A DNA stretch of 44,238 bases from a virus: IMG/VR virus record IMGVR_UViG_3300009159_000114, positions 1-44,238 of that record; one strand, written 5' to 3'. The notes under the pieces are model-generated. The model did no database searches. It was not told the origin of the DNA and saw only the letters and a list, made by a program, of their open reading frames with translations. Below are positions 1-44,238 of the stretch, piece after piece. The position numbers and the translations under genes were made by a program. Each line of letters starts with the position of its first letter. Position 1 is the first letter of the stretch.

Positions 1-2
1 AA

Positions 3-149
3 AATGTTCCATTCAGACAAAGACCGAGTTTCGCTCCGTTCTATACTCGTGAGGATATTGATGCTCAAAAATTAAAGTTGGAAAACTTTGATATGAATTT
101 TGTTGAACCTAAATCTTATATTAGTTATGATGAAGGAACGGATGAATAA
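3..149 (+). CDS. C-terminal end of an upstream gene, product unknown
   Basis: This frame is open from the left window edge and stops at TAA 147-149. The 48 visible residues are hydrophilic (RQRPSFAPFYTRED early, EGTDE at the end) and match nothing I recognise. It is chosen over the other two frames because it stays open to a stop that overlaps the next start by 8 bases, a usual phage arrangement. The gene start lies outside the window. Confidence 0.6.
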   Translation, partial: NVPFRQRPSFAPFYTREDIDAQKLKLENFDMNFVEPKSYISYDEGTDE

Positions 150-303
150 ACTTGGAATATTATTATCGGGAATTGTTACCTGTATATTATCAATAATTTT
201 TTTACCTGAATTTGTTATTTACCTTATTGGTTGTTATCAGATTGGTTCTTGGGTTGGACAATTTGTGGAAAAATTAATTGTGAAGGAAGATGAGAAAGAT
301 TAG
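142..303 (+). CDS. Small membrane protein, 53 aa
   Basis: The start at ATG 142 is preferred over in-frame codons at 100 and 130 because it overlaps the upstream stop by only 8 bases and has an AGGA-like stretch before it. The protein has a long hydrophobic stretch (LLSGIVTCILSIIFLPEFVIY) that could form one or two membrane spans, then a charged tail ending KEDEKD. No family is recognised. It is the last gene before a terminator. Confidence 0.55.
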   Translation: MNKLGILLSGIVTCILSIIFLPEFVIYLIGCYQIGSWVGQFVEKLIVKEDEKD

Positions 304-343
304 TCTTAATAAATAACAGATTAATGAGTAACTAATATTTATT

Positions 344-367
344 CCCCACCTTCAAGTGGGGTTTTTT
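344..367 (+). terminator. Rho-independent terminator
   Basis: CCCCAC and GTGGGG form a 6-bp stem around a CTTCAA loop, followed by six T. It ends the unit that includes the small membrane protein. Confidence 0.9.
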
Positions 368-378
368 GTTTTTATATG

Positions 379-388
379 ATATTTATAA
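379..388 (+). promoter_or_regulatory. Putative late promoter element ATATTTATAA
   Basis: The element lies directly after a terminator and 13 bases before the ATG at 402. The same sequence with the same flank (TATGATATTTATAATAAAA) recurs at 1565. Confidence 0.6.
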
Positions 389-401
389 TAAAAATATAAT
401 T

Positions 402-1508
402 ATGAAAAAACTTATTAAACACATTAAAGACTTGTTTAAAAAACAAAAAGTATCTTTAGACCCCAACTCTGTTGAGGGTAAAGTATTAACAGCATTAAAC
501 ACTATCATCCAATCACCGGCAATTCAAGGTATGGAATTTAAAGTGTCATCTAAATGTGATAAAACTTCAGTAATCAACGACATTGAATTTTGTGATGAGG
601 TTTATGTTCACGATAGTTACGAAGAACAAACATTAAATAATACCTGTATTGACGCTTGTAAGGTAACAAGGGACGCAGCTAAAGATATTTGTGATGCCAC
701 AAGAGCAACATGTAATACTGGATGTGATGCAGTTAAGGTTGGTTATGATGCGTGTATTGGTACTTGTGATGTAACAAGACAAGCGTGTAAAGGTGGATGT
801 TCTGCTGTTGATTGGACTTGTAATGGTTGTTGTTCTAAAGGATGTGATTCTGCATCTTCATCTTGTAAATCAGGATGTAATTCAGCGTTCCCATACCAAA
901 GTTGTACAGACGGATGTAATAAAATGTCATCTGATTGTAAATCGGGAGCTGACTCAATGTATAATGTATGTGTTGATGCTTGTGGTTATTTAACAATTAC
1001 AGGTGGTTATTCATTTAGATTATTAAACATTAAAGGTGTTGGGACAATCCAAGTAACTAATGTTTATGATATGGTTCCTAAAGAAAATGAATTAAATGTG
1101 TTTAGTGTTTCTATGGACTTAAACGTTCCACAAGTTATTGCTAACTCTTATTACAAATTATGGCAAGACCCAATTCCTGCAGTTGAGGGGAATTTACCTG
1201 TTGTTGCTACAGACGTTAAAGGAAGTGCTAAGGGTACGTTAACTATTGTTTGTGATGGAAGTGATGAATCAGGGTACTACTTACAGTTAGATTCATTAAC
1301 AATTGAAATCCCAACTAACATCTACGACTCAAATGCTCTTACTCAATTAGTATATGCTCTCGGTATGGAAGTTGAATATGTTACTGGAGGAATTGTTGAT
1401 ATGAACCAAATGTTATTAGATATGGCTAATGGTATGTTGGCTGATGAGGTTATGAAAGTAATTAACGACATTTTAGATGATATGAAAATTGCTGATGCTA
1501 ATTGTTAA
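402..1508 (+). CDS. Cys-rich protein with C-terminal beta-rich domain, 368 aa
   Basis: The start at ATG 402 follows the ATATTTATAA element; an in-frame ATG at 366 overlaps the terminator tail and is rejected. The N-terminus is basic and amphipathic (MKKLIKHIKDLFKKQK). Residues about 85-205 hold more than 20 cysteines in a quasi-repeat of CxxxC pairs spaced 7-11 residues apart (CIDACKVTRDAAKDICDAT is one unit), which suggests a helical, disulfide- or metal-braced rod. The last ~170 residues look beta-rich, with alternating hydrophobic strands and two C-terminal helices. No signal peptide is seen. It forms a monocistronic unit between two terminators. Function is not recognised. Confidence 0.85.
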   Translation: MKKLIKHIKDLFKKQKVSLDPNSVEGKVLTALNTIIQSPAIQGMEFKVSSKCDKTSVINDIEFCDEVYVHDSYEEQTLNNTCIDACKVTRDAAKDICDATRATCNTGCDAVKVGYDACIGTCDVTRQACKGGCSAVDWTCNGCCSKGCDSASSSCKSGCNSAFPYQSCTDGCNKMSSDCKSGADSMYNVCVDACGYLTITGGYSFRLLNIKGVGTIQVTNVYDMVPKENELNVFSVSMDLNVPQVIANSYYKLWQDPIPAVEGNLPVVATDVKGSAKGTLTIVCDGSDESGYYLQLDSLTIEIPTNIYDSNALTQLVYALGMEVEYVTGGIVDMNQMLLDMANGMLADEVMKVINDILDDMKIADANC

Positions 1509-1529
1509 TCACAAAAAATAAAATATAAA

Positions 1530-1554
1530 CCCTACCTCATCGGTGGGGTTTTTT
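1530..1554 (+). terminator. Rho-independent terminator
   Basis: CCCTACC pairs with GGTGGGG around a TCATC loop (7 bp with one T-G pair), followed by TTTTTT. It sits just after the Cys-rich gene. Confidence 0.9.
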
Positions 1555-1564
1555 GTTTTATATG

Positions 1565-1574
1565 ATATTTATAA
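1565..1574 (+). promoter_or_regulatory. Putative late promoter element ATATTTATAA
   Basis: It lies between a terminator and the ATG at 1588, 13 bases upstream of that start, inside the same TATGATATTTATAATAAAA block seen at 379. Confidence 0.6.
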
Positions 1575-1587
1575 TAAAATATAACTT

Positions 1588-1851
1588 ATGAGAAGAACCG
1601 TAACATTAACAGAAAGAGATTTAACAAGACTTATTAATCGTGTAATAAATGAAGACCTTTCAGTTAGAAAAGGTGAATTATATTCAAGTATTAATAAAAT
1701 AATTAATAGAGAATTTGAAGATGTTGAAACATCTGATATTGTTGAGGTATTGAGTAGTATTTTGAGACATCATGAAGGTGAATCATATCGAAAAAAGAAA
1801 GGTATTGGGTACATTACAAAAGATGAGGTGATAAAAAACTTTAAAAAATAA
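1588..1851 (+). CDS. Tagged small protein, 87 aa
   Basis: The N-terminus MRRTVTLTERDLTRLINR followed by VINE is the long form of the leader, with V-N-E as the predicted cut. Residues after it are charged and helical, with FEDVETSDIVEVLSSILRHHE near the middle and a lysine-rich end. The next gene starts 3 bases after the stop, so the two are translated as an operon. No enzymatic domain is recognised. Confidence 0.85.
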   Translation: MRRTVTLTERDLTRLINRVINEDLSVRKGELYSSINKIINREFEDVETSDIVEVLSSILRHHEGESYRKKKGIGYITKDEVIKNFKK

Positions 1852-1854
1852 AAT

Positions 1855-2331
1855 ATGAATAGAAGTTATAGTAAAATCAGACATATACAAGAATCTAATA
1901 TAGTGTTAGAAAATAGATTATTATTTAAAAAAATATTAATAGAATCTGAGAATAAGTTGTTATATGACACAGAATTGTGTAGCTCAATAAATGATGGATT
2001 GGGATTTGCCAGTGAAAATAAAACAATCAAATGGTATGATAGTCATAAAGATAAAGATACTCTTGCATGGTTTTTTAAAAACCCTGACCCAAGAATAAAA
2101 AAACATTTAGATCATATTAATACTAAATGTGTTGGGAATGATGTAGAACTAAAATCTTCTATAGTGGGGTGGTGGTTTGATTTAGCCACTATGTATTGTA
2201 ATGATATGGATGAGACTTATGGTAGGTATTTCAGGGAGTTAGACCGTGACCCAAATTTGTTCAGGGGTTGTCGGTCTTCTGAAATGATTCAAAACGATAA
2301 CATTAAATTTCCAAGCAGACACGGGTATTAA
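1855..2331 (+). CDS. Tagged protein, 158 aa, unknown
   Basis: The N-terminal ~35 residues carry two leader-like stretches, IRHIQES and FKKILIES, each with I/L-x-E. The rest is hydrophilic with four cysteines and several tryptophans (SSIVGWWFDLATMYCND), suggesting a compact folded domain. It follows the 1588 gene with a 3-base gap and has no promoter element of its own. No family is recognised. Confidence 0.8.
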   Translation: MNRSYSKIRHIQESNIVLENRLLFKKILIESENKLLYDTELCSSINDGLGFASENKTIKWYDSHKDKDTLAWFFKNPDPRIKKHLDHINTKCVGNDVELKSSIVGWWFDLATMYCNDMDETYGRYFRELDRDPNLFRGCRSSEMIQNDNIKFPSRHGY

Positions 2332-2335
2332 TAAA

Positions 2336-2362
2336 ATTCTCACCTCATCAGTAAAGTTTTTT
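2336..2362 (+). other. Decayed terminator
   Basis: The stretch reads CTCACCTCATCAGTAAAG then TTTTTT. It matches the terminator at 3179 except for changes that break the stem (CCCCAC to TCTCAC, GTGGGG to GTAAAG). The T tract and downstream TTGTTTTATA are kept. It looks like a copy of the recurring terminator cassette that has lost its hairpin. Confidence 0.6.
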
Positions 2363-2372
2363 GTTTTATAAA

Positions 2373-2381
2373 GTATTTATT
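2373..2381 (+). promoter_or_regulatory. Putative late promoter element GTATTTATT
   Basis: It lies 5 bases before the ATG at 2387 and directly after the decayed terminator. The flank TTTTATAAAGTATTTAT is shared with the element at 4317. Confidence 0.5.
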
Positions 2382-2386
2382 GTTAT

Positions 2387-2683
2387 ATGAAAATAATAAT
2401 AACGGAATCACAGTATAAAAATATTGTTGACAACGATATTCCATTATCATTAAAACGAAGATTTGAGTCGATAAAATTAATGATTCCAAGTATTATAAAA
2501 TATTATGATGTTGACGAATATAATAAGATAGATTTTATTGATGAGGTTCTTCATCAAATATACGATGAAATTGATTATAGAGATATAAATTCTTTTTTTG
2601 ACCATATTAAACCATTATTAAATAATTATATTGGTAATATATACGATAAAAAAACTAACTTAAGATTAAAAAGAAAAAAATAA
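2387..2683 (+). CDS. MKIIITESQ-tagged helical protein, 98 aa
   Basis: The leader MKIIITESQYKNIVDND contains the predicted I-T-E cut. The body has the core of the array module: an LKRRFESIK helix, then a middle helix with DFIDEVLHQIYDEI, then FFDHIKPLL, ending in a basic tail (LRLKRKK). It lacks the PC motif of its relatives. It is the first gene after a promoter element and is followed by the 2687 gene at a 3-base gap. Confidence 0.85.
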   Translation: MKIIITESQYKNIVDNDIPLSLKRRFESIKLMIPSIIKYYDVDEYNKIDFIDEVLHQIYDEIDYRDINSFFDHIKPLLNNYIGNIYDKKTNLRLKRKK

Positions 2684-2686
2684 CAC

Positions 2687-3154
2687 ATGAAAAAAATAAT
2701 AAAACTAACGGAAGAAGGACTAACAAGATTAATAAGACGTGTTATTACCGAAAGTTCTGAAATGGAATCTCAAATAACAGATCTTAGATCAAATTTCCAA
2801 AAAACCAAAGATGGTCCATGTTGGAAACAGGGGATGTGCCCAAAAAGAGATGGTGCTAGTGTAAGTTACACCGAATGTCAACCTTGTCCTGGAGTTTTAG
2901 CCGGAATATTAATACCTTCAGTTGGTATAATTGCCGGATCCATTGCCATGATATCAAGTAATATAAAAGATAGAAAAAAAGAAAAACGAGAAGAAGAATG
3001 GGTAAAAAATAACCCAGAACTTGAGAATAGAGCATTTTTATATTTTAAGGATGGAAGTGTTCAAGCAATAAAAAATGATCCAAGAAGAATTAATGATGAT
3101 ATTATGATTTTAAGTGATATAAAAACTGGATCTTGGACTAAATTATCTAAATAA
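2687..3154 (+). CDS. Tagged protein with a membrane segment, 155 aa
   Basis: The leader MKKIIKLTEEGLTRLIRR continues to VITES, a long-form leader with I-T-E. A Cys-rich stretch follows (CWKQGMCPKRDG, TECQPCPG), then a hydrophobic segment of about 22 residues (VLAGILIPSVGIIAGSIAMI), then a lysine/glutamate-rich helix and a soluble C-terminal domain. If the leader is removed, the product is a single-span membrane protein. The function is unknown. A strong terminator follows. Confidence 0.85.
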   Translation: MKKIIKLTEEGLTRLIRRVITESSEMESQITDLRSNFQKTKDGPCWKQGMCPKRDGASVSYTECQPCPGVLAGILIPSVGIIAGSIAMISSNIKDRKKEKREEEWVKNNPELENRAFLYFKDGSVQAIKNDPRRINDDIMILSDIKTGSWTKLSK

Positions 3155-3178
3155 TTTTAAAAAAATAATTGGATACCA

Positions 3179-3203
3179 CCCCACCTCATCAGTGGGGTTT
3201 TTT
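3179..3203 (+). terminator. Rho-independent terminator
   Basis: CCCCAC and GTGGGG pair around CTCATCA, followed by TTTTTT. It closes the 2387-3154 unit. Confidence 0.9.
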
Positions 3204-3213
3204 GTTTTATGAT

Positions 3214-3223
3214 ATATTTATAA
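3214..3223 (+). promoter_or_regulatory. Putative late promoter element ATATTTATAA
   Basis: It lies between the terminator and the ATG at 3227, with only 3 bases to the start codon. Confidence 0.6.
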
Positions 3224-3226
3224 CAT

Positions 3227-3532
3227 ATGAAAATAATAATAACCGAAGACCAAGATAAACAAATTCTTTCATTTATTCGAAGACTTAGTATTGCCGATAA
3301 CATTATTTCTAGATTAAACCCTGAAGATGTTTGCAGAATATGGTCGAACACAGAAAAGGATGCATTATATTATGCTGATGAGGTTATTTTGGGAATTGTG
3401 TGGGATATTAATCAAACACTTGGGATTAAAAATTCATATCACAATAAAGATATGTATAAATTTTTTGAGGATTATGGTTATTACGATAAACTAAAAAAAT
3501 TTTTTCACAAATCATTTGAATCATGCGAATAA
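3227..3532 (+). CDS. MKIIITEDQ-tagged helical module protein, 101 aa
   Basis: After MKIIITEDQDKQ the protein carries FIRRLSIADNIISRL, then PEDVCRIW, a middle helix with YYADEVILGIVWDI, and an acidic end finishing in CE. This matches the array pattern of paired arginines, a PxxC-like turn, an I/V-rich middle helix and a terminal cysteine. It overlaps the next gene by 10 bases, so the two are probably translationally coupled. Confidence 0.85.
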   Translation: MKIIITEDQDKQILSFIRRLSIADNIISRLNPEDVCRIWSNTEKDALYYADEVILGIVWDINQTLGIKNSYHNKDMYKFFEDYGYYDKLKKFFHKSFESCE

Positions 3533-3891
3533 TCATAACGGAATCCCAAAGTAAAATTCTATGGTTACGTAGGAGATTGAATGACCGTGAATTAATGGAT
3601 CACTTAAAGGATATTGTTATTGAAGGATTTGATTATACCGATCCTTGTAACTACGGAACTTATGATAGTTATAGAATTAATATCGTAAATGATTCCGCAA
3701 TAACATTTATTAATTCATATACTGAACTTTCTGGTGAAGAACAATTATTTTCTGACGAACTTGTGGCTTTTGTTGTTAAGGTAATTGTTAGTAAATATTG
3801 GTCACGAATTGAACGAGAATATAGGGATCGTGATTGTGATGAAGAAGAAGAAGAGGATGATGATAAAACGGAGTGGTGGGTTGATAAATAA
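3523..3891 (+). CDS. MRIIITESQ-tagged helical module protein, 122 aa
   Basis: The start ATG 3523 lies inside the previous gene. The leader MRIIITESQSKILWLRRRL is followed by TDPCNYGTYDSY, the PC-Y signature of the array, then an I/V-rich helix and FVVKVIVSKYWSRIEREY. The C-terminus is strongly acidic (CDEEEEEDDD) and then ends WWVDK. It is the last gene of a two-gene unit. Confidence 0.85.
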   Translation: MRIIITESQSKILWLRRRLNDRELMDHLKDIVIEGFDYTDPCNYGTYDSYRINIVNDSAITFINSYTELSGEEQLFSDELVAFVVKVIVSKYWSRIEREYRDRDCDEEEEEDDDKTEWWVDK

Positions 3892-3931
3892 AAAATATTT
3901 ATAATATAATCAAATATTATTATTTATTGTT

Positions 3932-3941
3932 GTATTTATAA
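3932..3941 (+). promoter_or_regulatory. Putative late promoter element GTATTTATAA
   Basis: It lies 13 bases before the ATG at 3955, with the flank ATAAAATATATATT similar to that at 1565. No hairpin terminator is visible between 3891 and this element. Confidence 0.5.
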
Positions 3942-3954
3942 TAAAATATATATT

Positions 3955-4254
3955 ATGAAAAAAACCATAAGATTAACTGAATCAGATTTATCAAAACTAA
4001 TAAAACGAATTATACAAGAGAGTAACGTAAACGAGGAATTTAGAGGAGGTCTAGCAAGATCAAAAAAGACTGAATTGGTTGATGATGTAATAAATCGTTT
4101 GATTGAATTTGGTGAAGAATATGAAACTAAATTAAGAGAGTTTAATAGTGGTTTTGAAGTTACAAAAATAAAAAGATTAGAACCACCAAGATCAATGGAT
4201 GATATTGAGATACCAAAAGGAGTTAAAATAAGGAGTACGTCGTTTGGATATTAA
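3955..4254 (+). CDS. Tagged small protein, 99 aa
   Basis: The leader MKKTIRLTESDLSKLIKR followed by IIQES is one of the cleanest long-form leaders, with L-T-E and I-Q-E. The remaining ~75 residues are charged, helical at first (DDVINRLIEFGEEYETKLREF) and then extended with proline (EPPRSMDDIEIPKG). It stands alone between a promoter element and a terminator. No domain is recognised. Confidence 0.85.
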   Translation: MKKTIRLTESDLSKLIKRIIQESNVNEEFRGGLARSKKTELVDDVINRLIEFGEEYETKLREFNSGFEVTKIKRLEPPRSMDDIEIPKGVKIRSTSFGY

Positions 4255-4281
4255 TAAACCCTTAAATTTTTTATTGTATGT

Positions 4282-4307
4282 AAGACCACCTTTGGGTGGT
4301 CTTTTTG
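4282..4307 (+). terminator. Rho-independent terminator
   Basis: AAGACCACC pairs with GGTGGTCTT around TTTG (9 bp), followed by a T tract. Confidence 0.9.
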
Positions 4308-4316
4308 TTTTATAAA

Positions 4317-4325
4317 GTATTTATA
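4317..4325 (+). promoter_or_regulatory. Putative late promoter element GTATTTATA
   Basis: It lies 4 bases before the ATG at 4330 and right after a terminator; it heads the gene run that continues to about 5389. Confidence 0.6.
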
Positions 4326-4329
4326 CAAT

Positions 4330-4758
4330 ATGAAAATCATTATAACAAAAAAACAACTAAATATATTAAAAGAATCAAGAATTCACGGTTTAGATCATTT
4401 ATATGATTCTTTAATTTTAAAGTTAAAAGAAATAGAATATATTCCTGGTGAAAATCTTGGATATAATGTTATTAGACGGATAGGTAAGTACTTCCAAGAT
4501 AAAGATCTTATACACGAAATACTAATTAAATCAATATATGACTATATTAATGACCCTGAGATTAAACGTTGGATTGACTGTAAGGAAATGAGTTTTGATG
4601 TTATTTTAGATATTAGTGACAAAATTCTTTACTATTATGAGGATGATTGGAACGCCGACAACGGTACAGAAGAATTGGCAGATATATTTGATCAAATACG
4701 TGATTTTTTATATGTAAAATATGGTGAAATAATTAATGATTTTTGTAAAAATATTTGA
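4330..4758 (+). CDS. MKIIITKKQ-tagged helical protein, 142 aa
   Basis: The leader is a variant: MKIIITKKQLNILKES, in which the E after IIT is K but L-K-E follows. The body is helical and longer than its neighbours, with YDSLILKLKEIEYIPGENLG and a C-terminal FDQIRDFLYVKYGEIINDFC that matches the array's closing helix and cysteine. It may be a diverged member or a 1.5-module version. The next gene starts 2 bases after its stop. Confidence 0.85.
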   Translation: MKIIITKKQLNILKESRIHGLDHLYDSLILKLKEIEYIPGENLGYNVIRRIGKYFQDKDLIHEILIKSIYDYINDPEIKRWIDCKEMSFDVILDISDKILYYYEDDWNADNGTEELADIFDQIRDFLYVKYGEIINDFCKNI

Positions 4759-4760
4759 GT

Positions 4761-5078
4761 ATGAAAATTATAATAACAGAAAATCAAAATTCATTAGCAA
4801 GACGGTACCTAAAAATAATAGATGAGGTATATAATCGTATGGATGAATCTAGTCCTTGTTATTATAGGGATTACCATGAGTTTGACAAATACAAAAGAGA
4901 CTTAATAAGATCCGCAATTGATAATGTGGTAGAAGAAGATAGATTGGAAATTAATCCAAGATTGTGGACAAATTTAAGAAATGAACTTCTTTATATTTTA
5001 AATGATGAAATAAAAAAGTTTTATGATAAATATATTAAAGAAAATTGTCCAGAATATAATGATTCTGATTATCAATAA
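4761..5078 (+). CDS. MKIIITENQ-tagged helical module protein, 105 aa
   Basis: The start is ATG 4761, not the in-frame TTG at 4755. After the leader comes ARRYLKIIDEVYNRMDE, then SSPCYYRDYHEFDKYKRD (the PC-Y signature), a middle helix with LIRSAIDNVV, and a closing IKKFYDKYIKENC. Its stop overlaps the next start by one base (TAATG). Confidence 0.85.
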   Translation: MKIIITENQNSLARRYLKIIDEVYNRMDESSPCYYRDYHEFDKYKRDLIRSAIDNVVEEDRLEINPRLWTNLRNELLYILNDEIKKFYDKYIKENCPEYNDSDYQ

Positions 5079-5389
5079 TGAAAATAATAATAACTGAATC
5101 ACAATATAATTACATAAAAAGGAGGTATTTGGACATACTTCCAATCTTTGAACGAGAACTTAAGGATCAAGTTCCAGCATGGTATAACAATAAATTTGGA
5201 AAAAACGAAGGGTTTGAACGTTATTACGTCACCGTAAAAGATTCGGTTGTAGAATTTATTATGTACGATATCCCAAATTTTTATGATCTTGATGAGGAAA
5301 ATGAGATTGAAATTAGTAAAAAACTATCAAAAGAGTTTGATTTAATATTTTTTGATGAGACTAAAAGATATTATGAAGAAAACAGGTAA
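5078..5389 (+). CDS. MKIIITESQ-tagged helical module protein, 103 aa
   Basis: After MKIIITESQYNY the protein reads KRRYLDILPIFERELKDQVP, then WYNNKFG in place of the PC-Y turn, a VVEFIMYDIPNFYDL middle helix and a closing FDETKRYYEENR. It keeps the module pattern but has lost the cysteines. Translation is coupled to the upstream gene by TAATG. Confidence 0.85.
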   Translation: MKIIITESQYNYIKRRYLDILPIFERELKDQVPAWYNNKFGKNEGFERYYVTVKDSVVEFIMYDIPNFYDLDEENEIEISKKLSKEFDLIFFDETKRYYEENR

Positions 5390-5434
5390 TGGTTACCCTT
5401 GGTAAAAAGACGGGTTAATTTTTGATCTTGTGTT

Positions 5435-5443
5435 ATATTTATC
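5435..5443 (+). promoter_or_regulatory. Putative late promoter element ATATTTATC
   Basis: It lies 4 bases before the ATG at 5448 in a 58-base gap. A weak hairpin (TTACCC with GGGTTAA, near 5393-5418) precedes it and may be a poor terminator. Confidence 0.5.
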
Positions 5444-5447
5444 TAAT

Positions 5448-5783
5448 ATGAAAATTATCATAACTGAATCACAATTTGAGGATCTTTTTTTTAAACGTAG
5501 GTTTGGTCGTATTGATAAACTTGTTGATGAAAAAATGGAGTATTATCCCCCTTGTGATTATACGTATGATCCATTTTATGCGTGGTATGATTACTATGGT
5601 GATGTTCGTAACGCAGTCATATACGAGATGATTGAAAAAGATATAAATTTACCTTGGTCAGAAGAAAATATGGTTAATATTGATGAATTATCTGAAACTA
5701 TGAATGAATGGATGTATGAACCATTCTATGATAAGGTTAGGGAATATTATGATAAGGTTTTAGAGGATGAAGATTGTATATGA
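5448..5783 (+). CDS. MKIIITESQ-tagged helical module protein, 111 aa
   Basis: The start ATG 5448 follows the promoter element; an in-frame codon at 5430 overlaps it and is rejected. The module is clear: KRRFGRIDKLVDEKMEY, PPCDYTYDPFYAWYDYY, VRNAVIYEMIEKDI, and a closing FYDKVREYYDKVLEDEDC. The stop overlaps the next gene's start (ATGA). Confidence 0.85.
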   Translation: MKIIITESQFEDLFFKRRFGRIDKLVDEKMEYYPPCDYTYDPFYAWYDYYGDVRNAVIYEMIEKDINLPWSEENMVNIDELSETMNEWMYEPFYDKVREYYDKVLEDEDCI

Positions 5784-6523
5784 AAATAATTATTACAGAG
5801 GATCAGTACGGACAATTAACAGAAATGATTAAACTTGACATCAAGGTTGGTGATACAATCATGGGAGGTAAGTTTAAAAATAAGAAGGTTGTTGTTAAAA
5901 CTATTGGTAAAAATGATAAAGGAGATATTACAATTAATGGTAAACCATTATTACGATTTAGAATTATAAAAGAAAATAATGAATCTAATAAAGATAATAA
6001 CATACCATCAGCTTTACGTAGAAGAATTAATTTATTTGACCATGAATTAAATACAACATTAAGAGAATCGGATCCTTGTGAGTACTCAAGATTCTCTCAA
6101 TATAAAAGAGGAATTATGAATTACACCTTAACACCTTTTTTATCTGATGAAAATATAAGTTTGGATTCCGATGAAAATTTTTTTGAAATAAGAGATTATC
6201 TATTAAAAATTTTTGAAAATAAAATAAGGTTACATTACGATGCTTATAGTGAAATTCATTGTCCTGACGACCCTGAAATTGTAACTGAATCAAAACCATT
6301 AAAATTTATTAGAAGATACCAAGAACTTAAAGATTGGGTTAGTTCTGACTATGGTTATTTATTGGATCAGGGTAAATCACCATATGAGGCAAGAGAGATA
6401 ACAATAGATCATTCCCCAATGACGTACTTGGATGACCCTGACACACAACTTGAGTGGACAGATAAAAATTTGGATATGTTAAGACGATTCATTGAAAATA
6501 ATTTTGAAGATTTAATTAGTTAA
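5780..6523 (+). CDS. MKIIITEDQ-tagged protein: small beta domain plus helical module, 247 aa
   Basis: The start ATG 5780 overlaps the upstream stop by 4 bases. Residues about 15-60 form a short beta domain of KOW/SH3-like character (KVGDTIMGGKFKNKKVVVKT, then GDITINGKPLLRFRI). Residues about 72-155 are an array module (LRRRINLFDHELNTTLRES, DPCEYSRFSQYKRG, closing IRLHYDAYSEIHC). The last ~90 residues start with KFIRRYQELKDW and may be a decayed second module. It is the most composite member of the array. Confidence 0.85.
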   Translation: MKIIITEDQYGQLTEMIKLDIKVGDTIMGGKFKNKKVVVKTIGKNDKGDITINGKPLLRFRIIKENNESNKDNNIPSALRRRINLFDHELNTTLRESDPCEYSRFSQYKRGIMNYTLTPFLSDENISLDSDENFFEIRDYLLKIFENKIRLHYDAYSEIHCPDDPEIVTESKPLKFIRRYQELKDWVSSDYGYLLDQGKSPYEAREITIDHSPMTYLDDPDTQLEWTDKNLDMLRRFIENNFEDLIS

Positions 6524-6524
6524 T

Positions 6525-6872
6525 ATGAAAATAATAATAACAGAAACACAGAGTAAAACACTTCTTAAAAGATTAAGAAGGATACAGGAAGTTAGAGATA
6601 CTATAGAATATCAAATGGAAGTTCAAGACCCTTGTAATTTTGAGGATGGTGATGAGTACGCCGAGTTTTGTATTGAAGAAGGACTTAGGTTCTTTTATGG
6701 TGATGAAGACTATGAGAGAGAGGATGATATCTTTGCTGATGAGGATGAGAATGAAGATAGTGGTAGAGAAGAGATTACACAATTAATGAACGGTGAGTAC
6801 TACGATGAGTTAGTTTCATTGTGGGAAGAATGGAGTGACGATTGTGACGATGATGATGAAGATGATTTTTAA
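6525..6872 (+). CDS. MKIIITETQ-tagged acidic module protein, 115 aa
   Basis: After MKIIITETQSKTLLKRLRRI the module reads RDTIEYQMEVQDPCNFEDGD. The second half is dominated by Asp and Glu (EDDIFADEDENEDSG) and ends CDDDDEDDF. Its stop is followed after 16 bases by the next start. The extreme negative charge is shared with the 3523, 6889 and 21722 products. Confidence 0.85.
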   Translation: MKIIITETQSKTLLKRLRRIQEVRDTIEYQMEVQDPCNFEDGDEYAEFCIEEGLRFFYGDEDYEREDDIFADEDENEDSGREEITQLMNGEYYDELVSLWEEWSDDCDDDDEDDF

Positions 6873-6888
6873 TATTAAATAAGTTAAA

Positions 6889-7563
<675 letters not shown>

Positions 7564-7564
7564 G

Positions 7565-8167
7565 ATGAAAGTAATAATAACAGAAAATCAACATAAGTTT
7601 ATTAGGCGATATCAAGAAATTGAGGATGGTATTCAGGATTTTATACTAACCCATAAATTAAATGTTATGGACACCTTTGATGGTTTTTTAACTGAAATTT
7701 GTTGGGATGTTGCTCAAGATGTTGTTAGTAAAATGAATATACCTGAAGAAGATTATGTTACGTATAGAAATCAATTAATACGTTTCATAAAAAATAATTT
7801 CTACGAGGAATTAAAAGAGTTTTGGGATAGAAATAATTATTGGGCTGACAGTAAAAACATTAATGAGTCTTACGATAAAATAATCATTCAAAGACGATAT
7901 CAACAAATTAGTGAGTTTATTGATAGAGCTCTTTCACGTTATGATGTTTGTTTATATACTGATGTAATTGATTTTGTGGATCGTGTGATGGATTACACCG
8001 CTGATAATTTATATGAATCTTTATTTAATTACAATTGGGATGATGGAGATGAGTTTTATCAACCTATGTATGATTTTATTTCTGAACACTTTGTAGATAG
8101 AATCCATGAATTCTATGAGGATAGTAAACATTATTGTATAGATGAGGATGGTAATTGGATACATTAA
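7565..8167 (+). CDS. MKVIITENQ-tagged protein with two helical modules, 200 aa
   Basis: The start is 2 bases after the preceding stop. Module one starts FIRRYQEIEDGIQDFI and module two starts IQRRYQQISEFIDRALSRYD with VCLYTDVIDFVDRV. Each has the I/V-rich middle helix and an acidic-aromatic closing helix (EFYEDSKHYC at the C-terminus). It is the last gene of the run before a new promoter element. Confidence 0.85.
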   Translation: MKVIITENQHKFIRRYQEIEDGIQDFILTHKLNVMDTFDGFLTEICWDVAQDVVSKMNIPEEDYVTYRNQLIRFIKNNFYEELKEFWDRNNYWADSKNINESYDKIIIQRRYQQISEFIDRALSRYDVCLYTDVIDFVDRVMDYTADNLYESLFNYNWDDGDEFYQPMYDFISEHFVDRIHEFYEDSKHYCIDEDGNWIH

Positions 8168-8168
8168 T

Positions 8169-8178
8169 ATATTTATAA
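8169..8178 (+). promoter_or_regulatory. Putative late promoter element ATATTTATAA
   Basis: It lies directly after the 7565 stop and 10 bases before the ATG at 8189. Confidence 0.6.
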
Positions 8179-8188
8179 TAAAAAACAC

Positions 8189-8917
8189 ATGAAAAAAACT
8201 ACAATTATATCTGAAGAAGAAAAAAAACGCATAATTTCATTACATTCAAAATTATTAAATGAGGATATTGAATTTTTAACTAAAATGAAAACTCTTTTTT
8301 ACGCTTTAATGCCAAAACGTAAAAAGACTGTGGACGATATGATAAAAAAATTGGAGGATATATTTAACAAGGGAGACAAATCTGTTGAGGATATAATTGA
8401 TGATGTTCCAGAATTAAATGATCCAGAAGTAAAAGATAAAATATCAAATATTGATTTAAGTGGTATTAAAATAACAGAACCAAGTATTTCGGATAAAGAA
8501 TTCTATGAAAAAGTATTAAAAGGGATTGGTGCTCCTGTTACACCTCAAAATATGTTATTTTTTTATTCTTGGAGACAAGCCGAGGGAGCCAAAGCAACCT
8601 TTAATCCATTTAATACTACAAAAAAAATGGAAAAACAATCTTATTGGAATTGTTTAAAAAAGAAAAATGGTAAATGTGTTGGTGGAGTAAAAAATTATAG
8701 TTCCAAAGAAGATGGTATTACAGCAACAATAGAAACATTAAATAATGGAAGATACGAATGTATTGTTGATGGATTAAAAAATAATATCGGAGCAAAAAAA
8801 ATTGCTCAGTGTTCCAGTTTAAAAACTTGGGGAACAGGTGAATTAGTTAGTAAAGTTTTAAATGGTTCAAGTATAAAACCACCAGAAATATCAAGAACAT
8901 TAGTAAAAAAAGTATAA
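8189..8917 (+). CDS. Tagged lysozyme-like muralytic protein, 242 aa
   Basis: The leader reads MKKTTIISEEEKKRIISLHS then KLLNEDI, the SExxRIxxLH form with L-N-E. A basic helical linker follows. From about residue 115 the sequence matches the phage lysozyme/transglycosylase-like pattern with an AEG near the start, FNPFNTT, GVKNYSSKEDGI and ATIETLNNGRYECIVDGL. In other phages this domain occurs in tail- or virion-associated wall-degrading proteins. The leader suggests packing in the virion rather than use as the lysis endolysin. Domain assignment is from remembered motifs, not a search. Confidence 0.75.
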   Translation: MKKTTIISEEEKKRIISLHSKLLNEDIEFLTKMKTLFYALMPKRKKTVDDMIKKLEDIFNKGDKSVEDIIDDVPELNDPEVKDKISNIDLSGIKITEPSISDKEFYEKVLKGIGAPVTPQNMLFFYSWRQAEGAKATFNPFNTTKKMEKQSYWNCLKKKNGKCVGGVKNYSSKEDGITATIETLNNGRYECIVDGLKNNIGAKKIAQCSSLKTWGTGELVSKVLNGSSIKPPEISRTLVKKV

Positions 8918-8927
8918 CCATATTTTA

Positions 8928-9254
8928 ATGAGATTAACAACTAAAAATTTAAAAAAGATTATTAACAAAGTAGTTAATGAATCAATGTATGTTAAAAGAA
9001 GATCAGGTGAAATTGAGTTATGTTTTGAAGCTGCATTAGACTCAGTTGATCCAATGGGTTATGATGACGAATTTGAATATATAAGTGATGTGATAGAAGA
9101 AACGACAAAAGATTTTTTAGATCTTTCAGATGATATCCAACGATTTTCTGATGAATGGTACGAACTTTTTGACGAAGTATCTTATTTTATTAGAGGTCAT
9201 TTATATTATAAAATTCAGGACCATTACGATACGGTAAGATCCGAAGAAAATTAA
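8928..9254 (+). CDS. Tagged helical module protein, 108 aa
   Basis: The leader MRLTTKNLKKIINKVVNES is a long-form variant with V-N-E. After it the body follows the array module: KRRSGEIELCFEAALDSVDP, a DEFEYISDVIEET middle and a closing FIRGHLYYKIQDHYDTV. It joins a long-form leader to the module otherwise found with MKIIITESQ, so leader and body recombine independently. It follows the lysozyme-like gene by 10 bases. Confidence 0.8.
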   Translation: MRLTTKNLKKIINKVVNESMYVKRRSGEIELCFEAALDSVDPMGYDDEFEYISDVIEETTKDFLDLSDDIQRFSDEWYELFDEVSYFIRGHLYYKIQDHYDTVRSEEN

Positions 9255-9310
9255 TTTTATTATTGTTATACCAAAATCAAAAAAAAGTTTAAAAAAATAA
9301 TGTTTTTTAT

Positions 9311-9341
9311 TTGACTAATCAAATATAATTTTATATCTTTG
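9311..9341 (+). promoter_or_regulatory. Bacteroidetes-type promoter, TTG-N20-TATCTTTG
   Basis: TTG at 9311-9313 and TATCTTTG at 9334-9341 are separated by exactly 20 bases. The start would fall near 9346, ahead of the ATG at 9369. It excludes the in-frame TTG at 9339 as a start. Confidence 0.85.
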
Positions 9342-9368
9342 TGTATAACTTTAAAAACAATTTATTTT

Positions 9369-9854
9369 ATGAAAACTTTAACCAAAAAACAACAATTCAA
9401 AATCGAGGAGACTTTGAAAGATTTCAAATGTCTTGCACCAAGATTTAACCAAATTAAAGATAATCCACGATTAGTGAGATCTTTTTGTTCTCGTAACAGA
9501 AACCCATTATGGGACATTACAAACATTAAGTTTTTTTCAACCGGATTAAAATCTAAAGGTGTTCTTGAAAACACTACCGATGAAAAAGTAACCAAAGACC
9601 ACTTTATTCAAAGATCGTTATCAATGAAATTAATTTTTTCTGAAATAACAAAAAACCCAAAGATGTCGACTAAGAAATTTATCAATTTGATAACCAAATA
9701 CGGTTCAACTATTGAGGTATTAAAATCTGAACATAAAAAAATTGGGGTAACAACAAGAGGAACTCAATTATATAACTTTAGAGTTTATGATGAAGTTGGA
9801 ATAGAAGTTGATGGATTAGATGAACACTTAAAATTGATTGGTTTAGTAAAATAG
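9369..9854 (+). CDS. Untagged protein, 161 aa, unknown
   Basis: The N-terminus MKTLTKKQQFKIEETLKDF is not a leader of the tagged families. The protein is basic, with CLAPRFNQIKDNPRLVRSFC, DHFIQRS and a C-terminal beta-rich part (YNFRVYDEVGIEVDGL). No catalytic motif is evident. The host-type promoter suggests expression from early infection, unlike the tagged genes around it. A role in host takeover or nucleic-acid binding is only a guess from its charge. Confidence 0.8.
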   Translation: MKTLTKKQQFKIEETLKDFKCLAPRFNQIKDNPRLVRSFCSRNRNPLWDITNIKFFSTGLKSKGVLENTTDEKVTKDHFIQRSLSMKLIFSEITKNPKMSTKKFINLITKYGSTIEVLKSEHKKIGVTTRGTQLYNFRVYDEVGIEVDGLDEHLKLIGLVK

Positions 9855-9904
9855 TCTTTATTTAAAAATATATTTTACGGGAATTATTTATTTTTTTTAA
9901 TAAA

Positions 9905-9913
9905 GTATTTATT
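9905..9913 (+). promoter_or_regulatory. Putative late promoter element GTATTTATT
   Basis: It lies 7 bases before the ATG at 9921, with the flank AATAAAGTATTTATT like those at 2373 and 4317. Confidence 0.5.
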
Positions 9914-9920
9914 ATTACTT

Positions 9921-10103
9921 ATGGACGATAATCAAAAAGCAAAAGTGTACGATCAGTTGATGTACGAAAATGACAAAATTAGTAATCAAATTGCTTCTAT
10001 TAGAGGGGAAAATTTAGAAATGAATGAAGACCAACAACAGAAAATAAATAAATTACAACAAAGACAACAACAGATAATGTTTGAAGCTTCAAAATTATAT
10101 TGA
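9921..10103 (+). CDS. Small coiled-coil protein, 60 aa
   Basis: The protein is almost wholly helical and rich in Gln, Glu and Lys (MDDNQKAKVYDQLMYEND, then KINKLQQRQQQIMFEA), with a heptad pattern. It has no tag. It forms its own unit with a late-type promoter element and a strong terminator, so it is probably made in quantity late in infection. Confidence 0.75.
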   Translation: MDDNQKAKVYDQLMYENDKISNQIASIRGENLEMNEDQQQKINKLQQRQQQIMFEASKLY

Positions 10104-10104
10104 T

Positions 10105-10133
10105 AAAACCCCTCTTTAACGGAGGGGTTTTTT
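10105..10133 (+). terminator. Rho-independent terminator
   Basis: CCCCTC pairs with GAGGGG, extended by A-T pairs on each side, then TTTTTT. It follows the coiled-coil gene at once. Confidence 0.9.
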
Positions 10134-10142
10134 ATTTACTGT

Positions 10143-10151
10143 ATATTTATA
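10143..10151 (+). promoter_or_regulatory. Putative late promoter element ATATTTATA
   Basis: It directly follows the terminator and lies 3 bases before the ATG at 10155. A second partial copy (ATTTAT) overlaps it. Confidence 0.55.
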
Positions 10152-10154
10152 TTT

Positions 10155-10436
10155 ATGAAGTTAAAATATCTTTGTGAAATAAAAACTAATTTTCCAGATG
10201 CGGATTTTTGGTTGATAAGAAAAGGAAGTGAAAAAGAAGTTGGAAAACCAACAAAAGAATATTCACCAGAAAACATCGGAATTAAAGTTATTGAAACAGA
10301 AATTCTTTTTCCTCAGTATTTATATTATGCATTGATGAACTTACACAACCAAGGTAGGTTTGAAGAAATGTCACACGGAACGTTACGACTTAAAAATATA
10401 CGAGTTGAGGACATAAAAAATATTTCTTTTGGTTAA
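10155..10436 (+). CDS. HsdS-like target-recognition domain protein, 93 aa
   Basis: The sequence opens MKLKYLCEIKTNFPDADFWL and ends with FPQYLYYALMNLHNQGRF, SHGTLRLKNIRVEDIKNI. This end resembles the last part of type I restriction specificity subunits, where a YLxYxL helix is followed by G-T/G-x-L and an I-x-x-I strand. At 93 residues it is far shorter than an HsdS (about 400) and has only half a recognition domain. Similar short proteins occur in phages; their role is not known to me. The next gene starts one base after the stop. Confidence 0.6.
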   Translation: MKLKYLCEIKTNFPDADFWLIRKGSEKEVGKPTKEYSPENIGIKVIETEILFPQYLYYALMNLHNQGRFEEMSHGTLRLKNIRVEDIKNISFG

Positions 10437-10437
10437 T

Positions 10438-10716
10438 ATGAAAACAATAGTAATAACAGAATCCCAACTTAAAGTAATTGTTGAGATGGAAAAAATGGTT
10501 GCAGATAAAGACATTACACAATTTAATTCTGATAATTTAAACGAGGAATATGAACCTGAAAAATTATATTCTTTAGAATATCTTGAATCCGCAATGAGGA
10601 CAGCTCCTAAATATCTTAAAAAATATATAAACAAGACAAATGTTATTGAAAAAGACGGGAAAAAATTTGTGAGAATACCACAAGTAATTTATCAGTACTT
10701 AATTGGTAACTTTTAA
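10438..10716 (+). CDS. MKTIVITESQ-tagged small protein, 92 aa
   Basis: The start ATG 10438 is preferred over an in-frame TTG at 10429 inside the upstream gene. The leader MKTIVITESQLKVIVEMEK has I-T-E and then V-E. The rest is charged, with EYEPEKLYSLEYLESAMR and a C-terminal KFVRIPQVIYQYLIGNF that could be a small helical-beta fold. It shares an operon with the HsdS-like gene. Confidence 0.8.
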   Translation: MKTIVITESQLKVIVEMEKMVADKDITQFNSDNLNEEYEPEKLYSLEYLESAMRTAPKYLKKYINKTNVIEKDGKKFVRIPQVIYQYLIGNF

Positions 10717-10725
10717 AATAACATA

Positions 10726-10735
10726 ATATTTATAA
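10726..10735 (+). promoter_or_regulatory. Putative late promoter element ATATTTATAA
   Basis: It lies 11 bases before the ATG at 10747, in the context ATAATATTTATAATAAAAG. Confidence 0.6.
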
Positions 10736-10746
10736 TAAAAGAAATT

Positions 10747-11244
10747 ATGAAAAATACACTATTTGAAATAACAAAACAAGAAAAAAATAGAATACTTGAA
10801 ATGCACAAGAGTGCAACAATAAAACAATATTTAACGGAGGACAATTCGGAAAATGAATTGTTGGAAGTTTTACCTATTTTAGATAAAATAGATGAAATAA
10901 CAAAAAGAATAGATCTTAATCTTTTAAAATTTACTGAGGAAGATAAAGAGATGTTTAAATTACTTGGAGATATACAATCTAAAGCGGGAAAACTTTCCAT
11001 GGAAAAAGATATTCCAATATTTGATGATGTTATGGGACCAGGATCTAGATCTCGGGATATCTTGATACGGCATTTAAATGGAACACTACCAAATAAAAAT
11101 GAATCGTTTAAAGAAAAAGTGGAAGAGTTTCTTAAAACGTTAATTGGTTATATTAAAGAAGATTTTCCAAACAATGAATTATCCGAGGTTATGGAGTTAC
11201 TTGAAAACTTTAATACTCATTTAGACGAAAATTATAAATTATAA
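10747..11244 (+). CDS. Tagged helical protein, 165 aa
   Basis: The leader MKNTLFEITKQEKNRILEMH continues to KQYLTED, the RILxxH form with L-T-E. The remainder is a charged helical protein with a G-rich loop in the middle (DDVMGPGSRSRDILIRHLNG) and a Glu-rich C-terminal helix. No family is recognised. It converges on the FKBP gene, separated by 47 bases. Confidence 0.85.
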   Translation: MKNTLFEITKQEKNRILEMHKSATIKQYLTEDNSENELLEVLPILDKIDEITKRIDLNLLKFTEEDKEMFKLLGDIQSKAGKLSMEKDIPIFDDVMGPGSRSRDILIRHLNGTLPNKNESFKEKVEEFLKTLIGYIKEDFPNNELSEVMELLENFNTHLDENYKL

Positions 11245-11252
11245 AAAAACCC

Positions 11253-11275
11253 CACCTTAAAAGATGAGGTTTTAC
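11253..11275. terminator. Possible bidirectional terminator between convergent genes
   Basis: AAAACC and GGTTTT flank a CCACCTTAAAAGATGA stretch in the 47-base convergent gap. The stem is weak, but placement and the A and T runs on each side fit a terminator serving both strands. Confidence 0.45.
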
Positions 11276-11291
11276 TTTTGTTAAAAATTAA

Positions 11292-11717
11292 TTACGATAT
11301 TGAAATTAATTCAAGATCAAAGATTAATTTTTGTCCAGCCAATGGATGATTTGCATCTAAAATAACAACATCTTCTTTAACATCAAGAACTTTAACGTTA
11401 ATAGGTCCAGAAGGACTCATCGCTTGTAGGGTATCACCAACACTAATTCCTTCCGGAACTTGAGTTTTTGAAACTTCATTTACCATTTGTGGATTAATTT
11501 GCCCGTAAGCGTTCTCAGGATTAATTTCAATTGTTTTTTTCTCCCCAATAACCATATCTACCAATCCGTTTTCAAAACCAGATATTAGACTACCTTGACC
11601 TAAGGTTGTGGTTAAAGGATCTCTTCCCTCAACTAATGAAGAATCGAATACTGTTCCGTCTTCTAATCTTCCTGTGTAATGTACTGTAACAGTACTTTCA
11701 TTTGTAACTTTTTCCAT
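11292..11717 (-). CDS. SlyD-like FKBP-type peptidyl-prolyl isomerase, 141 aa
   Basis: The domain order is that of SlyD-type FKBPs: VHYTGRLEDGTVFDSS at residues 12-27, GFENGLVDMVIGEKK near 47-61, a chaperone flap of ~55 residues with NPENAYGQ, and the closing DANHPLAGQKLIFDLELI. It lacks SlyD's His-rich metal tail. These enzymes catalyse cis-trans isomerisation of proline bonds and act as folding chaperones. The promoter is host-type and the gene is untagged, so it probably works in the infected cell, perhaps helping virion proteins fold. It is uncommon in phages. Confidence 0.93.
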   Translation of the reverse strand: MEKVTNESTVTVHYTGRLEDGTVFDSSLVEGRDPLTTTLGQGSLISGFENGLVDMVIGEKKTIEINPENAYGQINPQMVNEVSKTQVPEGISVGDTLQAMSPSGPINVKVLDVKEDVVILDANHPLAGQKLIFDLELISIS

Positions 11718-11735
11718 AAAATATATTTTTTTTAT

Positions 11736-11766
11736 TAAATTTAGTTTTTTAATTTTTAATTGTCAA
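11736..11766 (-). promoter_or_regulatory. Bacteroidetes-type promoter for the FKBP gene
   Basis: Read on the minus strand, TTG (11766-11764) is followed after 20 bases by TAAATTTA (11743-11736), which matches TAnnTTTG except for the last base. Confidence 0.65.
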
Positions 11767-11795
11767 TGATTAATTGTTTTTTTTTCAATAGTTGT

Positions 11796-11804
11796 ATATT
11801 TATT
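11796..11804 (+). promoter_or_regulatory. Putative late promoter element ATATTTATT
   Basis: It lies 16 bases before the ATG at 11821, in the region shared with the divergent FKBP promoter. Confidence 0.55.
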
Positions 11805-11820
11805 ATAAAATACATGAATT

Positions 11821-12720
11821 ATGAATTTAAATAGAATTTTAATTAACGAATCTGAGAAACAAAGAATTCTTGGATTACATACAAGTAAAAAACAATTAAT
11901 AAGTGAGCAATCAAAGAATGAAATGCCCATTTGTGTTAGAAATGCTGGGGAATTTATATATGATGGGGAATATAAGTATATCAGGGTAAAAAATGCTGGC
12001 GGAAAAGGTAAGGACTATTTGTGGTTTTCTGATCACCATATGGGTGTTGATGGAGGATATGAACAAGATAGATTCGAAGCCTATTACAAATACTATTGTA
12101 AATGTGTTGAGGGAAAATGTAAAGCAAAAACTTACCCAAGAGACGCAAAAGATATACCGGATGAATGTGATGACAAAAGAAAATGTTCTTTACAAACACC
12201 AGGAGGTCAAGTTGAAACACCAGGAGGTCAAGTTGACGTAAATTGTAAAAGTAAAAGTCCATATAATGCATTTACAGACGCTGGACTTAATTGGAAAGAA
12301 GAGAGTAGAAAATGGATTGAAGCTAAATGTAATGGTACAACCCCTTGTATACTTGGTAATGCCCAAACTAATATTAATTTAAGAAACGCATTTTGTGACG
12401 GAACTTGGGGTTCTAAAAAAGAAAATCCTTCATTAAATCCGGCTTGTAAGACAAAATGTGCCGCAGTACCTTTACAAGCAGGTCAAGTTGGTCCACAAGT
12501 ACAAGGATGGTTCTATGGAACAGCTGGATGTTATGAGGCAACAGGTACAGGAGGATTTGGGTCAAAATCCGAATGTGAGGCTTGTAAATGCGGATCTCAA
12601 GGTACAATTGGTGATGGAGATCAAAAACCAGGTAATGAAGGTCAAAAACCGGGTGACGTAGGTAACAAATTACCTGATTTTATTCCACCAACAATTATTC
12701 AACCAAAATCAAAAGATTAA
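11821..12720 (+). CDS. Tagged Cys-rich protein, 299 aa
   Basis: The leader MNLNRILINESEKQRILGLH runs on to KQLISEQ, with I-N-E and I-S-E. The body has about 17 cysteines, including CKCVEGKCKAKTYP, CNGTTPC, CKTKC and CEACKCG, so it may be disulfide-rich once outside the cytoplasm. A TPGGQVE repeat splits the two Cys-rich halves and the C-terminus is Gly/Pro-rich (DQKPGNEGQKPGDVG). EAYYKYYCKCVEGKCK recalls the Cys motif of the 31168 product. Function is unknown. Confidence 0.85.
   Translation: MNLNRILINESEKQRILGLHTSKKQLISEQSKNEMPICVRNAGEFIYDGEYKYIRVKNAGGKGKDYLWFSDHHMGVDGGYEQDRFEAYYKYYCKCVEGKCKAKTYPRDAKDIPDECDDKRKCSLQTPGGQVETPGGQVDVNCKSKSPYNAFTDAGLNWKEESRKWIEAKCNGTTPCILGNAQTNINLRNAFCDGTWGSKKENPSLNPACKTKCAAVPLQAGQVGPQVQGWFYGTAGCYEATGTGGFGSKSECEACKCGSQGTIGDGDQKPGNEGQKPGDVGNKLPDFIPPTIIQPKSKD
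12195..12236 (+). repeat. 21-bp tandem repeat, two copies
   Basis: The unit encodes TPGGQV(E/D) and is almost identical at the nucleotide level in both copies, so the duplication is recent or maintained. Confidence 0.8.
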
Positions 12721-12739
12721 AATAAAAAAAATATACATT

Positions 12740-13627
12740 ATGAAACACATATTAAGAGAAAGAATGATTATTAATGAATCTGAAAGATCAAGAATACTAG
12801 GTCTTCACGATAATTTCCGTAAAACTATGGGAGGGTTTTTACATGAACAAAATATGGATGAAGCAACCAAATTTTTTGCGGATCAACAAACAAAGTTTAA
12901 TAAATTCCCAATTAACGGAAAAGTTGTTCCGTATGATAAAACTTTTGGTTATGAGGTGGTTAATGCAGACAAAACTAAATATATTTTATTACCAAATGGA
13001 ACGGCTGTGGTAGATGGTGATGGAACGGGATATAAACCATTGGCAGGATATACATGGACTAAATCCCCTTATGTTGCGGGATCAACACCAGGATCAACAC
13101 CAGGATCAACACCAGGATCAACACCTGCAGGTCCAGGTTTGTCTGGATTTAATGCTGATTCAGATGGTAATGGTATCCCTGATTATTTACAAACACAAAA
13201 CCCACAAGATAAATCTGCACTACCAACTCCAGGAACTGAACCAATTCTTCCACCATCAAAAAAAGATATCAGAGCAGGATATAGACAAAGAAATCAAGAT
13301 GCTGCAACATTAAAAAAAGAGAGAGATAATCAACTTACTTTGATAGACAATGAGATAAAAACATTAGAAGCTCAAAACAAACAATATAACAATGCATTAG
13401 CAAACACAAGATTATCAGCTAAAATGACTCCAGAACAAAAAACAAGTTACAGTACCGCAATACAAAACAACAATCTTAAAATTAAAAATAAACAAGCAGA
13501 GAAAACTAAATTAACGGCAACTCCTTTAGGTGGAGAAACTGTAACAACTCCTACTGCCACAATTAATCCCCAAACCCCAAAATCCCAGCAAGATCAAGCT
13601 GCAATTGATGCAGGTAGAGGACTATAA
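12740..13627 (+). CDS. Tagged protein with GSTP repeats, Ca-binding-like motif and coiled coil, 295 aa
   Basis: The leader MKHILRERMIINESERSRIL continues with GLHDNF and GGFLHEQ. A globular part up to residue 110 is followed by four GSTP repeats and then DSDGNGIPDYL, which looks like a thrombospondin type 3 calcium-binding unit. The second half is a long coiled coil (KKERDNQLTLIDNEIKTLEA) and a Pro/Thr-rich tail. The 20-base gap to the previous stop holds no clear promoter element, so the two genes are likely co-transcribed. Function is not recognised. Confidence 0.85.
   Translation: MKHILRERMIINESERSRILGLHDNFRKTMGGFLHEQNMDEATKFFADQQTKFNKFPINGKVVPYDKTFGYEVVNADKTKYILLPNGTAVVDGDGTGYKPLAGYTWTKSPYVAGSTPGSTPGSTPGSTPAGPGLSGFNADSDGNGIPDYLQTQNPQDKSALPTPGTEPILPPSKKDIRAGYRQRNQDAATLKKERDNQLTLIDNEIKTLEAQNKQYNNALANTRLSAKMTPEQKTSYSTAIQNNNLKIKNKQAEKTKLTATPLGGETVTTPTATINPQTPKSQQDQAAIDAGRGL
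13079..13126 (+). repeat. 12-bp tandem repeat, four copies
   Basis: Four consecutive GGATCAACACCA units (the last ends in T) encode GSTP x4. The copies are identical, so the tract could change length by slippage without breaking the frame. Confidence 0.9.
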
Positions 13628-13631
13628 TATT

Positions 13632-14135
13632 ATGAAAATAATAATAACAGAATCACAATATAAGTTTTTAATTGAAAATCAGGAGGTAGTTGATCGTATT
13701 TTGGATAAAATAAGTGAGAAAGGGATTAAATCATTAAGTATTGATGAAAAAAGATATTTAGATGAGTTTTCAAAACATAAAGGACATCCTGATGAATTTA
13801 TTGATCCCGCAGAAAGATATGATGAAAGACGAGGAGAAAAATTCACATCCAATTTTAGAAATATACCTAATATAACGTTTACATTTGATGATGAAGAAAT
13901 TGAAGATAACCAATCTATTTTACACGGAACGATTGATTATGGTGACAAATCCTATTGGGGTGTTTTAATAGTTAATAAATTAGGACATTTAATTGATTTA
14001 GATTTTGTTGATTCCGATTATGATATGTTACCATCAGATGATGGGGTAGATAGGTTTCAAGATCATATTGAAGGTATGGAACATGAAGTAAAAATGTTTT
14101 TTGAGGACGATGTTATTCCAAATTTAATTGGATAA
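13632..14135 (+). CDS. MKIIITESQ-tagged protein with DUF6576-like segment, 167 aa
   Basis: The start ATG 13632 is 4 bases after the previous stop; the in-frame codon at 13605 is rejected. After MKIIITESQYKFLIENQ comes RILDKISEKGIKSLSIDEK then YLDEFSKH, closely resembling the short helical motif seen after rhomboid proteases in Bacteroidetes (DUF6576). The rest is a mixed domain with FTFDDEEIEDNQSILHGTI and an acidic end. The host-like motif may have been captured from the host lineage. Confidence 0.8.
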   Translation: MKIIITESQYKFLIENQEVVDRILDKISEKGIKSLSIDEKRYLDEFSKHKGHPDEFIDPAERYDERRGEKFTSNFRNIPNITFTFDDEEIEDNQSILHGTIDYGDKSYWGVLIVNKLGHLIDLDFVDSDYDMLPSDDGVDRFQDHIEGMEHEVKMFFEDDVIPNLIG

Positions 14136-14170
14136 TTTGTTTTTTATATTTTTTTTATTATATTTCTAAT

Positions 14171-14770
14171 ATGAAAACATATAAACCTTTAATAATCCCT
14201 GAAGATTCTGTTTGGAACAGAAAAACATTATCATCAAGAATATGGAGATTCTTACACTGGAGAATCAGGTCATTCTTTATTGGTTGTCATAATATAATAA
14301 AATGGTCTCCAACAATATTTAAAGACAGAGATTGGGATCAATGGCATATTTATAATATCTTACAAAAAAAAATAGAATTCCAAAGAAATGAGATAATTAA
14401 TGCAAATAGACATACTCAAGTTGATCGGGATAATCGTGATATGACAATAGTACTTAATTTAATTGAAAGATTTAATGAGGATTTTTATGGTACGGAATAT
14501 TTTGATTATGAAGAAACAAAATTTAGATTTGAACCAATTGAAGGGGACAATGAACACTATACAATGGAAAAAGATGTTATTAGTGAAAGATACGATGACT
14601 TTTTAAAAAAATACCCATCCACTATTCGTAAAATATTAAGAGAAAAACCAAATATTGACTTAAATGAAAAAGACATGTTATGTTTGTATGTATCAAATTA
14701 TAATCAGGAAAAGGCACACAATCTTTTACATAGAATTTTAAAAGAAAGAATGGGAAATTGGTGGGATTAG
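14171..14770 (+). CDS. Conserved phage protein of unknown function, 199 aa
   Basis: The segment RIRSFFIGCHNIIKWSPTIF followed by KDRDWDQWHIYNILQKK is a signature I associate with a family of uncharacterised proteins common in large phages, with FQRNEI helix and a Y-G-T-EYFDYE stretch after it. No tag is present. A variant of the late element (ATATTTCTA at 14160) lies 2 bases before the ATG. It ends next to a convergent gene. Confidence 0.8.
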   Translation: MKTYKPLIIPEDSVWNRKTLSSRIWRFLHWRIRSFFIGCHNIIKWSPTIFKDRDWDQWHIYNILQKKIEFQRNEIINANRHTQVDRDNRDMTIVLNLIERFNEDFYGTEYFDYEETKFRFEPIEGDNEHYTMEKDVISERYDDFLKKYPSTIRKILREKPNIDLNEKDMLCLYVSNYNQEKAHNLLHRILKERMGNWWD

Positions 14771-14782
14771 TCTCACCATTTT

Positions 14783-15058
14783 TTATTTTACGTCAACTGA
14801 AGATGATATTATTAATGGTTTTTTATTACCAACAACTTTCCATCCTAAATTAATTAACATATTAACACCATCAGGAAATAAAAACATTCCATCTTCAATA
14901 TTAGTTAAATATAATTTTGCGTGAACTAAATAATTTTTTTTATTTCCAACATATTTTAAAACATCAATAGAAATATAACTTCCCTCACCAAACATAAGAT
15001 TAATATCTTTTTTTAATGATTGATTTATTACTTTTTCTAATAAATTTTTTCTTTTCAT
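14783..15058 (-). CDS. Small protein, 91 aa, minus strand
   Basis: The N-terminus MKRKNLLEKVINQSLKKD resembles a degenerate leader in which the expected VINE/S is VINQS. The body is beta-rich (YISIDVLKYVGNKKNYLVHA, then GMFLFPDGVNMLINLGWKVV). It converges on the 14171 gene with a 12-base gap and has no obvious terminator. TATCTTTA lies at 15072-15065 on the minus strand but lacks a matching TTG. Function unknown. Confidence 0.7.
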   Translation of the reverse strand: MKRKNLLEKVINQSLKKDINLMFGEGSYISIDVLKYVGNKKNYLVHAKLYLTNIEDGMFLFPDGVNMLINLGWKVVGNKKPLIISSSVDVK

Positions 15059-15081
15059 ATTAAATAAAGATAGTACATATA

Positions 15082-15090
15082 ATATTTATT
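15082..15090 (+). promoter_or_regulatory. Putative late promoter element ATATTTATT
   Basis: It lies 41 bases before the endolysin ATG at 15132, the longest spacing among the better copies, so its link to that gene is less sure. Confidence 0.4.
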
Positions 15091-15131
15091 GTATATAGGT
15101 GATATTACCATAAACTACATAATAAAAAAAT

Positions 15132-15956
15132 ATGTTATTAAAAAATGGATCCAAAGGAGAGGATGTAAAAACACTCCAAACAAAATTAGGACTTACCGCT
15201 GACGGTGCATTTGGATCTGGAACAGAAAAGAAAGTAAAAGAATGGCAATCCGCGAATGGATTAACCGCAGATGGTATTGTTGGTGACGGAACATGGTCAA
15301 AAATGTTTGGATCTGCTCAAGTTATCAAAGAAGATGTGGTAATTCCTTCAGGTGGATCATTAAATATTGAAAAATTAAAGGGTCATATACCTGATTCGGT
15401 AATTTCACAGATCCCTGAGACCGCAAAAAAGTTTAATATTACAAATAATCTACGTTTGGCTCACTTTTTGGCTCAATGTGGTCACGAATCAGGAGGTTTT
15501 AAGGCGGTTTCTGAGAATTTAAACTATTCTGCGGATGGTTTGAAGAAAATATTCGGAAAATACTTCCCTGGTAACCTAAATGAGTCGTATGCTCGTCAAC
15601 CTGAGAAGATTGCAGCTCGTGTTTACGCTAGTAGAATGGGAAATGGTGATGAAACCACCAAAGAAGGGTTCAAATTCAGAGGTAGAGGGTATATTCAGTT
15701 GACAGGTAAGTCAAATTACACCAATTTTACCAAATTTATTGGTGAAGATTGTATTTCTAACCCTGATTTGGTGGCAACTAAGTATCCATTAGCTTCTGCA
15801 GCGTTCTTTTTTGATTCAAACAAGTTATGGGCTATCTGTGACAAGGGATTTGACGATGCAACGGTAACTTCAGTAACAAAAAGAGTGAATGGAGGTACAA
15901 TTGGACTACCTGATCGTATTAAACACTTCAAAGAGTACTATAATTTACTTAAATAA
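15132..15956 (+). CDS. GH19 chitinase-like endolysin with peptidoglycan-binding domain, 274 aa
   Basis: Residues about 4-60 are a PG_binding_1 domain (GSKGEDVKTLQTKLGLTADG then EWQSANGLTADGIVGDGTW). From about residue 75 there is a GH19-type catalytic domain: AHFLAQCGHESGGF contains the probable catalytic Glu, then YASRMGNGDE and RGRGYIQLTGKSNY. Phage GH19 enzymes act as muramidase-type endolysins. There is no tag and no signal peptide, which fits a cytoplasmic lysis enzyme released by a holin, in contrast to the tagged lysozymes at 8189 and 39634. Holin-like genes lie at 16006 and 39389. Confidence 0.95.
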   Translation: MLLKNGSKGEDVKTLQTKLGLTADGAFGSGTEKKVKEWQSANGLTADGIVGDGTWSKMFGSAQVIKEDVVIPSGGSLNIEKLKGHIPDSVISQIPETAKKFNITNNLRLAHFLAQCGHESGGFKAVSENLNYSADGLKKIFGKYFPGNLNESYARQPEKIAARVYASRMGNGDETTKEGFKFRGRGYIQLTGKSNYTNFTKFIGEDCISNPDLVATKYPLASAAFFFDSNKLWAICDKGFDDATVTSVTKRVNGGTIGLPDRIKHFKEYYNLLK

Positions 15957-16005
15957 TTGATTTTTTACAATAAAACACTTATTTTTACTATAAAACACAT
16001 TTATT

Positions 16006-16230
16006 ATGATAACAATCCTATATATTACATTAATAACAATAAGTTTAATCTTTTTTGTTGGAATTTTCTTAATTTGGAGGAAATTTTTACCAATTATAAA
16101 AATAATGATGGAAAATTTAAAAAAAATGAATAATATTACCCCAAATATTAAAAATGAAGGTTATACTAATGTAATGAAACAACAAATTAAGGAAATTCAA
16201 GATTATATTAACATAAAAATCAAAAAATGA
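16006..16230 (+). CDS. Small single-span membrane protein, 74 aa
   Basis: Residues 3-27 are hydrophobic (ILYITLITISLIFFVGIFLI), followed by a basic turn (WRKFLPIIK) and a charged helical tail. With an N-terminal anchor and a soluble coiled tail beside the endolysin gene, it may be a lysis accessory such as a spanin-like or holin-like protein, but no diagnostic motif is present. Its stop lies inside the first copy of the 31-bp repeats. Confidence 0.7.
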   Translation: MITILYITLITISLIFFVGIFLIWRKFLPIIKIMMENLKKMNNITPNIKNEGYTNVMKQQIKEIQDYINIKIKK

Positions 16231-16378
16231 CTAAAATTAGGTGTTTTATAGTAAAAAATGACTAAAATTAGGTGTTTTATAGTAAAAAATGAGTAAAATT
16301 AAGTGTTTTACATCAAAAAATGGGTAAAATTAGGTGTTTTACATCAAAAAATGGGTAAAATTAGGTAAAAAATAAGTT
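16222..16378 (+). repeat. 31-bp tandem repeat, about five copies
   Basis: The unit, seen from ATGACTAAAATTAGGTGTTT on, recurs with ATG positions at 16227, 16258, 16289, 16320 and 16351, exactly 31 bases apart. Copies 1-2 are identical; copies 3-5 differ by a few bases (GACT to GAGT or GGGT, TAGT to CATC) and the last is cut short. It lies at a strand switch between the plus-strand membrane gene and a minus-strand gene. There are no unique spacers, so it is not a CRISPR array. Confidence 0.95.
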
Positions 16379-16380
16379 AA

Positions 16381-16407
16381 AATACCCTTAAAATAAGGGT
16401 TATTTTT
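16381..16407. terminator. Bidirectional terminator at convergent genes
   Basis: ACCCTT and AAGGGT form a stem around AAAAT, with T-rich sequence on the right and A-rich sequence on the left, so it can serve both strands. Its right part overlaps the stop codon of the minus-strand gene at 16400. Confidence 0.75.
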
Positions 16408-16546
16408 TCTTTTTATACTTAACTTCTACCTCATATGGACCTGTAATTGACTTAGAATTGTCGTATTTCCATACAACAATACAATCCTCAAACTCATAAG
16501 ATCTCTCAAATTTCTTTACTTCTATTGGTTTTTTCTTATCTATCAT
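16400..16546 (-). CDS. Small protein, 48 aa, minus strand
   Basis: The frame starts at ATG 16546 and reads MIDKKKPIEVKKFERSYEFE, then DCIVVWKYDNSKSITGPYEV, ending in a lysine run. It looks like a small beta-rich domain. A near-perfect host-type promoter lies just upstream and its TAnnTTTG ends only 3 bases before the ATG, implying a leaderless or nearly leaderless message. The function is unknown. Confidence 0.7.
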   Translation of the reverse strand: MIDKKKPIEVKKFERSYEFEDCIVVWKYDNSKSITGPYEVEVKYKKKK

Positions 16547-16549
16547 ACA

Positions 16550-16580
16550 CAAATATACAAATAAAAATTAAACTGACCAA
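16550..16580 (-). promoter_or_regulatory. Bacteroidetes-type promoter, TTG-N20-TATATTTG
   Basis: On the minus strand TTG (16580-16578) is followed after 20 bases by TATATTTG (16557-16550). The start codon at 16546 follows almost at once. Confidence 0.75.
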
Positions 16581-16581
16581 A

Positions 16582-16878
16582 TTATTGGTTATTTTCTTCA
16601 GAATTATCGTTAGTTTTTTTTTCTTTTTGTATTTGATGAATAATATAACCAGATATACCGAATTCAATTGCCGCCCACATAGAGATATCCATCATAGTTA
16701 GATCGGGATACTTCTTTAGAAGATAAAATACCATACCCCATTGGGCTATTATGAACGCAATACCGGACTCAATCCTTTTTTTAGAAAAGAGTGACTTTTT
16801 GTTGGAGTAAATTTTTATAATTTCGGTTATTCCTTTTTTAATATTACCCCACCCGAAAAAGTATTTTTTATTGTTCAT
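16582..16878 (-). CDS. Holin-like small membrane protein, 98 aa
   Basis: After a basic N-terminal region, FSKKRIESGIAFIIAQWGMV and the following FYLL form one span and MWAAIEFGISGYIIHQI a second, with a charged tail (KEKKTNDNSEENN). Two short spans, small size and a charged C-terminus fit a holin or similar pore protein, and an endolysin gene lies close. It has a late-type element in the minus orientation. No holin family is confirmed by sequence alone. Confidence 0.75.
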   Translation of the reverse strand: MNNKKYFFGWGNIKKGITEIIKIYSNKKSLFSKKRIESGIAFIIAQWGMVFYLLKKYPDLTMMDISMWAAIEFGISGYIIHQIQKEKKTNDNSEENNQ

Positions 16879-16881
16879 AAC

Positions 16882-16891
16882 TATAAATATT
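16882..16891 (-). promoter_or_regulatory. Putative late promoter element AATATTTATA (minus)
   Basis: In the minus orientation it lies 3 bases before the start of the holin-like gene, showing that the element follows the direction of the gene. Confidence 0.6.
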
Positions 16892-16915
16892 TACTTTTTT
16901 GATTAAATTATTACG

Positions 16916-17047
16916 TTATCTACCTTGACCTCTATACGATTTTGGTTTTTGACTTTTTGGACCATACTTTCTTTTAAGTTTACCAATTCGTTTCTTACCA
17001 AAATTTTGTTTGATTGATGTACTAGACGAAATTTTTGTTTTTGCCAT
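16916..17047 (-). CDS. Small very basic protein ending YRGQGR, 43 aa
   Basis: The frame reads MAKTKISSSTSIKQNFGKKR, then a Lys/Arg-rich stretch and SYRGQGR at the C-terminus. About one third of residues are Lys or Arg, with no hydrophobic core, so it may bind nucleic acid or anionic surfaces. I recall similar short proteins ending in (K/S)YRGQGR from other phages, without known function. The gene is below 60 codons but has a start, a stop and a late-type element. Confidence 0.7.
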   Translation of the reverse strand: MAKTKISSSTSIKQNFGKKRIGKLKRKYGPKSQKPKSYRGQGR

Positions 17048-17081
17048 TTTGATTAAGTTTTATTTGTTTATTTTGATCAAT

Positions 17082-17090
17082 AATAAATAT
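17082..17090 (-). promoter_or_regulatory. Putative late promoter element ATATTTATT (minus)
   Basis: It lies 34 bases before the start of the small basic gene, in the minus orientation. Confidence 0.45.
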
Positions 17091-17102
17091 CACTTAATGA
17101 AA

Positions 17103-17135
17103 TAAAAAAAGGGACAGTAGCGAATTGTCCCTTTT
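17103..17135 (-). terminator. Rho-independent terminator (minus)
   Basis: AAAAGGGACA pairs with TGTCCCTTTT (10 bp) and the plus-strand A run at 17103-17110 gives the U tract for minus-strand transcripts coming from the 17175 gene. Confidence 0.85.
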
Positions 17136-17174
17136 ACACATTACCGAAACCAGTAACGGTCCTAATTAAAACTC

Positions 17175-17717
17175 TTATTGTCCTTTAACAAGGTTTATAC
17201 ACTGTTTAAGGTATTCTTTTGCTCTTGGTGATGGAGTATACTCATCATCTTTAGTTTGTAGGTTTAAAATCTTCTCAATATCTTTAACTAATTCTGTACC
17301 GTGTTCACTTTCTTTATATAGTTCGGCAATTTTGTCCATGGATTTATGACATTCACCGGTAGTTTCATCATAATAGTTTTTATTTCTGAATTTGTTCAAA
17401 TGATTCATCATATCATAAGCCAAATGAGAACCCCCATCTTTTATATCTTTAAATAATCTAATATTATTTAATATACCCAAACTATCAACTAAAGAGTTGA
17501 CCCCCGTTAATCTTTTAACGACACCTGGTGAATACTTACCAAATTCTTCGGCTTGACCAACTATTTCATCTAACTGAATAATGTTTTCAGGAATACATCT
17601 TGGTTTAACTGCATCTTTTTTACCGGATCCTAAATTTTTGTTTGACGATTCTTCTTCCATAAGAACACTACGAATTATTAATTTAAGGTCACTTTCTGTT
17701 AATCTAATTTTTTTCAT
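17175..17717 (-). CDS. Tagged protein, 180 aa, minus strand
   Basis: The start at 17717 gives MKKIRLTESDLKLIIRSVLM followed by EEE, a long-form leader with L-T-E and L-M-E; an ATG four codons upstream is less likely. The body is helical, with ENIIQLDEIVGQAEEFGKYS, SLVDSLGILNNIRLFKDIKD and AYDMMNHLNKFRN. No catalytic motif is recognised. A strong terminator follows and a late-type element precedes it, so it is monocistronic. Confidence 0.85.
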   Translation of the reverse strand: MKKIRLTESDLKLIIRSVLMEEESSNKNLGSGKKDAVKPRCIPENIIQLDEIVGQAEEFGKYSPGVVKRLTGVNSLVDSLGILNNIRLFKDIKDGGSHLAYDMMNHLNKFRNKNYYDETTGECHKSMDKIAELYKESEHGTELVKDIEKILNLQTKDDEYTPSPRAKEYLKQCINLVKGQ

Positions 17718-17734
17718 ATTGCGAAACATTTTTT

Positions 17735-17743
17735 AATAAATAT
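17735..17743 (-). promoter_or_regulatory. Putative late promoter element ATATTTATT (minus)
   Basis: It lies 17 bases upstream of the 17717 start, in the minus orientation. Confidence 0.55.
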
Positions 17744-17767
17744 ATTTTTATTTAAATAAGTATCAAA

Positions 17768-17776
17768 GTATTTATA
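17768..17776 (+). promoter_or_regulatory. Putative late promoter element GTATTTATA
   Basis: It lies 25 bases before the ATG at 17802 and is divergent from the minus copy at 17735-17743. Confidence 0.5.
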
Positions 17777-17801
17777 TTAATAAATATCTAAATAGTTAAT
17801 T

Positions 17802-18212
17802 ATGTTAAAAAATATTATAACTTTATCAGAATTAGACATACAAAGAATTGTTTTACGTGTGTTGAATGAAAATAATGTATCTAATTTTATATACGAAGAT
17901 TTATATGGTTCTGTTGAACTTAGTGACTTTAATATTAATAATTTTTTAAATGAGGGTGAATATCAAGGAAGAAAAGTACAACTTGGTAAAATAATGCAGG
18001 GAGATATTAAAAAATTTAAAGTTTATGTTAAAAACGACAAAGGAAAAGTTGTTAAAGTAAACTTTGGGTTTGGGGGGAAGTCAGCAAAGGGTAAAAGAAT
18101 GGTAATTAAAAAAAATAACCCAGAACGTAGACGATCTTTTAGAGCAAGACACAATTGTGATAATCCAGGCCCAAGATGGAAACCAAGATATTGGGCTTGT
18201 AGAACTTGGTAA
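17802..18212 (+). CDS. Tagged protein with DUF5872-like domain, 136 aa
   Basis: The leader MLKNIITLSELDIQRIVLRV continues LNENN, with L-N-E. The C-terminal ~65 residues (VYVKNDKGKVVKVNFGFGG, then NPERRRSFRARHNCDNPGP and RYWACRTW) match a short conserved domain found in marine and T4-like phage proteins, which I recall as DUF5872. Conserved H-x-C and C near the end suggest metal binding, but this is inference. A possible second cut, FLNE, lies near residue 50. Confidence 0.8.
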   Translation: MLKNIITLSELDIQRIVLRVLNENNVSNFIYEDLYGSVELSDFNINNFLNEGEYQGRKVQLGKIMQGDIKKFKVYVKNDKGKVVKVNFGFGGKSAKGKRMVIKKNNPERRRSFRARHNCDNPGPRWKPRYWACRTW

Positions 18213-18234
18213 TATATAATTAAAAATTTATTTT

Positions 18235-19206
18235 ATGTCTAAACTGTTTATTATAACGGAATCAGAAAGAAACGATATTAGAAAAATGTATGGTTTACTA
18301 AATGAACAATCAACAACTGTGTGTACACCATTTAATGCAGATTCAAAAACTTTAGTTTACGATTATGACCAAATAATTAATTCATATTCTGCACTAACTA
18401 ACTCATCCGATATAAATGTTATTTTTAAAAAAATAAATGAGGATATCAATACAAACTCCGCTAAGTATAAACTTGAAAAGATACCTGATAGAACCGCTTG
18501 TCAAATTGCCTTTATAAAAATAAGACCTCAATTTACAAATAAAAAAATTATTATAACAGATTCAAAAAATAATTTAATTTATTTATTTGATGAAAATTCT
18601 AATTTTGTTGCAAAAGATCCACTATTAAGTGGTAGATCAAGACAAAAGAAAGACCTAAAAGATATTGCTGATATGACATTTGATGAACAAAAGGAATATC
18701 TTAAAAAAACTCTAAAAAGAGAACCAACAGATCAAGAAGTAATGAATTTGGCGTCATTTTTAAATCCTGCAGTTTATAAGACAGGAAATTCTTTGACCGA
18801 CACAAACTATGCTGGAAGTGGGACAAATATAAATTATTTAACAAAATTTTCGGACGGTAAATTGGTTGGACCAGCAATACATGGAGTTAAACGTACACCC
18901 GAAAGAATAAATGCGTTAAAAAATGCATCATCACAAATAGGGTCAAACTCAGAAACACCAAGTGTTAGTAGTAAATATTTACAAAATGTTGATTCAAACG
19001 GATTAGAGTTATCGTCTGGTTGTTTAAATGTTAACGAATCATTTATAAACAAATATTCTTTAACAATTGGAAATTCGTTTTTATTTAATATTTCTGAAGA
19101 TAAAGAAAATTATTATGTAAATAATTTTAACCCATTAATAACAGATCCAACAAAATGTTATTCACCACAAAGTTTGGGTGGCGTTAATGCTGATAATGTT
19201 GCGTAG
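18235..19206 (+). CDS. Tagged L,D-transpeptidase (YkuD)-like protein, 323 aa
   Basis: The leader MSKLFIITESERNDIRKMYG runs to LLNEQ, with L-N-E. A helical region follows, then NKKIIITDSKNNLIYLFDEN, the first strands of a YkuD-like fold. The catalytic pattern is visible as AIHGVKR near residue 215 and SSGCLNVNESF near 260, matching H-G ... S-x-G-C-x-N. YkuD enzymes make or exchange 3-3 cross-links in peptidoglycan or attach proteins to it. In a virion-packed protein it may reseal or remodel the wall at the entry point. Sequence between the motifs is longer than usual. Confidence 0.72.
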   Translation: MSKLFIITESERNDIRKMYGLLNEQSTTVCTPFNADSKTLVYDYDQIINSYSALTNSSDINVIFKKINEDINTNSAKYKLEKIPDRTACQIAFIKIRPQFTNKKIIITDSKNNLIYLFDENSNFVAKDPLLSGRSRQKKDLKDIADMTFDEQKEYLKKTLKREPTDQEVMNLASFLNPAVYKTGNSLTDTNYAGSGTNINYLTKFSDGKLVGPAIHGVKRTPERINALKNASSQIGSNSETPSVSSKYLQNVDSNGLELSSGCLNVNESFINKYSLTIGNSFLFNISEDKENYYVNNFNPLITDPTKCYSPQSLGGVNADNVA

Positions 19207-19284
19207 TATGGTTAGTTTCTAACTCAGATTTTTTAATAGAATAAGTTGTAATTAATTTCATATACTTTTTGTAAAAAAATGATT

Positions 19285-19314
19285 ATATTTATATAATATA
19301 AACAACTATTTATT
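19285..19314 (+). promoter_or_regulatory. Two putative late promoter elements
   Basis: ATATTTATA at 19285-19293 and CTATTTATT at 19306-19314 both precede the ATG at 19318; the second is 3 bases from the start. Confidence 0.5.
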
Positions 19315-19317
19315 ATT

Positions 19318-19953
19318 ATGAATTTAAAAGAAATTGTTAGAAAAGAACTTTTATCTGAACAGGGTAAAAAATCAGATGTAATTAGAAAACTTATTAGAGA
19401 TATTATAATTGTTTTTAAAAATGAAGAAGAGGGTGAATTTTTCTTACCTGAATATTTTAAGGAAAGACAAGAAATGTTATATGACTTTATGACCATGGGT
19501 GAAACATTTACACTTGAGTTAACCATTGAAATAAATGATGAAATTGACACATTTAAAGTAAATGGTGAATCATATTACACTGAGGGAACAATAGTGGTTA
19601 AGATAGAATATAATCAAAAAAATAAAACCAAAATAATATACGATTTAATTGGTGAATTAAACGAGTTAGTTGCTCACGAATTGAGGCATATAGATCAAAA
19701 TATTGCAGGGACATTTGTCTCAAAATCATATAGGGGTAAAGACAATGTAAAATATTATACTCAACCAAAAGAATTAGATGCTCAGGTATTTGGATTTAAA
19801 AGATTATCAGGATTAACAAGACGACCATTTGAAGAGGTTGCAATAAATTGGTTTGAAACTCACCGTGATATACATCAATTAGATGATAAGGGAATAAAAA
19901 AAGTTTTGAATAAATTATTTGAATTTGAAAAGTATGGCAAAATTACCAATTGA
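19318..19953 (+). CDS. Tagged HExxH metallopeptidase-like protein, 211 aa
   Basis: The leader MNLKEIVRKELLSEQ is short and ends in L-S-E. Residues 120-124 are H-E-L-R-H within ELVAHELRHIDQ, the zincin HExxH motif, and Glu152 in PKELDAQ is a candidate third ligand 28 residues on. The context of a preceding hydrophobic stretch (IGELNELVAHE) fits a metal-binding helix. The predicted role is proteolysis of host or virion proteins after delivery; the substrate is unknown. The next gene starts inside its last 20 bases. Confidence 0.75.
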   Translation: MNLKEIVRKELLSEQGKKSDVIRKLIRDIIIVFKNEEEGEFFLPEYFKERQEMLYDFMTMGETFTLELTIEINDEIDTFKVNGESYYTEGTIVVKIEYNQKNKTKIIYDLIGELNELVAHELRHIDQNIAGTFVSKSYRGKDNVKYYTQPKELDAQVFGFKRLSGLTRRPFEEVAINWFETHRDIHQLDDKGIKKVLNKLFEFEKYGKITN

Positions 19954-20335
19954 AAAAAAGAAATTATTTGAAAGTAGAGTTAATCTAATAAAACAAATAG
20001 TAATGGAAAGATCAATATTTAAGAATGATAGATCTAACGTTATATGGAGTGAAATTGACGCAGATTTTACTATGAATGGCGCTCTATTAGAATTAATTTT
20101 ATATGTTAAATTTAACAATCAAGATTGTGGTGATTGTTCTTTTGAACCAGAAGAACTATTTAGGACAATAACAATACATTTGGATAGTATTTATAAATCT
20201 TTGAAGGGTATTGGATTTGATTCAGACTTAAAAATAATTAAAGGAGATTCTATTCGTGGTGTAAATATTGAACATTTAAAATATGGTTTTGGTGAAATCT
20301 CATTTGAGTTTGGTATTTATATTGATACGGTTTAA
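19934..20335 (+). CDS. Tagged protein, 133 aa, unknown
   Basis: The start ATG 19934 overlaps the metallopeptidase gene by 20 bases, so the two may be translationally coupled and work together. The N-terminus MAKLPIEKKKLFESRVNLIK followed by QIVMERS is leader-like, with V-M-E. The rest is a beta-rich domain with CGDCSFEPEELF in the middle. It could be a partner or inhibitor of the peptidase; this is only suggested by the overlap. Confidence 0.75.
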   Translation: MAKLPIEKKKLFESRVNLIKQIVMERSIFKNDRSNVIWSEIDADFTMNGALLELILYVKFNNQDCGDCSFEPEELFRTITIHLDSIYKSLKGIGFDSDLKIIKGDSIRGVNIEHLKYGFGEISFEFGIYIDTV

Positions 20336-20336
20336 A

Positions 20337-20957
20337 TTAAGATCTAAATCTCTCAACTATTTTAATAATCAATTCTTTTACAAAAATGGCTGATGCGGTA
20401 ACGATACCGTAATTCATTATTCTTTCAACCATCATATTTACATCAACATTTTTTCCAGTATCCTGAACTAATGAATATATTTCGGGTAATAAAGGAATTA
20501 AGAAGGTATATGCCATCATATTACCAATTGATGAGATTGTTACCCCCAAGCTTTCAATAAAATTTAAAAATTTATTTTTTAATACATCAGCAATAGATAA
20601 CGCATCATCAAACTCACTAATCAATTTTCTTTCTTCTATTTTATCTAAAACTTTTATTAATTTTTCTTTATTTTCATTGTAGTAAGTTAAAATAATTCCT
20701 GTACTTATTAGAGCGATATCCGCATCTGTTAATGATGGAGACTTATCTTCCATATATCTCGCTATTGGACCCATAAAACCTCCAATTGTAGATCCCCAAG
20801 TTAAAAGAAATTTTAGATCTAGACCGGTTTGATTTTTTGTTGAATTTAAGACATTTTTGGTAAAGATTTTCATGTCTTTTAATTTAGTATTAATACCTAA
20901 TCCAATATTTTCTGATAATATAATACTTTTTTGTGATTCTGTAATAACAATCTTCAT
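20337..20957 (-). CDS. MKIVITESQ-tagged multi-span membrane protein, 206 aa
   Basis: The leader MKIVITESQKSIILSEN has I-T-E and L-S-E. Hydrophobic segments occur near residues 50-68 (LLTWGSTIGGFMGPIARYM), 78-95 (DIALISTGIILTYY), 132-155 (TISSIGNMMAYTFLIPLLP) and 180-200 (YGIVTASAIFVKELIIKIV). I recall similar proteins with an N-terminal GxxxGGF/GP motif from marine phages. A tagged membrane protein could form or gate a channel during DNA entry. It converges on the 19934 gene with a 1-base gap. Confidence 0.82.
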   Translation of the reverse strand: MKIVITESQKSIILSENIGLGINTKLKDMKIFTKNVLNSTKNQTGLDLKFLLTWGSTIGGFMGPIARYMEDKSPSLTDADIALISTGIILTYYNENKEKLIKVLDKIEERKLISEFDDALSIADVLKNKFLNFIESLGVTISSIGNMMAYTFLIPLLPEIYSLVQDTGKNVDVNMMVERIMNYGIVTASAIFVKELIIKIVERFRS

Positions 20958-20960
20958 AAC

Positions 20961-20985
20961 AAATAAATATATCGTTATATTTATT
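20961..20985. promoter_or_regulatory. Divergent pair of putative late promoter elements
   Basis: ATATTTATTT reads toward the minus gene (20970-20961) and ATATTTATT reads toward the plus gene (20977-20985). The pair sits in a 44-base divergent gap, one element per gene. Confidence 0.6.
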
Positions 20986-21001
20986 TATATAATAAAATAA
21001 T

Positions 21002-21694
21002 ATGGAAAGACAAAAGTTAATAAAAAATGCTCCCCTTGAGGTTGGTGATACTGTTATATGCGTTAAAATGAAAGACGATTATGGTGTTCCTGGTGGAATA
21101 AAAGGATTAGTAAAAAGTGTTACAAATGTTTTTGGTGACAATCAATATAACGTAAATTGGCAAAATGGGTCATCTTTATCTTTAATTGATGGGGTTGATA
21201 CTTGGATGAAAGTTAATAATAAACCAATTGAAGAAGGGGTATCAATATCAAAAAAAAAGTTTTTAGAGGAATCTACAAGATCTGTTCCCCAAGAATTTGT
21301 TAAGTATTCAAGGTTATATAAAATAAGAATTATTAAAAAGTTTTTAGATTTATTAAGAGAATCCAGTGTGGTAAATATGTTAAGTGCTGCACAATACTTA
21401 TATATGGGAAAAAAAAGAATAGAACATGAACACCATTATGATGAAATGGATGACGATAAAAATGATGCATTTCAGGATCTTTTAGAAATTGCGGATGATG
21501 TAAGACAAGAAATAATTAATGGGGCAATGAAACATTATTTACAAAAGAAAGATAATACCAAAAATGGGGATAATTATGAAGAAGATAATGATGACGCATA
21601 TTTTAAAGGCATTGAAAGATACATTCGTCAAGACTCATCAAATCTTTTAAGACTTTGGATGGACATGAAGGGTGGAAGTAAAATGATGAGATAA
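21002..21694 (+). CDS. Protein with N-terminal SH3-like domain, 230 aa
   Basis: Residues about 12-65 look like a small SH3/KOW-type beta barrel (EVGDTVICVKMKDDYGVPGG, then YNVNWQNGSSLSLIDG). A tag-like segment is internal: KKKFLEES near residue 85 and FLDLLRESS near 115, both with L-x-E. The C-terminal half is acidic and helical. There is no N-terminal leader, so if it is processed the cut would release the SH3-like part. Function unknown. Confidence 0.78.
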   Translation: MERQKLIKNAPLEVGDTVICVKMKDDYGVPGGIKGLVKSVTNVFGDNQYNVNWQNGSSLSLIDGVDTWMKVNNKPIEEGVSISKKKFLEESTRSVPQEFVKYSRLYKIRIIKKFLDLLRESSVVNMLSAAQYLYMGKKRIEHEHHYDEMDDDKNDAFQDLLEIADDVRQEIINGAMKHYLQKKDNTKNGDNYEEDNDDAYFKGIERYIRQDSSNLLRLWMDMKGGSKMMR

Positions 21695-21699
21695 ACAAA

Positions 21700-21709
21700 C
21701 TATTTATAA
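21700..21709 (+). promoter_or_regulatory. Putative late promoter element CTATTTATAA
   Basis: It lies 12 bases before the ATG at 21722 and directly after the previous stop. Confidence 0.55.
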
Positions 21710-21721
21710 TAAAACAAAACT

Positions 21722-22561
21722 ATGGCACAATATTTTTTTAAGATGACAAATGAGGAGAAAAACAATATCCTTAACCAACATAAAACAATTTATGATGGAT
21801 ATGTCACAGAATATGGACAACAAACTAATAAACAACCCTTATATGTTCAGGACTATGCAAACGATAAAGTTGGTTTGGTGGTTTCTAATAAAGGAGTTGT
21901 AAAACCATATACCAATATGGGAATTAATGAATCTCACACAGGTTTAGATATGATTGGTGGTGATCAACACGACCAAAGTGAATATAAATATAGACATTTA
22001 AAAAATGGAACTGTTGATTTAGACGATTATGGGTTCAATTCTGATAATAAAGAATATCCATCACCAAATGAAGAAGAATTTGATTATATCTCATTAGGTA
22101 ATACTAACGATGATGATGATGATTATGATGATTATGCTGATGAAGATTATGACGATAAGTTTGATAAAGAATCTCAAGAAATTAAAAGAATAGAAAGAGA
22201 ATTAGGTAATATTAACGATGATGATGATGATAGTGTAGATGATTTTAAAAACCGAAGTATGTATAATCCATACTATGGTGATGAAGAAGAAGACGAATTG
22301 GAAGAAGGTTTTGATGATTTCAAAATTATGGATTTAAGGGGTGGTGTAGATTATAGTAAAAAAGAATTCCCTAAATCAAACAAATATAAGGTCAATATGT
22401 CTGACATTAATCGTGGGGATACTATTGACACTTTTGATGATGGTAATTTTAATAATCTTGATTTTGATTTTGAAGAGGTTGATGAGGATGTACTTCCAGA
22501 ATTTATGGAAAAATTACACGAATCAATAGATATGTTTCGAAGATTTAAAAAATATAATTAA
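21722..22561 (+). CDS. Tagged, very acidic protein, 279 aa
   Basis: The N-terminus MAQYFFKMTNEEKNNILNQH continues to GYVTEYG, a leader variant with V-T-E. The centre is dominated by Asp/Glu, including DDDDDYDDYADEDYDD, and is likely disordered. The C-terminus PEFMEKLHESIDMFRRFKKY resembles the C-terminal tag of the 41664 product. Highly acidic internal proteins could balance positive charge or mimic DNA, but there is no direct evidence. Confidence 0.8.
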   Translation: MAQYFFKMTNEEKNNILNQHKTIYDGYVTEYGQQTNKQPLYVQDYANDKVGLVVSNKGVVKPYTNMGINESHTGLDMIGGDQHDQSEYKYRHLKNGTVDLDDYGFNSDNKEYPSPNEEEFDYISLGNTNDDDDDYDDYADEDYDDKFDKESQEIKRIERELGNINDDDDDSVDDFKNRSMYNPYYGDEEEDELEEGFDDFKIMDLRGGVDYSKKEFPKSNKYKVNMSDINRGDTIDTFDDGNFNNLDFDFEEVDEDVLPEFMEKLHESIDMFRRFKKYN

Positions 22562-22602
22562 AATATTCATTTATTATCATATTTACTTAAAATTAGTGAA
22601 CT

Positions 22603-22899
22603 ATGGAAATAAAAGAAATTATCTCGTATTACATTCATGAAAAGGCGAGAACACTTGAGGTATCATTTACCTTGATATCAGACAGTGAGGATGAGGTTAG
22701 AAATGACATCATTAGTATATCAGAAGCCGAAGATTTCGGTTATAAATTAATACAAGACGATTTTGATATATTTGAGGAAGAGGATTTTGAGTTTGAAGAT
22801 GATGAATTTGAATCTATTGACGAAGAAACCTTAATATCATATTTAAATGAATATTACATTGTTAACTCCAATAAATTACCAAAACCAGAATTATTTTAA
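22603..22899 (+). CDS. Small acidic protein, 98 aa
   Basis: The sequence starts MEIKEIISYYIHEKARTLEV and has a strongly acidic centre (FDIFEEEDFEFEDDEFES). A VSFTLISDSEDEVRND stretch suggests a mixed alpha-beta fold. No standard leader is present, though I-H-E occurs at 11-13. No clear promoter element is found in the 41-base gap. It converges on the lipoprotein gene. Function unknown. Confidence 0.72.
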   Translation: MEIKEIISYYIHEKARTLEVSFTLISDSEDEVRNDIISISEAEDFGYKLIQDDFDIFEEEDFEFEDDEFESIDEETLISYLNEYYIVNSNKLPKPELF

Positions 22900-22908
22900 G
22901 TTGATCCA

Positions 22909-23412
22909 TTATGGACCAACTCTTGTCATATAGTATGTTAATGAAACATGGGGTCCAGCATTTCCAAATGTCCATTGACCCGTGGTTCTTACAACTAAAC
23001 TTTCTAACCCATCATCAATTATTTTCCATCTCCTGTTGGTTCCGTCACAATCAAAATCTAAATAACCAAGATCATATACACTATATGGTCCATAAACATA
23101 ATAGAAATATTCTTTTGTCCAAGTTTTAGATCCATCTTGATTTGGGATTGGTTTAAATCTAATCGTACTATAATCCATATGTAATGATGTAAACCCTATT
23201 ATTATTGTATCTAACACATCAATTTCAGATGGATTAACATACATTCCGTCTAAGATTACATCAAATTGTAATGTATCAGTATTATCGGTTTTTTCATATG
23301 TTATTTTATCTATGCGATATTCACCACTTAGACTTAATAATTTTGGTTGGGAGTACTTAAAACAAGAACTCAGAATAAAAATAATGGAAAATAGACAAAA
23401 AACAGTTTTCAT
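22909..23412 (-). CDS. Lipoprotein, 167 aa
   Basis: The N-terminus MKTVFCLFSIIFILSSCFKY is a lipoprotein signal peptide with a lipobox ending in LSSC, so Cys17 would be lipidated. The mature part is beta-rich (SLSGEYRIDKITYEKTDNTD, then FYYVYGPYSVYDLGYLDFDC) and may be a small barrel or lipocalin-like domain. It has a host-type promoter and no tag, so it is made in the infected cell and exported. By analogy with phage T5 Llp it may block superinfection; the analogy is functional, not by sequence. Confidence 0.85.
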   Translation of the reverse strand: MKTVFCLFSIIFILSSCFKYSQPKLLSLSGEYRIDKITYEKTDNTDTLQFDVILDGMYVNPSEIDVLDTIIIGFTSLHMDYSTIRFKPIPNQDGSKTWTKEYFYYVYGPYSVYDLGYLDFDCDGTNRRWKIIDDGLESLVVRTTGQWTFGNAGPHVSLTYYMTRVGP

Positions 23413-23440
23413 AATAGATTTTTTAGTTAATATATATCTA

Positions 23441-23470
23441 CAAAGATAATTCTTTTTTTTTAATATACAA
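23441..23470 (-). promoter_or_regulatory. Bacteroidetes-type promoter, TTG-N19-TATCTTTG
   Basis: On the minus strand TTG (23470-23468) is followed after 19 bases by TATCTTTG (23448-23441), 28 bases upstream of the lipoprotein ATG. Confidence 0.85.
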
Positions 23471-23479
23471 CTATTTATA
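23471..23479 (+). promoter_or_regulatory. Putative late promoter element CTATTTATA
   Basis: It lies 7 bases before the ATG at 23487 and touches the divergent host-type promoter, so the two promoter classes sit back to back here. Confidence 0.55.
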
Positions 23480-23486
23480 TAAAAAT

Positions 23487-23735
23487 ATGAAAAATAATTT
23501 AAATGATATATTATTTTTAATGGATGAGTTTACTTTTTCACATAATAGTGAATTGGGTGAACAGGATTCTGAACCGGCACCTTCTAGCGGTGGTGGCGGT
23601 GGAGAAGGAGGATACCCAACAGTAACAAAATGGGAAACAGGACTCACCAGAAGTGTTGCAAATACAATTGATTCTAAAGTTACTTGGAAGTCATTAAATA
23701 AACTTGCTAGAGGAAAGGCAAACACGTTACTATGA
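23487..23735 (+). CDS. Tagged small protein with KW(E/K) repeat, 82 aa
   Basis: The N-terminus MKNNLNDILFLMDEFTFSHN is leader-like, with a possible cut after SELGE. A Gly-rich linker follows. The C-terminus has two related units, TKWETGLTRSVANTI and VTWKSLNKLARGKANTL. I associate repeats of this kind (KWESGVxRGxANxI) with Bacteroidetes phage proteins of unknown role. The last 4 bases overlap the next start. Confidence 0.75.
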   Translation: MKNNLNDILFLMDEFTFSHNSELGEQDSEPAPSSGGGGGEGGYPTVTKWETGLTRSVANTIDSKVTWKSLNKLARGKANTLL

Positions 23736-23811
23736 ATAATACCGACGATATATTAAAAAAAATACTTCTTAATATGAGGTATGATTATAGTAAAACTTTA
23801 AAAGAAAATAA
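23732..23811 (+). repeat. Direct repeat copy 1, 5' end of cassette gene
   Basis: The first ~80 bases of the gene are almost identical in nucleotides to 25583-25662 and 26378-26457, including codon choice, unlike the MKIIITESQ leaders where synonymous positions vary. Confidence 0.9.
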
Positions 23812-24373
23812 ATTACTTTTAGAAGAAGATAAAAAATACGCAATAGCCCATGATGGTAGAACCCTTGAATTACCTTTAAATGCCGTCATTAACAGTTATC
23901 ACGACATGTCTGACTTTAATTCACAATCCATAAGTGATTTAGAAATTCGATTTCCTTTATGGTCAGAATCTTGTAAGATATATAGAATTAAAGATGATGC
24001 TACAGAGGACGTAGTTAAAATTCGGTATGATAAATGCATGAATGACTATAAAACAAAATATACTAGTAATATAAAAGATGGTTCGGTTAAAACTTTTTCC
24101 ATTGACACTAAAAAATATTTTACTTGTTATGGTGTACATGTTAAAAAAAATGGTTCTAATGTTCTTGGAACTGCTGAAGATATGAAATTTCCTGGATACG
24201 GTTCTCCTTGTCAAGATAGGCAGTTTTGGACTGCATATTCAAAGGAAGTCCCTAAAAAAACTACTGAATCACCCAAAACTGATAGTAATCTTAATAAAGA
24301 GTTAATAAATAAAGCAGGTACAGAAAATAGTTATGATGGTAAAGAACTAATCACATTTGATTTAGATTTATAA
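23732..24373 (+). CDS. MNNTDDILKK-tagged variable-centre protein, 213 aa
   Basis: The N-terminal 30 residues (MNNTDDILKKILLNMRYDYS, then KTLKENK) are nearly identical to those of the 25583 and 26378 products, and the C-terminus ends FDLDL as they do. The middle is distinct: FPLWSESCKIYRIKDD and YFTCYGVHVKKNGSNVLG. The FTCYGV box has a counterpart (FSCYGV) in the 26378 product. The leader contains L-K-E and L-L-E. Function is unknown. Confidence 0.85.
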   Translation: MNNTDDILKKILLNMRYDYSKTLKENKLLLEEDKKYAIAHDGRTLELPLNAVINSYHDMSDFNSQSISDLEIRFPLWSESCKIYRIKDDATEDVVKIRYDKCMNDYKTKYTSNIKDGSVKTFSIDTKKYFTCYGVHVKKNGSNVLGTAEDMKFPGYGSPCQDRQFWTAYSKEVPKKTTESPKTDSNLNKELINKAGTENSYDGKELITFDLDL

Positions 24374-24387
24374 TATAAATAAAAAAA

Positions 24388-25572
24388 ATGGAAAAATTAT
24401 TATTAGAGATAAATAGGTACAAACAACTAATGAATATTGTTTTGTTGACAGAAGGAGGTAAAGTTGTTGACGCATTTTTACCAATAGGGGCTAAGTCTGT
24501 TGATAATTTAACAAAACAAGGTGTTGATTTTGCAAACGACCTATCTAAATTATCCGATGAATTTACTAATCAAGGAATTAAAACTTTTGATGATTTACTT
24601 TCAGTTGTTGCAACAAAAAATCCCACTATACCTAATATAACTGACGATATGATTAAATCTTATATTAAAAATAATGAGAAATTATATAATTCTATTTTAG
24701 CTAAAGCGGCGGCAGCAGCGACGGTAGAAGCCGATATATTAGTAAAAAGTGTTGACTTAAAAAAAATATTCTCAAACAATATAGAACAGCTTAATGCTTA
24801 TAACACATATTTAAGTTATGCCCCTAGCATAAGAAATATTGATACATTAATAAAAGGTGTTGATGATAGTATTACAGAACTTAATAAAACAATTGATGAG
24901 ATACAAACTGGTAAGGTACCTGGAGTAACTACCGTTCCAAAGGATTTGGAGGAGTTATATGAACAATTATTAGGAAAAAAAGTAGAATTAACTGAATATA
25001 AAAATAAAGATGTATCCCCAGCCAAAGTTGTGGGCAATTTAAGTCCAGTTAAATGGGGTAATTTGGGTAATGGATTTATCATCTCAAATAAAATAACAAA
25101 CTATGGGGGTAGATATACTGTTATGGTAAAAGATCCTAATGGAAGATTACGACCATTTTACCAAAGAACCGGAGGTGGAACAAGAGTTGGAGATGCCCCT
25201 GAAGGTTGGGCAGCAGCAGGTAATTGGGTTCCTTTTTATGGTATGGCAGATGTAAGTATGTGGAGATTGAACAAAGAAACACAAAAATGGGGGTGGCAGA
25301 GAACTGATGGTTGGTTTATTAAACCTAAAGGTGGTAGACAGGGAGAAGAAGGTGATGAGGCAATTTCTAAGTTACTTGCCGATGTTGCAGGAACAAATGG
25401 GATTAAAGATGTTGATTACGGTTTTGGGAATTTATACAAGTCTATAACTAATACTGAAAGCGCTTCTGGTTTAAATACTTGGTTAAGAAATTTTGGGTAC
25501 GAAATAACCCCAGAAAACGGATATTTAAATGGTGCCGATCCTAATCGGATAATAGTACATGGAATACCATAA
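24388..25572 (+). CDS. Tagged protein with shared helical domain and variable C-terminus, 394 aa
   Basis: The leader MEKLLLEINRYKQLMNIVLL runs to TEGGK, with L-L-E and L-T-E. Residues about 25-210 are a helical domain about 75-80% identical by eye to that of the 29645 product (for example VDNLTKQGVDFANDLSKLSD is the same in both). After the shared KNKDV the two diverge. Here the C-terminal domain is rich in Gly, Trp and Arg (GWAAAGNWVPFYGMADVSMW, GRQGEEGDE) and ends in a WLRNFGYEI stretch. This layout suggests a common carrier with exchangeable ends. Confidence 0.85.
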   Translation: MEKLLLEINRYKQLMNIVLLTEGGKVVDAFLPIGAKSVDNLTKQGVDFANDLSKLSDEFTNQGIKTFDDLLSVVATKNPTIPNITDDMIKSYIKNNEKLYNSILAKAAAAATVEADILVKSVDLKKIFSNNIEQLNAYNTYLSYAPSIRNIDTLIKGVDDSITELNKTIDEIQTGKVPGVTTVPKDLEELYEQLLGKKVELTEYKNKDVSPAKVVGNLSPVKWGNLGNGFIISNKITNYGGRYTVMVKDPNGRLRPFYQRTGGGTRVGDAPEGWAAAGNWVPFYGMADVSMWRLNKETQKWGWQRTDGWFIKPKGGRQGEEGDEAISKLLADVAGTNGIKDVDYGFGNLYKSITNTESASGLNTWLRNFGYEITPENGYLNGADPNRIIVHGIP

Positions 25573-25582
25573 ATAAAAAAAT

Positions 25583-25662
25583 ATGAATAATACCGACGAT
25601 ATATTAAAAAAAATACTCCTTAATATGAGGTATGATGCAAGTAAAACTTTAAAAGAAAATAA
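25583..25662 (+). repeat. Direct repeat copy 2, 5' end of cassette gene
   Basis: It matches 23732-23811 with a few changes (CTTCTT to CTCCTT, TATGATTATAG to TATGATGCAAG). Confidence 0.9.
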
Positions 25663-26362
25663 AGAAATTATATTTGAGAACCCAAACACAAAAGAATCGA
25701 TTAGTAATAATGTAAAAAATGAGGGGGGAATTAAATGTAATTCTTTAGATGATTATTTAAAGAAAAAAAATGGATGCAATTTTATTTCTTATTATGGGAA
25801 AAATTATTACAATACGTATATTCCCGACCAATTTTATAGAGATACTCGTAAAATTGAAGGTAGAGGTCCTAATTTTGAGGGTTACGAGAGTGAGGAGTTT
25901 CTTAGAAGGGAGGAACTTTTAATAAAAAGAAATAATAATTCATCATTAATAGATGTTTCAATTCTTATTGAAAATTCGTCATTAATTAGTAATTTAGAGA
26001 GGTTATATGGTAAAAAGGGAACCATTATTCCATATGTTGATCTTCCGTCGATTAATAATAATAAAGATTTTGAACGCATAGATTTTTCTAAACTACCCAA
26101 AACCAATCTGACATATGGTACATTTCACACTCTAAATAATGGTAATGGTGTTATCTCTTGGAGAATTGAAAATGCTTCAGATGAGGTTGTAAAGTCAACA
26201 TTGTCGTTACTTGGAAAAACACCAACTAAAATAGAGACCGACAGTGAAAAAACTAAAGTAACCCCCAATGTTATAAATAACACTAATAAAGGGGTTGAAA
26301 ATCCAGTCACAATAAAAAATGGTGAAGATTTTGGAGAGATTATGATTGATTTAGATTTATAA
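25583..26362 (+). CDS. MNNTDDILKK-tagged variable-centre protein, 259 aa
   Basis: The N-terminus (MNNTDDILKKILLNMRYDAS) and C-terminus (GEIMIDLDL) are those of the cassette family. The middle has no visible similarity to its siblings: YLKKKNGCNFISYYGKNYYN, then a charged helix (EEFLRREELLIKRNNN) and LPKTNLTYGTFHTLNNGNGV. It is preceded and followed by the same short spacer (ATAAATAAAAAAAT). Confidence 0.85.
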   Translation: MNNTDDILKKILLNMRYDASKTLKENKEIIFENPNTKESISNNVKNEGGIKCNSLDDYLKKKNGCNFISYYGKNYYNTYIPDQFYRDTRKIEGRGPNFEGYESEEFLRREELLIKRNNNSSLIDVSILIENSSLISNLERLYGKKGTIIPYVDLPSINNNKDFERIDFSKLPKTNLTYGTFHTLNNGNGVISWRIENASDEVVKSTLSLLGKTPTKIETDSEKTKVTPNVINNTNKGVENPVTIKNGEDFGEIMIDLDL

Positions 26363-26377
26363 TATAAATAAAAAAAT

Positions 26378-26457
26378 ATGAATAATACCGACGATATATT
26401 AAAAAAAATACTTCTTAATATGAGGTATGATGCTAGTAAAACTTTAAAAGAAAATAA
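26378..26457 (+). repeat. Direct repeat copy 3, 5' end of cassette gene
   Basis: It is nearly identical to 23732-23811 and 25583-25662; with copy 2 the match extends through GAAATTATATTTGA. Confidence 0.9.
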
Positions 26458-27418
26458 AGAAATTATATTTGAAGATTTAAACAAATTGAATCAAAATAGT
26501 AAAACAAAATCGGTTGATGTTTTTAGTAGGCCAATATCTTTTAATGGAAAAGTAATAAAAACTGTTAAATCTCAAATATCTGAACTCGAAAAAAATATAA
26601 AATTACCGACAAAACTTTCAGAACCAATTAGACAAAATTGTTGGTATTCGTTTGATCAAAGTCAATATTTTAAAAATAAAGGTACACAAGGCAATGGTTA
26701 TGATCTTGTAAATTATAAAGATAATTTGGGAGTTAAGCGTACAAAACGAAGCCCAACAGATGAACTACATTATTATTTCAAAATGAAAGATCAAGTTAAT
26801 CTATCCGGTGTTTTAGGAATTACTTGGGATTTTTCAGGTCCAACACCTTTGTTTGTAGACAAAATTACGGGGTGTATGACAAAAACTTTAACTTACATTA
26901 AAAAAACATTTAATAGTAATGCTCCAGGAATAATCAATAGTGATGGTAAAGATTATTCTCTTATGTTTAGTTGTTATGGTGTAACTCCCAATGGAGCACG
27001 TTCGTTTCTTCCGTGTGATGAAAATTTTCTTAAAAAAGATAGTGTTAATTATTATCATCAAAAAGAAAAATTAGATATAGAAGGTTACGTCGAATTACCA
27101 GCAATTAATGTTTTTGCAAATAAAACTCCAAACATATCTACTAAAACACCGGGGAGTAAAAAAAACGATGTTTCCACATCTATAATGGTTGCTTCTGACA
27201 ATAAATATGAATATAAAAAAGAAGGGGGTAAATATTATTTTAAAGGAAAAGACGGTACTGACGAGTCCATAAAACACCCCGATTGGGTGGAAGCCAAAGG
27301 TAAGGGATTGGAATCCATAATAAAAAACGTTGATTTTACATCCGAAAACAATACAAACCCTTTTGGAAAATCTGGATCTGATGGAGTAGGGGATTATTCT
27401 TTTGATTTAGACTTATAA
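26378..27418 (+). CDS. MNNTDDILKK-tagged variable-centre protein, 346 aa
   Basis: This is the third cassette member, with the shared leader and the ending YSFDLDL. The middle has SCYGVTPNGARSFLPCDENF, related to the CYGV box of the 23732 product, a WDFSGPTPLFVDK segment and a later beta-rich part (YEYKKEGGKYYFKGKDGT then HPDWVEAKG) that looks like a small binding domain. No catalytic motif is recognised. Confidence 0.85.
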   Translation: MNNTDDILKKILLNMRYDASKTLKENKEIIFEDLNKLNQNSKTKSVDVFSRPISFNGKVIKTVKSQISELEKNIKLPTKLSEPIRQNCWYSFDQSQYFKNKGTQGNGYDLVNYKDNLGVKRTKRSPTDELHYYFKMKDQVNLSGVLGITWDFSGPTPLFVDKITGCMTKTLTYIKKTFNSNAPGIINSDGKDYSLMFSCYGVTPNGARSFLPCDENFLKKDSVNYYHQKEKLDIEGYVELPAINVFANKTPNISTKTPGSKKNDVSTSIMVASDNKYEYKKEGGKYYFKGKDGTDESIKHPDWVEAKGKGLESIIKNVDFTSENNTNPFGKSGSDGVGDYSFDLDL

Positions 27419-27429
27419 AAAAAATTAAA

Positions 27430-27440
27430 GTATTTATAAA
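27430..27440 (+). promoter_or_regulatory. Putative late promoter element GTATTTATAAA
   Basis: It ends 1 base before the ATG at 27442, so a transcript starting downstream of it would have almost no leader. Confidence 0.5.
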
Positions 27441-27441
27441 T

Positions 27442-29565
27442 ATGGAAAAAAATATATTAATGGAATTAAGTAGAATAAAAGGTCTAATTAATTACAATTT
27501 ATCAAATGGGTTTTTAATTAAAGAGGATGCTCAAGGTGCGGAAATAAGACAGAGACAAATAGATAATGAAATACTTGGAACTAATAATATAAAAGGTGGG
27601 GGCGATACTGATTCAGAAAGATGGCCAACTATAACACTAAGTTCAACAAGTACGGAGTATCCAATAATTTTTGATTATCCAAATGGTCTACCAATTTTAG
27701 GTGATAAAGAAACTGGAAAACCAATAGTATGGCAATTTAAACCGGGAGATTCTTCAAAAACTTTTATATCAGAAAAACAATTTAAAGTATTAGTTGGTTC
27801 AGTTGAGGCTGCGGATAAAACAATTAAGGAAAATCAAGAGTATTTTGAAAAAAATGGAATAAAATATTGTTTACCCCAAAAATCATTTTGGGATTTACAC
27901 ACCAATAAAAACTACATTTATAAATTTCAAAACCCAAGAAATAATAAAATATTTAACATGAAACTAACTATGTTGGGTGAAGACCAATGTACTAATTCTG
28001 GTGACGAGATTCCTCGTAGTGGTCTTGAATGTTCTACAAGATGTATGGGGGCAAACAATGGATGGGCGTTTAGTATGGATGGTTTTTTTGAAACGGGAAC
28101 AGGAAAAGGATATGACCCACAAAATCCAGATCATTTTGATCTTAGATCTATAGATGATATATTTTGGGATAAATATAGTATTTGGATTGAAATTGCGGTT
28201 GGAGTTGCGGTTGCATTTGTGGCACCTTATTTGGCTGCGGGAATTTTAGGGGCTATGGCTACGCCAATTTTAGCAGCAACAAGAATTGCCAGACTCATAA
28301 CTTTTTTAGGGGAAGCATCAGTATATGGAGGAGAAACTACTTGGTTAATAATTTCTTGTGAAATTTTAGCGGAAGGAGGTCTATTGTCTCCTTTAATCTC
28401 TAATTATTTATCTAGAGGGGATAGTGGAAATGCAGCTTTAACAATTGCCATGTGTTTAATACCGTTTGTAACTGAACTACCTTCGGTCAAATTATTTATT
28501 GGTAAAGGTTTTGGAACTCCAAAAATGGGAGAAAGTGTGGTATCTAAAATAAATACTTGGGGCGGTTTTACTGCTTTAACCAAACTACCAAAAGAAGAAA
28601 TGCGATCAGTGATCAAAGCAATTCTTACTACAGATGAACAAACAATGTTTTATCTTGGAATGGATGTTATTGGTGCAGGAGATAAAGTGTTAGCTTCAGC
28701 CTTTGCGGAATTTATTGCAAAAAATGGAGATACAATAGAGGCGGGTATAGCCAGAGGAACTGGTAATGCTCCGATTGACACTGGATATAAAAAGTTTGTG
28801 GAAAAAATGGGTAGTACCAGTACTAAGGCATTAGAAATACTTGCCAATCCCCTTGGGTCAGCATTTTTTCAAAGAAGTTTTGTAACATCACTTGTAAGAG
28901 GTTTTATAGTTGTAGGTCCAATTGTAATAGCTTTTAAAGCTACTTGGGGAAAGGCGGCTGAATGGATGACAGAAACACAAAAAGATGATGTACTAAATAA
29001 AATACAAGACATTCTTAACGGTCATGGATCACCATATGCAAAGGCATTAATGGACTTAAACATATCATGTGGTTTAGGACGTGAAATTCCACAAGAGGTT
29101 GTTGATTTAGCAATAAAAAAGTTATCAGAAGACCCTACTTTTACAAAATTTGATGAGAATACTGAGGCATTAATTGAAGAAAAAACAAAAGAAGCAACAA
29201 AAGAAGTTTATGAACAAAAAATAAAAACCATTGCTGAACAACTTAAGAAAAACAACACAAATTCAACAGAAGATCTACAACGAATGGATTTGTTATCCGC
29301 TCAAACCCAATTAGAGGTATTGGATGAAATTATTATGAGTAGTGGGTATCCTACTTTACCTGATTGGGAAAACGATAAACCAACATCATATGATGAATGG
29401 AAATTTTCGGTAATTACAGGAGGTAAGGAAATAAATGGAGTTGTTAAATTTATTAACGGAAATAAAAATTACGAAGTTTATGTTGATACTAAAAAAATAT
29501 TTCCCACTGATGATATTAAATCTGACCCCGAAATAAAGTTTAATCCCAAAATAGGAAATAAATAA
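27442..29565 (+). CDS. Tagged large membrane-active protein, 707 aa
   Basis: The leader MEKNILMELSRIKGLINYNL continues to FLIKEDA, with I-K-E. The N-terminal ~240 residues are soluble with a few cysteines (CTNSGDEIPRSGLECSTRCM). Residues about 245-350 are hydrophobic (IEIAVGVAVAFVAPYLAAGI, then MATPILAATRIARLITFLGE and AALTIAMCLIPFVTEL), and another hydrophobic patch lies near 490 (GFIVVGPIVIAF). The C-terminal ~180 residues are soluble with a coiled coil. A hydrophobic centre flanked by soluble ends suggests a membrane-inserting, possibly ejected protein. No family is recognised. Confidence 0.85.
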   Translation: MEKNILMELSRIKGLINYNLSNGFLIKEDAQGAEIRQRQIDNEILGTNNIKGGGDTDSERWPTITLSSTSTEYPIIFDYPNGLPILGDKETGKPIVWQFKPGDSSKTFISEKQFKVLVGSVEAADKTIKENQEYFEKNGIKYCLPQKSFWDLHTNKNYIYKFQNPRNNKIFNMKLTMLGEDQCTNSGDEIPRSGLECSTRCMGANNGWAFSMDGFFETGTGKGYDPQNPDHFDLRSIDDIFWDKYSIWIEIAVGVAVAFVAPYLAAGILGAMATPILAATRIARLITFLGEASVYGGETTWLIISCEILAEGGLLSPLISNYLSRGDSGNAALTIAMCLIPFVTELPSVKLFIGKGFGTPKMGESVVSKINTWGGFTALTKLPKEEMRSVIKAILTTDEQTMFYLGMDVIGAGDKVLASAFAEFIAKNGDTIEAGIARGTGNAPIDTGYKKFVEKMGSTSTKALEILANPLGSAFFQRSFVTSLVRGFIVVGPIVIAFKATWGKAAEWMTETQKDDVLNKIQDILNGHGSPYAKALMDLNISCGLGREIPQEVVDLAIKKLSEDPTFTKFDENTEALIEEKTKEATKEVYEQKIKTIAEQLKKNNTNSTEDLQRMDLLSAQTQLEVLDEIIMSSGYPTLPDWENDKPTSYDEWKFSVITGGKEINGVVKFINGNKNYEVYVDTKKIFPTDDIKSDPEIKFNPKIGNK

Positions 29566-29605
29566 TAGATATAATAAATAAATTTATTTTTTTTTCATAT
29601 ATCTT

Positions 29606-29615
29606 ATATTTATAA
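29606..29615 (+). promoter_or_regulatory. Putative late promoter element ATATTTATAA
   Basis: It lies 29 bases before the ATG at 29645, followed by an AATAAATAAATAAATAAATG run. Confidence 0.5.
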
Positions 29616-29644
29616 AGTATAATAAATAAATAAATAAATGAATT

Positions 29645-31132
29645 ATGAGTAATAAATTAATTTTAGAAGAGTTATTTCGAATGAGAGAAATAATGGGTAT
29701 ATCATTATCTGAAACAATCAAAAATAAAATTAATAGTGTTTTATTGTTAGAAGGTGGTAAGATTGTTGATGAATTTATACCAATAGCTCCTAAGTCTGTT
29801 GATAATTTAACAAAACAAGGTGTTGATTTTGCAAACGACCTATCTAAATTATCTGATGAATTCACTAATCAGGGAATTAAAACTTTTGATGATTTGACCG
29901 CAGCGGTTGCAGCAAAAAATCCCACTATAGATCCTAAGAACATAACTGACGATATGATTAAATCATATATTAAAAATGACGATAAATTATATAAGTCTAT
30001 TTTAGCTAAAGCAGCGTCAGCGGCGGCAGCAGAAGCTGATATATTAGTAAAAAATGCCGATGTAACTGCTCTATTCAGAGCAGATCCTGCACAACTTGCA
30101 AACGCTCAAAGATTATTAGGTGCCAGTCCTTCCGTAAGAACTATTGATACCTTAATACAAGGTGTTGATGATAGTATTGTAAGTATTGAAAAAACAATTG
30201 ATGATATAAATGTTGGTAATGTTCCTGGAGTGAGAACCGTTCCAAAGGATTTAGATGATTTATATGAACAATTATTGGCAAAAAAATTAGATTTAGAAAA
30301 CTATAAAAATAAAGATGTGGCGCCAGAACCAGTTAAATTTCCGGATCCATTACCTTCTATTGGTGATGAAGCGGCACAGAAAGTAATACAGAATTCCGAA
30401 TCAAAAATAGACGATGTATTTGATGCCTTAGTTGGCAATGCAAAGATGAAAAAATTATACGCACCAGGTTTAACAGATGAACAAATTGAGCTTACCAGAA
30501 CGTTTATAAAGGCCAAATATGGTGATGTAGCAATAGAACAGTTACTTAAAAACTTAAATCAAGTGCAAGAGGATATGATAAAAGACTTACAAAGACAAGT
30601 AAACAGCTTACCAACAGGAGCAAAAGGTACACCTACAAATCCAGCTCTTAAGAAAAAGGCGGGTGCTGTTCTTGAGTTTTTATATGATAATAAGATAACG
30701 AGAGCTTGTCTTGGTAGCGACAAAGCAGTGGTTAATCCAACTCTAAAACTAAGTTGGAAAACACCCCTTACAGGACTTCTTTGTGTTTACAGTGTTGTAG
30801 TATCATATAAGATGCTCGAATGGGTAAACACTCCCGCAATCGAACAAGATCCAATCTTTTGTCCCCTTCTTACTCCACTTGGAGCTTGTAAATTCATGAC
30901 ATCAAAGGGTTGGTGTGTAAAATCATGTAGTGAAAGTGAAGATAAAGAATGGTTTCCTAATGTATACGAAAATAAATTTGACCCTGATTTTAAAAAATGG
31001 GTCACAGACAATGGGTTTACAAACCCCGATTTAAATATTGATGATGCCGGAGTTGAAACTTTTCTTTATAACGATAAAGAAAATAATCGACAGGAGGCAA
31101 CATATGATGGAGGTAAAAAGACATTTAACTAA
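29645..31132 (+). CDS. Tagged protein with shared helical domain and membrane/Cys C-terminus, 495 aa
   Basis: The leader MSNKLILEELFRMREIMGIS is of the MEKLLLEI type. A second boundary, LLLEGGKIVDEF, matches LLTEGGKVVDAF of the 24388 product and opens the shared helical domain. After KNKDVAP the sequence diverges: a helical part (QIELTRTFIKAKYGDVAIEQ), a single hydrophobic segment (PLTGLLCVYSVVVSYKMLEW) and a Cys-rich, acidic end with FKKWVTDNGFTNPD. The latter recalls short peptidoglycan- or PG-binding-like repeats, but weakly. Confidence 0.85.
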   Translation: MSNKLILEELFRMREIMGISLSETIKNKINSVLLLEGGKIVDEFIPIAPKSVDNLTKQGVDFANDLSKLSDEFTNQGIKTFDDLTAAVAAKNPTIDPKNITDDMIKSYIKNDDKLYKSILAKAASAAAAEADILVKNADVTALFRADPAQLANAQRLLGASPSVRTIDTLIQGVDDSIVSIEKTIDDINVGNVPGVRTVPKDLDDLYEQLLAKKLDLENYKNKDVAPEPVKFPDPLPSIGDEAAQKVIQNSESKIDDVFDALVGNAKMKKLYAPGLTDEQIELTRTFIKAKYGDVAIEQLLKNLNQVQEDMIKDLQRQVNSLPTGAKGTPTNPALKKKAGAVLEFLYDNKITRACLGSDKAVVNPTLKLSWKTPLTGLLCVYSVVVSYKMLEWVNTPAIEQDPIFCPLLTPLGACKFMTSKGWCVKSCSESEDKEWFPNVYENKFDPDFKKWVTDNGFTNPDLNIDDAGVETFLYNDKENNRQEATYDGGKKTFN

Positions 31133-31167
31133 ATTTTAGTTTAAAATAAATAATAAATAATAAAAAT

Positions 31168-33597
31168 ATGGGAACTATAACTTATTGCGGAAAAGATGGG
31201 TCCGGAAAATGGATTAATATAAACAAAGCAACTTATGATGCAAAAAAGAAAAATAAATTACCCGTAAAAATTGCCGATAAAGATAAAAATTGTGATGGAA
31301 CCCCATTAGTAGTTGTTGCAAAAAAATACAAGTGTGTTAGTGGGGTATGTAAAGAAGATCCAACAGGAACATATACGGAACCTACTTGTCAAGGAAAGTG
31401 TACAACAACTGCAAAAAAATACAAGTGTGTTAGTGGAGAATGTAAAGAAGATCCAACAGGAACATATACAGAACCTACTTGTCAAGGAAAATGTTCAACG
31501 CCAACACCAGGACCAGGACCAGGTCCAAGTCCAAAGTCATGTAGTTCTCCTTCAACACCGTTTAGTTCTGTATCTGACAGTACTAAATTTAGAGATTTTG
31601 TTTATAAATATTACCCATCAGTTGCTGGTCAACATGATTTATGGTTATCAACTGACCCAAGATTATTAACCTTAACAAAACAATGGAATACTTGTTCAGT
31701 TAGAAAGTCATATTCAGAAATAGACCAAAAGGATCCTAATAAAAGATCTATTGGTAATTTATTTTTATTGTGGTCACAAGATCCTAACGCTTTGACTTGG
31801 ATAAGTGGAAGTAATCCACAACAAAACATGGATGACCCTAAAGTTCAAATGGGAGTATGGGAAAAATTAATAGAAAACAAACAGATATGGACTAAAGGTC
31901 TTATTGTTAATGTTGGAAACAAAAAAGTTTATGTGATAAAAACAGATATTAATAATGATACATCAAAATATCCATTAACTATTGCGGAGTTAAGATCTCC
32001 TGATATGACAAAATTTGATTATTTAGTTTTATATCCAATTGATATGACAAAAAAATATCCTATAGGTAATATAGGTATATTATATATGTCAACAAATCAA
32101 GATGGTGAATCAGTTGTTAGAATTAAACAAGAACCAACTTGGACTTGGGAACCTGCAACAATAGAAGATGAATTAAACTTTGAATTACAAGAACAAATTA
32201 TTACTAAAGGAAACAGAAATTCAAATCAAGGGACTAATACTCCTGGTACAATTAATAGAGGATCAAATTCAAGTAATTCATTAAATTTAAGTAATGGGGC
32301 AACTCCAAGAGAAATTTTTGATGTTATTGAACCGATTAGAACCGAAGCATTGAATATTTTAATTGAGTTAAAACCTACGGCAGATAAAGTTGGAGCCGGA
32401 AAAGAAATGGATGAGGCAATAACATTATTACAGACTTTTGATTCGTCAAAATCATGTGAAGCAGGTAACATACAACAAATTAAAGATGCAAAAGATAAAA
32501 TCCAAAAAATTAAAAAAGATAACTCCTTAGCATTATCTATGGCTGGAGGTATTACCAAAAAATTAGATAGATTAACTGTATTATTAGATAATGTAATTAC
32601 CGAATGTGATCGATTAAGTAAAATACCAAAAAATAAGGTAGATGATAAGGTAGATGATAAAAATAAAACAGAATTAAATAATAATATGGGGACACCAAAA
32701 ACTAAAGATGAATTAAGAGTATTCTTTGGTTTTGTCACAAATGACGGTATAACATACAATCCAAAATCCAAAATTCTAAACATGGAAAAAGAGGAAGGAA
32801 TTGTTGGTGAATTTGATCAAGGTACCGTACAAAACGCAATTAATAAATTTGGCGCTAGATCTGAATATTTCCACAAATATAATGAATTGATGGCAATGGA
32901 AGGATTAAGTAGTAGTAGGTTAGTGTTACCAGAAGGAGTTGTGGGTGCAGGTGAGGTAATTACAGAAAATAATTATTCGGTTTTAGTACCACTTAAAAGT
33001 AATGAAAGTAGTAGACAATTTAAAAAACTTACATTCGGAACATATTTAGATACCACTTGTCCATCAGCAACAATTGAGGTAATGTTTGGTAAAGGATCAG
33101 TTCAAAAAAGTGTTGGGTGTTCTTGTGATGAGAGTGCGGAATCAATAATTGAAAAATTAAAAACATATTTAATTGCTGCATTAACTGGTGACGAAAGTTC
33201 TAGACCAAATAGAGAAGGAGCAGCAAAAGAATTTTGTGGGTGTTTTAAAACTGGTAAGTTTGATGAACTTATTGGTATTAATGGACTTAAATTAGATGCT
33301 TCCTCATTAACTGGTGTAAGTAAAACAAGATTACCTAAAACATTTTTTGATCGTAAATTAGGTTGGAAAGAAATTACTAATTTATTAAGAGGAGAGAGGG
33401 TTAATGGAACACAAATTGCTGGTCCATTTCGTATACCTGATTTTGGTGATGATAATTGTAGATGTATTGGAAGTGGTTCATTACAAGAATCTATTAAAAG
33501 ACATGTAACAAAAGCAATAAATAATAAAAAAACAGTTCTTAAAGAAGAAAGAATTATTAAATCAATTTTATCAAAAATAAGAAAAGTAGGTAAATAA
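31168..33597 (+). CDS. Large modular Cys-rich protein, possible C-terminal tag, 809 aa
   Basis: The N-terminus (MGTITYCGKDGSGKWININK) is not a leader. A 31-residue Cys repeat occurs twice (AKKYKCVSGVCKEDPTGTYT, then EPTCQGKC), followed by a PGPGPGPSP linker and a domain starting FRDFVYKYYPSVAGQHD. The centre has a helical part near residue 400 and an FGFVTNDGITYN region. The C-terminal 45 residues read SLQESIKRHVTKAINNKKTV then LKEERIIKSILSKIRK, which look like a tag moved to the C-terminus, with L-Q-E and L-K-E. Function is unknown; a virion structural or adhesive role is possible. Confidence 0.85.
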   Translation: MGTITYCGKDGSGKWININKATYDAKKKNKLPVKIADKDKNCDGTPLVVVAKKYKCVSGVCKEDPTGTYTEPTCQGKCTTTAKKYKCVSGECKEDPTGTYTEPTCQGKCSTPTPGPGPGPSPKSCSSPSTPFSSVSDSTKFRDFVYKYYPSVAGQHDLWLSTDPRLLTLTKQWNTCSVRKSYSEIDQKDPNKRSIGNLFLLWSQDPNALTWISGSNPQQNMDDPKVQMGVWEKLIENKQIWTKGLIVNVGNKKVYVIKTDINNDTSKYPLTIAELRSPDMTKFDYLVLYPIDMTKKYPIGNIGILYMSTNQDGESVVRIKQEPTWTWEPATIEDELNFELQEQIITKGNRNSNQGTNTPGTINRGSNSSNSLNLSNGATPREIFDVIEPIRTEALNILIELKPTADKVGAGKEMDEAITLLQTFDSSKSCEAGNIQQIKDAKDKIQKIKKDNSLALSMAGGITKKLDRLTVLLDNVITECDRLSKIPKNKVDDKVDDKNKTELNNNMGTPKTKDELRVFFGFVTNDGITYNPKSKILNMEKEEGIVGEFDQGTVQNAINKFGARSEYFHKYNELMAMEGLSSSRLVLPEGVVGAGEVITENNYSVLVPLKSNESSRQFKKLTFGTYLDTTCPSATIEVMFGKGSVQKSVGCSCDESAESIIEKLKTYLIAALTGDESSRPNREGAAKEFCGCFKTGKFDELIGINGLKLDASSLTGVSKTRLPKTFFDRKLGWKEITNLLRGERVNGTQIAGPFRIPDFGDDNCRCIGSGSLQESIKRHVTKAINNKKTVLKEERIIKSILSKIRKVGK
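31318..31494 (+). repeat. 93-bp tandem repeat, two copies (second truncated)
   Basis: Copies start at 31318 and 31411 and differ by only a few bases, encoding AKKYKCVSG(V/E)CKEDPT and the rest of the Cys unit. The near identity indicates a recent duplication. Confidence 0.9.
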
Positions 33598-33680
33598 CCT
33601 AAATGAAACTTATCTGACGTAGTTGTCGGGTAAGGATAAACCATCTAAAAAGAAGGAGGTGTTCAGTTTATCTATCAAAG

Positions 33681-33709
33681 TGGGAATCATTGATTCCCAT
33701 TTTGTTTTT
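33681..33709 (+). terminator. Rho-independent terminator
   Basis: TGGGAATC pairs perfectly with GATTCCCA around ATT, followed by TTTTGTTTTT. It separates the 31168 gene from the glycosyltransferase genes. Confidence 0.9.
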
Positions 33710-33713
33710 ACTA

Positions 33714-33723
33714 CTATTTATAA
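33714..33723 (+). promoter_or_regulatory. Putative late promoter element CTATTTATAA
   Basis: It lies between the terminator and the ATG at 33734 and would drive the four glycosyltransferase-like genes. Confidence 0.55.
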
Positions 33724-33733
33724 AAAAGATTTT

Positions 33734-34408
33734 ATGAAACATATTGTAATAACAAGATGTAAATTTGGTAAAGACGAAGATTTCCAAAAATATTTTGAGG
33801 TAATGAAAAAAACTTATATTCCCTCAATCAATTCACAAACAGATAAAAATTTCTCAATTGCCTTAATTGTCAATCCAAGACATTATGATTTAATTAGGAA
33901 TGAGATTAATAAGGACATTGAAATTGTAAAATTTGTTGACCAACAAGAAGATTATAAAGATTTGGAGGTTAGACAAAAAATAGATCTAATATCATTTTCA
34001 GATACAAAGAAAGATTATAAGGATTTTGTAGTTAAAAATAATATTACAATCCAAACAAGACATGATTGTGACGATGTAATGAATTCAAACTATATTGAAT
34101 ATATTCATAAACTATATAATGAAAATAAAGATAAATACGACGATTTTATTTTAAATTTTCACCCAACTAAATTAATTGTTGAAACAGGGAAAGAATACAC
34201 TCACGGTAGGGATTATAGTAAAGTTTGTTCAATGTTCACTACGTTAATTCAAAAGAGTGTTAAACACGGTATAATGGATTGTGTTCACGATCACTTAAAA
34301 GGGTTTACAAGAAATATAATTTACATACCAAGAGGATATGTTAAATTAGGAATTCACGGTAACAATACTATATCTAAATTAACCGATAACGACAAACCAT
34401 TAAATTAA
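33734..34408 (+). CDS. Glycosyltransferase-like protein (rhamnosyltransferase type), 224 aa
   Basis: The start ATG 33734 follows the promoter element; an in-frame ATG at 33623 lies before the terminator and is rejected. The N-terminus MKHIVITRCKFGKDEDFQKY and the later TRHDCDDVMNSNYIE (a D-x-D-D-type metal site near residue 115) match putative rhamnosyltransferase-like proteins. The rest, with HGNNTISK near the end, fits a GT-A fold. It would transfer a sugar to a glycan or protein; donor and acceptor cannot be told. Confidence 0.78.
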   Translation: MKHIVITRCKFGKDEDFQKYFEVMKKTYIPSINSQTDKNFSIALIVNPRHYDLIRNEINKDIEIVKFVDQQEDYKDLEVRQKIDLISFSDTKKDYKDFVVKNNITIQTRHDCDDVMNSNYIEYIHKLYNENKDKYDDFILNFHPTKLIVETGKEYTHGRDYSKVCSMFTTLIQKSVKHGIMDCVHDHLKGFTRNIIYIPRGYVKLGIHGNNTISKLTDNDKPLN

Positions 34409-34409
34409 T

Positions 34410-35030
34410 ATGAGATTTACTTACGCATATATAACATATAAGAAAGATGTATATGACCAATATTTAGGTCCTTGTTTAAATAAAATAAAAGATAGGGTTG
34501 ATATTATAACAAAACCAAATATTAAATCATCAAGATTTCATAATGAAGTTATTAATGAATCCCCAAACAGGTATATTATATTTTCACATGAAGATGTAAC
34601 ATTTTCAGATGAGATGATTAATCAAATTCAAAAAACAATTGAACAAACCCCCAATTTTGGTGTATTATGTGTTGTTGGTAAAAATGAGGTTAACAAAAAC
34701 ATTGGGGCATTGGGATCTAGTCAATATAACTTAAAATTTTGTGATCCTTGTTTTTTTGTTATTGATAAAGAAAACCCATTAAGGTTTGATGAGGTTATTT
34801 TTGATGAATTTCATTTTGGTGTTGAGGATTATTGTATTGGAAGTCAGGAACTACATAATAGAGGAACATATAGTTTATTAGTGAATTGGGGAAAGGATAA
34901 TGGACCTTTTCATTTTAAACACCATAGTTACACCTGTAGAACTGTTAGATATCAGTGGGGAAATTATAATGAATATAAGAAAAGATTAAAACAAAAGTGG
35001 GGACACTTAGATAATATTAAACAATTTTAA
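34410..35030 (+). CDS. Glycosyltransferase-like protein, 206 aa
   Basis: The sequence has a GT-A outline: an initial strand (MRFTYAYITYKKDVYDQYLG), YIIFSHEDVTFSDEM in the place of the donor-binding acidic motif, then FGVEDYCIGSQELHNRG, which resembles the catalytic E-D region of GT2 enzymes. It starts one base after the previous stop and ends 3 bases before the next gene, within a four-gene operon. Family assignment is by motif only. Confidence 0.7.
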   Translation: MRFTYAYITYKKDVYDQYLGPCLNKIKDRVDIITKPNIKSSRFHNEVINESPNRYIIFSHEDVTFSDEMINQIQKTIEQTPNFGVLCVVGKNEVNKNIGALGSSQYNLKFCDPCFFVIDKENPLRFDEVIFDEFHFGVEDYCIGSQELHNRGTYSLLVNWGKDNGPFHFKHHSYTCRTVRYQWGNYNEYKKRLKQKWGHLDNIKQF

Positions 35031-35033
35031 AAT

Positions 35034-35702
35034 ATGAAGGTAGGAGTATTAATACCAAGTAGGGGAGATAGAACTGAATTTTTAAATCATGCAAAATGGT
35101 TATTAGATCAACAAACAAGAAAACCAGATGAAATACTTATTGTTGATTACCCCCCAAAATCAAATGATTATGACATTACACCAAGATATAGATATGGTTG
35201 TCAAGAATTATTTAATAGAGGTTGTGATATAGTATTTTTTTGGGAAGATGACGATTGGTATTCAAGTGAATACATTGAGTTTATGTTAAACTCATGGATT
35301 GATGCGGGTAAACCTAAAATATTTGGTATTGGTTACACATATTATTACCATATTTTAGTTAACAAATATAGAAAATTTACTCACCCACATAAGGCATCCG
35401 CTTGTTGTTCTATGGTTACAAATGAAATACTTAGAATTTCTTATCCTAAAGATAATGATCCTTTCTTAGATACCGCAATGTGGAAACAATTATCGCCTAA
35501 TCCTCATGTTCCTTTATGTACAGTTTCACCAGAAAAGATTTATCATCTTGGTATGAAACATGGTATTGGTTTATCAGGTGGGACAAAACATCATGATAAG
35601 AATGGATATGACCGTAATTTTATTGACGATTCAAGTTGTAACTTATTAAAAAATAATATTGATGAAAAATCATTAATTTTTTATCATACTTTAAAATTAT
35701 GA
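35034..35702 (+). CDS. GT-A family glycosyltransferase, 222 aa
   Basis: MKVGVLIPSRGDRTEFLNHA is a typical GT2 opening with the SRGDR nucleotide-sugar region, and FFWEDDDWYSSEYIE near residue 65 is the acidic metal-binding motif. A FGIGYTYYYH strand and DNDPFLDTAMW follow. The last 4 bases overlap the next start (ATGA). It probably acts on the same glycan as its neighbours. Confidence 0.85.
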   Translation: MKVGVLIPSRGDRTEFLNHAKWLLDQQTRKPDEILIVDYPPKSNDYDITPRYRYGCQELFNRGCDIVFFWEDDDWYSSEYIEFMLNSWIDAGKPKIFGIGYTYYYHILVNKYRKFTHPHKASACCSMVTNEILRISYPKDNDPFLDTAMWKQLSPNPHVPLCTVSPEKIYHLGMKHGIGLSGGTKHHDKNGYDRNFIDDSSCNLLKNNIDEKSLIFYHTLKL

Positions 35703-36790
35703 TCTCAATAATAATAACCGCATTTAATAATGACAAATATATAGACGAATGTTTGTATAGTGTTGTAGACTCATTTAAAGATTACGATTATGAGATATTA
35801 TTGGGTATTGATAATTGTGAAATAACAACAAACCATATATTAAATAATTATAAAGGTCATTCAAAAAATATTAAGTTTTATTTTTTTAAAGAAAGATATG
35901 GTACCTATATTATTAGAAATACCCTTGTTAAAGAAACAAAGTATGAAAACTTACTGTTTTTTGATTCTGATGATGTTATGTTACCAGTAATGTCAAAATT
36001 AATCATAAAATATATGTCACATTTTGATATGATTAAACCAATGTTATCTCAGTTTAAAGATAAATACAATTTAAATGATCCTAAACTATTAACACAAAAA
36101 ACAACATTTGGTGAAGGTGTTTTTGGAATAAAAAAAAGTTTATTTTTTGAAATGAACGGTTTTGAACCTTGGATTTGTGCTGCTGATTCTGAATTTAACT
36201 GGAGGGTAATGTGTAATGGTAAAAGAATTAAACATGTTGAACAAGTTTGTTTTTTATATAGAAGACATAGTGAAAGTTTAACAAATAACAACGACACTAA
36301 TTTAAGGTCAAGATTAAGACATGAATACCATCTAATAACTAAAAATAAAAAGATTAAAAATGAGTGTCAACCAATTCCTAAATTAGTTGTTGGGGAATTT
36401 TTAATTTTAAATGAATATTCTGACGAAGATTTAGAAATAATTTATAAAACAGGAATTAGCAACATTAGTGAAATTACACTATATAGAGAGTTAAAAGAAA
36501 AATCAAAAATTGCTTTAGAATCAATTTTTACTAAAACCCCAAGAAAAATAGTTAATAAAATTATAAATAAAGAAGAAAAAACAATTAAAGAAATTAATAA
36601 AAATACAATTAATTCAATTTTAAACAGAGATAAAAATACACCAAAAATATTAACTCCTCAACCAAAAACTCAACAACATAATAATAATACAAATTCAAAT
36701 AAAGAGACTCTTCAAAAGTTATTTCTATCAAAAAGACTTAATAAAAGTGATTCAGCATATATGAATATTGGGAATAAAATAAATAAGTAA
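35699..36790 (+). CDS. GT2 family glycosyltransferase with C-terminal extension, 363 aa
   Basis: MISIIITAFNNDKYIDECLY is the classic GT2 start. YENLLFFDSDDVMLPVM contains the D-x-D motif (near residue 85) and WICAADSEFNWRVMCNGKRI the catalytic acidic region, followed by YRRHSES. After residue ~205 comes a basic helical extension and an Asn/Gln/Thr-rich low-complexity tail (QPKTQQHNNNTNSNKE), ending in SDSAYMNIGNK. The tail may anchor the enzyme or be a linker. It is the last gene of the glycosyltransferase operon. Confidence 0.88.
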   Translation: MISIIITAFNNDKYIDECLYSVVDSFKDYDYEILLGIDNCEITTNHILNNYKGHSKNIKFYFFKERYGTYIIRNTLVKETKYENLLFFDSDDVMLPVMSKLIIKYMSHFDMIKPMLSQFKDKYNLNDPKLLTQKTTFGEGVFGIKKSLFFEMNGFEPWICAADSEFNWRVMCNGKRIKHVEQVCFLYRRHSESLTNNNDTNLRSRLRHEYHLITKNKKIKNECQPIPKLVVGEFLILNEYSDEDLEIIYKTGISNISEITLYRELKEKSKIALESIFTKTPRKIVNKIINKEEKTIKEINKNTINSILNRDKNTPKILTPQPKTQQHNNNTNSNKETLQKLFLSKRLNKSDSAYMNIGNKINK

Positions 36791-36856
36791 GTTTGACATA
36801 ATAAAATAGTTTTATTATTCTTAAATTATATTTAAACTCATAAAGTATAAAAATAT

Positions 36857-36929
36857 GGTCCCATGATGTAATTGGATAACATATTTCTCTTCTAAAGAAA
36901 TTTTTCAGGTTCGAACCCTGATGGGACTA
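36857..36929 (+). tRNA. tRNA-Arg (anticodon UCU)
   Basis: A complete cloverleaf is visible: acceptor GGTCCCA/TGGGACT (G1-U72 wobble), U8, D stem ATGT/ACAT, anticodon stem TTTCT/AGAAA with loop CTTCTAA, T arm TCAGG-TTCGAAC-CCTGA and discriminator A. CCA is not encoded. AGA is a common codon in this window, so the tRNA suits phage codon use. A 9-bp AT-only palindrome lies at 36798-36818, just after a TTGACA. Confidence 0.93.
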
Positions 36930-36944
36930 CTAAAAAATAAAAAT

Positions 36945-37043
36945 ATGGACATTTTTGAAGAAATACACAATGAATTTATAAATTCTGAGGATTATCTTTG
37001 TTATTTAAATGAACTTTATAATTATCCTTACGATTTAGAGTAA
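36945..37043 (+). CDS. Possible small protein, 32 aa
   Basis: A short frame between tRNA-Arg and the GNAT gene reads MDIFEEIHNEFINSEDYLCY and then LNELYNYPYDLE. It is acidic and contains I-H-N-E. It begins 15 bases after the tRNA and the GNAT promoter element follows its stop. Length alone makes it uncertain, but gene-poor spacers are rare here. Confidence 0.45.
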   Translation: MDIFEEIHNEFINSEDYLCYLNELYNYPYDLE

Positions 37044-37048
37044 TCCAT

Positions 37049-37057
37049 ATATTTATT
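37049..37057 (+). promoter_or_regulatory. Putative late promoter element ATATTTATT
   Basis: It lies 4 bases before the GNAT start at 37062. Confidence 0.55.
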
Positions 37058-37061
37058 ATAT

Positions 37062-37529
37062 ATGGAACTTATTGAGGAAATATATAGAATAAAATCATTG
37101 TTATCTGAAAACTCTGACCCATATAAAATTTGGGTGGCGAGTAATCTTGAAAGTGATCGAGGATATTGTGTTTATTATTTAACAGAAAATAATAGTGTTA
37201 TTGGTTCTGTAACAATAACAGATTTAAATAAAATGTTAAATAATGAAGATTTTAATGATGATGACAAACTTTTACATACTAATTATGGAAATTTATCAAA
37301 TACCGCATATGCACATACTATTGTTGTTGAAGAACAATTTAGACGATTAGGGTATGGTTTAAAATTATTTAAAGAATGTGAAAATATCGCTAAACATTCA
37401 GGTTATGATAGGATTTCAATAATTATTAAAAAAAATAATATACCATCTCAAAATATGTTTAAAAAGATTGGATTCAAACAACATTATTCCGAAGGTAATA
37501 AAGATTTGTTTATTTTAGAACTTGACTGA
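37062..37529 (+). CDS. Tagged GNAT-family N-acetyltransferase, 155 aa
   Basis: The leader MELIEEIYRIKSLLSENS has L-S-E and is strikingly like the C-terminus of the 41664 product (NEEIYRIKDLM). The GNAT fold is clear: HTIVVEEQFRRLGYGLKLFK at about residues 86-105 carries the acetyl-CoA pyrophosphate-binding R-R-x-G-x-G, and NNIPSQNMFKKIGFKQH gives the closing N-x-x-S-x-x-x-F-x-K-x-G-F. It transfers acetyl groups from acetyl-CoA to an amine on a small molecule or protein. The tag suggests it is packed in the virion and delivered with the DNA. Confidence 0.9.
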   Translation: MELIEEIYRIKSLLSENSDPYKIWVASNLESDRGYCVYYLTENNSVIGSVTITDLNKMLNNEDFNDDDKLLHTNYGNLSNTAYAHTIVVEEQFRRLGYGLKLFKECENIAKHSGYDRISIIIKKNNIPSQNMFKKIGFKQHYSEGNKDLFILELD

Positions 37530-37538
37530 TATTTATAA
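37529..37538 (+). promoter_or_regulatory. Putative late promoter element ATATTTATAA
   Basis: It overlaps the last base of the GNAT stop codon and lies 12 bases before the ATG at 37551. Confidence 0.55.
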
Positions 37539-37550
37539 TTAAAACATTTT

Positions 37551-38036
37551 ATGAAAAATATTATAACTTTAACTGAATCTGATTTATATCGTATTGTTAA
37601 AAAAGTAATTAAAGAAAATTATTCTGAAGAACATCTTAAATACACAAACCCAAAAACGGGGGATGAGTGTAAAATTAAAATGGCAAAAAGAAAAAATGAT
37701 GGTAGATATAGTGCCGTATTAACTTGCGATATTTATAATAATGGTAACGAATCGGTTATTGCTGAATTACCAATAATTACAAGAACTAAAGAACAATTAA
37801 TTAAAGGTATTTGTAATAATATTGAAACGATGTATGACCTTTTGGATAAAATGTTAATGACAACGGAAGATGATTTTTTAGTGGAAGCAAAAAATTACGG
37901 AAAATTTAGAATACTTGACGATACCATAAATTGTTCTGCTGATATGGAACAAGAATTAAAATCTTGGGAGAAACCAAAAGGAGACGTACCCTCTTGGGAT
38001 AAAGAAAGTGATATCCCGTCTTGGATGTCAGAATAA
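37551..38036 (+). CDS. Tagged protein, 161 aa, unknown
   Basis: The leader MKNIITLTESDLYRIVKKVI then KEN is long-form, with L-T-E and I-K-E. The body contains TGDECKIKMAKRKNDGRYSA and LTCDIYNNGNES, a beta-rich part, and a C-terminal stretch with two PSWDKES/IPSWMSE-like repeats (Pro-Ser-Trp). No family is recognised. Confidence 0.85.
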   Translation: MKNIITLTESDLYRIVKKVIKENYSEEHLKYTNPKTGDECKIKMAKRKNDGRYSAVLTCDIYNNGNESVIAELPIITRTKEQLIKGICNNIETMYDLLDKMLMTTEDDFLVEAKNYGKFRILDDTINCSADMEQELKSWEKPKGDVPSWDKESDIPSWMSE

Positions 38037-38050
38037 AATAAATATTTTTT

Positions 38051-38081
38051 TTGGCAGTTTAAAAAAAATTTTGTATCTTTG
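38051..38081 (+). promoter_or_regulatory. Bacteroidetes-type promoter, TTG-N20-TATCTTTG
   Basis: TTG at 38051-38053 and TATCTTTG at 38074-38081 are 20 bases apart. The ATG follows after only 4 bases (TGGT), so the message is probably leaderless. Confidence 0.85.
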
Positions 38082-38085
38082 TGGT

Positions 38086-38592
38086 ATGAAAAACATACTA
38101 CCATACTGTTCAAATAACATTGGAATCATTGGTTATCAAGATTCCGAAATTGCAAAAAAAGAAAAAAACGACTGTGTTGTAAGGGCATTTGCGTCGGCAT
38201 TTGAAATCCCTTATGATAAAGCTCACAAATACGTTAAAGAAAAATTTGGGAGAAGAGATCGTTGTGGTACTTATGGTACCGTTTTTTCAATGGTTGCGTT
38301 GGCAAAAAAACAAATTCAAATAAACCATAAGAAAATTAAACCAATTGGATCTAAAAAACCAATGGGTAATTCAGTAGTTTATTCTTTGGATTATAAGGTT
38401 AAATTAAACGGTAAAAAGGTTAGTAGACAAATGACCGTTGGGACGTTTATAAAGGATAATCCAGAAGGAACCTTTTTTGTACTTGTAAATCGTCACGCAT
38501 TTACTATTAAAGATGGTATAATACATGGCAACTACGAAGACTCAACTAAAAAAAGAAAAATACTGAAACACGCATTTAAAATAATAATTTGA
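38086..38592 (+). CDS. Putative papain-like cysteine peptidase-fold protein, 168 aa
   Basis: The start ATG 38086 follows the promoter; an in-frame codon at 38008 precedes it and is rejected. KKEKNDCVVRAFASAFEIPY near residue 25 and FVLVNRHAFTIKDGIIHGNY near 138 give a Cys ... His ... Asp/Asn order like that of C39/papain-fold proteins found in many phages. The long spacing and small size fit that group. It is untagged and under a host-type promoter, so it would be made early and act in the host cytoplasm. Activity is not proven by sequence. Confidence 0.7.
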   Translation: MKNILPYCSNNIGIIGYQDSEIAKKEKNDCVVRAFASAFEIPYDKAHKYVKEKFGRRDRCGTYGTVFSMVALAKKQIQINHKKIKPIGSKKPMGNSVVYSLDYKVKLNGKKVSRQMTVGTFIKDNPEGTFFVLVNRHAFTIKDGIIHGNYEDSTKKRKILKHAFKIII

Positions 38593-38619
38593 CTTATTAT
38601 AAAATAATAATTATATTTT
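38589..38619 (+). promoter_or_regulatory. Bacteroidetes-type promoter for the tRNA cluster
   Basis: TTG at 38589-38591 is followed after 20 bases by TATATTTT (38612-38619), one base from TAnnTTTG. The spacer contains the palindrome TTATTATAAAATAATAA. It lies 10 bases before the first tRNA of the cluster. Confidence 0.6.
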
Positions 38620-38629
38620 TAATAGATAT

Positions 38630-38731
38630 AGTCAGGTGGCGGAATTGATAGACGAGCTTCATAACCTGGGGTGGTAACAGTTTTGAGGTTTAACAACGGT
38701 TATCGTGTAGGTTTGAATCCTACCCTGACTA
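38630..38731 (+). tRNA. Atypical class II tRNA, isotype uncertain
   Basis: Acceptor AGTCAGG/CCTGACT, U8-G9, a Leu-like D arm (GCGGAATTGATAGACG), T arm GTAGG-TTTGAAT-CCTAC and discriminator A are all sound. The middle is unusual: at 102 bases it is about 16 longer than a normal tRNA-Leu. One fold gives an anticodon arm GCTTC-ATAACCT-GGGGT with apparent anticodon AAC and a 32-base variable region. TAAC occurs twice around AGTTTTGAGGTT, as if 16 bases were inserted. The D arm and long variable arm suggest Leu, but no Leu anticodon fits. Confidence 0.65.
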
Positions 38732-38749
38732 CAACTACAGTTATAACAA

Positions 38750-38810
38750 ATATCTGGACTGAAATGTCGGCTTAAAATTCAGAGATATGTGGGTGGCTAC
38801 CTTACAGCCA
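38750..38810 (+). ncRNA. Structured element between tRNAs
   Basis: ATATCT then CTGAA pair with TTCAG then AGATAT (11 bp with a GGA bulge, 38750-38763 with 38778-38788). A second hairpin, TGGCT-ACCTTAC-AGCCA (38794-38810), has a 5-bp stem and 7-base loop like an anticodon arm. It is probably processed from the tRNA transcript. It does not fold as a complete tRNA and its role is unknown. Confidence 0.4.
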
Positions 38811-38813
38811 AAA

Positions 38814-38887
38814 GGTCCCTTAGCTCATTTGGTTAGAGCAACTGACTCATAATCAGTAGGTACCTGGTTCGATCCCAGGAGAGACCA
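38814..38887 (+). tRNA. tRNA with CAU anticodon (Met elongator or Ile2)
   Basis: The cloverleaf is complete: acceptor GGTCCCT/AGAGACC with one C-A mismatch, U8-A9, D arm GCTC/GAGC, anticodon stem ACTGA/TCAGT with loop CTCATAA, T arm CCTGG-TTCGATC-CCAGG and discriminator A. The D arm and TTAGCTC start resemble tRNA-Ile2 as well as elongator tRNA-Met; which it is depends on C34 modification to lysidine. It is not an initiator. Confidence 0.9.
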
Positions 38888-38923
38888 CGTAAGAGTTTTT
38901 AAACATTTAAAAAAAAATAAAAT

Positions 38924-39151
38924 ATGTCAAACAAAAAAAACACATCAACAGGAATTGGATTAGGAGGTTTTATATTCTTAGTCTTTTTAACACTTAAATT
39001 GGGTGAGATAGGTCCAGTTCAGTATTGGTCGTGGTGGTGGGTTACATCCCCACTTTGGATACCCCTATTATTAATTCTTATTATTATGTTAGTAATTGGA
39101 TTTCTTATAACAATTACCACTATAAAAAACCGAACCAATATGGGTGAGTAG
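38924..39151 (+). CDS. Small membrane protein with WSWWWV-PLW motif, 75 aa
   Basis: The sequence has TGIGLGGFIFLVFLTLKLGE as one span and, after YWSWWWVTSPLWIP, a second span (LLLILIIMLVIGFLITI). I know this pattern from a widespread phage protein group labelled transmembrane Fragile-X-F-like; its function is not established. The gene sits between tRNA-Met/Ile2 and tRNA-Glu. Its stop codon lies within a structured RNA element. Confidence 0.8.
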   Translation: MSNKKNTSTGIGLGGFIFLVFLTLKLGEIGPVQYWSWWWVTSPLWIPLLLILIIMLVIGFLITITTIKNRTNMGE

Positions 39152-39199
39152 TTAGAAGGGCCTTTCCTGAAAGATGGCTCGCTAGGCCCGTATTCACCC
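39142..39199 (+). ncRNA. Structured element before tRNA-Glu
   Basis: GGGTGAGTA pairs with TATTCACCC (9 bp, one G-T) and encloses GGGCCT/AGGCCC (6 bp) and a smaller CTTT-CCTG-AAAG hairpin. The element starts in the last codons of the membrane protein gene and ends 8 bases before tRNA-Glu. It lacks a T-loop, so it is not a tRNA; it may be a processing or stability signal. Confidence 0.45.
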
Positions 39200-39207
39200 T
39201 TATTTTT

Positions 39208-39279
39208 GGTCCCATCGACTATCGGTTAGGTCGTCAGGTTTTCATCCTGGAAAGTCGGGTTCGATTCCCGGTGGGACTA
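39208..39279 (+). tRNA. tRNA-Glu (anticodon UUC)
   Basis: Acceptor GGTCCCA/TGGGACT, U8-C9, D arm GACT/GGTC, anticodon stem TCAGG/CCTGG with loop TTTTCAT, T arm TCGGG-TTCGATT-CCCGG and discriminator A are all visible. The sequence resembles Bacteroidetes tRNA-Glu. CCA is not encoded. Confidence 0.93.
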
Positions 39280-39349
39280 CTATAATATTTATTTTTGTAA
39301 AAAAAATCACTTTTTTATACTCAATAAAAAATAATAATGGTTTTTTTAG

Positions 39350-39358
39350 ATATTTATA
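39350..39358 (+). promoter_or_regulatory. Putative late promoter element ATATTTATA
   Basis: It lies 30 bases before the holin gene ATG at 39389. Confidence 0.45.
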
Positions 39359-39388
39359 TGTAATAATAAACTATAAAAAACAAAAATT

Positions 39389-39559
39389 ATGAAATTAACT
39401 AAAGATCAATTATTGGGCGTAATAAGACACGCATTAACTTTTATTGGAGGTATTTTAATTACAAAAGGTCTTGTAGATGAAAGTCTATTTAGTGAAATAA
39501 CAGGTGGTATTTTAACCTTAACGGGAGCTGTTTGGTCAATCATCAACAAAAAAAAATAA
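39389..39559 (+). CDS. Pam3-gp28-like holin, 56 aa
   Basis: The sequence MKLTKDQLLGVIRHALTFIG, then GGILITKGLVDESLFSE and ITGGILTLTGAVWSIINKKK, matches a small phage holin family I recall as Pam3-gp28-like: an N-terminal helix with RHxLT, a Gly-rich span, an acidic turn and a second span ending in a basic tail. Holins permeabilise the inner membrane at lysis and let endolysin through. The nearest wall hydrolase is the tagged lysozyme next door; the untagged GH19 endolysin is at 15132. Confidence 0.78.
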   Translation: MKLTKDQLLGVIRHALTFIGGILITKGLVDESLFSEITGGILTLTGAVWSIINKKK

Positions 39560-39583
39560 TAATTAATTTAACTTTTTAAATTT

Positions 39584-39609
39584 AAACCCACTCACAAGGT
39601 GGGTTTTTT
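39584..39609 (+). terminator. Rho-independent terminator
   Basis: AAACCCAC pairs with GTGGGTTT around TCACAAG (8 bp), followed by T residues. It ends the tRNA-holin region. Confidence 0.88.
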
Positions 39610-39618
39610 AATTATATG

Positions 39619-39627
39619 ATATTTATT
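39619..39627 (+). promoter_or_regulatory. Putative late promoter element ATATTTATT
   Basis: It directly follows the terminator in the TATATGATATTTAT context also seen at 379 and 1565, 6 bases before the ATG at 39634. Confidence 0.6.
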
Positions 39628-39633
39628 AGTTAT

Positions 39634-40494
39634 ATGAAAATTATTATCACAGAATCACAATTAAAATTAATAACCGAAGACACTTTATCGGATGATGAAG
39701 AATTTAAAGAACTTGTAAGAGGTTGGGAAGGTAAAGTAATTGATCCAATAACTAAAAAACATATAACATATGATGACGTTACAATGAGACCTGTTACATC
39801 CTCAAAACAAATTCAAGGAACAATGACGATTGGATATGGAACTACTATGTCGGTTTACCCTCAAATGAAAGTTGGAGAAAGGATCTCGGATAGTAAAGCA
39901 AATCAGTTATTAGAATTAGGGATCAAAAAAGAAGAAAATGAAGTTAAAAGATTAATTCCAAAATACGATCAATATCCAAGATATGTTAGAATGGCGTTAT
40001 TAAACGCTAAATACCGTGGAGATCTTGGTCCGGCAACAATCAAATTAATTAATCAAAATAAATGGGGTTTTGTTTCTAAAGAATACTTAAATCACCCAAA
40101 TTATAAAAATCCGGGTAAGTATCCTGGTGTTGTAAAAAGAATGAGATCAAATGCCGATGTTTTTGACAGATATTATAGAGAGTTAAAAGTTGTTAAAAAA
40201 CCAATTGTTAAAAAAACAGTTGTTAAAACTTCCGAAACCGAAAAACAAAGGTGTTTAAAAATGTTACCAAAGGAACTTGTCTATAAACCTGAATGTGATA
40301 AGTACTTTAAAAGTGATTACCATATGGATTATGGTTATGATTTTTCTAAAATATTTTATACCGTAAAACCAGGTGATAATCTTTCAGGGATAGCATCAAA
40401 ATACGGTAAATCAGTTACTGTAGCCACATTAATGAAATTAAATAATTTAAAGTCAGATAATATCAAACCGGGACAAAGATTAAAAATAAAATAA
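39634..40494 (+). CDS. MKIIITESQ-tagged GH24-type lysozyme with LysM domain, 286 aa
   Basis: The start ATG 39634 gives MKIIITESQLKLITEDTL, with two I-T-E sites. The lysozyme part has RGWEGKV (probable catalytic Glu) and, after a longer insert than in T4 lysozyme, GTMTIGYGTT, then YVRMALLNAKYRGDLG. The C-terminal LysM reads YTVKPGDNLSGIASKYGKSV with LMKLNNLKSDNIKPGQ and binds peptidoglycan. A tag plus LysM suggests a virion-associated lysozyme for local wall entry, not the lysis enzyme. Confidence 0.88.
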   Translation: MKIIITESQLKLITEDTLSDDEEFKELVRGWEGKVIDPITKKHITYDDVTMRPVTSSKQIQGTMTIGYGTTMSVYPQMKVGERISDSKANQLLELGIKKEENEVKRLIPKYDQYPRYVRMALLNAKYRGDLGPATIKLINQNKWGFVSKEYLNHPNYKNPGKYPGVVKRMRSNADVFDRYYRELKVVKKPIVKKTVVKTSETEKQRCLKMLPKELVYKPECDKYFKSDYHMDYGYDFSKIFYTVKPGDNLSGIASKYGKSVTVATLMKLNNLKSDNIKPGQRLKIK

Positions 40495-40521
40495 AATAAA
40501 ATTACTTTTATCTGTTACTTA

Positions 40522-40531
40522 ATATTTATAA
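40522..40531 (+). promoter_or_regulatory. Putative late promoter element ATATTTATAA
   Basis: It lies 5 bases before the ATG at 40537. Confidence 0.55.
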
Positions 40532-40536
40532 ATTAT

Positions 40537-41145
40537 ATGGAAAATTTTTTAGGTGTTGTTATAGCTTTTATCACAGGTGTGGTTGGTCCAGTTTTACTGA
40601 TTTACGTTAAAAACAGGTTGAATAAAAAAGAAAAACCAGATATGGTTAGAGAAACTCTTCGTGTGAGTGAGTTGGTAACATCAAAAATAGAACACATAAA
40701 GGAAGAATTTGATGCCGATCGTGTTTGGATAACTCAATTCCACAATGGTGGTAATTTCTACCCAACGGGTAAATCAATGGCAAAGTTCTCAATAATGTAT
40801 GAAACGGTTCATCCTGGAGTACCATCGGTACAAAGTAATTTTCATAACATACCTGTTAATTTATTTTCAAAATCAATAAATGAATTATTAAGTAATGACC
40901 TTATTCAAATTTCAGATTATAAAGACGAAACTATTGCAACTTTTGGATTGAAGTATATCGCTGAAGACACAGGATGTAAATCAGGTTATTTATTTGCAAT
41001 TAAAACAATTGATGATAAGTTCATCGGAACTTTAGGTTTGGATTATACAAAACGTAAGAAAAAATTGGACATGGAATCAATTAATCACCTACAAGTTCAC
41101 GCAACATCTTTGGGTGGAGTGTTAATGACACATTTAGAACAATAA
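40537..41145 (+). CDS. Membrane-anchored GAF-like protein, 202 aa
   Basis: Residues 3-25 form a span (FLGVVIAFITGVVGPVLLIY) followed by a basic KNRLNKKEK. The soluble domain has FDADRVWITQFHNGGNFYPT and GKSMAKFSIMYETVHPGV, a pattern I associate with GAF-like domains of phage and plasmid proteins, and GYLFAIKTIDDKFIGTLGL as the later beta strands. GAF domains bind small ligands or mediate dimerisation; the ligand here is unknown. It has no tag but has a late-type element. Confidence 0.78.
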   Translation: MENFLGVVIAFITGVVGPVLLIYVKNRLNKKEKPDMVRETLRVSELVTSKIEHIKEEFDADRVWITQFHNGGNFYPTGKSMAKFSIMYETVHPGVPSVQSNFHNIPVNLFSKSINELLSNDLIQISDYKDETIATFGLKYIAEDTGCKSGYLFAIKTIDDKFIGTLGLDYTKRKKKLDMESINHLQVHATSLGGVLMTHLEQ

Positions 41146-41147
41146 TT

Positions 41148-41177
41148 TTGTTTTTATAAAAAAATAGTATACCTTTG
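41148..41177 (+). promoter_or_regulatory. Bacteroidetes-type promoter, TTG-N19-TACCTTTG
   Basis: TTG at 41148-41150 and TACCTTTG at 41170-41177 are 19 bases apart. As at 38081, TGGT then ATG follow directly, implying a leaderless message. Confidence 0.8.
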
Positions 41178-41181
41178 TGGT

Positions 41182-41661
41182 ATGAATATATTTTTTTTAG
41201 ATTTTGACACAAAAAAATGTGCGGAATATCATTGTGATAAACACGTAGTTAAAATGATCCTTGAGACGGCACAACTATTGTGTAGTACCCATTGGGTTAT
41301 AGGATCAGAAGCCCCTTATAAATTATCACATAAAAATCATCCATGTTCAATATGGGTTCGTGAGAATTTATCTAACTATCTATACCTTTGTGATCTTGGA
41401 TTAGAGTTATGTAAAGAATATACATATCGTTATGGAAAGAGACATAAGTCTCAGGATGTAATAGAGTGGTGTTTAACGAACAAACCAAATATTTCCGACA
41501 CAGAGTTCACAGAACCACCCAAAGCTATGCCAGACGAATATAAAGTTAGTAATGTCATAGAATCTTATCGAAATTACTATATTGGAGCAAAAAAAGATTT
41601 TGCAAAATGGAAAAATAGAGATGTTCCTGAATGGTTTTTAAATAAGAGTATATTTATGTAA
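41182..41661 (+). CDS. Conserved phage protein of unknown function, 159 aa
   Basis: MNIFFLDFDTKKCAEYHCDK, HVVKMILETAQLLCSTH, SHKNHPCSIWVRENLSNYLY and TEPPKAMPDEYK form a pattern I know from a widespread uncharacterised phage protein. The overall order of His, Lys and aromatic residues recalls T4 endonuclease V-like pyrimidine-dimer glycosylases, but I cannot confirm this. It is untagged and under a host-type promoter, consistent with an intracellular role. The M23/M15 gene starts 2 bases after its stop. Confidence 0.8.
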   Translation: MNIFFLDFDTKKCAEYHCDKHVVKMILETAQLLCSTHWVIGSEAPYKLSHKNHPCSIWVRENLSNYLYLCDLGLELCKEYTYRYGKRHKSQDVIEWCLTNKPNISDTEFTEPPKAMPDEYKVSNVIESYRNYYIGAKKDFAKWKNRDVPEWFLNKSIFM

Positions 41662-41663
41662 AT

Positions 41664-43649
41664 ATGAACTTAATTTATCCGTTATCAATAAAAGGTAGAA
41701 AAACATCTGGATTTGGTCCTAGATGGGGAAAAAATCATAATGGTATTGACATTGGTGTCCCTGATGGGACAGGTGTTAATTCTGTTGCAGATGGTGAAGT
41801 AGTCAGGGCAGATATGCGAGACTATAAAGGTTACGGTAATTTTATAATTGTTAAACATGACTTAGATGGTGAAACTTTTTATTCCGCATATGCCCATTTA
41901 ACTAAAATGTTGGTAAGTGTTGGTGATAAAGTTAAACAAGGAGATCAAATTGCATTATCTGGTGGTGGACAAGGTTTATCAAAAGGTTCCGGTAAGTCAA
42001 CTGGACCACATTTACATTTTGAAATTAGAAAAAGTCAAAATGGTAATTGGGTTAATCCAGAATCATATATTAGTGGTAAAGAAATTGTAAAAGGAAGTTT
42101 AAATAAAACTCAAGATGATAATGAAGTACCTGATAATGAAGTACCCGATAAAAGTACAATAAGTAATTTGGTTGTCACATACAACAATTTGACAGGTAAA
42201 TCAAAAGACATTGCCGATACCGTTGTATCTCAATTAAAAAAAATAGGGATTACTAACCCATACACCATTATAGTAATATGTTCAATATTAATAAAAAAAT
42301 ATGGAACTATAACCGAAAGTTTTATATTAGGTAAGAATAAAATTAAAATTCCAAGAGATGGTGCCCACAAGGGACAATCAGGTTGGCAGAGTAACAATGC
42401 TTGGGATATTGCAGTCCCAATTGGAACTCCGGTATACGCAGTTAATTCAGGTACTGTCGTTACTTTTACAAATCATGGTCCAAATATTATAAGGAAAAAT
42501 GGTAAAAAAATATTTGGGACTGGATTTACAGTTAAAACTGATAATAAATTACCAAGTGTTTTTTATACTCATTTAAAAGATACCACAATTTCAAAAGGAT
42601 CTAAAATTTCTTGCGGACAATTGTTAGGATATGTGATGGATTTTCCTGGTAGTTCATATGATCACCTACATATTGGAGTTGAAAAGGGTAATATTAGACA
42701 ATTTATTACTGATGATGGAACATTAAAATGTAAATCAAACTATTCAAAAAATGACGAGGATGAAACCCCGACAAAATCTGAAGGTAATACATTACCACCA
42801 CAGATTCAAAAGTTAATGGATAAATTAAAAACAGTTTATGGGATTAACATTACTCAAAAACATATTGATGCTGAATTTAAACAAGAAGGAAATATTAGAC
42901 CAGATAATGGTGGTGTTGATTCGCAAGCAAAGAAAAAAATTGATGAATTAATAAAGGACTGTAAATTGGCAAACCCCATACAATATCCAGATGACATTGT
43001 GTCGGGATATAGAAGTTATAATGACCAAGTAGATAATTTTGGATCCAAAGCCAAAAAAAGAGGTATTGAAAACACACAAGCTTCAAACTGTTTACCTGGA
43101 TTTAGCCAACATCACACAGGTAAAACTTTTGATATATTTAGTACTGATACTAGTTGGTGGGATAAAAACTCAAAGGTTAAAAAATGGGTTGCCGATAATT
43201 GTGAAAATTATGGGTTTGAGGTAACTTATAAATCCAAAGGATCATTGAGAATTGCGGAACCTTGGCACTTATATTATACTGGTGGTGGCACCAAAAATAA
43301 CAACGATGTTTTATTGTTACTAAAAAAAGATCTAGAACTATTAACCAATAATAAAGAAACTATAAATAATTTTAAAACTTTGGATGAATGTATAAAATAT
43401 TATTCATCTATAGAATTATCTGACGGATCTACACTATCAAAAGATTCAATTACAGAAGTGGCAAAACAATTTAGGGTTGAGGTTGGAACGAAAAACACTA
43501 ACGACATAGATATAAAATCATTTTTAAAAACTATTTTAAGTCTCCCTGTACTTGGAGCTGAAATTAGAAAAGAAAGAGGTCTTTCCGAAAATACTCAATT
43601 AAATGAGGAAATTTATAGAATAAAAGACTTAATGAAAAAAATTATTTAA
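41664..43649 (+). CDS. Peptidoglycan peptidase with M23, degenerate M23 and M15 domains and C-terminal tag, 661 aa
   Basis: Domain 1 (about residues 11-140) is M23/LytM with H25-x-x-x-D29 and GPHLHFE near 115. Domain 2 (about 225-350) is M23-like, but NNAWDIA replaces the first His of HxxxD with Asn, while DHLHIG is kept; it may bind without cutting. Domain 3 (about 410-540) is VanY/M15-like with SGYRSYNDQ, FSQHHTGKTFDIF and EPWHLYY. M23 enzymes cut peptide cross-bridges and M15 enzymes trim D-Ala ends. The C-terminus LSENTQLNEEIYRIKDLMKK repeats the GNAT leader, so the tag appears to be C-terminal here. Confidence 0.93.
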   Translation: MNLIYPLSIKGRKTSGFGPRWGKNHNGIDIGVPDGTGVNSVADGEVVRADMRDYKGYGNFIIVKHDLDGETFYSAYAHLTKMLVSVGDKVKQGDQIALSGGGQGLSKGSGKSTGPHLHFEIRKSQNGNWVNPESYISGKEIVKGSLNKTQDDNEVPDNEVPDKSTISNLVVTYNNLTGKSKDIADTVVSQLKKIGITNPYTIIVICSILIKKYGTITESFILGKNKIKIPRDGAHKGQSGWQSNNAWDIAVPIGTPVYAVNSGTVVTFTNHGPNIIRKNGKKIFGTGFTVKTDNKLPSVFYTHLKDTTISKGSKISCGQLLGYVMDFPGSSYDHLHIGVEKGNIRQFITDDGTLKCKSNYSKNDEDETPTKSEGNTLPPQIQKLMDKLKTVYGINITQKHIDAEFKQEGNIRPDNGGVDSQAKKKIDELIKDCKLANPIQYPDDIVSGYRSYNDQVDNFGSKAKKRGIENTQASNCLPGFSQHHTGKTFDIFSTDTSWWDKNSKVKKWVADNCENYGFEVTYKSKGSLRIAEPWHLYYTGGGTKNNNDVLLLLKKDLELLTNNKETINNFKTLDECIKYYSSIELSDGSTLSKDSITEVAKQFRVEVGTKNTNDIDIKSFLKTILSLPVLGAEIRKERGLSENTQLNEEIYRIKDLMKKII

Positions 43650-43654
43650 TTTTC

Positions 43655-43685
43655 TTGATTTATTAATATATTTATATTATCTTTG
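43655..43685 (+). promoter_or_regulatory. Bacteroidetes-type promoter, TTG-N20-TATCTTTG
   Basis: TTG at 43655-43657 is followed after 20 bases by TATCTTTG (43678-43685). The ATG of the next small gene is 50 bases downstream. An ATATTTATA also falls in the spacer, so both promoter classes may overlap. Confidence 0.8.
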
Positions 43686-43735
43686 TAACATAATTAAAAA
43701 AGTTCATTTAATTATTAACCTTTTAAAAACTATAT

Positions 43736-43882
43736 ATGAGTGATGAAATACAAATATCGATTAATGATCTTTTTTATTATTATGATAATAATGGTATAAA
43801 GTATAGTACACCAAATTCGTCTTTTGCTGAATTAAGAGCGGATTTTTATAAGACTTATAAAGTATACGTAGAAAAACATTAA
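43736..43882 (+). CDS. Small protein, 48 aa
   Basis: The frame reads MSDEIQISINDLFYYYDNNG and continues to YKVYVEKH. It is short and aromatic-rich with no recognised family. It has its own host-type promoter and a 50-base leader, and the structured RNA promoter follows 20 bases after its stop. Confidence 0.65.
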   Translation: MSDEIQISINDLFYYYDNNGIKYSTPNSSFAELRADFYKTYKVYVEKH

Positions 43883-43902
43883 AAAAAAATATTACAAAAT
43901 AC

Positions 43903-43933
43903 TTGACATAACAAAATAAATGTCTTATCTTTG
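43903..43933 (+). promoter_or_regulatory. Bacteroidetes-type promoter of the structured RNA
   Basis: TTG (43903-43905, in TTGACA) and TATCTTTG (43926-43933) are 20 bases apart. It is the best host-type promoter in the window and no coding frame follows it. Confidence 0.88.
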
Positions 43934-43939
43934 TAAAAC

Positions 43940-44238
43940 AAATCAGGAAAAGTCCTGAAAAGTTCTTTGAAAATTTAGATTATCCATTCAGAAGTAAGAA
44001 ATGAAACTGATAAAGATATTGGGCCGTGTATAGTCCATAAAATAAACTACGAAAGTAGGATAAAGTGAACCCCCAAGTGTAACGGGTTTGCGTCTTAATA
44101 GTCTTCGGAATATTGAGGTCGAGTACACAGGCGAGATACCATAAGATCTTTAGTACCGAGGCCAACGGTGTAGGGAAAGTGATTTTATGACGAGGTGATG
44201 TGGGTCATCTTGTTGAGGAGGGAACTCCAATAGGAATA
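43940..44238 (+). ncRNA. Large structured noncoding RNA, 3' end beyond the window
   Basis: About 300 bases lack a plausible coding frame and are less AT-rich than the flanks. Visible helices: TCAGGA-AAAG-TCCTGA at 43943; a long-range helix 44024-44030 with 44124-44131 enclosing three hairpins (CTAC-GAAA-GTAG at 44047; AACCC/GGGTT at 44068; a ~9-bp stem capped by C-UUCG-G at 44094-44117). Downstream are TACCG/CGGTG (44154-44170), ATGAC/GTCAT (44187-44208) and GGAG-GGAA-CTCC (44217-44228). GNRA and UUCG loops and the multibranch junction indicate selected structure. It could be an ornate phage RNA of the GOLLD/ROOL kind, or part of an intron; I do not recognise it. Confidence 0.75.

Follow-up and report, generated by a model that had tools for sequence, protein, structure and literature searches.

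The head-loading cargo signals that we found described are N-terminal. The capsid targeting sequences (CTSs) of the T4 internal proteins are N-terminal, and the T4 prohead protease gp21 cleaves at the motif L/I-x-E (PMC9026906). In phage P1, a short terminal signal of DarB, also N-terminal, suffices to carry a reporter into the head (PMC9024508). The gp21 protease also removes 63 C-terminal residues of T4 Alt at LTE, the role of which is an open question (PMC5694885), and for the prohead protease of SPN3US a C-terminal targeting propeptide, leading into the core, has been proposed (PMC7411985). A natural tag that is used at either end of a protein and has a sequence link to the scaffold makes the question of the T4 Alt propeptide testable.

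Here we analyzed a window of 44,238 nucleotides (positions 1 to 44,238 of the IMG/VR virus record IMGVR_UViG_3300009159_000114), which is a fragment of a T4-like phage, the host of which probably belongs to the Bacteroidota, judging from relatives. We suggest, with a probability of about 0.62, that the C-terminal tail of a peptidase encoded in the window is a prohead-loading tag, which would mimic the terminal helix of the scaffold and would be functional at either end of a protein. We infer both the head targeting and the removal of the tail from three features: the T4-type head genes that relatives carry, the motif shared with the scaffold C-terminus and the LxE-type sites.

Results

We detected that 32 of the 64 window ORFs start with a short leader. 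These leaders fall into four classes, namely A (IRLTESDLTRLVKRVIKE), B (MKIIITESQ), C (LEEIxRIKxLM) and D (ITESEKNRILSMH). A large share of the otherwise unannotated genes would therefore be delivered proteins. Class C leaders are present at the N-termini of the GNAT protein encoded at 37062-37529 (MELIEEIYRIKSLLSEN, 37062-37112), a 394-aa protein (MEKLLLEINRYKQLMNIVLLTE, 24388-24453, 27.1 bits), a 707-aa protein (MEKNILMELSRIKGLINYNLSNGFLIKED, 27442-27528, 24.8 bits) and a 495-aa protein (MSNKLILEELFRMREIMGISLSE, 29645-29713, 30.8 bits), all on the + strand. At 1588-9254, 17 small + strand genes stand in a row, 16 of them having an N-terminal leader of class A, B or D; many bodies encoded in this run look dissimilar and several are acidic.

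The peptidase ORF (41664-43649, + strand) encodes 661 aa with two M23 stretches (Pfam PF01551, 6.8e-41, 138.8 bits versus the curated cut-off of 28.7) and a VanY domain (PF02557, 5.1e-21, 75.3 bits versus the curated cut-off of 25). It has no N-terminal leader and ends in frame with RGLSENTQLNEEIYRIKDLMKKII, the class C tag LNEEIYRIKDLMKKII being at its C-terminus (residues 646-661, 43599-43646, + strand). The first-pass annotation had noticed that the last residues of the peptidase nearly repeat the GNAT leader and that LSE precedes them, and both observations hold: EEIYRIK is exact in both proteins, with 21 of 22 bases and 6 of 7 codons identical, and LSE is located at residues 640-642 (43581-43589, + strand), ahead of the tail that starts at residue 646. 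LSE separates body and tail and fits the T4 gp21 motif, so it is a candidate prohead-protease site; LNE (43599-43607, + strand) is a second candidate detected in the sequence. AlphaFold predicted residues 644-660 to be a helix with low confidence, the model of the whole peptidase being poor and below fold-search quality. We considered whether the GNAT leader had recently been copied at the DNA level into the peptidase; such an event is needless, because codon bias in this AT-rich genome can alone yield a match in 6 of 7 codons fairly often (about 0.1, an estimate).

The relatives of the peptidase were found at 16 IMG/VR loci, three of them near-identical; the remaining tailed relatives have about 34-45% identity over the shared domains, differing domain orders and unalignable linkers. 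In these distant relatives the tail, with the consensus KK[VI][NT]E[ND]I[ED][RK]IK[KR][LM]L, is the best conserved stretch beyond the catalytic domains and is located at the stop or a few residues from it; four residues (E648, I650, I653 and K654) do not vary among 11 aligned homologues. The first-pass annotation had named homologues without any such tail as evidence against a tag, and most homologues keep the tail. The single-M23 proteins L013 and L014 are without the tail but carry the N-terminal leader MKYIL[KT]ESQLLRLIK. In the M23 family, leader only (L013 and L014), tail only (the window peptidase) and both (most others) are represented, and a remote GC-rich M23 protein, L018, has neither leader nor tail. 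The scan of IMG/VR with the tail-plus-stop pattern gave matches only at the ends of cell-wall hydrolases, including an amidase protein with another catalytic domain. Leader-like stretches were additionally detected between M23 catalytic domains (L028:2362-4311 and L015:9911-11935, e.g., NIEKILELYKSILETSRLDE|VSSASDELFGG); by sequence, such proteins look as if they were polyproteins, in which each domain has its own tag.

The tail could also be a functionless leftover, namely a leader that once belonged to a downstream gene and was joined on through read-through or fusion. Such in-frame fusions do occur: in L181_7567 and L189_7109 a head-locus protein is fused in frame to a class-A-tagged protein encoded downstream, and the tag thus has a mid-protein position at the former start codon. 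A functionless remnant would be lost, whereas this tail is conserved better than anything else beyond the catalytic domains and lies near the stop, which makes a mere leftover very unlikely. The L181 and L189 fusions may represent one route by which C-terminal tails could arise, and read-through or fusion may have been the origin of a tail that retained its function.

A position-specific matrix was built solely from the N-terminal class C leaders of 12 contigs and scanned over all proteins with a threshold of at least 16 bits. In the 12 contigs, 16 matches were N-terminal, 8 were within the last 30 aa (counted as C-terminal) and 2 were internal. In 72 independent loci, gathered by the class A leader pattern, the same matrix gave 9 N-terminal, 7 C-terminal and 0 internal matches, the 7 C-terminal matches representing three proteins, some of which are present in several contigs. 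The peptidase tail scored 24.8 bits with this matrix, although it was trained on N-terminal leaders only. The core phi-x-[RK]-[IM]-K-x-L-phi had 34 matches in the last 20 residues of proteins, 23 in the first 40 residues and two among the 358,677 remaining positions (0.80, 0.25 and 0.006 per 1000 positions, respectively). The matrix result is the fairer test, because the core expression was drawn up after the tails had been seen.

When homologues were collapsed, the core was at the C-terminus in 7 families versus 0.43 in shuffles of the terminal residues (maximum 3 in 300), and at the N-terminus in 15 families versus 1.14. One of the 7 families is the scaffold and one is a 63-aa ORF, possibly no gene; the C-terminal matches come mostly from one hydrolase cluster and the scaffold, and only about four or five independent C-tailed cargo families remain under the strict core. 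The class C tag is a common peptide on several unrelated cargo proteins, as is expected of a T4-type CTS. Leaders of classes B and D were not detected by matrix at C-termini in the 12 contigs and 72 loci; the C-terminal helices are of class C, rarely of class A, and of no other class, and therefore end-independence is not general to all leaders. The short-peptide tblastn search gave no matches of the tags in cultured phages, the query being probably too short for this method.

That the tag is independent of the protein start, as had been claimed for the peptidase in the first reading of the window, is well supported at the sequence level by tails that are kept in distant homologues, occur on unrelated families and swap ends. 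The cleanest end-swap case is a family of 346-464 aa. Its members G005_53453 and L026_96 carry the class A leader MRVIKLTESDLIRLVKKVILTE (in L026, ..LVRLVKKVILTE) and the C-terminus QPSLFKL[ED]DMY, and G008_18383, L124_4787, L142_2698 and G001_23565 are leaderless and have a basic amphipathic helix beyond the common ELF; the tails of this family are ESVRRILKKLL, ENLIRKVKKLL, ESLVKRLKRIM and EEIKRIVGILK, and several members have neither leader nor tail. In a family of 226-242 aa adjoining the head genes, the proteins open with a short stretch up to [IL]xE|AT and have a class-A-like C-terminal helix (NEQLTDIIRRVIREN; SENQLESLVKSIVKEYLNKP); it is this C-terminal tag that runs on into a further tagged protein in L181 and L189. 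DUF5872 was rejected as the identity of this head-locus family: Pfam gave no match and PHROGs gave only phrog_23735, with function unknown.

Similar but weaker tails had been proposed for the 21722 and 31168 proteins, and only the former was substantiated. The 21722 protein bears a class D leader at its N-terminus in addition to the tail MEKLHESIDMFRRFKKYN (22505-22558, + strand), and the tail is kept in position in 9 homologues; these keep the class D leader and have [IV]xEM[MF]xR[MF]-like C-termini, in several cases EMMNRMK[VI][IL] (examples are ITEMFNRFSKYN, VMEMMNRMKIIK and ITEMMIRMKVLK). The basic amphipathic C-terminus of the 31168 protein (LQESIKRHVTKAINNKKTVLKEERIIKSILSKIRKVGK, 33481-33594, + strand) has no match to the class C core and recurs only in the close relative G001, which speaks neither for nor against the claim. 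The 31168 protein carries two near-identical 27-aa cysteine-rich repeats, KKYKCVSG[VE]CKEDPTGTYTEPTCQGKC, near the N-terminus (31321-31494).

The C-tailed cargo proteins are mostly peptidoglycan hydrolases (M23, VanY, amidase), and the tail could be a feature of cell-wall hydrolases, that is, a regulatory or oligomerising helix or a helix docking to the tail or baseplate of the phage; its likeness to the leaders would then be no more than general. We consider this quite unlikely, since the tail is also found on L163_4006, L124_729 and G006_271627, which have no hydrolase match, its relaxed forms occur in the 464-aa and 159-aa families, the scaffold bears it too and the core also opens unrelated proteins, including GNAT.

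No head genes are present within the window itself. The S77 prohead protease was detected in 8 relatives, including G001, which has 95% identity over the peptidase and is collinear with the window over the right half of the latter. Gp23, Portal_T4 and S77 were identified in G001, and its head genes are ordered as in T4, with the portal followed by two small proteins, the S77 protease, a 71-aa protein, the scaffold and Gp23. The S77 protease, core scaffold and Gp23 that accompany a T4-type CTS are therefore present in relatives (scaffold and Gp23 in G001 and others). The scaffold was named from its position between the protease and Gp23 and from its acidic composition, the family libraries giving no match.

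The scaffold C-terminus (YENPQFLRMKDLMSKI; IESKTYENPQFLRMKDLMSKIK) bears the class C core. This core is at the scaffold C-terminus in 79 of 82 cluster sequences, fragments counted, and across 80 head loci with 268,042 residues it was found solely at the scaffold end and in one leader; with the full leader matrix the scaffold tail reaches only 7.3 bits, despite the core match. AlphaFold predicted the last 13 scaffold residues to be a helix (pLDDT about 73) after a disordered linker, and the first 50 residues to be a helix as well; the N-terminal helix bears the class A core INQLVKESLSE|Q. The tag resembles the scaffold terminus, and the cargo is therefore suggested to occupy the docking place of the scaffold.

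The common core is silent on what either helix binds, and the helix could serve for docking of the prohead protease, or for self-association of the core, rather than mimic a shell-binding scaffold helix. The S77 protease bears its own C-terminal amphipathic helix (KSVDLMKKLNDFLGK), and T4 internal proteins were reported to be core-associated (PMC9026906). The data hold nothing decisive against such a partner, which we regard as unlikely; it would leave the targeting role as it is.

The cultured relative Flavobacterium phage immuto (L263) has T4-like head genes, but the tags are absent from it and its scaffold ends differently (VSRWQKLAGIIK), which fits, as one case, with the scaffold terminus and the tags going together. 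Scaffold tails also differ in the divergent rumen contig G016 and marine contig G014 (KTIDLMKKICKF, ITAIKDLMRKIS); G014 has one matching leader (LDRIKDLMGKMN) and G016 hardly any class C. The co-variation of tag and scaffold tail in divergent relatives is no more than suggestive. The immuto gp071, encoded just upstream of the protease, contains EHFIAEARMQ, which is like the T4 CTS FIAE|A.

At its right end (43945-44238), the window contains the 5' portion of a giant structured RNA, with a Bacteroidota-type promoter (TTGACAT..TATCTTTG) just upstream. In the relative G001 (L039, minus strand) this RNA runs on into GOLLD RNA (RF02032, E 8e-84), and a tmRNA (RF00023) is located past the GOLLD RNA on the opposite strand.

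Candidate cleavage sites agree with the gp21 motif L/I-x-E: LINE|A was detected in 53 of 53 Gp23 sequences, and the class A leaders have [LIV]xE|[QNS]. We detected [LIVM]xE at most 5 residues before the core in 17 of 24 cargo tails, many of them close homologues, versus a background of 8%; V-x-E in relatives departs from the strict L/I-x-E. The xE ahead of the helix is also present inside N-terminal class C leaders (INEDITRMKSLF), and for this reason it may be a helix cap and not a cut site. Judging from these motifs, the peptidase tail is likely cleaved at the candidate LSE|N or LNE|E. No virion proteome of a tagged phage was found in the literature searched.

Discussion

We propose that the amphipathic helix of the peptidase tail would dock at the site of the C-terminal helix of the gp22-like scaffold, on the core or the inner Gp23 shell. 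Docking would bring the peptidase into the prohead by its C-terminal end, as the N-terminal leaders would bring other cargo. The S77 (gp21-type) protease would probably cut between the body and the tag, at the xxE of LSE|N or LNE|E, and the peptidase freed inside the head would be ejected with the DNA. The binding partner, targeting, cleavage and ejection of the tailed peptidase are what we infer here.

More tentatively, and at somewhat less than even odds, head loading in these phages may follow one code of scaffold mimicry, in which class C would correspond to the scaffold C-terminus and class A to the scaffold N-terminal helix, class C would be read at either end and the protease would cut on the body side. 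If this is true, packaging of this kind would extend to dozens of proteins in each phage, including multi-domain polyproteins with inter-domain leaders. The tag allows sequence-based prediction of head cargo in a large uncultured phage group, with at least 575 scaffold-bearing stretches in IMG/VR.

In the part of the literature that was covered, we found no description of one tag at both cargo ends or of a tag resembling a scaffold terminus, which is not proof of novelty. The nearest precedent is the C-terminal propeptide of T4 Alt, which, like the tail here, is a C-terminal stretch on head cargo; it differs in its length of 63 residues and in its sequence, the comparison of the T4 Alt C-terminus with the peptidase tail giving no likeness. 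The propeptides of the prohead proteases (SPN3US gp245, T4 gp21 and phiKZ gp175) are C-terminal and removed by the protease, as proposed for the tail, but they are located on the protease itself and the tail is on cargo; the SPN3US propeptide has 64 residues. The P1 DarB signal is short and terminal, like the tag; unlike the tag, it is N-terminal and has no consensus among the Dar proteins, and P1 has no separate scaffold known.

The T4 CTSs (IPI-III and Alt) share with the tag a short peptide on functionally unrelated cargo, the S77 protease, scaffold and Gp23 and a candidate xxE cut. The T4 CTS is N-terminal, whereas the tag described here is also C-terminal and has a different sequence. In the peptidase it is C-terminal with the leader absent, and because of this position the tag is not classed as a T4 CTS, although it would work like one. 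Finally, FIAE|A of the T4 CTS is similar to LIAE|A at the gp22 N-terminus, while the class C tag is similar to the scaffold C-terminus.
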